From a virus: a DNA stretch of 33,303 nt. The DNA lies in IMG/VR virus record IMGVR_UViG_3300036652_001351, positions 1 to 33,303 of that record, one strand, 5' to 3'. A program made the position numbers and the translations under genes. This document shows, one piece after another, positions 1 through 33,303 of this stretch (position 1 is the stretch's first letter; each line of letters begins with the position of its first letter). Under the pieces are notes generated by a model. That model was given only the letters and a program-made list of their open reading frames with translations, made no database searches and was not told the DNA's origin.

Positions 1-144
1 ATTACCGAGTAGCCAGTCCATACTTCCTAATGTTCTGTGCAGATTCAACATGAGCACTCTTTCCGTATCGGTGGCTCTTAATAACCCAAGCCGCTTCCAT
101 TTGTCATACGTATACGGCTCCTTTTTCTTGTCTGGTTTTTTCAT
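1..144 (-). CDS. hypothetical protein, cut off by window edge
   Basis: This is the first 48 codons of a minus-strand gene that runs off the left edge of the window. It starts at the ATG at 144-142 and begins MKKPDKKKEPYTYDKWKRLG. The visible part is basic and has no motif I recognise. Its start lies two bases after the stop of the upstream nuclease gene (stop at 149-147), so it continues the same minus-strand operon, and AAAGAG a few bases upstream could act as a weak ribosome binding site. Function unknown. Confidence 0.6.
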   Translation of the reverse strand, partial: MKKPDKKKEPYTYDKWKRLGLLRATDTERVLMLNLHRTLGSMDWLLGN

Positions 145-146
145 AA

Positions 147-947
147 CTACTCTTTCGGCGACACGAAGTTTTCGTTGTACCTGTACATTTTTAAGCGCAA
201 TAAAAACATTTCCTCATCCTCTTCTATTGCATAGCTGTAATAGGTATCGAACGGTTTACCACGGTACTTTTTTATACGAGGGTCTTCTGGGTCGCACATT
301 CTGACGATTACAGATTGCTGGGGCTGCTGCCCCGTAAGCTCTTTGAATGCGAGCGAGTATGCTCCACATTGTATTTTTGGGTCAGCACTCCACATCTTCG
401 GGAAGGTCTTTAAGTCGCCGATCGTGAGCTTCCCGTCTATGAGCGCAACGAAGTCGCACGTTCCTGCGTACCCATACTCCTCCGAGTACAGGCGTTGCTC
501 TGCGGCGATGAACTCCACTCCGTTCGTGATAGCCCAATCATGGAAGGGCTGTATCTCTGCGGGAATGTACAGGTTCGGATTCTTAGCTATACGCTCGTTG
601 ATGTAGTTTTCTACCAATGCGTGGGTGTCTGTACCCTTGCTTGCTGCACCATCTCGCTTACGGGCGTGTGCGGTACGGGCTGATTCAAGAATCTTTGCTA
701 GATTTTCAGGTCGAGCAATGATGTGAGGCTCAGGTATGACACCCCATTCACCGTATGCAGCCTCATTGTCTAACGTGTGTTCCTTCACATAATCCACGGC
801 CATATTCGCCGCCCATTGAATCAGGTTAGATTTGCTACTCGTTTCACTTATCACAGTAGTAACACCGGAAAGTAGCTTCGTACCGTCAAGAGTGTACGCG
901 TGCTTCTTGGAGTCGAACGAGAGGCGGTCTACGTTAGGAAGGTTCAT
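147..947 (-). CDS. PD-(D/E)XK nuclease, RecB/Cas4-like
   Basis: A 266-residue protein of the PD-(D/E)XK nuclease superfamily, probably a DNA exonuclease acting in phage recombination or replication. The core motifs are visible: a conserved GTDTH near residue 106-109, E150, D165 in the AGTCDF segment, the D178-x-K180 pair in IGDLK, and the Q193...Y197 motif typical of RecB-type nucleases. Its length suits a stand-alone phage exonuclease. The start codon overlaps the YopX-like gene's stop as ATGA, which implies translational coupling. In many phages such a nuclease pairs with a single-strand annealing protein; none is visible here, so the partner may lie left of the window. Family assignment is fairly firm; the exact substrate is unknown. 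Confidence 0.8.
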   Translation of the reverse strand: MNLPNVDRLSFDSKKHAYTLDGTKLLSGVTTVISETSSKSNLIQWAANMAVDYVKEHTLDNEAAYGEWGVIPEPHIIARPENLAKILESARTAHARKRDGAASKGTDTHALVENYINERIAKNPNLYIPAEIQPFHDWAITNGVEFIAAEQRLYSEEYGYAGTCDFVALIDGKLTIGDLKTFPKMWSADPKIQCGAYSLAFKELTGQQPQQSVIVRMCDPEDPRIKKYRGKPFDTYYSYAIEEDEEMFLLRLKMYRYNENFVSPKE

Positions 948-1363
948 ACCAGCAAGTCGCTATTCTCGTAGATGTTGCCGATAATTTCGACGCTTCCCTG
1001 AAGGAGCAGTCCGCGTGCATGGTTCATGTACTTTGCGTTGTAGGCGCTATCTGGTTCGGTATCCATTTTAAGTACCCATCCCGCGAGCTTGTCATCCCAC
1101 ACAACCACGTACTTGTCTTCTTCGCTGAACGTCCAACCATTTGGTAGAAAACCGAGACTATCGTCAGCCGTCATATTCCCGTCGAGCGATACCACATCAC
1201 CTTCAAACACGTCTTTCCCGTTCTTGTCGGTAAGGCCAGTGAATTGCATGAGTTCGCAATTAGCAGCCAACCAAGGCACGTTTCTTTCTTTGTCATCGAG
1301 CGCGAAGTACCACATTTCACGTGTTAAACCATCCCACGCCCTGAACTTCAGTACGCGGCTCAT
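944..1363 (-). CDS. YopX-family protein
   Basis: A 139-residue protein with the YopX signature: an N-terminal KFRAWD motif, then LMQFTGLTDKNGKDVFEGDV near residues 55-75, where YopX proteins carry 'MQyTGLkDknGkeIyEGDi'. The family is widespread in phages and prophages and has no established function. The start chosen is the ATG at 1363, which overlaps the preceding gene's TGA as ATGA; a TTG five codons upstream (1378) is open but would extend into that gene. The 3' end overlaps the nuclease start in the same way. It belongs to the minus-strand operon. Confidence 0.82.
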   Translation of the reverse strand: MSRVLKFRAWDGLTREMWYFALDDKERNVPWLAANCELMQFTGLTDKNGKDVFEGDVVSLDGNMTADDSLGFLPNGWTFSEEDKYVVVWDDKLAGWVLKMDTEPDSAYNAKYMNHARGLLLQGSVEIIGNIYENSDLLV

Positions 1364-1659
1364 AAGAATTTTGCGCAATGATTAGTAATCTGCGTATTCG
1401 TTGCATTCTGAACGGGTGTGCCCTGCTTCCAGAGCTGGCAATACAGCGTCTCCTGTTCCCTGTCAGACATCATGGATAGCTTCGTATCCGCGTGTGCAAC
1501 CGTCATGGGTAGCAGGAATGAGTTGATAAGCAATACGGTGGCAACGGTGATAACGAGTGTCCATATCCCGAGTGCAGAGTAGTCTGGTCGCTTTTCGCGT
1601 ACCAAAACAATGTTTGGTCGGAGAGCCTGTACCTCGTAGGCGGTAAATCCGTACTTCAT
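1360..1659 (-). CDS. small membrane or exported protein
   Basis: A 99-residue protein with one strong hydrophobic segment at about residues 30-52 (ALGIWTLVITVATVLLINSF), preceded by basic residues. It is followed by a 45-residue domain holding two cysteines (C74, C95) that could form a disulfide outside the membrane. The hydrophobic stretch ends in AHA-D, which resembles a signal peptidase site, but the segment begins at residue 30, late for a classical signal peptide, so a bitopic membrane protein is more likely. Both ends overlap neighbours as ATGA. No family recognised; function unknown. Confidence 0.6.
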   Translation of the reverse strand: MKYGFTAYEVQALRPNIVLVREKRPDYSALGIWTLVITVATVLLINSFLLPMTVAHADTKLSMMSDREQETLYCQLWKQGTPVQNATNTQITNHCAKFL

Positions 1660-1850
1660 ACGCCGAGCTTCTTAATGTTTTCAAGACGCTCAAACACCTT
1701 CGTATCGTCGTTAGGAAGTGAAATCGTGCGCAGGCAGGAAGGACAGTAGCCACGGATAAGCAAGCCTCCGAGATGATTCCTATCCTTGCAGAACTCAGGC
1801 ACGTCCACCTTCACGTTCTTTAGCGGATTGTCGTTCCAGTCGTAAGCCAT
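1656..1850 (-). CDS. small Cys-containing hypothetical protein
   Basis: A 64-residue protein that starts at the ATG at 1850-1848 (MAYDWNDNP), just after the stop of the 85-residue gene. GGAAAA eight bases upstream may be the ribosome binding site. It contains a CPSC pair (YCPSC) and one more cysteine, so a small zinc ribbon is possible. Its stop overlaps the start of the membrane protein gene as ATGA. A longer in-frame reading (from 2042) exists but overlaps the 85-residue gene along its whole extension and has the composition of an out-of-frame translation, so I chose the short form. Confidence 0.5.
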   Translation of the reverse strand: MAYDWNDNPLKNVKVDVPEFCKDRNHLGGLLIRGYCPSCLRTISLPNDDTKVFERLENIKKLGV

Positions 1851-1851
1851 A

Positions 1852-2109
1852 CTATTTTCCAAGAGACATACTGATAACTGCCTCATCGCGGCGTTCCATT
1901 GCACGGTCTGAATTATCTTGGCGAGGGCAACCGAGGGTGTGGTAGCCAAATAGGCTCTTATGGCACGATGCTGAACATTCGAGTGCATCACCCTGTACTG
2001 CTGCCCAGAACGCGTCTGCACGCTCTTCGTACGTAGCTGCATAGCGGTCTTCGAGGGTAATCCCGTATGCGTCGTAGTCTCCTTCTACTGGTTCGTGTTC
2101 GTAGTTCAT
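1852..2109 (-). CDS. acidic hypothetical protein, first gene of minus operon
   Basis: An 85-residue acidic protein (starts MNYEHEPVEGDYDAYG) with three cysteines near residues 45-60. It has a clear ribosome binding site, AAGGAAAG, about eight bases before the ATG at 2109. It opens the minus-strand operon that runs to the left window edge and lies directly downstream of a strongly structured leader (2129-2198). No family recognised. Confidence 0.55.
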   Translation of the reverse strand: MNYEHEPVEGDYDAYGITLEDRYAATYEERADAFWAAVQGDALECSASCHKSLFGYHTLGCPRQDNSDRAMERRDEAVISMSLGK

Positions 2110-2128
2110 AGTGTTGTCTTTCCTTCGT

Positions 2129-2198
2129 GTAGCTCACGCGGCCACCTTGTTCCCCGACCCGCCTTATGAGAAGGTCAGGTCATTGCCGCACGAGCTAC
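2129..2198 (-). repeat. structured leader: long imperfect inverted repeat
   Basis: Outer arms at 2129-2142 and 2185-2198 pair at 12 of 14 positions (GTAGCTC, two A-C mismatches, then GCGGC). Inside, GACC (2156-2159) pairs with GGTC (2178-2181), and CCTT (2162-2165) pairs with AAGG (2171-2174) around a five-base loop. The element ends 3-4 bases from the ribosome binding site of the 85-residue gene, so on the minus strand it would sit in that operon's 5' leader or over its promoter. The size and a 7-bp outer stem resemble a tRNA, but no valid T-arm or anticodon stem forms. Confidence 0.5.
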
Positions 2199-2242
2199 GC
2201 AAAGGACATAAGGCTTGTAAAGAAAGTTGGCAGTTGAAAAGA

Positions 2243-2262
2243 AAAAGCCGCTATAAGCGGTT
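2243..2262 (-). terminator. rho-independent terminator candidate
   Basis: On the minus strand CCGCT-TAT-AGCGG (2260-2248) forms a five-bp stem that is followed by CTTTTTCTTTTC. That is the stem plus U-tract of an intrinsic terminator. It would end transcripts coming from the integrase/HTH genes before they enter the nuclease operon. Confidence 0.55.
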
Positions 2263-2407
2263 GTTGTGCGACCTCTAGTCGAGCAAGGAGTCTTTTACGT
2301 CCCTTACTCATACAAAAATATCGCGGATATACCGCTTAAATACTGCCTTTTCTCCTCAACGTACAACTTCCTATTAGCTATAGTACACCATACTCGCTAA
2401 CGAGCAA

Positions 2408-2423
2408 GAGGCCCGAAGGCCCC
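2408..2423 (-). terminator. UUCG-tetraloop hairpin after HTH gene
   Basis: On the minus strand GGGGCC-TTCG-GGCCTC forms a six-bp stem (one G-U pair) with the very stable UUCG loop, 12 bases after the stop of the HTH gene. No strong U-tract follows, so it may terminate weakly or protect the 3' end, with the U-rich hairpin at 2243-2262 as backup. Confidence 0.5.
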
Positions 2424-2434
2424 CCTGTGGATAA

Positions 2435-2647
2435 CTATTCTCTCCAGTGATATGCCCTGTGCACGGTGGTTAGGTAGTGTTGCCTGCCGTCACGTTTGGT
2501 AAGGAAGTCCACGACTTCCCTGAAGCTCATTCCTCGATTATCTCTGAGTGCGCGTACGGTTTTAATAAACTCGGGTTTCGGCTTTGGGCCTTTACGAGAA
2601 GTACGCTTCTGCTCTATTGAGGAAATCTTCGTCGTGGTACTGCTCAT
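2435..2647 (-). CDS. small helix-turn-helix protein (possible excisionase or regulator)
   Basis: A 70-residue basic protein starting at the ATG at 2647 (MSSTTTKISSIEQKRTSRKG). Its C-terminal half (RALRDNRGMSFREVVDFL..., TTVHRAYHW) has the pattern of the short HTH found in serine-recombinase-associated and regulatory proteins ('GMSYREIAdwLn...T.vhR'). It overlaps the 3' end of the integrase gene by 56 bases in another frame, so the two are co-transcribed. Size, charge and position suit a recombination directionality factor or a small repressor, but neither is shown by the sequence. An in-frame upstream extension to 2782 would lie wholly inside the integrase gene and is unlikely. Confidence 0.55.
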   Translation of the reverse strand: MSSTTTKISSIEQKRTSRKGPKPKPEFIKTVRALRDNRGMSFREVVDFLTKRDGRQHYLTTVHRAYHWRE

Positions 2648-3434
2648 AGATAAATGTTGATGTTGGGCTTTGATGTCCGAGTCCCTTCTGAATGAATGAA
2701 AGTGGAGCGTTTTGATCTCTACGTAAATGCGCCCATCCATGCCGGAAGGAATGCGGTGTGATTCTAACCTGTAACCCTGCACTTTGCACGTACCGCTTCA
2801 GGTTGCGTTCAACGGTTCGTGCGGTCAATCGTTCGCCGTATAGATTTGTGAACAGAGCTGGATCAGCAGAGATTTTATTTCGTGCGGCGATGTAATGAAG
2901 AAGGTGCGAATGGGTAAACCGCGACCACACAATTATCCTTCGCTGCTGGGACTTCTTTGTAACAATGGACGCGAATGTCTTTATTGCATCAATATCTGTT
3001 ACATTCAGCTCGCACAGTTCCGATACTCGGATCCCCGTATCGTACAGGATCCGAACCATCACCAAATCCCTCATACCAAGGTACGTATTGGGGATAGCTT
3101 CAAGAATGCTCAAGAATTCCGGCCCTTCGATAGCCCGATGAGACTTTGCCACTGACTTTGGCGGGCGAATCAACTCTGGGGCAAGGCATTTTTTTCCGAG
3201 CATCCGTTGGAACCTGAAGAACACCTTTAGGGAAGTCATAGCGAACTGAACCGTTGGTGGGGCATACTTCCCTTCCAAATGAAGCTGAAACTTAACAATG
3301 TCCTGTATCGAAACCTCCTTACTTCCTTTCTTAACGAACTTGGCGAAACGAACTAACCATATACGATAGTTTTCACTCGCCCGTTTTGCGTGCGTTGCTT
3401 TCCAATCTAGGAAGTCATTTATTTCATGTAGCAT
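2592..3434 (-). CDS. int: tyrosine recombinase/integrase, XerC/D-like
   Basis: A phage integrase of the tyrosine recombinase family, about 280 residues from the ATG at 3434. Numbered from the longer reading (TTG at 3479), the catalytic set is present: R151 (TGIRVSEL), a beta-hairpin lysine near K175, H243 and R246 (HSFRH), H269 (LGHQS) and nucleophile Y278 (FIYEQ). The N-terminal 90 residues are a SAM-like core-binding domain (WLVRFAKFV..., PPTVQFAMTSLKVFFRF). I prefer the ATG at 3434 because GGGGAGG lies about eight bases upstream; an ATG at 3470 and a TTG at 3479 are alternatives. The gene marks a temperate phage or integrated element. All catalytic residues are intact. It is transcribed leftward, away from the structural genes. 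Confidence 0.9.
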   Translation of the reverse strand: MLHEINDFLDWKATHAKRASENYRIWLVRFAKFVKKGSKEVSIQDIVKFQLHLEGKYAPPTVQFAMTSLKVFFRFQRMLGKKCLAPELIRPPKSVAKSHRAIEGPEFLSILEAIPNTYLGMRDLVMVRILYDTGIRVSELCELNVTDIDAIKTFASIVTKKSQQRRIIVWSRFTHSHLLHYIAARNKISADPALFTNLYGERLTARTVERNLKRYVQSAGLQVRITPHSFRHGWAHLRRDQNAPLSFIQKGLGHQSPTSTFIYEQYHDEDFLNRAEAYFS

Positions 3435-3459
3435 AAGGCCCGCCTCCCCTACTAACCAG

Positions 3460-3575
3460 CTTGCAGGCATGGGTTTCAAAGAGGCGGGCTTGACACCAAG
3501 TATACCGCATCAAAAAACACAAGAGGGCCGTTTATGTACGGCAAGTGTTAACCCTCTTGGTACCCCGCCTGCAAG
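3460..3575. repeat. nested inverted repeats upstream of integrase
   Basis: Three nested inverted repeats share nearly the same centre. CTTGCAGGC (3460-3468) pairs with GCCTGCAAG (3567-3575). CAAGAGGG (3520-3527) pairs with CCCTCTTG (3552-3559). GCCGT (3527-3531) pairs with ACGGC (3538-3542) around a six-base loop. The outer left arm lies within the longer reading of the integrase gene. The arrangement suits protein binding sites (integrase arm sites or a regulator) or an attachment site, but this is inference. Confidence 0.45.
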
Positions 3576-3613
3576 CCAGCTTTCGCTGCGTATTTCCACA
3601 GGAGTGAGCTAGG

Positions 3614-3639
3614 TATACTCCTCTGACTTCATGAAGTCA
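3614..3639 (+). promoter_or_regulatory. TATACT box with adjacent 16-bp palindrome (candidate operator)
   Basis: TATACT (3614-3619) matches the bacterial -10 consensus at five of six positions. Four bases later lies TGACTTCATGAAGTCA (3624-3639), a perfect 16-bp palindrome. This would place the palindrome at the transcription start, the usual place for a repressor operator. No good -35 hexamer is visible at 16-18 bp. No dimeric repressor gene is evident here except the small HTH protein. Confidence 0.4.
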
Positions 3640-3749
3640 AGGTACTGGTGATGTGCTCTGTGCAGAGTACTTAGCCGCCTAGAGCTTTGCATGGGAATTG
3701 CACCCAGTCATACTCTGCGCACAACACACCACAGCAAATCTCCTTACCC

Positions 3750-3767
3750 CACCTCCCGAAGGAGATG
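3750..3767 (-). terminator. UUCG-tetraloop hairpin
   Basis: On the minus strand CATCTCC-TTCG-GGAGGTG makes a seven-bp stem (one G-U pair) capped by UUCG, six bases after the stop of the 60-residue minus-strand reading frame. It has the same design as the hairpin at 2408-2423 and likewise lacks a U-tract. Confidence 0.4.
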
Positions 3768-3773
3768 AGGAGT

Positions 3774-3956
3774 TCAGCGCTCCCCACCCTTTGCAGAATG
3801 AGGGGCAAGAAGACTTGCCAGCTCACGGGACTTAAGAAGATTCATTCTCTCGAAAGAAAATGCCCGCAGCACCTTCCGATGCCGCCGTCCCACGAACTCT
3901 GTATACATTTTCCCACCACCACACTGTCTGTCAAATAGTTTTGATACCCCTGTCAT
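3774..3956 (-). CDS. possible small basic protein
   Basis: A 60-residue basic reading frame (ATG at 3956; an internal ATG at 3908 gives 44 residues). The internal start has a purine-rich GGTGGTGGGAAA just before it. A UUCG hairpin follows the stop, which mildly supports a real minus-strand gene. The opposite strand has a competing 83-residue frame (3687-3938) that is Pro/His/Ser-rich and looks like a shadow. No family recognised, and it may be non-coding. Confidence 0.25.
   Translation of the reverse strand: MTGVSKLFDRQCGGGKMYTEFVGRRHRKVLRAFSFERMNLLKSRELASLLAPHSAKGGER
3938..3947 (+). promoter_or_regulatory. TTGTTTTGAYA-family motif, copy 1 (before ninG)
   Basis: Reads TAGTTTTGATAC. The TTGATA core starts at 3941, exactly 31 nt before the ninG GTG start at 3972. 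TATGTA lies 16 bp downstream (3963-3968) and could act as a -10 box. A transcript from it would have almost no 5' leader. Confidence 0.55.
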
Positions 3957-3971
3957 CCACAGTATGTAGAG

Positions 3972-4379
3972 GTGAAACGAACCCCGCTCAAGCGTAAGAG
4001 CAAGACTCCAGAAGCGAAACTGAAGGAGAAACTATGGGAACTTTGCAAGAAGATAATACGTCTCCGCTATGGAAACACCTGCTACACATGTAATGCAACT
4101 GGACTTGAAGGAGCTAATTGGCATACAGGCCATTTTATTGCTTCCAGTATCTGTGGGGCTTATCTGCGCTATGACCTGCGTAATCTCCGGCCACAATGCT
4201 TCCGCTGCAATATTTCTCTTAGCAGCAATGGTGCCGTTTTCTATCATACTCTGGTTGCGAAAGAAGGTCAGGCGTATGTTGACCAGCTCTTCCTAGACAA
4301 GCAGAAGACCGTGAAGGCTAACCGTGCCTTCTACCAAACACTCATAGACGAATACGAGCAAGTACTGTCCGAACTGTGA
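3972..4379 (+). CDS. ninG: NinG-type recombination protein (HNH/zinc-binding)
   Basis: A 135-residue protein matching phage lambda NinG (Rap), a DNA junction/recombination endonuclease family. It has the typical basic start (MKRTPLKRKSKTPEAKLKE), a C37-x-x-C40 pair, the HTGHF segment (residues 51-55), LRYDLRNLRPQC with N71, then C76-x-x-C79-N80 and a helical tail. In lambda, Rap acts in recombination by cutting branched DNA; the same role is inferred here. The GTG start at 3972 sits directly against an AGAGG, too close for normal SD use, and 31 nt downstream of a motif copy, so a leaderless transcript is likely. It is the first plus-strand gene and opens the block leading to packaging. Confidence 0.85.
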   Translation: MKRTPLKRKSKTPEAKLKEKLWELCKKIIRLRYGNTCYTCNATGLEGANWHTGHFIASSICGAYLRYDLRNLRPQCFRCNISLSSNGAVFYHTLVAKEGQAYVDQLFLDKQKTVKANRAFYQTLIDEYEQVLSEL

Positions 4380-4421
4380 ACGACACTTCCCTGCTTCATA
4401 CCAAATTAACGTACCATTTGA

Positions 4422-4832
4422 ATGGGAATGAATAAGAGCGCACACCGTCCCCGAATACTCAATACAGACCAAGAAACCTTCTTGGAGTATCGTATTTTTC
4501 TTTCCAAAGAACTGGGCATCTTCACCCTCGTGGAGATTGCAGACGGGTGGGAAATGTCTCTCGCCACCCTGCACAGGTACAAATCAGTCGCGTATCGTAT
4601 CGCTTCGCAGGAGGCAGGACGGAAAGTGTATCTCTCCTACCGCAATTCCCTATGCAGAGGCGTGTGCTATCGCTGTCATGACGAACTGAAGCTCCATGAC
4701 CGCTGTACAGACTGCACGGTACTTCTTCATGACGAATCAGAGCACGGGTATTCCCCCGATGGAATACGCTGCCAGAGTTGTTTTGATAGTCGAAAAAGGC
4801 AGACCATACACAGGTATGAAACTGACGAGTAA
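4422..4832 (+). CDS. Cys-rich protein with three CxxC pairs and HTH-like segment
   Basis: A 136-residue protein (possible starts at 4422 and 4428). Residues about 36-60 (TLVEIADGWEMSLATLHRYKS) resemble a helix-turn-helix. The C-terminal half has C82-x-x-C85, C95-x-x-C98 and C117-x-x-C120, typical of zinc-binding knuckles. Together these suggest a small DNA- or RNA-binding regulator, possibly a homologue of phage transcription factors, but I recognise no named family. The coding sequence contains a TTGTTTTGATA motif near its end (4779-4788) that may drive the next gene, and its last 17 bases overlap that gene. Confidence 0.6.
   Translation: MGMNKSAHRPRILNTDQETFLEYRIFLSKELGIFTLVEIADGWEMSLATLHRYKSVAYRIASQEAGRKVYLSYRNSLCRGVCYRCHDELKLHDRCTDCTVLLHDESEHGYSPDGIRCQSCFDSRKRQTIHRYETDE
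4779..4788 (+). promoter_or_regulatory. TTGTTTTGAYA-family motif, copy 2 (inside coding sequence)
   Basis: Reads GTTGTTTTGATAG. The TTGATA core starts at 4783, 33 nt before the ATG at 4816. It encodes S-C-F-D-S in the overlapping gene, so chance is possible, but the spacing matches the other copies. Confidence 0.4.
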
Positions 4833-5025
4833 GAAGCGCGGCGGCCTCAAGAAGAGCCAGTTTGCTGGCCCAGACCGCAGCTATCCGGTAAACGACAAAT
4901 CACACGCAAAGAACGCAAAAGCTCGCGCCAGTGAAATGTACAACAAGGGAAAATTATCATCCTCCGAGAAATCCAAGATTGATGCGAAAGCCAATAAGGT
5001 ACTCGGAAAATCTAAAAAGAAATAA
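4816..5025 (+). CDS. small basic phage protein (SYPVND motif)
   Basis: A 69-residue lysine-rich protein starting at the ATG at 4816 (MKLTSKKRGGLKKSQFAGPD). The segment FAGPDRSYPVNDKSHAKNAK resembles a motif shared by many small phage-encoded proteins ('FagP.rsyPi.d..Ha..A'), which sometimes occur within phage head or protease proteins. Function unknown; the charge and SxxSK-rich tail would suit a nucleic-acid-associated protein. It overlaps the upstream gene by 17 bases, and the next ATG follows its stop after one base. An in-frame extension to 4696 lies wholly in the upstream gene and is rejected. Confidence 0.65.
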   Translation: MKLTSKKRGGLKKSQFAGPDRSYPVNDKSHAKNAKARASEMYNKGKLSSSEKSKIDAKANKVLGKSKKK

Positions 5026-5026
5026 C

Positions 5027-5251
5027 ATGGCAAATTACACACTTACAAACACAGACGATGGTTCGGTTCTGAATCTCTTTGACCAGTCGCACGTAGACGC
5101 TGCAGTCGCAGCAGCAGTAGCCGCTGTCCCAGCAGGTTCAGCAGACGATACCGTCACGGAAGTAGACGTTAAGGAAGCAGACGGCGAGGTAGTCACGATG
5201 GAACCTGTAGAGGCAAACGAGACGACTGAAGACGCAGCACCAGCAGCATAG
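5027..5251 (+). CDS. small acidic Ala/Val-rich protein
   Basis: A 74-residue acidic protein starting at 5027 (MANYTLTNTDDGSVLNLFDQ). It has an alanine-rich middle (AAVAAAVAAVPA) and an acidic Thr/Glu/Ala-rich tail, low in complexity and probably disordered. It starts one base after the previous stop. AAAGAAA upstream is a weak ribosome binding site. No family recognised. Confidence 0.55.
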   Translation: MANYTLTNTDDGSVLNLFDQSHVDAAVAAAVAAVPAGSADDTVTEVDVKEADGEVVTMEPVEANETTEDAAPAA

Positions 5252-5253
5252 TC

Positions 5254-5424
5254 ATGAAGACTAGCAAGAAGATAAACCGTAAGGGCGGCTCCGGCTCAAC
5301 AGCCGTGAAGAGCATGTCCAACAACGCAAAGGCCCCCTATGCAAAAGCAAAACCCTCGTATCAGCAGAATTCAGATAGCGTAAAAGTAACCAAGGGAATG
5401 AAGGGCGGCAAGAAAAAGAAGTAA
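5254..5424 (+). CDS. tiny basic protein, 56 residues
   Basis: A 56-residue lysine/serine/glycine-rich protein (MKTSKKINRKGGSGSTAVKS, ending GGKKKK) that starts two bases after the previous stop. It is highly basic and probably disordered; DNA or RNA binding is a guess. It keeps the tight spacing of this block, which supports it as a real gene. Confidence 0.5.
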   Translation: MKTSKKINRKGGSGSTAVKSMSNNAKAPYAKAKPSYQQNSDSVKVTKGMKGGKKKK

Positions 5425-5425
5425 G

Positions 5426-5596
5426 ATGCAGACGCTATCCTCAATCAGATGCGAGTGCGGGGTAACAATAGTAAAGGATTACTTCATGGCCCAGACCGTC
5501 GTGAAGGATATAGACCAGTACTTCCAATGGATGTGCCAGTTTTGTGGTAGCCGATTCATCGAAAAGAAAGAATCCCCCACTCTTTTAAAGAAATAA
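5426..5596 (+). CDS. tiny zinc-ribbon-like protein, 56 residues
   Basis: A 56-residue protein (MQTLSSIRCECGVTIVKDYF) with C9-x-C11 near the N-terminus and C38-x-x-C41 in a WMCQFCGSRF segment, the layout of a small zinc ribbon. It starts one base after the preceding stop, behind an AAGAAG run. Its role is unknown; a nucleic-acid-binding or adaptor role is possible. Confidence 0.5.
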   Translation: MQTLSSIRCECGVTIVKDYFMAQTVVKDIDQYFQWMCQFCGSRFIEKKESPTLLKK

Positions 5597-5599
5597 GCT

Positions 5600-5737
5600 A
5601 TGGAAGATAGACTTGAAAGAATAGAAAACGCAGTCCTCCTCCTCGCCAACATGGTAGAGGAAGGGGAATGGACATCAGTGAGTGAACAAGTAGGTGATGT
5701 GCTGTTCGGGGAGTTTGATGAAGAAACCCATATTTAA
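5600..5737 (+). CDS. tiny acidic protein, 45 residues
   Basis: A 45-residue acidic, largely helical reading frame (MEDRLERIENAVLLLANMVE) beginning three bases after the previous stop with AAAGAAA upstream. The N-terminal half shows a heptad-like pattern (L5, I8, V12, L15). Function unknown. Confidence 0.45.
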   Translation: MEDRLERIENAVLLLANMVEEGEWTSVSEQVGDVLFGEFDEETHI

Positions 5738-5750
5738 GGCCGTATAATCT

Positions 5751-5822
5751 GTGTTATACGAATGGATAGAAAGTATTGACGAGCTGATCGTGAAGTTTGT
5801 GGTATGGAATGAGCACGATTAG
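5751..5822 (+). CDS. possible 23-residue peptide
   Basis: A GTG-started frame (LYEWIESIDELIVKFVVWNE) lying between the 45-residue gene and terS. A perfect TATAAT (5743-5748) sits two bases before the GTG. The frame is too short to judge and no -35 is evident; listed because it fills the gap in this tight block. Confidence 0.2.
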   Translation: MLYEWIESIDELIVKFVVWNEHD

Positions 5823-5824
5823 TT

Positions 5825-5834
5825 GTTTTGACAC
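5825..5834 (+). promoter_or_regulatory. TTGTTTTGAYA-family motif, copy 3 (before terS)
   Basis: Reads AGTTGTTTTGACAC, with a perfect TTGACA at 5828-5833, 32 nt before the terS ATG at 5860. No SD precedes that ATG. Confidence 0.6.
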
Positions 5835-5859
5835 TAGAGAATAGTTTTCAATCAAATCA

Positions 5860-6162
5860 ATGGCAAAAGGAGGCGCACGACCCGGAGCAGGCAGACCAAA
5901 AGGGACATTCAACAAGCCTCAGTTGCGAGATTTCATATCTGAAGACGAGGTACATGCACTCGTAGAGCAGGCAAAGGCACAGGCAATAGATAAGCCAGAG
6001 CTGTTGAAGTTCATACTCGACCACGTATTTGGAAAAGCACGACAGAACATCGGACTCGACGGTGGTGAAGACGGTGTACCCCTTTCAATAGAGATAAGCG
6101 AACAGATAGCACAGAAGAACGGTCTCCATGATCCTCACACCAGCACAAAATCAGATAGCTAG
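5860..6162 (+). CDS. terS: terminase small subunit
   Basis: A 100-residue protein opening with MAKGGARPGAGRPKG, a start typical of small terminase subunits and related phage DNA-binding proteins. It would recognise the phage DNA packaging site and hand DNA to the large subunit. The middle is helical (DEVHALVEQAKAQAIDKPEL) and the tail is short and disordered. The gene overlaps the start of terL by 35 bases, the expected neighbour. The start lacks an SD and lies 32 nt after a motif copy. The assignment rests on N-terminal style plus position. Confidence 0.75.
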   Translation: MAKGGARPGAGRPKGTFNKPQLRDFISEDEVHALVEQAKAQAIDKPELLKFILDHVFGKARQNIGLDGGEDGVPLSIEISEQIAQKNGLHDPHTSTKSDS

Positions 6163-7342
6163 CGACCTTCACAGGTTCCGTGTCCTTAACTGTGGACGAC
6201 GATTCGGCAAGACTTCCCTTGCTATCGAAGAGATTAAAGGTAAAGCAGTAGCAAGAGAATCACGCATAGCCTATATAGCTCCCACCATCCAGCAGGCTAG
6301 AGACATTGCATGGGAACAATTGAAGAAAGAGATGCGCCCCATCATCTCTTCTACGAACGAATCACGCCTCGAAATGCGCGTGAAGACGGTAGACGGCGAA
6401 GAAAGCCTGATAGTTCTTCGAGGCTGGGAAGCGGTTGAGACGCTACGCGGACAGTTCTTCGACTTCCTCGTGATAGACGAGGTTGCCACGATGCGTAATT
6501 TCTGGTCTGGCTGGAACGAAGTGCTCTCTCCTACCCTGACTGACCGAGCGGGTGATGCGCTATTCATCTCCACCCCCAAAGGATTCAACCATTTCTATGA
6601 TTTATATAACAACCAAGACAAGGATGAGACGTATAAATCATTCCACTACACCACCTTTGACAACCCGCATATCCCTGTCGAGGAGATAGAGCGTGAACGT
6701 CGTAGTAAGCCAGAAGATTCATTCGCACAGGAGTATCTTGCAGAGTTCCGCAAGATGGAAGGACTCGTATACAAGGAGTTCTCACGAGAACGGCACCTGT
6801 TCGACGACTTCACGCCATACAAAGTCGCTACGAGGCTTGTGGGCATAGACTTCGGATTCACTAACCCTTCTGCGATTCTCACGATAGAGAAAGACCATGA
6901 CAGTACCTACTGGGTGCGTTTTGAATGGTACAAGCGTGGAAAGACTGAGGAGCAGATAGCGGAATATGCACAATCCATTAAGGCAAATGCGTACTACCCA
7001 GACCCCGAGAATCCTGCTGCTATCAAGCGACTAGAAGATCTGCATTTGAACATACGCGAAGTGATTAAGGGACAGGGATCAGTGGCCTCGGGCATCAATA
7101 AGGTGCGCGAACTCTTCAAGCAGAACCGCCTGCGTGTACACAAGGACTGCGTGAACCTCATCAATGAGCTGGAGACTTATCGCTACCCTGAACCCAAGGA
7201 AGGCCAGAACGACGGCGAGAATCCGGTCAAGGAGAATGACCACGCCCTTGATGCGCTCCGCTACGTCATCATGATGGATTACGGAATCTCCGAGGAGGAG
7301 GTCGAACAGGACTTCAGCCTCTACTCGGCTACGTACAATTAA
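6128..7342 (+). CDS. terL: terminase large subunit (packaging ATPase/nuclease)
   Basis: A 404-residue DNA packaging motor. The ATPase domain has Walker A GRRFGKTS (23-30), Walker B FLVIDE (113-118) and the coupling motif LFISTPKG (145-152). The RNase H-like nuclease domain has D241 in VGIDFG, another acidic candidate near D292, and D371/D375 in NDHALDALRY. All key residues are present and the length is usual for the family. It would dock on the portal and cut genome units during packaging. It begins inside terS and its stop overlaps the stop of a convergent minus-strand gene. Confidence 0.95.
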   Translation: MILTPAQNQIASDLHRFRVLNCGRRFGKTSLAIEEIKGKAVARESRIAYIAPTIQQARDIAWEQLKKEMRPIISSTNESRLEMRVKTVDGEESLIVLRGWEAVETLRGQFFDFLVIDEVATMRNFWSGWNEVLSPTLTDRAGDALFISTPKGFNHFYDLYNNQDKDETYKSFHYTTFDNPHIPVEEIERERRSKPEDSFAQEYLAEFRKMEGLVYKEFSRERHLFDDFTPYKVATRLVGIDFGFTNPSAILTIEKDHDSTYWVRFEWYKRGKTEEQIAEYAQSIKANAYYPDPENPAAIKRLEDLHLNIREVIKGQGSVASGINKVRELFKQNRLRVHKDCVNLINELETYRYPEPKEGQNDGENPVKENDHALDALRYVIMMDYGISEEEVEQDFSLYSATYN

Positions 7343-7542
7343 TTAAAGTTCCCTTTCCGTATACCCAATATACCACTTGGTTGAATTGGCGGGATAAATA
7401 CAGTCGCTTGTTTCTCTTCAGAGGGCCATGTTTGTGCCCAACCTCGCTCTTTCCATTCCCAACGGTAGACGTTGTTATCGTCTCCGAGGCCATAGATTAC
7501 TTTTGCTTCTGGTGAAGCGGGTATTATTTGGATTATCTTCAT
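7339..7542 (-). CDS. hypothetical protein on opposite strand between terL and portal
   Basis: A 67-residue protein starting at the ATG at 7542 (MKIIQIIPASPEAKVIYGLG); a GTG at 7548 gives two more residues. The Gly/Trp-rich segment YGLGDDNNVYRWEWKERGW reads like a single beta-propeller blade or WD-like strand pair. It lies tail to tail with terL, overlapping by four bases (TTAATTAATTAA). A TATAGT lies about 15 bases upstream on the minus strand. A lone counter-strand gene in a late operon suggests an inserted accessory gene (moron). Confidence 0.55.
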   Translation of the reverse strand: MKIIQIIPASPEAKVIYGLGDDNNVYRWEWKERGWAQTWPSEEKQATVFIPPIQPSGILGIRKGNFN

Positions 7543-7587
7543 AAGCACAGTTTATCACTATAGTCCATAATCGAGGGTGTGGATAGT

Positions 7588-7599
7588 TGTTTTGATACG
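7588..7599 (+). promoter_or_regulatory. TTGTTTTGAYA-family motif, copy 4 (before portal)
   Basis: Reads AGTTGTTTTGATAC. The TTGATA core starts at 7592, 31 nt before the portal ATG at 7623. TATCGT (7611-7616) lies 12-7 bases before the ATG. AAGGA touches the ATG directly, too close for normal SD use. Confidence 0.6.
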
Positions 7600-7622
7600 A
7601 TACTCTTCACTATCGTCAAGGA

Positions 7623-9515
7623 ATGGCAGAACCGTACGGGGAATCGGATAAGACCTCTCCTAATGCAGACATCGAAGCCAGTGCTATCTCCCTCGTTCGA
7701 GGCGAGAAGCAGCGCTGGGAAATAGCGACCGCGTTCGTCACTGACCGCGTGTCCTTCAAGATGCGTCAGCTCATCCGTATTCTCCGTAAGAACTACTACG
7801 GCATATTCGACAACCCCAAGGATGAGTACACGGGCCTAGAGAAGATCTGGTATCCGCTCACGGAGATCAACGTGGAGGCGGTGGTGAAGAACATAGACCT
7901 TGACCAGAAAGACATCAACTTCCGCGCGAAGACCCAGAACGGCTACGAACTAACCGACCTCACCCGCGCAGCAGTGAAGGATAAGCTGCGTGCTATCTAT
8001 TTCGGCCAGAAGCTCGATGACTTCGAGCGTTCCCTGTGCATAGACGGTACGGCAGTGTGGAAGACGTACGAGGTTGACAAGAAGCTCATCATACAGAAGG
8101 TAGACCTGCTCAACGTCTACATAGACCCTACTACCCCGTCTATTCAGGAGGCATATCGCTTCACGGAGCGTTCCCTAATGTTCCCAGAGGAGATACAGGC
8201 GATGACCGGCTGGATAAATACGGAGGGTATTGACGAGAATGTCCCTGAAGGACTCCCGCGTGTTGACCCGTATTACCCTGCTCGCGGTGGTAGTGGTGCG
8301 TTCTCGAATGTGAAGATGATCGACGTGTACGAGACGTGGGGCAAGTTCCCGAAGTATCTCATCACGGGAAAGAAAGAGGACTCTACGGAAGAAGTAGAAG
8401 GCCATATCGTTGTCTCGGGCATTGACACTCCCGGAAAAGAGCGCTGCCACCTCATCGAGCTGAACAAAAAGCAGGATGCAGAGGGTAACTACTTAAAGCC
8501 ATACGAGGAGTGCTGGTATACTCGTGTCCCGAACCGTTGGTATGGTCGTGGTGTCGCTGAGAAGCTGCTCACTCTCCAGATATACGCGAACATCGTTTTT
8601 AATACGCGCATAAATCGTTCCCGCATATCGCAGCTCGGTCTCTTCAAGATAAAGAAAGGCGCAGGCATCACTCCCCAGATGCTCTCGCGCCTTCCTGCGA
8701 ACGGCGCAATCGTGCTCAATAACATGGACGACCTTCAAGAGATCGTCATGTCTGAGGTAGGGGCCACCAGCTACAAGGATGAGGATGTCATCAATTCGGT
8801 CTCTGAGCGCCTTACGAACGCATTTGAAGTAGCTACCGGAGAATCACTCCCCTCTTCTACACCTGCGACCAATGCAGCCTTGCAGTCTGCCGCCGCAAAG
8901 TCCGGCTTCTCTCTCATCAAGGACGGTATCGGCTCATTCCTTGAACGCTGGATGGATCGCCACGCCCTTCCTATCATCGCCAAGGAGCTTACGACCGACC
9001 AAGTAGTGCGTATCACTGCTGATGAAGAATCTTATAAGGCTCTCGTAGACCGTGTGGTGCTCTATAAGGCTCTCGAATCTCTCGACGATTCATTCGCTAA
9101 TGGATACATTCCTTCGCAGCAGGAGCTTCTCGACGCAATGGATTCTGCGCGCTCCAAGCTCGCAAAGAACGATATGTTTATCAAGCTGGTGCGGGATGTG
9201 GTCTCTGATGAGCTAGAGACTATCTGCTACGTGACGAATGAGGAGATGGACGTCGCCGTGACGGTCACGAACCTCATCAATATGCTCAACGTCGCCCCTG
9301 AATACAAGGATGCAATCGTGAAGCAGACCTTCGACCTCATGGGTCTCCCCGAGCCACGTACTCCCCCAGCAGCTCAGCAGGCTCCCGGACTTGCTCCACA
9401 GCCCGGCCAACAGGTCGCAGGAGCTATTGCAGGCGGCCAGCCCGCTCCGCAGCAAGTAGCACAGCTCGGAGGCGTACAACAGCAGCAAGCCATAACAGGA
9501 GCCTTGACTAAGTAG
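7623..9515 (+). CDS. portal protein
   Basis: A 630-residue protein filling the portal position directly after the terminase and before scaffold and capsid genes. Length and style (N-terminal helical region, IDGTAVWKTYEVDKK, LLNVYIDPTTPS, then a long helical region with NRSRISQLG and PNRWYGRGVAEKLL) fit podovirus-type portals, which form the dodecameric ring for DNA passage. The last 50 residues are Gln/Pro/Ala/Gly-rich and probably disordered. It starts 31 nt after a motif copy. No short diagnostic motif exists for portals, so the call combines overall pattern with gene order. Confidence 0.8.
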   Translation: MAEPYGESDKTSPNADIEASAISLVRGEKQRWEIATAFVTDRVSFKMRQLIRILRKNYYGIFDNPKDEYTGLEKIWYPLTEINVEAVVKNIDLDQKDINFRAKTQNGYELTDLTRAAVKDKLRAIYFGQKLDDFERSLCIDGTAVWKTYEVDKKLIIQKVDLLNVYIDPTTPSIQEAYRFTERSLMFPEEIQAMTGWINTEGIDENVPEGLPRVDPYYPARGGSGAFSNVKMIDVYETWGKFPKYLITGKKEDSTEEVEGHIVVSGIDTPGKERCHLIELNKKQDAEGNYLKPYEECWYTRVPNRWYGRGVAEKLLTLQIYANIVFNTRINRSRISQLGLFKIKKGAGITPQMLSRLPANGAIVLNNMDDLQEIVMSEVGATSYKDEDVINSVSERLTNAFEVATGESLPSSTPATNAALQSAAAKSGFSLIKDGIGSFLERWMDRHALPIIAKELTTDQVVRITADEESYKALVDRVVLYKALESLDDSFANGYIPSQQELLDAMDSARSKLAKNDMFIKLVRDVVSDELETICYVTNEEMDVAVTVTNLINMLNVAPEYKDAIVKQTFDLMGLPEPRTPPAAQQAPGLAPQPGQQVAGAIAGGQPAPQQVAQLGGVQQQQAITGALTK

Positions 9516-9526
9516 TTGTTTTGATA
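9515..9526 (+). promoter_or_regulatory. TTGTTTTGAYA-family motif, copy 5 (atypical position)
   Basis: Reads AGTTGTTTTGATAT immediately after the portal stop (TAG). The TTGATA core starts at 9521, only five bases before the ATG at 9526, unlike the 31-33 spacing seen elsewhere. The real start of the next gene may be later, or this copy acts differently. Confidence 0.45.
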
Positions 9527-9846
9527 TGTCCTCCACAGATACCCTCGATATAGAAACAAAGAAAGAACTGAGCGACGGAGAAGAAGTCTCGAATCTTCTT
9601 GAAAGTCGTGGCTGGGGAATCATAAAACCTAGGCTCGACAACAGGATCATCGACTTGCAGAACATCAACAATCTTGATGACACCAAGCCAGAGACCCTTT
9701 CCATACAGCTTGCTGCCCGCAAGATGGCTTCTGACCTATTGTTCGCGTGGCTTCAGTCTGATGTCTATGGCTATGCCGAGCAGCAGAAAGTGAACGCGCA
9801 ATCGCTTATTGAAAAAGATGACACTGGCTTCGTAGACAGAGGCTAA
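9526..9846 (+). CDS. hypothetical head-region protein
   Basis: A 106-residue acidic, mostly helical protein (MSSTDTLDIETKKELSDGEE; ESRGWGIIKPRLDNRIIDLQ) between portal and scaffold genes. No family recognised. Small proteins in this slot are often minor head or scaffold-assisting proteins (inference). The ATG at 9526 overlaps the motif copy. If transcription starts about 31 nt past the motif as elsewhere, translation would have to begin near codon 9, where only ATA is available, so read-through from the portal transcript is more likely. Confidence 0.55.
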   Translation: MSSTDTLDIETKKELSDGEEVSNLLESRGWGIIKPRLDNRIIDLQNINNLDDTKPETLSIQLAARKMASDLLFAWLQSDVYGYAEQQKVNAQSLIEKDDTGFVDRG

Positions 9847-9852
9847 TTGTTT

Positions 9853-9874
9853 CCCCGCGATTCCTCACGCGGGG
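9853..9874 (+). other. GC-rich hairpin before scaffold gene
   Basis: CCCCGCG (9853-9859) and CGCGGGG (9868-9874) form a perfect seven-bp stem with an eight-base loop, just after the stop of the 106-residue gene. No U-tract follows. It may terminate weakly or protect and separate the scaffold/capsid mRNA. Confidence 0.45.
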
Positions 9875-9921
9875 GCATAATGGTCGATCCCCTTCTTTAC
9901 CAGCAAACATATAGATTTCAT

Positions 9922-10482
9922 ATGAATGAAACTAACGCAAACCTTACTGACGAGACCCTATCTGATGCTACCCACGTGGAAGCGGCAGACGGTGGAGCGG
10001 CGGTTGCGAACGCTGATACGCTTAGCCTCACAGAATTGAACCAAATTCTCGGCAAGAACTTCCCAGACAAAGCAGCCGCTCTCAAATCCGTTAAGGACAC
10101 CTTCAGCTACGTGGGGCGCAAAGCTCCCGAGCCGCAAGCTCCGGCTGCTGATGAATCGTGGAAGACAGAGGTTCAGTCACTCAAGAATGACTTGTATTTC
10201 GCAGCACACCCCGAACTAACGGATTATCGCTCTCTTATCGAAAAGATGGGATCGAATCCTGCCGAGGTCGCGGAGATGCCCGAATTCAAGACCATTTTCG
10301 AGAAGGCTAAAGTAGCAGATGAAGTTGAACAGAAGAAATCTGTTGTACATTCTTCACCTCGCATAGCACAGGACAAGAACGCAATGGATACAGCAGTACA
10401 GCTCGTGAACGCCGGTAGGAATACCGAGGAAATAGCAGACGTGCTCGCTAAGAATCTCAACGAATCTCTTGGAATGGACTAG
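9922..10482 (+). CDS. scaffolding protein
   Basis: A 186-residue acidic, helix-rich protein (MNETNANLTDETLSDATHVE) directly upstream of the major capsid gene, the normal scaffold position. It has an Ala/Asp/Glu-rich N-terminus, a central helical stretch (ELNQILGKNFPDKAAALKSV) and a charged C-terminal helix (AMDTAVQLVNAGRNTEEIAD), the style of phage scaffolds, which template procapsid assembly and then leave. The ATG at 9922 is preferred over the in-frame extension to 9847, which would translate the GC-rich hairpin. Confidence 0.7.
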   Translation: MNETNANLTDETLSDATHVEAADGGAAVANADTLSLTELNQILGKNFPDKAAALKSVKDTFSYVGRKAPEPQAPAADESWKTEVQSLKNDLYFAAHPELTDYRSLIEKMGSNPAEVAEMPEFKTIFEKAKVADEVEQKKSVVHSSPRIAQDKNAMDTAVQLVNAGRNTEEIADVLAKNLNESLGMD

Positions 10483-10500
10483 GCAGGTGAGCCTTAATAT

Positions 10501-11430
10501 ATGGCTCTAACTAATATTCTGCAGACCTATGGTGACTCGACTATCAAGACCGACATCGTTCTTGACTCCGTCGAAATCATTTCTGCACGTGAAGACGGTA
10601 TCTTCTCGATGCTTGGCAAGACCAACGCTATCGCTATGGTGCACAGCTACCCTGTGGACACCCTTGCGACGGCTGGTTCCCTCGCAGTCGAGCAGGGCGC
10701 TGACTTCACCTACTCGGCACGTACGACTCCTACGCTCTTGACGAACCTCGTCCAGGAAGTAGCGCAGCCGCTCCGTGTCACCCGCCCGCAGGTTGCTGCA
10801 CAGCACTACCACGGGCAGAACGAACTTGAACGCCAGACCTCGAAGGCGCTCATGGAGTTCACCAACGGCGTTGAATTCGATCTCGTCCGTTCTACGCTCG
10901 TATCCGGTGTTTCCGGTACGGTCGCAAAGATGAACGGTATCATCAACGCTATCTCGAAGTCCACCAACACGTCGGCACAGGCGTCCGGCACGGTCTTCTC
11001 GGCAACGATCCTTGAAGGCATGATGCAGGACAACTGGACGAACTCCAACGGAGACGTCGCAACTGACCTGTTCGTGGGCGGCGCAGGCAAGCGTATCACG
11101 GACAACTTCGTACAGAAGACGAACGTGGTAGTCAACTCGCCTGACATTCGCGGCATCGTGAAGACGGTGACGACGTACGAGACGGCTCTCGGCACCCTGA
11201 CGATCCACAAGCATCGCTGGGTGGACATCGCAGGTACGGATGCAACCCTCCGCGTGCTCGGTATCAATCCGACCAAGCTCAAGGTTGCCTTCCTCGAGAA
11301 GCCTACCGTGCTCGATAACCTCACCGTCGGTGGTGCATACATGCCTCGCGCAGTGTACGCCTCGATGACGCTCGAAGTGCGTAATCAGGACTCCAACTTC
11401 TTCCAGTCTGGATTCCTTCGCACTCCGTAA
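10501..11430 (+). CDS. major capsid protein (SU10/DUF5309-like)
   Basis: A 309-residue protein with the style of the SU10/DUF5309 group of HK97-fold major capsid proteins: an N-terminal arm (MALTNILQTYGDSTIKTDIV), a segment with YPVDTLA...TYSARTTP, a central helix (LERQTSKALMEFTNGVEFDL) and a C-terminal beta-rich domain ending near the conserved AYMPRAVYASMTLEVRNQ. It would form the icosahedral shell. AGGTGA about eleven bases upstream is one of the few SD-like sites in the late region, fitting high expression. Codon use is strongly biased to C-ending codons, as expected for a highly expressed gene. Confidence 0.85.
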   Translation: MALTNILQTYGDSTIKTDIVLDSVEIISAREDGIFSMLGKTNAIAMVHSYPVDTLATAGSLAVEQGADFTYSARTTPTLLTNLVQEVAQPLRVTRPQVAAQHYHGQNELERQTSKALMEFTNGVEFDLVRSTLVSGVSGTVAKMNGIINAISKSTNTSAQASGTVFSATILEGMMQDNWTNSNGDVATDLFVGGAGKRITDNFVQKTNVVVNSPDIRGIVKTVTTYETALGTLTIHKHRWVDIAGTDATLRVLGINPTKLKVAFLEKPTVLDNLTVGGAYMPRAVYASMTLEVRNQDSNFFQSGFLRTP

Positions 11431-11442
11431 GTCCTTATTCAA

Positions 11443-11500
11443 GGTTGTATTTGGCTCCTTTCTTCTCTTTAGGAGGAGCCAAAGCAAAGAGAATGCAACC
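11443..11500 (+). other. hairpin after major capsid gene
   Basis: TTGGCTCC (11451-11458) pairs perfectly with GGAGCCAA (11475-11482), and GGTTG (11443-11447) with CAACC (11496-11500) adds an outer stem. It lies in the gap after the capsid stop. No U-tract follows on either strand, so it may be a weak terminator or a stabilising 3' structure for the abundant capsid mRNA. Confidence 0.5.
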
Positions 11501-11514
11501 CTAATATCATCCTC

Positions 11515-11829
11515 ATGGAATCAGCGAAATTCAAGATAAAGAACACGGTTGACACGTACATAAAGCTCAACCCCGAAGAGTATGGGGTATTCAAGGAATT
11601 CGTGAAACAGCAGCGCCATGCGCTCAAAGATGAGCATTTCGGTGTCTCGAATGACAGTAACTATATGCGTGCTCTGTATGAGATGCCTGTCACGCTCCAC
11701 GACATGATAACCAATGCACTCAACATAGACGAGCTGGAATGGTTCAAGTCCGGGGGCGAAGATCGCAAGCAAGGTGGCCGTTGGTTTGCTAACACATTTC
11801 CCACATTCCGTCTGCCGGATGCCGTCTAA
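11515..11829 (+). CDS. hypothetical protein after capsid gene
   Basis: A 104-residue protein (MESAKFKIKNTVDTYIKLNP) with mixed charge, a helical centre and an aromatic C-terminal part (RWFANTFPTF). No family recognised. Its slot between capsid and glycosyltransferase genes could hold a head decoration or neck protein (inference only). No SD is seen before the ATG. Confidence 0.55.
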   Translation: MESAKFKIKNTVDTYIKLNPEEYGVFKEFVKQQRHALKDEHFGVSNDSNYMRALYEMPVTLHDMITNALNIDELEWFKSGGEDRKQGGRWFANTFPTFRLPDAV

Positions 11830-11881
11830 AACTGTGAACGACATCAGATTATTCTTCACTTAATCATCAGATACTGTCCTC

Positions 11882-14314
11882 ATGCGTATAGCTCTTGCCC
11901 TCATCGTTAAAGGATCGCCAGAAGAGGCCGAACTCCTCTCGCGCTGTCTCGCTAGCGTTGCTCCTTCCAAGGCAGTAGACGGTCTATTTATCACGCGCAC
12001 TCATAAGACAGGTGAAGAACCTGAAGAAGCAGTCGCTCAGGTGGTTGACGTGTTCAGAGATTCGTTCAAAGAAGTGCAACTCTCTGACTTCGAGTGGGTC
12101 AATGACTTCGCAGCAGCCCGAAACTTCAACTTCTCGCAGGTTCCGAAGGACTATGACTACATCCTCTGGTGCGATGCGGATGATATATGGCGCGGACTGG
12201 AAAAGCTCAAGAAGATGGTCAAGAAGAATCCGCACGTTGATGCATTCTCGTTTGAATACCTATACGACTGGGATGACTTCAATAACCCCACGGTAGTACA
12301 TCGAAAGACCCAGCTACTCCGTAATGACGGCTGTTTCACATGGCGCGGGGCCCTGCATGAGGATCTTGACCCTAACCGTGCGATAGACATGTACTTGGTA
12401 AAGGGCATAGACCGTATGCACCTCACCAACGCAGAACGCGTGGCTGAGAACTTCAAGCGCAACCTTGAAATCGCCAAGAAAGAGGTTGATGACAACCCTG
12501 ATGAGCCGCTTACCTATTGGAATCTTGCTAACTCCTGTTTCGGCATATCAGATTACGAAGGGGCGATGGCTGCATACAACCAATTCCTCGAACTCACGGA
12601 GTCAGAGGATCAGAAATACCTTGCGTATACCCGTATCGCTGACGTGTATAAGAGTCAAGGTAACCGCAGCGAGTGCATCAAGCACTATCAGCTCGCTATT
12701 GGACTTAGGCCGAACCTTCCTGATGCGTACCTACAACTCGCATACGCCTTTTTCACATTCAATGCAATGGATAAATCAGAGGAATACTGCCTGCAGGGAC
12801 TCAAACGCCGCCCAGAACCAGACCGAATGATCGTCTACAACCCTCGAGATTACGATTACAACCCGTTGATGCTCCTTGCCCGTATCTATTACGAGAAGAA
12901 TCGTCCCGATTTGATGGTTCCGGTGCTTGAAGGGTGTCTGAAAATCTATCCTGAAGACAAGAAGCTCCAAAATCTTGTCAAAGAGGGCAAAACCCTTCGT
13001 GAAGAGCTTGCTGCAGCCCTTACAGAAGTCCAACGGCTAGAAAAGATAGAAGATAAGGACGTTCTGAAGAAAGAACTGGACAATTTACCTGCAGAAATAC
13101 AGTCTCACCCTGCTGTGTGCGTACTTCGCAATAAGAACTTCGTGAAAACAGAGTCTTCGGGCAAGGATCTGGTCATTTACTGCGGGATGACCGAGCATCA
13201 GTGGAATCCTGAACTGTTTAAGACAAAAGGATTCGGCGGATCGGAGGAAGCAGTGGTGAATCTTGCTCGTGAATGGGCCTCTTTGGGCTGGAATGTGACG
13301 GTATACAACAACTGTGGTCATAAGCCGATGCGCGAGATGTATCAGAAGAAAGACATTCGTGTAACCACAGATAAGGGTATTGCCGTAGAGCCGCCATATT
13401 ACGAAGTCCAGTACAAGCCCTTCTGGATGTGGAATTACCGAGACAAGCAGGATGTAACGATTCTCTGGCGATGGGTGAAGCCTGTGGATGCGAACATAAA
13501 CACCACGAAGCTCTTTATTGACGTACACGATGTTATCCCAGAGGGTGAATTCACTGAAAAGCGTCTACAGATAATAGATAAGATATTCGTAAAGACGAAT
13601 TTCCATCGTTCCCTGTTCCCGAACGTACCGGATAACAAGATTGCAGTCATACCAAACGGCTTCAACATCTACCCCGACGATACGATAGAGAAAGACCCGC
13701 GCCTGGTCATAAACACGTCTTCCCCAGACCGTTCCATGGACGTGTTGCCTAAGCTCTGGAAGCGAGTCAAAGAACAAGTCCCTGAAGCCACGATGCAATG
13801 GGCCTATGGGTTCGACGTGTACAAGGCAGCATTCGCCAACGATCCGAAGAAGATTGAATGGATGGAGAAGTGCATCGCTGAGATGAATGATGCAGGGATA
13901 GAACAGTTAGGAAAACTCCCACAGTCTGAGATAGGCAGGCTCTATCAAAAGGCATCCTTCCTCGCCTACCCCACAGAATTTGCCGAAATAGACTGTATAT
14001 CTGTTAAGAAAGCGCAGGCCGCAAAGTGCTTGCCTATCGCTACGGACTTCGGTGCACTCGATGAATCTATAAAGTACGGCGTAAAGGTGCACTCGAACAA
14101 GAACAAAGATAACTGGAACAAGCCCTACCAGTTTCACTTCGGTCTTGAAGACGAGAAGGCACAGGATGCATGGGTTGATGTGATGGTTCGCGCCCTTCGT
14201 GGAGAAACAGACATCTACGGCGTGTATCGAGACTGGGAAGAACTGCCTGAATGGACGGCACAGTTCGACTGGTCAAAGATCGCAGCTCGCTGGAATGAGA
14301 TTCTATGCGCATAG
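11882..14314 (+). CDS. fusion glycosyltransferase: GT2 - TPR - GT4
   Basis: An 810-residue protein with three parts. Residues 1-190 are a GT2 (GT-A) domain that starts MRIALALIVKGSPEEAELLS and has the metal-binding D98-A-D100-D101 in ILWCDADDIW. Residues about 195-345 are TPR-like helical repeats (EPLTYWNLANSCFGISDYEG; KYLAYTRIADVYKSQGNRSE; PDAYLQLAYAFF). Residues about 425-810 are a GT-B, GT4-like domain (GFGGSEEAVVNLAREWASLG; IPNGFNIYP; EIDCISVKKAQAAKCLPIAT). Such an enzyme would add two sugars in sequence to a protein or glycan. It heads a cassette of overlapping sugar genes; targets could be virion proteins or host surface polymers (inference). Confidence 0.8.
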   Translation: MRIALALIVKGSPEEAELLSRCLASVAPSKAVDGLFITRTHKTGEEPEEAVAQVVDVFRDSFKEVQLSDFEWVNDFAAARNFNFSQVPKDYDYILWCDADDIWRGLEKLKKMVKKNPHVDAFSFEYLYDWDDFNNPTVVHRKTQLLRNDGCFTWRGALHEDLDPNRAIDMYLVKGIDRMHLTNAERVAENFKRNLEIAKKEVDDNPDEPLTYWNLANSCFGISDYEGAMAAYNQFLELTESEDQKYLAYTRIADVYKSQGNRSECIKHYQLAIGLRPNLPDAYLQLAYAFFTFNAMDKSEEYCLQGLKRRPEPDRMIVYNPRDYDYNPLMLLARIYYEKNRPDLMVPVLEGCLKIYPEDKKLQNLVKEGKTLREELAAALTEVQRLEKIEDKDVLKKELDNLPAEIQSHPAVCVLRNKNFVKTESSGKDLVIYCGMTEHQWNPELFKTKGFGGSEEAVVNLAREWASLGWNVTVYNNCGHKPMREMYQKKDIRVTTDKGIAVEPPYYEVQYKPFWMWNYRDKQDVTILWRWVKPVDANINTTKLFIDVHDVIPEGEFTEKRLQIIDKIFVKTNFHRSLFPNVPDNKIAVIPNGFNIYPDDTIEKDPRLVINTSSPDRSMDVLPKLWKRVKEQVPEATMQWAYGFDVYKAAFANDPKKIEWMEKCIAEMNDAGIEQLGKLPQSEIGRLYQKASFLAYPTEFAEIDCISVKKAQAAKCLPIATDFGALDESIKYGVKVHSNKNKDNWNKPYQFHFGLEDEKAQDAWVDVMVRALRGETDIYGVYRDWEELPEWTAQFDWSKIAARWNEILCA

Positions 14315-15213
14315 CCTTTATCTGGAGCGGGTTCGACGATAGGTATAAGTACCAGTGGCGTGATGGCCTTTGGGCAGCGCTACAGCTCATAGAACAGGAA
14401 CACGATGTTAAGTACTTCGATTTCCCGCTTGATGGGATTCATGACTTCAATCCTGACGTAGTCTTGTACTGGGAAGCACCATGCAGTCTTCGAGGCCCTG
14501 AAGCAGCTAACTATCAATCAGTCATAGACCTTCCATACAAGAAAGCACTTCTCTTCGCTGGCGGCCCTGTAGACAGGCAGATATGCTATGGATTCGACCT
14601 CTATTTCGTAGAATCCCGAATAAACGAAGAAGAATTCAATGCTCTAGGTCTCCCGTGGAAGCGAGCCTTTGGCGTGAACACGCAGATATTCAAGCCGATG
14701 AATCTCGAAAAGAAACGGGATGGGATCATACAGGCAACCTTCGCAGGCTGGAAACGACACGAACTGTTCGCAGACGCTCTCGGCTCCAACGGAATGGCTG
14801 TAGGACGCGTGCAGGAAAGCGATAGGAACGGATACAACCGATGCTTAGAACGTGGAGTTGAAGTACTGGACGAACAGACACCCGAAAGAGTAGCTGAACT
14901 CATCAACGAATCTCATTGTGTCGTGAACACGGCTGAATACTGGGGCGGTGGACAACGCTGCACCCTTGAAGCCATGGCCTGCGGTGTTCCTGTAATCGTA
15001 ATGAACGATAGCCCTAAGAACTGCGAATATGTAGAGGAAAGCAAAGCTGGTCTCATCTGTGAACCGAATCCCGAAGCGATACGCGAAGCTATCGAAGAAG
15101 CAAAGACTCTGAATCGTCCTATGAGTGCATTAGGCCATGAATACATACAGGAACATTGGACAGAACGGCACTACGCAGACTCGTTACTCGAAGGAATAGC
15201 ACAAATCCTATGA
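14305..15213 (+). CDS. glycosyltransferase, GT4/CgeB-like
   Basis: A 302-residue GT-B glycosyltransferase. The N-terminal half is a Rossmann-like domain (MRIAFIWSGFDDRYKYQWRD). The C-terminal half has the donor-binding signature YWGGGQRCTLEAMACGVPVI, with the E-x7-type arrangement of GT4 enzymes, and ends with an amphipathic region (EAIREAIEEAKTL). It resembles CgeB/spore-maturation-type GTs. It overlaps the fusion enzyme by ten bases and the methyltransferase by an ATGA, so the cassette is translated as a unit. Confidence 0.8.
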   Translation: MRIAFIWSGFDDRYKYQWRDGLWAALQLIEQEHDVKYFDFPLDGIHDFNPDVVLYWEAPCSLRGPEAANYQSVIDLPYKKALLFAGGPVDRQICYGFDLYFVESRINEEEFNALGLPWKRAFGVNTQIFKPMNLEKKRDGIIQATFAGWKRHELFADALGSNGMAVGRVQESDRNGYNRCLERGVEVLDEQTPERVAELINESHCVVNTAEYWGGGQRCTLEAMACGVPVIVMNDSPKNCEYVEESKAGLICEPNPEAIREAIEEAKTLNRPMSALGHEYIQEHWTERHYADSLLEGIAQIL

Positions 15214-15656
15214 AACTAATCCTCTGTGCGGGCGATAGGCACGTTCCCGGCTTCACCACCCATGACATTCATGGAAATCAGGACATTCTCTGCGATTTAT
15301 TCGACATAGGGAATCATGTTGAACCAGAAAGCTGCGAAGAGATACATTTCACCCACGCTCTAGAGCACTTCCCTACTAAAATGGTTCCGCAGGTGCTCGA
15401 TCTCATCTACGGACTCTTGAAACCAGAAGGAAGACTCTACATTGAAGTCCCTAACTTCGCGTGGCACGCACAGCTCATTAACGAAGGGAAAGACCGTGAA
15501 GCAGTGTATTACGCTTTCGGTGGTCAGCTAGACGAGTGGGACTTCCACAAGACCGCCTTCACTCCGAAAATCATCCGCGAGGAACTGGAAGATGCTGGGT
15601 TTCGGGATATTGATGTACAGCCCGCCTCATCACTTAACGTATGGGCCCGAAAGTAA
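15210..15656 (+). CDS. SAM-dependent methyltransferase, small class I
   Basis: A 148-residue class I methyltransferase of the type found in sugar clusters. It has LILCAGDRHVPGF in place of motif I, a DLFDIGNH segment, the typical HALEHFP motif and LLKPEGRLYIEVPN (motifs 'HvLEH' and 'LkPgG.l.i.vPn'). It may methylate a sugar added by the adjacent glycosyltransferases (inference). The start at 15210 overlaps the preceding stop as ATGA; an extension to 15156 lies inside the upstream gene and is rejected. Its last 16 bases overlap the next glycosyltransferase. Confidence 0.78.
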   Translation: MKLILCAGDRHVPGFTTHDIHGNQDILCDLFDIGNHVEPESCEEIHFTHALEHFPTKMVPQVLDLIYGLLKPEGRLYIEVPNFAWHAQLINEGKDREAVYYAFGGQLDEWDFHKTAFTPKIIREELEDAGFRDIDVQPASSLNVWARK

Positions 15657-16270
15657 GCGTCATTACGCCATCAATACGCCCCGAATACCTGCACATAACG
15701 CAGGAATGCCTTGAAAACCAGACTAATCAGGACTTTGAATGGCTGGTCGAGATAGGATTACGCAACCGAGGCTTCACCCTGCCTACGGACTGGAACAAGC
15801 TAATAAGACGAGCGCAAGGAGACATTATTTTCATAATACAGGACTGCATCTCCTTCCCTACTGACGCTGTGGAGCAGATAGCGAAACTCGATTATGACCA
15901 CAAAGCCTACACCTTCCCTGTTTCTAAGGACAGCGTGTGGGACTGGCGCAAGAGCGAACCGCGTAAGCTCACAGGCAATGAATGGGAGATAGACATGGGC
16001 GCTGCCCCGCGCTCCTTGTTCTACGATGTGGGCGGGTTCGATGAGACATTCTGCGAAGGATGGAGCTGGGAGAACGTGGAGATCGGCTGGCGTGCCGTCG
16101 CTGCAGGCTATTCATTCTACAGTTCACACGCCACGGAAGGAATAGGGATAGACCACGACGCGCTTCGCCCGCACCCATTCAGGGAATCTTTACCTAAGAA
16201 TGCTCCGAAAGCGAACGAGACCATGCGAAAAGCAGAACGCGGAGACTATAAAAAGCCCTATTTGTTTTGA
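15641..16270 (+). CDS. glycosyltransferase family 2-like
   Basis: A 209-residue GT-A protein starting MGPKVSVITPSIRPEYLHIT, the classic GT2 opening. Residues 50-70 (WNKLIRRAQGDIIFIIQDCI) match the region where GT2 enzymes carry the DxD motif, here reading IQDC, so the metal site is degenerate or shifted. A later FDETFCEGWSWENVEIGWR segment matches the acceptor-side ED motif of GT2/galactosyltransferase-like enzymes. It ends the sugar cassette; its stop codon (TGA) lies inside the next motif copy (TTGTTTTGATAC). Confidence 0.72.
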   Translation: MGPKVSVITPSIRPEYLHITQECLENQTNQDFEWLVEIGLRNRGFTLPTDWNKLIRRAQGDIIFIIQDCISFPTDAVEQIAKLDYDHKAYTFPVSKDSVWDWRKSEPRKLTGNEWEIDMGAAPRSLFYDVGGFDETFCEGWSWENVEIGWRAVAAGYSFYSSHATEGIGIDHDALRPHPFRESLPKNAPKANETMRKAERGDYKKPYLF

Positions 16271-16273
16271 TAC
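16262..16273 (+). promoter_or_regulatory. TTGTTTTGAYA-family motif, copy 6 (before connector)
   Basis: Reads TTTGTTTTGATAC and contains the stop codon of the preceding glycosyltransferase. The core starts at 16267, 58 nt before the TTG start at 16325 and 82 nt before the ATG at 16349. Unlike the other copies, the gene that follows has a plausible SD (AGAGGA). Confidence 0.5.
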
Positions 16274-16324
16274 ATCGGTTTTTCGTACTGTCTAGAGTGA
16301 GCCACAGGTCGCAGAGGATACGAC

Positions 16325-17074
16325 TTGTGTGCTCATCAAAGCAACTCTATGACACTCGCGGACATCGCAAGCACGGTCCGGTTCCTCACGAACTCGGACA
16401 GCACGTCGTATACGGACGCGCAGCTTTTGATAAACCTGAACACTTGGTATCAGAAGATCGTAACGATGATTTTCGAGTCTCAGGATGAGAGTGATTTTGA
16501 TGATGCACGCAATACGGATTACCCGATAGAGACTACGCCGATGGTGGCTAGTCAGCGGGATTATTCCATACCTGTCTCAAATGCTGTTCTCAAGATAAAG
16601 CGGGTGGATCTCACCTATGACGGCACGAACTACTACCGTGCTTATCCGATAGACGACGGCTCAGTGAGCACGGACATGGGCGCGAATCTCGCCAATACCG
16701 ACCAGGACTTTGTGAAGCAGAACCCACGCTATGACGTCAAGTACAACTCGGTATTTATCTACCCTGCTCCGACGGCAGCCGATGTGTCTGCAGGAGGCTC
16801 AATCCGTATCGAATGGGAACGTAATGTCACTCCATTTACGTCTGCAGAGCTTACGGCAGGAACGGTGGTCCCAGGATTCGACGCGCCATTTCACCCGATG
16901 CTCGTACAGGGCGCGGCGTATGACTACGCATTCGCTCGTCAGCTTCCCCAGCTCCAACAGCTACAGGCAAGCCTTGTGGACTGGGAGGCACGCCTTCGCC
17001 AACACTACAGCCACAAGGTCATAGACCGCACGCTTCAGATGAAATCTGGCTATGACGATAGCTACGGACGCTAA
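16325..17074 (+). CDS. head-tail connector/adaptor protein
   Basis: A 249-residue protein, or 241 from the ATG at 16349 (MTLADIASTVRFLTNSDSTS). The pattern of an N-terminal helical domain (TDAQLLINLNTWYQKIVTMI), a beta-rich insertion (RDYSIPVSNAVLKIKRVDLT) and C-terminal helices ending near a basic tail is that of podovirus/siphovirus head-to-tail adaptors, which sit under the portal. The TTG at 16325 has AGAGGA six bases upstream; the ATG at 16349 has none, so the start is open. It begins the tail module. Confidence 0.65.
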   Translation: MCAHQSNSMTLADIASTVRFLTNSDSTSYTDAQLLINLNTWYQKIVTMIFESQDESDFDDARNTDYPIETTPMVASQRDYSIPVSNAVLKIKRVDLTYDGTNYYRAYPIDDGSVSTDMGANLANTDQDFVKQNPRYDVKYNSVFIYPAPTAADVSAGGSIRIEWERNVTPFTSAELTAGTVVPGFDAPFHPMLVQGAAYDYAFARQLPQLQQLQASLVDWEARLRQHYSHKVIDRTLQMKSGYDDSYGR

Positions 17075-17076
17075 TT

Positions 17077-17781
17077 ATGGCTACGTTCACTGCACAGAAC
17101 AAGCATAGTAGCACATGGACAGGATCAACAAAGTCTATCCCCGTGTCATCAATCACGACTGCAGCAACTCTTCCGGGAACTGGCACGAGCGTCGGATTTG
17201 CAATCGTTAACCCATGGGTTAATCCATCGAACATAACACTTAACGATGGAAGTTTCGCCGAGTATTTCGATTTCAGTAGCTCTTCGGCACAGGACTCGCA
17301 GGTGAAGTTAACGGTAGATGCTGGCACTTCGGGGGTTGGGAACAATAAGGCCGTTGCAACACTGTACCCATCCACCTTTACATCTCAGATATACGGTGGA
17401 TCAGCAGACGTATGGGGAGCTTCGCTCACACCAGCGATAGTAAACAGCTCATCTTTTGGAGTCTACCTTGAAATAGACAACAATCTTGTTGCCTCTAGTT
17501 TCGGGTTCACGATCCCGACCTCAGCCACCATAACGGGGATAACGGTAGAGATAAACCGCCGGTATGTGCTGGCTACCCAGAAAGCCGAAGTGGATTACAT
17601 GAAAATGACTGTTGACTACACGGTACCTGTCCCAACGGCATGGTCTCCACAATCACTTCCAACCGCGAATACCCTCGCTGCTGCAGGACTGCACCGAGGA
17701 CTAGGTCCATTCAATTATGCGGGTGGGGAAATATTATCAACTACCCTCGGCTCTACTTGGACTTCAACGAATAAATCTTAA
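17077..17781 (+). CDS. beta-rich virion protein
   Basis: A 234-residue Ser/Thr/Gly-rich protein without charged helices. The segment FGFTIPTSATITGITVEINR is a recurring pattern in phage virion and adhesin beta-sandwich domains ('iPtgAtItGi.v.i'), and FGVYLEIDNN precedes it. It starts two bases after the connector stop with no SD. Likely a tail or decoration protein; precise role unknown. Confidence 0.6.
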   Translation: MATFTAQNKHSSTWTGSTKSIPVSSITTAATLPGTGTSVGFAIVNPWVNPSNITLNDGSFAEYFDFSSSSAQDSQVKLTVDAGTSGVGNNKAVATLYPSTFTSQIYGGSADVWGASLTPAIVNSSSFGVYLEIDNNLVASSFGFTIPTSATITGITVEINRRYVLATQKAEVDYMKMTVDYTVPVPTAWSPQSLPTANTLAAAGLHRGLGPFNYAGGEILSTTLGSTWTSTNKS

Positions 17782-17783
17782 CC

Positions 17784-18497
17784 ATGGCAAATTCACAAAT
17801 CTCAACGACAGAAGGAAGTGGCAAGAATGTCGCAACCTACTCAATATCTGAGACAACGACAAAAGAGGTGCAACGCGTATCTCTTAACGATTCGAGCGGT
17901 GTCGAGCTTACCGCCAATATCGGTTCCCTCACCGAGACCGCACCGACTACGGACACGGCTTCTTCCGGCTTGAATGGCCGACTTCAGCGTATCGCGCAGC
18001 GTGTTACATCCATGATCGCACTTCTCCCCACCGCTCTCGGGCAAGGGACCATGGCTCAGTCTCTGCGTGTCGTGCTTCCTTCAGATCAGGCAGCGATTCC
18101 GGTCACTGTATCTTCTGCGAATGTAACACCTATTCCTGCGGCCTCAGGCGGCCCCACCTTGTACCGCATCATGTCAGCAGCTAATACGAACGCCCAGCTG
18201 CTCAACAGTGGTGCTCGACAGGTCTATGGCTGGTATTTCGTCAATAACAGCTCGACCGCTAAGTTCGTGAAGTTCTATAACAAAGCAAGTTCTCCTACTG
18301 TCGGCTCTGATACTCCCTATTTCACACTCACCATTCCAAGCCCAGGCTCGGCGAACGGTGCCGGTACAAACATCGAGTTCTCGCTCGGAATTCCTTTCTC
18401 TCTTGGTGTGGCACTCGCTATCACGGGTGCTATCGCAGACTCCGATACTACGGCAGTCGGCCTGAACGATATTTCGGGATTCATCCTCTATAAGTAG
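17784..18497 (+). CDS. virion structural protein
   Basis: A 237-residue protein. The segment SGLNGRLQRIAQRVTSMIAL is a pattern I associate with phage tail or appendage proteins, and it is followed by a beta-rich C-terminal domain (GWYFVNNSSTAKFVKFYNKA). Low charge and high Ser/Thr fit an exposed virion protein. It begins two bases after the previous stop, as is usual in this block. Confidence 0.6.
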   Translation: MANSQISTTEGSGKNVATYSISETTTKEVQRVSLNDSSGVELTANIGSLTETAPTTDTASSGLNGRLQRIAQRVTSMIALLPTALGQGTMAQSLRVVLPSDQAAIPVTVSSANVTPIPAASGGPTLYRIMSAANTNAQLLNSGARQVYGWYFVNNSSTAKFVKFYNKASSPTVGSDTPYFTLTIPSPGSANGAGTNIEFSLGIPFSLGVALAITGAIADSDTTAVGLNDISGFILYK

Positions 18498-18499
18498 CT

Positions 18500-19165
18500 A
18501 TGGCTGTACCAGTAATACAGTCTAGTTCTCACGCGAATAGCGGCACTACTACAGTGACCGTTACTGCCCCTACGGGAATCGTAGACGGGGAGCTTCTGTA
18601 TGCTGGCGCACTAACTAACGCAGGAAGCACAGTAACGCCACCTGCTGGTTGGACTCGATTAACAGACGTAAATGTAAACGGAAGCCTGTCTGGTGTCTTC
18701 TGGAAACTCGCCGCAAGCGAGTCGGGAAATTACACCTTCACTGGCCAAAGTGGCTGCTCCATATCTGCATACATACTCCGTATCAGTGGAGTGGATGGAA
18801 GTAATCCTATAAATGCTTCAAATACCGGAACTGGTGGAGCAAGCACTGCCTATTCAATATCGGGAGTAACTACTACGGTTGCAAATACGCTCCTCGTTCA
18901 ATCCATATTCTGGTCAAACAGGGCACGAACAATCAGCTCAATAGCCGTTGCGAACGGGAATCCATCGTGGACGAATACACAGGCGATTGACAACGGTTTT
19001 GGTGCAGGACAGGAATCGGATGGGTCGTATACGACCGCACAAGCTACTGGTAGCGCAACGGCTACGTTCTCTGGTTCAACCTTCTGGGGCGGCGTCATCG
19101 CTGCGATAACTCCAACACAGCCGTCCAAGAATACGGGAGGAATGCTTATGGGAATGGTCAACTAG
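18500..19165 (+). CDS. beta-sandwich virion protein
   Basis: A 221-residue Ser/Thr/Gly-rich protein with the pattern VTAPTGIVDGELLYAGALTN...PPAGWT, common in phage decoration or tail proteins with an immunoglobulin-like fold, followed by a second half with many short strands and a Gly/Met tail (GGMLMGMVN). Starts two bases after the previous stop. Likely on the virion surface; target unknown. Confidence 0.6.
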   Translation: MAVPVIQSSSHANSGTTTVTVTAPTGIVDGELLYAGALTNAGSTVTPPAGWTRLTDVNVNGSLSGVFWKLAASESGNYTFTGQSGCSISAYILRISGVDGSNPINASNTGTGGASTAYSISGVTTTVANTLLVQSIFWSNRARTISSIAVANGNPSWTNTQAIDNGFGAGQESDGSYTTAQATGSATATFSGSTFWGGVIAAITPTQPSKNTGGMLMGMVN

Positions 19166-19168
19166 CAT

Positions 19169-20605
19169 ATGGTCGGAAAAAATGCAATCCAAATAACAGG
19201 TTCTCAATTCGCACAAGGTCTTTGTACCTCCGACTATCTTGGTGATGGTGGAATGGGCACTGAGACTCAGAACATAAACCCTATCATCACGCAGGGAATT
19301 ATTTATGGTACGGCAGCAACGTCTGTTAGCGGTTTGAGCGGCGTTGCTGTGGCTTCGTGTGAAGACTATCAGGCGACTTCAACCGTTAATCGTTTCGTAA
19401 TTGATACAGGGTCAGGACTTTCTTATATAGACAATAGCAACATAGTCCATTCTACAACGCCACTTCCGGTAGCACCGACAGCTGCCGTGAGTGACATGAT
19501 TCCATTCGATGATGTGGTCGGCTTACATGCACCTGGACTCTATATATCTACAGCAAACGACATAACTCGTGTGACAGGAACACTTGTGGGCCCCCCGAGC
19601 ACTGGTGCAGGTACTTTTTGGACAGTTACAAAAAGCAAAAATGCTCTGAGTAGTGATGTTCCCCACCCACTACTCGTGTACCAGAACCAATTATGGATTG
19701 GAAATGGAAGCCATTTACCAAATATGGATACTTCTGGGAATGCAAATAATGACGCTTCCTGGACACTTGATATAAACGAGATAATAACCGCTCTTGGAAT
19801 TGATCCACAAACGGGTCTGATGATGGTCTCCGTAACTACCACGACACTTGGGGCCAGCGGCGGCTCGGCAACTACACCAAGAAGGAACTACATATATCTC
19901 TATGATGGGTATTCAGCAAAGCCGCGACGTAAAATCCCAGTTCAAGGGAGTATCTACTCGTTTACTCCGTACGCGGGACAGGTGATGGTTGGGATAGACA
20001 ACAGCATCGGCATATGGAATGGAAACGGCGTTACATTCTTGCGCCGTCTGTCTTCCGTAAATAATTTACCTTACAAACACCGTTGTGCCGTGATTAATAA
20101 CATATTCATGGTTGCTGATGGTACCCAGATACTAGCCTACGGAGATATCATCAATGGGAAAAAAGCGTGGTTTCCACTTTATAAAAATACCGAGAACTCG
20201 AATAGTCTAAATATAATATTCCAACAGTCAATCTCACTGGTCGGACTTAGTTACGATTCGTCTACGGTAAAGTTTATAAACCTATTCGATACCTCCCTCG
20301 GCGCAGGGACAGGCATCTTCTACACGAATAACATCAACTTTGAACGACCTGTGGTAATCAATCGAGTTAGGGTCGTGACCACAGGAATAACCACTACAGC
20401 AGGTATCGGGGGTGTTTCTATCGTTGATGAGAATGAAAACACGTACTCACCTACCCAAAACAAATTCGTAGTCTCTTCCGGCACAAAGTATGTGTTCGAT
20501 TTCGACATGAATTACAAGCTGCAGACCCTGCAGCCGAAGATTACCCTCGATACTCAGTCCTTCGGGGTGGTGAAGATCGTCATTTATTACACGGTAGCTG
20601 AGTAG
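19169..20605 (+). CDS. large tail/virion protein, propeller-like
   Basis: A 478-residue protein with few charged helices and regularly spaced strand-turn units (PLLVYQNQLWIGNGSHLPNM; YIYLYDGYSAKPRRKIPVQG; QVMVGIDNSIGIWNGNGVTF; NNIFMVADGTQILAYGDIIN) that read like beta-propeller blades, then a C-terminal beta domain. Such proteins form tail nozzle or stabilisation parts in podoviruses, an inferred role here. The ATG follows the preceding stop after three bases with no SD. Confidence 0.55.
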   Translation: MVGKNAIQITGSQFAQGLCTSDYLGDGGMGTETQNINPIITQGIIYGTAATSVSGLSGVAVASCEDYQATSTVNRFVIDTGSGLSYIDNSNIVHSTTPLPVAPTAAVSDMIPFDDVVGLHAPGLYISTANDITRVTGTLVGPPSTGAGTFWTVTKSKNALSSDVPHPLLVYQNQLWIGNGSHLPNMDTSGNANNDASWTLDINEIITALGIDPQTGLMMVSVTTTTLGASGGSATTPRRNYIYLYDGYSAKPRRKIPVQGSIYSFTPYAGQVMVGIDNSIGIWNGNGVTFLRRLSSVNNLPYKHRCAVINNIFMVADGTQILAYGDIINGKKAWFPLYKNTENSNSLNIIFQQSISLVGLSYDSSTVKFINLFDTSLGAGTGIFYTNNINFERPVVINRVRVVTTGITTTAGIGGVSIVDENENTYSPTQNKFVVSSGTKYVFDFDMNYKLQTLQPKITLDTQSFGVVKIVIYYTVAE

Positions 20606-20606
20606 T

Positions 20607-20915
20607 ATGGCAAAAGACGATTACGGCACCTCTCCATTCAGCCCCCGCGCAGCAGAAGCTGAGGCGGGAACCGATCAGGCAACGATTGCCTATCAAGTCG
20701 GGACTCTTGAAGACAAGGTGCAGGATCTTGAAAACCGCCGCATTCAGATAGAAACCGACGTGTTCGGTCTATTCGAGACGGTCTCAGCAGCGCCGACCGG
20801 AACTCCCCAGACCGTATACGACCAGGTGAAGATATACGTGAACAGCACTACCTATCGTCTGTACTGGTACGACACGGTCGGGCATGTCTGGCACTACGTC
20901 ACGGCAACCGCATAG
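20607..20915 (+). CDS. small coiled-coil/beta virion protein
   Basis: A 102-residue protein with a heptad helix (VGTLEDKVQDLENRRIQIET) followed by a short beta domain (TYRLYWYDTVGHVWHYVTAT). This layout is common in trimeric fibre or spike connector proteins. It starts one base after the previous stop. No family recognised beyond style. Confidence 0.5.
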   Translation: MAKDDYGTSPFSPRAAEAEAGTDQATIAYQVGTLEDKVQDLENRRIQIETDVFGLFETVSAAPTGTPQTVYDQVKIYVNSTTYRLYWYDTVGHVWHYVTATA

Positions 20916-20916
20916 C

Positions 20917-20928
20917 TTGTTTTGACAC
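20917..20928 (+). promoter_or_regulatory. TTGTTTTGAYA-family motif, copy 7 (before ejection gene 1)
   Basis: Reads AGCTTGTTTTGACAC just after the preceding stop, with a perfect TTGACA at 20922-20927, 31 nt before the ATG at 20953. The region between is AT-rich (TATTTAAT) and has no SD. Confidence 0.6.
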
Positions 20929-20952
20929 GGCACTCTATTTAATGCTCACTAT

Positions 20953-22536
20953 ATGGCTTCTCCTTTCGACGTAAGCAACTTCGGTCTCGGCACGCAGACC
21001 TCTACCCCCTCCACGGCAAGTGGCCCCGGCTTTTTCTCTTCGATAGGTGCTGCACTTGGAACGGGAAGCTCTGGAATTGGCGGTAAGCCGGTTTTTGCTT
21101 CCCCTGCTTCCCCTGCTTCACCCGTTATAGGGCCTGCGCCAACATCCCCCCTCACCCAGAAGCCTGTAGCGTTCGCATCAAACCCCCAGACGGCCCCTTC
21201 AATGCCGACCCCGTCAGTTGATCCGAACTATCAGCTTAACCCTGGTGAAAGTCCTGATGCCTATAGCCGTCGCATACAGGCATACCGCGATTCAGGCGGT
21301 GCTGCTACCACGCCTTCTGGCGGGTATGTTGCCACAGACGGAAGCGGAAATGCGACAACACAGCCTAACTTTTCAATAGATACCTCTGGGCCTATCTCAT
21401 CGAGCATCCTTGGAACATCCGTATCTCCTAACGATGTTACCAGCACGCACAAGACCTATTCAGATTACGTGAATGGGCTTGCACAGGCACAGCAATACTC
21501 CCCTGACTACGTTGCCGCACTCCAAGCGAAGCAGGCAGCAGACGCTAAGGCTTCCGAACTTCAAACCAACTTCTATACCGGCAATAACCTTCCTGGCGAC
21601 ACCTTAGATTATGCACAAGGTGCAACTGCTAAAGCTATGCAGCTCAATAGCCAGCAGCAGCTTGCTGCAAACCAGGCAATGGACGTTCAGGCACTTCTTC
21701 GTAGCGGAAACATTGCTGGCGCAACAGCATTGGTACAAGGAAACGCTCCTCAGTCTGTGGCTCCTGGATCATCTCTGGTTACTCCTACCACCGGACAGGA
21801 AATATACTCTGGTCTTGGAGGGTATCAGGCCGTCCAAGGAATTCAGACCGTCAATAACCTTGCCCAGCAGCACGCTGACGCGGGTATTCTTCCTACGGAC
21901 AGCCTTACGGTAGCAACTCAGAAAGCAGCCGCTTCCCCTTCGTTCCAGGCACAGTATTCGATGCCGTTCTCGCTTCCAGCAGGAGGTCTCGGCGTATACA
22001 ACAAGACCACAGGCCAGGTACAGACGCTCGTTTCAACCGAACAGGCAGCAACCGGAACCGCAGACAGCGCATCACTCGTTAAAGCACAGGGATACGTGGA
22101 TAATCTCACGCCTGCACTCAAGACGGCAGACGCTAACTTCACGAACCTAACTAACTTGATGAAGCGTGCGGGCATTGATGATCAGCAGACTCCTATCATC
22201 AATCAGCTCACTCAGAAGCTCGGAAAGACCGTTGGTAACGGTGATATATACGCCTACCAGTCCTCTATAAACAATCTTCGTTCAGAATATGCCTCTGTCC
22301 TCGCTGCTAAGGGCGGTGGCGTTGTTGACGATAGCGTTCGCGCACAGGCAAATCAGTTTATTCCTGACAGCTTGAACCTCGCACAGCTAACAAAGGTGGA
22401 GAAGCAGATACAGCTTGAAGGACAGACCGCACTCAGCCAATATCAGGGACAGATTGACGCTATTAAGGCGCGTCTTGGTGGTGGATCAGGTAGCACAAAC
22501 GTAGGAAGCTCTTGGAACAATTTATTGGGTGGTTAG
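20953..22536 (+). CDS. ejection/internal virion protein candidate
   Basis: A 527-residue Ala/Gln/Ser/Pro-rich protein. The first 130 residues are low-complexity and disordered, with three ASP triplets (residues 49-57). The middle and C-terminus are helical and Gln/Ala-rich (AAQ-type coiled coils; KVEKQIQLEGQTALSQYQGQ). Composition and position just before the lysozyme-bearing protein fit internal virion (ejection) proteins of podoviruses. A tape-measure-like role cannot be excluded. It is preceded by a motif copy at the standard spacing, so it probably starts a new transcript. Confidence 0.5.
   Translation: MASPFDVSNFGLGTQTSTPSTASGPGFFSSIGAALGTGSSGIGGKPVFASPASPASPVIGPAPTSPLTQKPVAFASNPQTAPSMPTPSVDPNYQLNPGESPDAYSRRIQAYRDSGGAATTPSGGYVATDGSGNATTQPNFSIDTSGPISSSILGTSVSPNDVTSTHKTYSDYVNGLAQAQQYSPDYVAALQAKQAADAKASELQTNFYTGNNLPGDTLDYAQGATAKAMQLNSQQQLAANQAMDVQALLRSGNIAGATALVQGNAPQSVAPGSSLVTPTTGQEIYSGLGGYQAVQGIQTVNNLAQQHADAGILPTDSLTVATQKAAASPSFQAQYSMPFSLPAGGLGVYNKTTGQVQTLVSTEQAATGTADSASLVKAQGYVDNLTPALKTADANFTNLTNLMKRAGIDDQQTPIINQLTQKLGKTVGNGDIYAYQSSINNLRSEYASVLAAKGGGVVDDSVRAQANQFIPDSLNLAQLTKVEKQIQLEGQTALSQYQGQIDAIKARLGGGSGSTNVGSSWNNLLGG
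21097..21123 (+). repeat. three tandem 9-bp repeats in coding sequence
   Basis: GCTTCCCCT is repeated exactly twice, then a third time with two changes (GCTTCACCC), encoding ASP-ASP-ASP. Copy number may vary by slippage without breaking the frame. Confidence 0.6.
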
Positions 22537-22542
22537 AAGAAT

Positions 22543-25005
22543 ATGGCTGCACCACTTCCGCAGAACACACCAGTTGCTCCTCCAAATGGTCAGACATTGC
22601 ATGATATAGCGCAGGGTTTTAGTGCCACGCCTCCTTCTTCGTTTACATTCAACCCACCTCCTGCACAACCCGCTCAGCCCGCCCCAATCGCGCAGCCTCC
22701 AACCAGTCAGGCATCTCAAACCCCAAATACTCAATCACCTGTTCAATCATCTCCGCAATCGGGAACTATTGCTCTGAATGACGGTACACAGCTAGACGCT
22801 GGGGTTGTTAAAGTAATGCAGGCTATAAAGAATGTAGAAACCCAGGGTTCAAAAGACCCATACAACGCTGTTGGAGACAACGGTTCATCTCTCGGAGCCT
22901 TTCAATGGAATAATGACAACAAACCACTTGCACCTGGTCAAATACCTTCCCACTTCGTAGCCGCCGCGAACCAGTACGGGCTTGACCCAACCGATTTTTC
23001 TCCTGCCAATCAAAACAAAGTTGCATATCAGCAGATTCTTGCATACAAAAACCAAGGATTAACACCTAACGAGATTGATGCTCTTTGGAACGGCGCACAC
23101 AAAGACCCTTCTACGGGGCAATATGTTCATAATAATCCTGAGCGTCTTACAAAATTTAATGATGCTCTTTCTCAGACAGTTAATAATACTAATACTCCGA
23201 ATGACCAAGTAGATACTTCACAGATCGCGACTCCTGGCGGCCCTCCTTCAATCGGAGGATTTGGCAGCAACGTACTCTCATCTGGTGCAAACTTCCTTGG
23301 GAACCTAGGTAATGCTGCACTGCATCCTATCCAGACTATCCAAGGAATCGGAAGTGCGGCGGTTGGCGGTTTACAGGAACTTGGTGGTCAACAAAATACC
23401 AACACTGCGGCATTTGACAACCTTGCAAGCTATTTCAAGAATCGCTATGGAAGTGTCCAGGATTTGGCACACACGGCATATACAGACCCTGTGGGACTTG
23501 CCGCTGACCTTTCTTCAGTACTTGGAGTTGCTGGGGGTGCTGTTGGAGCTGCGGGTAAGGTAGCTGATCTTGCAGACGCAGGAAACGCAGCATCCAAAGC
23601 AGCATCTCTCGGCTCTGATTTCGTTGTGGGAGCAGGTGGAACAGCCGTACCAGCGGCTCGAAGTGCGGTGGGTGCAGCTGCTGACGCTTTTAAAGGAGTA
23701 TCTTCTGGTCTTAATACTGCAAGTACACTCACAAACCCTCTTACACCTATTATTTCAGGCGCTAGTGCTCTTATTGGAGACGGAGCGAAACTCACAAGCG
23801 GAGTCGGTTCTGCATTTACGGGTATCCCCGCAAAGTCTCTTGAGGATATTTACTCACACCCAGAAAGCTACACTCCTGACGATATCGCAAGCGTAACGCG
23901 CACTACGGTCGGACAACAAGTGGAGTCTGCTCTTCAAAGTAAGATTTCAGCTCTTGAAGATACTTCAAAGAGCTATGCTCCTGTTCTTTCACAAGATATA
24001 GCAGTTCCAGTTAGTAAAAACTTCCTTGAGGATCAGCTGAGGACAGTTGCAAAAGTGGATATTAAAGATGGACAAATTATTCCTACCACAGTCTCAAAAC
24101 TTTCTAGCTCTGACTTGCCCAAGTTGCAGGATATTCTTGATACATATAAACCAGCTTTCCAAAAAGGTACGCTGACCCCAGAAGAATTGATCACTTTAAG
24201 ACAGAAACTTGATTCTGCTGCATATGGTGAGAATGGAATTAAAAATAGCAAGGTTGCCGGAGTTGCTGCACAAATTCGCGGAAATTTAAATGATGCCTAT
24301 AGGGGTGATGTGAGTGGGCTTGAAGAATTAGACAATAAGTTCTCGTCGCAACTTACTGAACTTAAGGAACTCCGCAAAGGATTCATAGACAAAGACGGAA
24401 ACCTCACGCAATCAGCAATAAGTAAAATCGCAAATGCAGGCAATAAAGATCTTGAGTTACAGCGTCTAGAGAAAATAGTTCCTGGAATCACGCGCAAAAT
24501 AGAAATAATGCGAACAATTGAGGACATACAAAAGGCTACTGCAAATCATGGAGGGTTCTTAGGGAAAATAGCCGAGGGAGGCACTATGCTGAGTGCTGCG
24601 GTACACGGCAATATCCCTCTCATGGGAGGAGCCTTAGCAGCTGTTATTGTATCCTCGCCCAAAGTTGCAGTACCGCTATTACGTGTATTTGGCGATAATA
24701 AAGCACTTATAAGTACTATCGTTGCTCACCTATCACGTTATGCAACTATCGGTGCTGTGGCTAACTCCACGCTAAGCGCACAAGGAACATCAACAGCACA
24801 AAGCACACCAGACCAAACACTAAATGACCAGTCGACAGTGACCACACCATCACAAGGAACGTCACAATCGTCGGGAACGGATCAGGCGAATGTTGACCCC
24901 CTGACCGCTTTAGCTTCTTCAAAGGGCTTTGATCTGTCTGCTGCTCAATCGGCTGGCTATACTCCGGAGGAGATTCAGTCATATCTTAACTCGTTACCTC
25001 AATAA
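22543..25005 (+). CDS. large ejection protein with lysozyme-like domain
   Basis: An 820-residue protein. Residues 1-75 are Pro/Gln/Ser-rich and disordered. Residues about 85-225 form a lysozyme/transglycosylase-like domain (GVVKVMQAIKNVETQGSKDP with candidate catalytic E99, then NAVGDNGSSLGAFQWNNDNK, and NEIDALWNGAHKDPSTGQYV). Residues about 310-420 and 660-740 are Ala/Gly-rich and hydrophobic, suited to membrane contact. The C-terminus is Ser/Thr/Gln-rich. Podovirus ejection proteins combine such a cell-wall enzyme with membrane-inserting helices to open the envelope during DNA entry; this is the likely role. Base composition is more AT-rich than in neighbouring genes. Confidence 0.65.
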   Translation: MAAPLPQNTPVAPPNGQTLHDIAQGFSATPPSSFTFNPPPAQPAQPAPIAQPPTSQASQTPNTQSPVQSSPQSGTIALNDGTQLDAGVVKVMQAIKNVETQGSKDPYNAVGDNGSSLGAFQWNNDNKPLAPGQIPSHFVAAANQYGLDPTDFSPANQNKVAYQQILAYKNQGLTPNEIDALWNGAHKDPSTGQYVHNNPERLTKFNDALSQTVNNTNTPNDQVDTSQIATPGGPPSIGGFGSNVLSSGANFLGNLGNAALHPIQTIQGIGSAAVGGLQELGGQQNTNTAAFDNLASYFKNRYGSVQDLAHTAYTDPVGLAADLSSVLGVAGGAVGAAGKVADLADAGNAASKAASLGSDFVVGAGGTAVPAARSAVGAAADAFKGVSSGLNTASTLTNPLTPIISGASALIGDGAKLTSGVGSAFTGIPAKSLEDIYSHPESYTPDDIASVTRTTVGQQVESALQSKISALEDTSKSYAPVLSQDIAVPVSKNFLEDQLRTVAKVDIKDGQIIPTTVSKLSSSDLPKLQDILDTYKPAFQKGTLTPEELITLRQKLDSAAYGENGIKNSKVAGVAAQIRGNLNDAYRGDVSGLEELDNKFSSQLTELKELRKGFIDKDGNLTQSAISKIANAGNKDLELQRLEKIVPGITRKIEIMRTIEDIQKATANHGGFLGKIAEGGTMLSAAVHGNIPLMGGALAAVIVSSPKVAVPLLRVFGDNKALISTIVAHLSRYATIGAVANSTLSAQGTSTAQSTPDQTLNDQSTVTTPSQGTSQSSGTDQANVDPLTALASSKGFDLSAAQSAGYTPEEIQSYLNSLPQ

Positions 25006-25047
25006 TAGCTTGGGCTAGTTTTAGGCAATCTGGATACCACTGTGCTA

Positions 25048-25140
25048 CTACTCCACTGTGTGTGATAGACCCAGGATTGCCACCATATAAGCTTTAATAC
25101 GTTCGATAAGTAGTTCTTTTGCAAGTTCTTTTTCATTCAT
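25048..25140 (-). CDS. possible 30-residue peptide
   Basis: A 30-residue frame (MNEKELAKELLIERIKAYMV...) that starts six bases after the stop of the secreted protein gene on the minus strand. It has a helical, charged N-terminus and a short hydrophobic stretch (AYMVAILGL). No SD is visible. Listed because it fits a two-gene minus-strand unit; it may be a remnant. Confidence 0.3.
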   Translation of the reverse strand: MNEKELAKELLIERIKAYMVAILGLSHTVE

Positions 25141-25145
25141 ATTGT

Positions 25146-25793
25146 TTAATTAGTTACAGATATTGCGGTCTTGGTAATATATGTGTCACCATCAACACTT
25201 ACGAGTTTTACATAATATCCTCCATTCGGAATAGGACTTGTGGGTATTAGGCGATAAAACTCACCGCCACATACTTTTCCATTGGGAAGTTGTGTGCCAG
25301 TTTCGTCTCTGTACCAACATGAATCATTGATAGTTCTGCTCTGTGGGCTAGCAGTAAATGAAATATTCATTGTCTGTCCTTGCGTTGGATTGCCTATCGA
25401 ATCTTGTACATCTTGTATAAGTTGTATCGAACCTACGTCCAGCTTCTTGTTTCCATTGTAATAGACGTCATTGAAGCCAGCTTGTTCATAACTTATCTCA
25501 TACACTACAAACGGAGTTGGGTTAGTAGTATTATCTACTGCACCACCCGTAGGCGCAGCAACTGCCGTATTCTGCTTAATGGTTGCCACATCATTTGCGG
25601 TGTTATCGGCCTGTGTCTGTAAAGCAGTGAGCTGCGCCTGAAGCATCTGCACTTCCTGAAGAAGCACTTGTATGAGCTGCATCTTGAGGGCATCAAGATC
25701 CGAAAGAGTCGCTGGCTGGCTCACAACCTGCGCATAGGAGAACGATGGAGCGAAAAGAGCAACGGCAACGAGTGCGATAAGTGTCTTTTTCAT
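25146..25793 (-). CDS. secreted coiled-coil protein (moron candidate)
   Basis: A 215-residue protein starting at the ATG at 25793 (MKKTLIALVAVALFAPSFSY) with a clear Sec signal peptide ending near SYA-Q (residue 21). Residues about 28-65 form a strong heptad coiled coil (LSDLDALKMQLIQVLLQEVQ). The C-terminal 120 residues are a beta-rich domain with two cysteines (SCWYRDETG, VCGGEFY) that may form a disulfide. Parcubacteria encode many secreted proteins of this type. It sits alone on the minus strand between late plus-strand genes, so it is probably expressed separately, perhaps from the prophage to change the host surface (inference). A strong hairpin lies just upstream. Confidence 0.65.
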   Translation of the reverse strand: MKKTLIALVAVALFAPSFSYAQVVSQPATLSDLDALKMQLIQVLLQEVQMLQAQLTALQTQADNTANDVATIKQNTAVAAPTGGAVDNTTNPTPFVVYEISYEQAGFNDVYYNGNKKLDVGSIQLIQDVQDSIGNPTQGQTMNISFTASPQSRTINDSCWYRDETGTQLPNGKVCGGEFYRLIPTSPIPNGGYYVKLVSVDGDTYITKTAISVTN

Positions 25794-25811
25794 AGGTAAG
25801 TATATAGATAA

Positions 25812-25861
25812 AACCTCCACACAGTTTGCGCTATGTGGAGGTTACATCCACCTGCGCAAAC
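25812..25861 (-). promoter_or_regulatory. leader hairpin with possible pseudoknot
   Basis: AACCTCCACA (25812-25821) and TGTGGAGGTT (25834-25843) form a perfect ten-bp stem. The loop holds GTTTGCGC (25824-25831), which is perfectly complementary to GCGCAAAC (25854-25861). A competing hairpin, GTGGA (25835-25839) with TCCAC (25847-25851), shares bases with the main stem. On the minus strand the main stem is followed by TTTTATC, so it resembles an attenuator 18 bases before the secreted protein's ATG. Confidence 0.5.
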
Positions 25862-25930
25862 AGGTCTTATACGGGCACCCTACCATAGATACTATATAAA
25901 AGCAAGCATGTGGGGATAGTGAAATAGGGT

Positions 25931-25941
25931 TGTTTTGATAC
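25931..25941 (+). promoter_or_regulatory. TTGTTTTGAYA-family motif, copy 8 (before fibre gene)
   Basis: Reads GGGTTGTTTTGATAC. The TTGATA core starts at 25935, 31 nt before the ATG at 25966. No SD is present. This copy lies in a true intergenic region. Confidence 0.6.
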
Positions 25942-25965
25942 GCGATTATCACCCAAGCTCTGGTA

Positions 25966-26808
25966 ATGGAGCGCCCCAGCCTTGATTCTTTCATCCTTTC
26001 CCCTATCCAACGGAAAGACAGGAAGAAGCTGAATACAGAATCCCTATTTGAGAACCTTCGTGGCGAGGACGGCAAAGACGGTATCTCAGTGGTTAATGCA
26101 GCAATAAACGAATCAGGTGAACTCGTCCTCACGCTCAGTAATGAGAAAGACATAAATGTAGGAAAGGTGCGAGGTGAGGATGGCGAAGATGGGGACGACG
26201 GAGATACACCAGAGCTTGACATAGTGGACATTGTGAATCGTGTCCTTGCTCTTATTCCAGAACCGGAACCTGTAGACACTGACAGTCTCAAGGAGACTAT
26301 TGTCTCCTCAATTCCCCAGAAGACTGCACAGGATCTTCTCAAAGAGATACAGGAACAGGGACTCAAATTCCCTCTCTCTGCCATTGAAGATCTTGAAACT
26401 CTCATTGAGAACGCAAAGAAAGAGACCAAGGAACATACGGATAAACGGGTAAATTCGATACGTATGACGGGCGGAAATACGAATATTCGTCTGAAGAATA
26501 GTGGTAGTCCTGTCGGCCAGATAGAGACTTTCAATTTCATAGGAGCAACCATTACCCCTGTGGGAGATGGGCGCGAGGTGAATGTTTCCTTCCCTGGTGG
26601 CGGGGGTAGTTTTGCGGTGCTTACCCCAGTCTCTGGGAGCGTGGATGGATCAAATACTGTATTCACCTTCGCCTCTGCTCCAAGCGTGGTGATTCTCGAC
26701 AACGGCAACCCCATGAACAAGGTCTCCTCGGACGGAACCGTCAACTGGACAGGAACAACCACCATTACGTTATCTCAGGCCCCTAATTTTAATATATTTG
26801 CTTTCTAA
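25966..26808 (+). CDS. tail fibre protein with collagen-like segments
   Basis: A 280-residue trimeric-fibre-type protein. Collagen-like GxD runs occur near residues 33-39 (GEDGKDG) and 69-81 (GEDGEDGDDGDTP). A helical, coiled-coil-like region spans about 90-155 (LKETIVSSIPQKTAQDLLKE). A glycine run leads to a C-terminal beta domain (residues about 215-280: LTPVSGSVDGSNTVFTFASA...), a module frequent in phage tail fibres. It would form a stalk or attachment part of the adsorption apparatus. The next gene starts one base after its stop. Confidence 0.7.
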   Translation: MERPSLDSFILSPIQRKDRKKLNTESLFENLRGEDGKDGISVVNAAINESGELVLTLSNEKDINVGKVRGEDGEDGDDGDTPELDIVDIVNRVLALIPEPEPVDTDSLKETIVSSIPQKTAQDLLKEIQEQGLKFPLSAIEDLETLIENAKKETKEHTDKRVNSIRMTGGNTNIRLKNSGSPVGQIETFNFIGATITPVGDGREVNVSFPGGGGSFAVLTPVSGSVDGSNTVFTFASAPSVVILDNGNPMNKVSSDGTVNWTGTTTITLSQAPNFNIFAF

Positions 26809-26809
26809 T

Positions 26810-29800
26810 ATGAAAAGGTTTCTCATCATTCTGCTGCTCCTCCTTCCTGCGACCTCCTTTGCAGCCATCTCCACGCCGTGGAATGCAACCTCCACTGACA
26901 AGGGTTCAATCAGCCCGAATCTAGTCAATGGTAATTCTCCGTGGTTGTCCGTACTGAGCACCGGCACGAGCACCTTTGCGAATGGTATAAATATTTCAAA
27001 CGGCTGTTTTGCGATCAATGGAACCTGCGTATCAGGTGGTGGCGGGGGTTCTATTACCAGCGTGACCGCATCCTACCCCATCCTGTCTTCGGGAGGGACA
27101 GCGCCTAACATATCTACTGCTTTCGGCACGACGACCAATAACACATACTCCGGCACCAACACTTTCACTAATGGCGTCACGACGAATACGCTCTCAATTG
27201 GTTCACTTTCAGGGTTCCTCAAGGCAACCGCAGGGGCCATATCTACGGCTCTTATAAATCTCACATCAGACGTGACGGGCACTTTGCCTGTTGCTAATGG
27301 AGGTACCGGAAGCACGACGCTCACAGGAATCCTGAAGGGAAATGGTACGGGGAGCGTTCAGACTGCTATCTCTGGAACCGATTACCAGGCTCCTGGGAGC
27401 TACATCACGGCACTTACGGGCGACGTGACGGCCTCAGGGCCAGGCTCAGCGGCGGCGACGCTCGTGACCGTCAACGGCAACGTCGGCTCCTTCACGAACG
27501 CGAACATCACTGTGAACGCCAAGGGACTCATAACAGCAGCATCGAACGGTACGGGAGGATCGGGCGGTTCAATCGGAACATCCACTGCACTCGTAAACGG
27601 CCAGGTAGACTTCTCCACGAGCGCAAACACCATCGGCAACGACTCGACGTTCCTCTTCGATTCCACGCTCAAGAAGCTCACCGTCAACAATGCCTCGACC
27701 ACGAACCTCTCAATCGGTTCGCTCTCGGGCATCCTCAAGCAGGTTGGCGGCGTCGTATCCGCCGCGACCGCAGGCACCGACTACGAGAACCCGCTGACGT
27801 TCACGTACCCGCTTCAGCGCGCGGTGAACGCGATCTCCCTCGCCTTCGGCACCACGACTTCGAACACCTGGGCTGGCACGCAGACCTTCACCAACCCTAT
27901 CGTGGTTGGATCTCTGTCCGGGACGCTGAACGCCAATTCCGGCACGGTCTACGCGACCGCCACATCGACGCCATCGCTCGCAAGCGAATTCACCTACGGC
28001 GGCACGCTCGGCCAGTTCATCGGGGGCAGCTCCGGTGCGCTTTCTCTCACGACCAACGGCACGGCCCTCACCAAGCTCGCCCAGGTCGCTGCGAACACGC
28101 TCCTCGGCAATTCCACGGGAGCCACGGGCAACGTCACGGCCATCGCCACGTCCTCGCTTGGCCTTCAGGTCGCGAGCTTCGCTTCCCCGAATATCTCCCA
28201 GTGGACGAACAATTCCGGCTACCTCACAGGCAACCAGACCATCACGCTTTCGGGCGACGTTTCCGGGTCCGGCTCGACCGCCATAACCACCACCATCGGC
28301 GCGGCCAAGGTCATCGGCTCGATGATCGCGAGCGCCGCCGTAGACCTCACCTCGAAGGTCACGGGCATCCTCCCCGTAGCGAATGGCGGTACAGGTTCAT
28401 CCACCCTTTCGGGCATCCTGAAGGGTGCAGGCACGTCAGCCGTGATCACGGCAGTCGCCGGTACCGACTACCAGGCACCCATCACTCTCTCGACCACGGG
28501 CACCAGCGGAGCGGCGACCTTCGTGGGAAATACCCTCAACATCCCACAGTACACATCCGGTGGAACACCAGGCGGCGCGTCCTCAACCATCCAGTACAAC
28601 GGCAATGGCTCGTTCGCTGGCAACACAGGCTTCACCTATGACGGCACGAGCGTCGGCATCGGCACAACGACGCCGCAGAAGCTCCTACACGTATATGGCA
28701 ATGTAGCCGGAGGTATTGCACGCTTCGAGCGCCGGACGGCTGGCGTCACGGGTACTACTGACAACCCAACGGTATTCGGGGTTGCAGATGTGGCGTTCTC
28801 CGACACCGGCACCGGACATGACCTCCTCGGTCCCTCGCAGACCTTCAGCTACATCGACAGTGCCGGCACAGTGAACCAGCTCGGGTGGATAAGTGCCGCG
28901 CGCACTGGGGCAGATAATGTCGGCAACATCAGCATCGTCGGTCTAGGCGGTGCTGCCAGCTCCGCCACGCTCACGGTGGCGGGCAACAGCGTCGTCGCGA
29001 TTGGATCAAGTACCCCATCCAACGCAATCGGCTCGTGCGGCAATGCCGGCTTTTGCGTCGTCAATCAGCCCGCCGCAGGCCCCACCGCTGCCGAAGCTCA
29101 GATCAAGCTCATCTCTGGCACGAGTACGGACGAGGTTCGCACCTGGCTCAATGCACGCAGCAACACCACGCCGCATCGCGCAGAATTCGGCACGGAGACG
29201 AACCATGACCTCACGATTTGGACAAACAGCGTCATACGGGCCGACCTTACGGCGACGGGCGGCTTTGCCTTCGGCAGCTATGCCGGCGTCAACGATCCCG
29301 GACTGGGCAATGCGATTTTCCAAGGAAACGTCGGTATCGGCACCACGAGCCCGTACGCTAAACTCTCAGTAGCAGGACAGATCGTCGGCGCTTCATTCGT
29401 CGGCACCACGACTGCGACCTCCACGCTTGGAGGCGGCCTGAATGTCACGTCGGGCTGTCTTGCCGTGAATGGCACCTGCATCACTGGAGGGGCAGGCTCG
29501 ACGCCGGCTGGCTCCAATACGCAGCTACAGTTTAACAACTCCGGCGCGTTCGGCGCGAGTTCGAACCTGACCTACGATGGCACAACCCTCCAGGTGACGG
29601 GCTCCGGCCTCAACAACACCATGAAGGTGATCGGCACGAACACGACCAGCGCCGGCCTGTACTTCCAGGACACGGCGGCGAGCGCCCAGACCGTCTTCTA
29701 CGTCGATAATGACCGCGGCTCGTTCGCCTCGTATGGTGGATTGCTCAATGGCGGCTCGACAAATGCGATCGGCAACATCTTCGGCCTATCCCGCGCCGAT

Positions 29801-31360
29801 CATGTCTTCCTCTTCGCCGATGGCGCAAACAGCACGGGCCTTTCGGTCGGCACCCTGACAGCGCAGCCACTTACGTTCGGCACGAACAACACGGAAGTCG
29901 CTCGCCTTACGAGCGGTGGCTTCTTCGGTATCGGTACGACTTCCCCCTATAAGAAACTTTCTATAGGTGGTGATGTGGTCGTCGGTGCTGCGACCGCAGG
30001 CGGCACACTTGGCGACCTATACCTGCCGAAGCTCGGTACGGCCGCAGGTACGTTCTTAGCCGCAGATGCTACTGGAAAAGTTATTGCTACGACTACTCCT
30101 ACCGGTAGCGGGAGCGGTGTAACCGGCACAACAGGTCAAGTCGCCTATCTCTCCGGCACCAATACGGCAGTCGGTACCTCAACCATATTCATCAACACGA
30201 ACGGTCGTGTGGGTATCGGTACCACGACCCCCTACGCGGCATTCTCGGTAAACCCTACGGCTGCTTCGGTAGGAACGGGTGCAGCATTCGTGGTCGGTTC
30301 CTCTAGTGCTACCAGCTTCTACGTCGGCAACGACGGACGCGTGGGCTTCGGTACAACCATCACCACCTCACCATTCCAGTTCCTCGGTCCGTCGAACACG
30401 TCCCCTAACTTCTCGGTCGTGGACTTCAAGTCAACTACGGGTGATGTTAATGCGACGTTCACTAGCGCCAACGGAAACGTCGCCTTCATGGGTCAGCGCA
30501 ACTCCGGTTCCGCATACTTCACGGGGCCAAACGGCTTCTCCATGGACGTGTACGGCGCAGCTACGCATGTGGTGTATGAGACGAATAACGGTACGTTCTG
30601 TGCCGGAGGCATCTTCAACGACGGCGGCGGTACCTGTCTTACGGCTGCCCTCTACATCGCTCCAACGACCCTGAAAGTAGGCCTCTCTAGCACCACGCCG
30701 ACAGGTCAGTTCACGGTTGGTGCGAACAGCTCGACCACGGCAATGGCATGGATAGGCGTTGCCGGAAGCAGCACGCCGTCCTTCATGATTGCCAGCGCGA
30801 ACAATAGCGGAAACGTCGGTATCGGCACCACCTCGCCGTGGCGTACGCTCTCATCGCAGGGAACAGTCGCGCTCAATGGCCTTAGCGCCTTCGCAACGGG
30901 AGATTCTGCCGTCTGTCAGCGTGCGGGCGGTGAGCTTACGGTAGATAGCGGCGTGTCGTCTTGTATCGTGTCGAGTAAGTTCGTGAAAGACCCGCAAGGG
31001 GACGACACCTACCAGCAGGCATATGCACGCATCATGCAGCTTCAGCCTGTGCTGTTCAAATACAAAGATAGCGGAAATCAGGACATCGGCCTTTATGCAG
31101 AGGATGTCTCGAAGGTAGACCACCGATACGCGCAATACGCATCATCGCCACGCGACATGAGCGGGCATCATTATAACGTCGGCGACCCTGTGGCTATCAA
31201 CTGGACGGCGATTCAGGCAGATATGCTGGTCGTGCTTCAGCATCAGAGTCTTCCCTATAAGGCGGCACGTTCCGTGGAGGAGAACTGGCAGGACGGTCTC
31301 ATAGGCATATTGCTGCTGTATATGCTCTATAACGAATACGATAAGCGCCGTCGCAAATAG
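26810..31360 (+). CDS. giant fibre with signal peptide and S74-type chaperone domain
   Basis: A 1516-residue protein starting at the ATG at 26810 (MKRFLIILLLLLPATSFAAI), with an unmistakable Sec signal peptide, unusual for a phage fibre. The body is Gly/Ser/Thr-rich with repeated fibre modules: LPVANGGTGSTTLTGILKG twice, 'SNTQLQFNNSGAFGASSNLTYDGT'-like units, and at least five GIGTT(S/T)P units typical of Parcubacteria proteins. Near the end (from about residue 1388) is a peptidase S74/intramolecular chaperone domain with candidate catalytic S1388 and K1393 (SSKFVKD), LQPVLFKYKDSGNQDIGLYA and AEDV. After it come a short hydrophobic stretch (LIGILLLYMLY) and a basic end (KRRRK). Likely a self-cleaving host-recognition fibre; a secreted surface protein of host origin is the alternative. 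Confidence 0.75.
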   Translation: MKRFLIILLLLLPATSFAAISTPWNATSTDKGSISPNLVNGNSPWLSVLSTGTSTFANGINISNGCFAINGTCVSGGGGGSITSVTASYPILSSGGTAPNISTAFGTTTNNTYSGTNTFTNGVTTNTLSIGSLSGFLKATAGAISTALINLTSDVTGTLPVANGGTGSTTLTGILKGNGTGSVQTAISGTDYQAPGSYITALTGDVTASGPGSAAATLVTVNGNVGSFTNANITVNAKGLITAASNGTGGSGGSIGTSTALVNGQVDFSTSANTIGNDSTFLFDSTLKKLTVNNASTTNLSIGSLSGILKQVGGVVSAATAGTDYENPLTFTYPLQRAVNAISLAFGTTTSNTWAGTQTFTNPIVVGSLSGTLNANSGTVYATATSTPSLASEFTYGGTLGQFIGGSSGALSLTTNGTALTKLAQVAANTLLGNSTGATGNVTAIATSSLGLQVASFASPNISQWTNNSGYLTGNQTITLSGDVSGSGSTAITTTIGAAKVIGSMIASAAVDLTSKVTGILPVANGGTGSSTLSGILKGAGTSAVITAVAGTDYQAPITLSTTGTSGAATFVGNTLNIPQYTSGGTPGGASSTIQYNGNGSFAGNTGFTYDGTSVGIGTTTPQKLLHVYGNVAGGIARFERRTAGVTGTTDNPTVFGVADVAFSDTGTGHDLLGPSQTFSYIDSAGTVNQLGWISAARTGADNVGNISIVGLGGAASSATLTVAGNSVVAIGSSTPSNAIGSCGNAGFCVVNQPAAGPTAAEAQIKLISGTSTDEVRTWLNARSNTTPHRAEFGTETNHDLTIWTNSVIRADLTATGGFAFGSYAGVNDPGLGNAIFQGNVGIGTTSPYAKLSVAGQIVGASFVGTTTATSTLGGGLNVTSGCLAVNGTCITGGAGSTPAGSNTQLQFNNSGAFGASSNLTYDGTTLQVTGSGLNNTMKVIGTNTTSAGLYFQDTAASAQTVFYVDNDRGSFASYGGLLNGGSTNAIGNIFGLSRADHVFLFADGANSTGLSVGTLTAQPLTFGTNNTEVARLTSGGFFGIGTTSPYKKLSIGGDVVVGAATAGGTLGDLYLPKLGTAAGTFLAADATGKVIATTTPTGSGSGVTGTTGQVAYLSGTNTAVGTSTIFINTNGRVGIGTTTPYAAFSVNPTAASVGTGAAFVVGSSSATSFYVGNDGRVGFGTTITTSPFQFLGPSNTSPNFSVVDFKSTTGDVNATFTSANGNVAFMGQRNSGSAYFTGPNGFSMDVYGAATHVVYETNNGTFCAGGIFNDGGGTCLTAALYIAPTTLKVGLSSTTPTGQFTVGANSSTTAMAWIGVAGSSTPSFMIASANNSGNVGIGTTSPWRTLSSQGTVALNGLSAFATGDSAVCQRAGGELTVDSGVSSCIVSSKFVKDPQGDDTYQQAYARIMQLQPVLFKYKDSGNQDIGLYAEDVSKVDHRYAQYASSPRDMSGHHYNVGDPVAINWTAIQADMLVVLQHQSLPYKAARSVEENWQDGLIGILLLYMLYNEYDKRRRK

Positions 31361-31362
31361 TT

Positions 31363-31635
31363 ATGGATACTACTCAGAACGATCACGACCTGCTTATCGA
31401 ACTCCGCACCGAAATGCGGGGTATGCGCGCGGATGTCATTGAAATTAAGACCAATACTGTCTCACGCATAGCGAATCTTGAGGCAGACCATATCTCAAAG
31501 ACAGACTACGACACACTCACGAAAGATGTCGGGAAGTTGAAACTCTCTTTTGCAGGCATAGCAGCTGTCGGTACTGTAATTATTGTCGTACTCATACCGA
31601 TAGTTTCTGCTTATATAAGCGCCGGAAAGTTATAA
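31363..31635 (+). CDS. coiled-coil/TM protein, XhlA-like (lysis)
   Basis: A 90-residue protein with a charged N-terminal helix (LLIELRTEMRGMRADVIEIK) in heptads, a linker, and one C-terminal transmembrane segment (residues about 66-86, FAGIAAVGTVIIVVLIPIVS). This topology matches hemolysin XhlA-type proteins, which act with holins in host lysis. It sits directly after the fibre and before a peptidase and a holin-like gene. Start two bases after the previous stop, no SD. Confidence 0.6.
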   Translation: MDTTQNDHDLLIELRTEMRGMRADVIEIKTNTVSRIANLEADHISKTDYDTLTKDVGKLKLSFAGIAAVGTVIIVVLIPIVSAYISAGKL

Positions 31636-31651
31636 ATAATTTCATGATTCT

Positions 31652-32569
31652 ATGGAAGAGCACGCTTTTGAAAAATTAGGAGGCAAGCCACGCGCCGTTG
31701 ATACCCGTGACCATGTTTTTGAAGGGTCAGCCGTCCCTTACCCAGCAACGTTCATGCAGCAATCCGCATGGGACACGTTCGTACACTATCAAGGACATCG
31801 TCCTGCCTGTGGTGCTCATGCTGCTGTCCATGCGAAGCAAATCCTCGATGCTAATGACGGAAAGACAGTCAAGAAAACTCCCCGGTTCACGTGGGCAGAC
31901 ATAAAGAAGAATGGTGCAGACAAAAACCCCTCAAATGGTTCAGACATGTACGACATCCTCAGTTCCCTGAAGAACACCGGAGCTGATGATTTTGAGCCGC
32001 TTGAGAATGACGTCACTTATGATGATGTCGCTTACGCAGACGCTCGGTACATCACGCAAGCGATGCTCGATAATGCGAAACTTGGCTCGATTGATAACTA
32101 CTCGTTCACGAACGGCCCGTATACCTTCGAGCAAATAAAATCCCTCATCTACCAGAACAAAGTGGTAATCGCCCTCATGAGTGTGGGTAATACCTTCTGG
32201 ACAGCCCCTAACGGACAGACTTCATGGAAGGAATCAGACATCTGCCCTATCCGCCCACCCGCACAGGTAATAGACGGCCATTTCGTCGTATTCCATTCCT
32301 ACGACGAGAATTATATATACTTTGTTAACTCATTCGGGCCAACCTGGGGACGACAGGGGCATGGATACATCGGGCCACACTACCCACCATACATCAGTGA
32401 ACTGGGCTTCCCGAAGAATGCCTCTATCGCGCCCGTAGTCGCACAGGTCGTGCAAGACACCTCTAAGGCCCTAGAACAGGTGCAAACGCTCCCAGTACAG
32501 GCACAACAGCCCTTTCTTGAACGTATAAAAGACATACTTCTGGCCCTTTTGCCCTTTCTGAAGGGGTAG
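31652..32569 (+). CDS. papain-like (C1A) cysteine peptidase
   Basis: A 305-residue protein with the papain catalytic set: Q47 and C53 at the papain spacing of six (YQGHRPACGAHA), H210 (GHFVVFHSYD) and N226 in the motif YFVNSFGPTWGRQGHGYIG, close to papain's 'NSWGt.WGe.Gy'. No signal peptide or propeptide is seen. The C-terminal 45 residues form an amphipathic then hydrophobic tail (LERIKDILLALLPFLKG) that could contact membranes. It lies between two membrane-protein genes of a lysis-like cassette, so a role as endolysin or virion peptidase is inferred; processing of virion proteins is the alternative. Confidence 0.75.
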   Translation: MEEHAFEKLGGKPRAVDTRDHVFEGSAVPYPATFMQQSAWDTFVHYQGHRPACGAHAAVHAKQILDANDGKTVKKTPRFTWADIKKNGADKNPSNGSDMYDILSSLKNTGADDFEPLENDVTYDDVAYADARYITQAMLDNAKLGSIDNYSFTNGPYTFEQIKSLIYQNKVVIALMSVGNTFWTAPNGQTSWKESDICPIRPPAQVIDGHFVVFHSYDENYIYFVNSFGPTWGRQGHGYIGPHYPPYISELGFPKNASIAPVVAQVVQDTSKALEQVQTLPVQAQQPFLERIKDILLALLPFLKG

Positions 32570-32577
32570 TTTTGATA
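32567..32577 (+). promoter_or_regulatory. TTGTTTTGAYA-family motif, copy 9 (before holin-like gene)
   Basis: Reads GGGTAGTTTTGATAT and includes the stop codon (TAG) of the peptidase gene. The TTGATA core starts at 32572, 32 nt before the ATG at 32604. TACTTT (32593-32598) lies 15 bp after the core and could serve as a -10. Confidence 0.55.
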
Positions 32578-32603
32578 TTCGCCCGGAATCCATACTTTAC
32601 CCC

Positions 32604-32879
32604 ATGGAAACATTAAATTTCGGGAAATTAGCGTCATCGGTAGACCCCAGCAAGCTTAGTAGCACGGTCATAGCGACCGCAAAGACTCTTGCGGGCCTCC
32701 TAGTGTTCGCTGGGATCTTTACGGTAGACCAGTCAAATACGTTCCTCAGCCAGACGAATATTATCCTTCAAAGCGCAGTTGTCCTTGCCCCACTCGTATT
32801 CTCGATGTGGCACGCTTCTGAAATCGTTTTCGGACTGTTCCAGAAGGCAATCGTAGCAGTCGTCAAGACTCGTCAATAG
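32604..32879 (+). CDS. holin-like membrane protein
   Basis: A 91-residue protein with two hydrophobic segments (about residues 24-40, AKTLAGLLVFAGIFTV, and 52-78, NIILQSAVVLAPLVFSMWHA) and a basic C-terminus (KTRQ). Size, two-TM topology and location next to peptidase and lysozyme-like genes fit a phage holin, which would form membrane pores for lysis. No sequence motif proves this. It has its own motif copy at the standard 32-nt spacing, so it may be timed separately from the fibre genes. Confidence 0.55.
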   Translation: METLNFGKLASSVDPSKLSSTVIATAKTLAGLLVFAGIFTVDQSNTFLSQTNIILQSAVVLAPLVFSMWHASEIVFGLFQKAIVAVVKTRQ

Positions 32880-32950
32880 TTCTTGGCATCCTGCCCGGCA
32901 ACCCACAGCTCGTCTTTAGTCGATTCGAGCATGCGGTGAGAAATGGATGA

Positions 32951-33303
32951 CACTCCTTTAGGTTATGGCTTATTCAACATCTTCTACTTCTGTTCGTAGC
33001 CGCAAGTACCTTTGCGACTTCGACACCAATAGACGCCCAAACAAACAATAATCCTCCCGCAACGGAATATGTCTCTCCCGTCCTCAAGAGAATCTGCTCA
33101 TGTGAAAGCACCGGAAAACCGAACGAAGAGCCGCGCCAGTTCAACCCCGATGGCACTGTCGTCAAAGGCAAAATCAATCCACTCGATACAGGAGCGTGCC
33201 AAATCAACCTCCACTACAACGGAGCTGAAGCGAAACGGCTTGGCTATGACCTCTATACCGAGGAAGGAAATATCGGGTATGCAAACTACCTCTATTCTTC
33301 CTC
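32951..33303 (+). CDS. secreted lysozyme-like protein, partial, start unclear
   Basis: An open frame running off the right edge. It reads a hydrophobic signal-like segment (WLIQHLLLLFVAASTFA) followed from about 33055 by a lysozyme/transglycosylase-like domain: ICSCESTG with the candidate catalytic Glu, QFNPDGTVVKGKINPLDTGA, CQINLHY and AKRLGYDLYTEEGNIGYA. The same pattern is common in Parcubacteria secreted muramidase-like proteins. It is a candidate endolysin. The frame has no ATG, GTG or TTG before the signal segment: an ATG at 32943 (MDDTPLG...) and one at 32965 are in other frames. A one-base error near 32966-32968 or an unusual start (ATT, CTG) must be assumed. Confidence 0.6.

Follow-up and report, generated by a model that had tools for sequence, protein, structure and literature searches.

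A predicted exported fibre with an S74 chaperone domain, encoded beside a tail-fibre-like gene in a tailed phage

A fibre that appears to be secreted is an unusual product for a tailed phage, whose tail fibres as a rule form in the cytoplasm, where they are taken to be both made and mounted. The 33.3-kb virus record that we analysed over its whole length (hereafter the window) encodes a long fibre which begins with a putative Sec signal peptide and ends, beyond a self-cleaving S74 domain, in a hydrophobic and basic tail. This raises the question of whether the fibre leaves the cell by the Sec pathway, how it might then be released, and whether its gene belongs to the phage at all. An earlier note on this DNA had offered two readings, namely capture from a host surface protein or export of the fibre before use.

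The fibre, its domains and its gene slot

The fibre ORF is intact and begins with ATG, confirming the coordinates first assigned to it; an alternative TTG start at 26798 would add four residues. The gene sits in a tail module, with tail and lysis genes adjoining (Table 1). Between the capsid-like gene and cF lie tail and internal-protein genes, and a lysis-like cassette spans 31363-32879 downstream of the fibre. A small membrane protein equivalent to the 90-residue product of the window follows the fibre in contig L305 and cF in contig G303.

Table 1. Features of the window and of its fibre gene
Feature	Coordinates	Strand	Support
Virus record, 33.3 kb, IMG/VR IMGVR_UViG_3300036652_001351	whole window		
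Terminase	6128-7342		
Portal	7623-9515		
Capsid-like gene	10501-11430		
cF, tail-fibre-like partner without secretion signal	25966..26808	+	phrog_6049, E 6e-5
Fibre gene, predicted exported, 1516 aa	26810..31360	+	FIBRE family matches in G009, G307, G308, G309
Predicted Sec signal peptide, residues 1-18/19 (MKRFLIILLLLLPATSFA/A, slash at the predicted cut)	26810..26866	+	shuffles; 24 relatives vs 20 controls
Beta-repeat fibre body; predicted mature fibre up to residue 1387	26867..30970	+	
S74 / intramolecular chaperone domain, residues 1388 to about 1484	30971..31261	+	
S1388 codon	30971-30973		
K1393 codon	30986-30988		
Conserved C-terminal extension, SVEENWQD-(hydrophobic 12)-YNEYDKRRRK	31262..31357	+	L305 comparison
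Hydrophobic part of the tail	31295-31330		
Basic part of the tail	31343-31357		
90-aa protein with C-terminal membrane segment, holin/XhlA-like position	31363..31635	+	
Papain-like peptidase, probable lysis-cassette enzyme	31652..32569	+	phrog_16701, E 9e-11
91-aa membrane protein, holin candidate	32604..32879	+	

The N-terminal hydrophobic stretch covers residues 4-19, and resolves into an n-region with KR, the h-region FLIILLLLL and a c-region of small residues, PATSFAA. Signal peptides were called with a simple rule of our own rather than with SignalP, and by this rule the basic n-region, the hydrophobic h-region and the small residues at -3/-1 are all present. The rule gives its top score to A14; the type-I cleavage site is judged best after A18, a slight change from the earlier note, which had assigned the first 19 residues to the signal peptide. 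When the first 60 residues are shuffled, 0.03% of the shuffles give, by the rule, a signal peptide as strong as this one, as do 0.015% of random N-termini with the protein's own composition. Across the entire protein, 12-residue windows with a mean Kyte-Doolittle value of at least 1.9 occur only here and at residues 1495-1508. The fibre thus appears to carry a genuine type-I signal peptide, unlike the cytoplasmic tail fibres.

The fibre body is built of repeats of the GIGTTSP, SGTDYQAP and QLQFNN types, and is followed by the S74 domain. The latter scored 18 bits (E 0.0036) in a full-length Pfam search, below the cut-off, and 23.6 bits against a cut-off of 22 in a profile search of genomes. 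S1388 and K1393 have the S-x4-K spacing of the catalytic dyads of MYRF (S587/K592) and endoNF (S911/K916) (PMC8326128); the core is degenerate, with the D of the SD..LK motif absent and one residue deleted. A structure model of this end, made as a single chain, was poor (pLDDT 52); its top three Foldseek matches are the MyRF ICA domain and later ones include phage intramolecular chaperones, none being significant by E-value, and a PDB sequence search with the same end gave chance matches only.

The doubt over the borderline score is resolved by a relative, L305 (IMGVR_UViG_3300050821_016329), which was found with a query other than the S74 end and has an unambiguous S74 domain (57.5 bits) with the textbook sequence SSDVRLKENI and the canonical dyad motif SDVRLK. 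Searching IMG/VR with the S74 end alone, by 8-residue patterns, had returned no close relatives because such patterns missed L305. The C-terminal end of the window fibre is recognisable by sequence as an S74 self-cleaving chaperone, for which cleavage and trimer formation are predicted. The 1584-residue fibre of L305 starts with MDHLKQFAFYIVLLTALCLVGFFAAHRADSA/TVC and ends with SVEENWQDALIAMLIVYVGYNEYDKRRRR, and it shares the layout of the window protein: signal peptide, fibre, S74 and tail. The two proteins are nearly identical over their last 35 residues and much less alike in the S74 core. As the L305 contig is otherwise different, carrying a tape-measure-like gene, and represents a different kind of phage, the layout is common to more than one phage type.

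The tail consists of the hydrophobic residues 1495-1508 followed by EYDKRRRK. Such an extension is absent from 11 ordinary phage S74 domains, which stop just past the coiled coil. No convincing match to the tail peptide was found in 50,697 phage records or in 287 patescibacterial genomes, and of 20 stretches retrieved with a degenerate DNA pattern for WQD...YDKRR only that of the L305 contig was real; the exact tail was found in two phage contigs only, the window and L305. The remaining readable matches to the pattern were mostly terminases. The hydrophobic segment, of about 12-13 residues, has an unusual length for a membrane span, and its approximate insertion energy is close to that of holin segments and weaker than that of the signal peptide. 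It could instead form the core of the trimer coiled coil, in which case export would be unaffected and the membrane tether lost.

The hydrophobic stretch and KRRRK that had earlier been reported after S74 are thus present, but the stretch is short and the proposed likeness to surface-anchored proteins is questionable: because the tail lies past the S74 cut site, cleavage would free the fibre from it, and a temporary tether of the MYRF kind therefore fits better than surface anchoring. A sortase- or PEP-CTERM-type anchor was considered and rejected, as inspection of the sequence ahead of the hydrophobic segment revealed neither an LPXTG-like nor a PEP-like motif, and sortase-like anchoring is also at odds with the removal of the tail by S74 cleavage.

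Recurrence of the fibre among phage contigs

A fibre with a signal peptide or N-terminal hydrophobic segment is present in about 24 contigs. Since these were partly collected for that very feature, two retrievals with signal-free queries provide the cleaner evidence. A query made of the start region of three such fibres, with the signal peptide left out, recovered 10 IMG/VR loci (3 of them the query's own contigs), nine of which have a signal-peptide-like segment directly upstream of the match, the tenth being an internal match. The tip domain of three other fibres recovered 7 loci (2 the query's own), and in the six whose N-terminus is visible the fibre always opens with a signal peptide or a hydrophobic helix. 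Among these six, L337 lacks K/R in its N-terminus. The controls were fibres that contain S74 or the same repeats, 10 taken from cultured phages and 10 from IMG/VR. The maximal 12-residue hydropathy near the start ranges from 2.2 to 3.3 in the 24 fibres, partly gathered as they were for this feature, and from 0.03 to 1.6 in the 20 controls, without overlap (Mann-Whitney p 8e-9). The strong signal peptide proposed earlier is thus borne out both by the rule and by its recurrence in independently retrieved relatives, as is the premise that ordinary phage fibres have none, which held for the ten cultured and the ten metagenomic controls. Rule-based signal peptides among all genes of at least 150 aa are also more frequent within the terminase clade than outside it (9.2% vs 4.0%, p 0.013), a comparison that includes false positives and is too blunt to serve as main evidence. 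No such fibre was seen in the available part of the terminase relatives G300, G302, G305 and G306, and in G303 the slot is filled without one; some of these five contigs are truncated.

The product of cF has a helical start, a collagen-like GEDGKDG stretch and a small C-terminal beta domain. Its stop codon ends 1 nt before the fibre ATG, and the gap between the two genes lies between -4 and +23 nt in 11 of the 12 contigs checked, the twelfth having an inserted gene. Such tight coupling suggests that both proteins are made together and used together, and, along with the position between tail and lysis genes, it points to late, virion-linked expression. Fibres with predicted secretion signals thus recur beside an ordinary tail-fibre gene in many phages, whose hosts are probably the very small-celled Patescibacteria. 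In several contigs the fibre is followed by more exported proteins, some of them LamG-like.

Relatives in Patescibacteria chromosomes

Relatives of the fibre were found at 12 genome loci, eight of them in named patescibacterial MAGs, and S74 proteins are encoded in 69 of 287 Patescibacteria genomes, with a rule-based signal peptide in 23 of the 38 that have complete 5' ends. Given these indirect signs, namely the named relatives, the frequency of S74 and the share of signal peptides in the phylum, the host of the phage is probably a patescibacterium. A sample of patescibacterial genomes yielded no accepted CRISPR-spacer-like match to positions 1-20000 of the window; two short alignments, one of 35 bp at 89% identity and one of 32 bp at 91%, were judged to be due to chance.

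The chromosomal S74 surface proteins resemble the window fibre in combining a signal peptide, beta repeats and S74, but they do not lie beside phage genes, and no convincing hydrophobic-basic tail was found after S74 in any of them. The search of host chromosomes and other phages that the earlier note had proposed thus finds the architecture in both, and the exact tail only in phages. An ORF of a patescibacterial MAG shares 57% identity with part of the repeats of the window fibre, which, together with the frequency of the architecture in chromosomes, makes exchange between phage and host repertoires plausible. The idea of a host-protein origin is accordingly supported in general terms, in that the combination of signal peptide, repeats and S74 is frequent in Patescibacteria chromosomes, but a direct, recent capture is not borne out, the gene occupying a conserved phage slot and its S74-plus-tail end being matched in full only in the phage L305.

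A possible route for the fibre, and its alternatives

Export before use is supported and appears to be the most economical reading of the sequence data. The late operon of this tailed phage would then hold a module of two fibre genes, of which the window gene encodes the exported fibre and cF a tail-fibre-like protein that remains cytoplasmic. Translation would pass from cF on to the fibre gene, whose product the signal peptide would route through Sec, with signal peptidase I cutting after about A18 and the beta-repeat chain emerging beyond the membrane. The C-terminal hydrophobic helix and KRRRK might stop transfer and keep S74 at the membrane surface, where three chains could meet and be driven by S74 to trimerise. 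Its Ser-Lys dyad is predicted to cut before S1388, so that a mature fibre of about 1370 residues would part from its anchor, much as MYRF is released from the ER membrane. Once free, the fibre would most likely serve as an adhesin, either joining or bridging virions via cF when they are released or covering the infected cell. For the coating or tethering of released virions that the earlier note had suggested, the data speak neither for nor against. We give about an even chance to this scheme of a late Sec-exported fibre whose S74 is held at the membrane, trimerises and cuts the fibre free. That phages of Patescibacteria complete part of the adsorption apparatus extracellularly, with cF assembled on the virion in the cytoplasm and meeting its exported, S74-freed partner only at lysis, is put forward tentatively, as unlikely.

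Parts of this scheme have precedents. In spikes and fibres with Peptidase_S74 (PF13884), such as endoNF, a beta-rich fibre likewise ends in a self-cleaving trimerisation domain with S-x4-K, and the gene likewise lies in the tail module; relative to those checked, the signal peptide and the 30-residue hydrophobic-basic extension are peculiar to the window protein. Filamentous phage pIII, a receptor-binding virion protein, is likewise synthesised with a signal peptide and anchored in the membrane by its C-terminus, and joins the virion afterwards; its sequence is unrelated to the window fibre, and filamentous phages extrude through membranes whereas tailed phages assemble inside the cell. MYRF, a membrane-anchored eukaryotic transcription factor in which cleavage by the ICA domain upon trimerisation frees the N-terminal part, has a membrane segment after its S74/ICA domain (PMC8326128), in the place where the window protein has its candidate membrane segment. 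It lacks a signal peptide and frees a cytoplasmic DNA-binding part, while the window protein would free an extracellular fibre and its candidate segment is shorter.

Alternatively, the fibre might be an exported accessory ("moron" or conversion) protein that never enters the virion. It would remain on the host, whether infected or lysogenic, as a surface adhesin or superinfection-exclusion factor, and would amount to a phage version of the S74 surface fibres that the host itself makes. We consider this unlikely, though the same architecture is common in Patescibacteria chromosomes, and a 2025 study interpreted lectin-like (concanavalin-like) genes in phages of Patescibacteriota as helping adhesion to the host (PMC12911398). 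Other exported genes also occur in or near the slot, including 25149-25790(-) in the window, three in a row in G011, and genes for LamG-like proteins in G012 and G299. Translational coupling to cF and the place between tail and lysis genes speak against an accessory role, as conversion genes usually have their own promoter, which 25149-25790(-) seems to possess. The protein encoded by the latter had no match in 240 genomes.

It is rather improbable that the fibre is an ordinary virion fibre whose N-terminal hydrophobic helix is a docking segment retained in the virion, for example as a trimeric helix that is embedded in a tail protein or contacts the membrane of the host. The N-terminal helices of G299 and L337, which lack basic residues, would suit such a role, and relatives also encode, in the head module, small proteins that keep an N-terminal membrane segment uncleaved. 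In most relatives, however, the repeats are preceded by a basic n-region and a site of small residues: 20 of the 24 pass the full signal-peptide rule, which has one false positive (L345) among the 20 controls, the exceptions being L305, L306, L337 and G299. Moreover, the hydrophobic segment differs in sequence among relatives but retains its composition, a pattern typical of signal peptides, and the fibres of cultured phages have nothing similar. Finally, that a host surface protein was joined to the contig by assembly error or recombination is barely credible despite the 57% identity of part of its repeats to the MAG ORF, as a phage cassette lies on both flanks, the slot is conserved in other contigs and the full S74-plus-tail end is matched only in another phage contig.

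S74 tail fibres and exported bacterial S74 proteins are both known kinds, and our literature search found no description of exported fibres coupled to tail-fibre genes. The distinction affects annotation, because a gene of this kind can readily be recorded as a host adhesion gene or as one for an ordinary tail fibre. In the end formed by S74 and the hydrophobic tail, phages would have an equivalent of the way in which MYRF is released. Patescibacteria phages are mostly known from sequence. If the preferred reading of export is true, some tailed phages would complete their machinery for adsorption extracellularly, or present fibres at the surface of the cell that they infect, and either outcome would be new for the phages of Patescibacteria.

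Proteins accompanying the predicted exported fibre

A second protein is encoded near the exported fibre at six of the compared loci, which are denoted by G- or L-numbers (see table). Most of these proteins contain a signal peptide of their own, and their C-terminal ends have in common a hydrophobic-aromatic motif (e.g. IESDLILFFE, EQIIFFE and SGAVIFD), which is possibly a sorting or assembly signal.

A small, predicted exported coiled-coil protein (MKKTLIALVAVALFAPSFSYA) is encoded on the opposite strand directly ahead of cF, the non-secreted tail-fibre-like gene, and has a counterpart in the terminase relative G299 (MKKTLATGFLLLIIPFSSHA). The window gene looks like an accessory gene with separate transcription, and its product had no match in a search of 240 patescibacterial genomes. 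A papain-like peptidase behind the fibre, in the usual endolysin position, may be the lysis enzyme of the window, G009 and G312. Another recurrent feature, present in several relatives, is a small protein that has a membrane segment at its N-terminus and is encoded in the region of the head genes.

Genes compared in the window and other loci
Feature	Locus	Coordinates	Strand	Position
Second protein	G009 (L117)	16656-17927		near exported fibre
Second protein	G008 (L125)	8074-9141	-	near exported fibre
Second protein	L337	8638-9513		near exported fibre
Second protein	L338	8316-9014		near exported fibre
Second protein	L339	9982-10968		near exported fibre
Second protein	L340	8326-10104		near exported fibre
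Predicted exported coiled-coil protein	window	25149-25790	-	directly ahead of cF
Predicted exported coiled-coil protein	G299 (L251)	15978-16622	-	equivalent to window's
Papain-like peptidase	window	31652-32569		behind fibre
Papain-like peptidase	G009 (L117)	18726-19544		behind fibre
Papain-like peptidase	G312	26759-28018 (record)		behind fibre
N-terminal membrane segment	L336	2537-3211		head-gene region
N-terminal membrane segment	G301 (L253)	8757-9260		head-gene region
N-terminal membrane segment	G312 (L271)	9149-9694		head-gene region
N-terminal membrane segment	G310 (L267)	35460-35975 (record)		head-gene region

S74 architectures in patescibacterial genomes

In three patescibacterial loci (L141, L164 and L162) an N-terminus that looks similar to the core-binding domain of Xer-type recombinases is continuous with an S74 fibre in one ORF. 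Four others (L133, L134, L152 and L166) are giant single ORFs, with an N-terminal MerR-type HTH, recognized by reading, followed by one membrane segment and a very long fibre with S74 near the C-terminus; in their partial relatives L077 and L079 the MerR domain is confirmed by Pfam. With the DNA-binding domain inside and the self-cleaving S74 fibre outside, these giant proteins resemble a bacterial mirror of MYRF, the membrane-anchored eukaryotic transcription factor.
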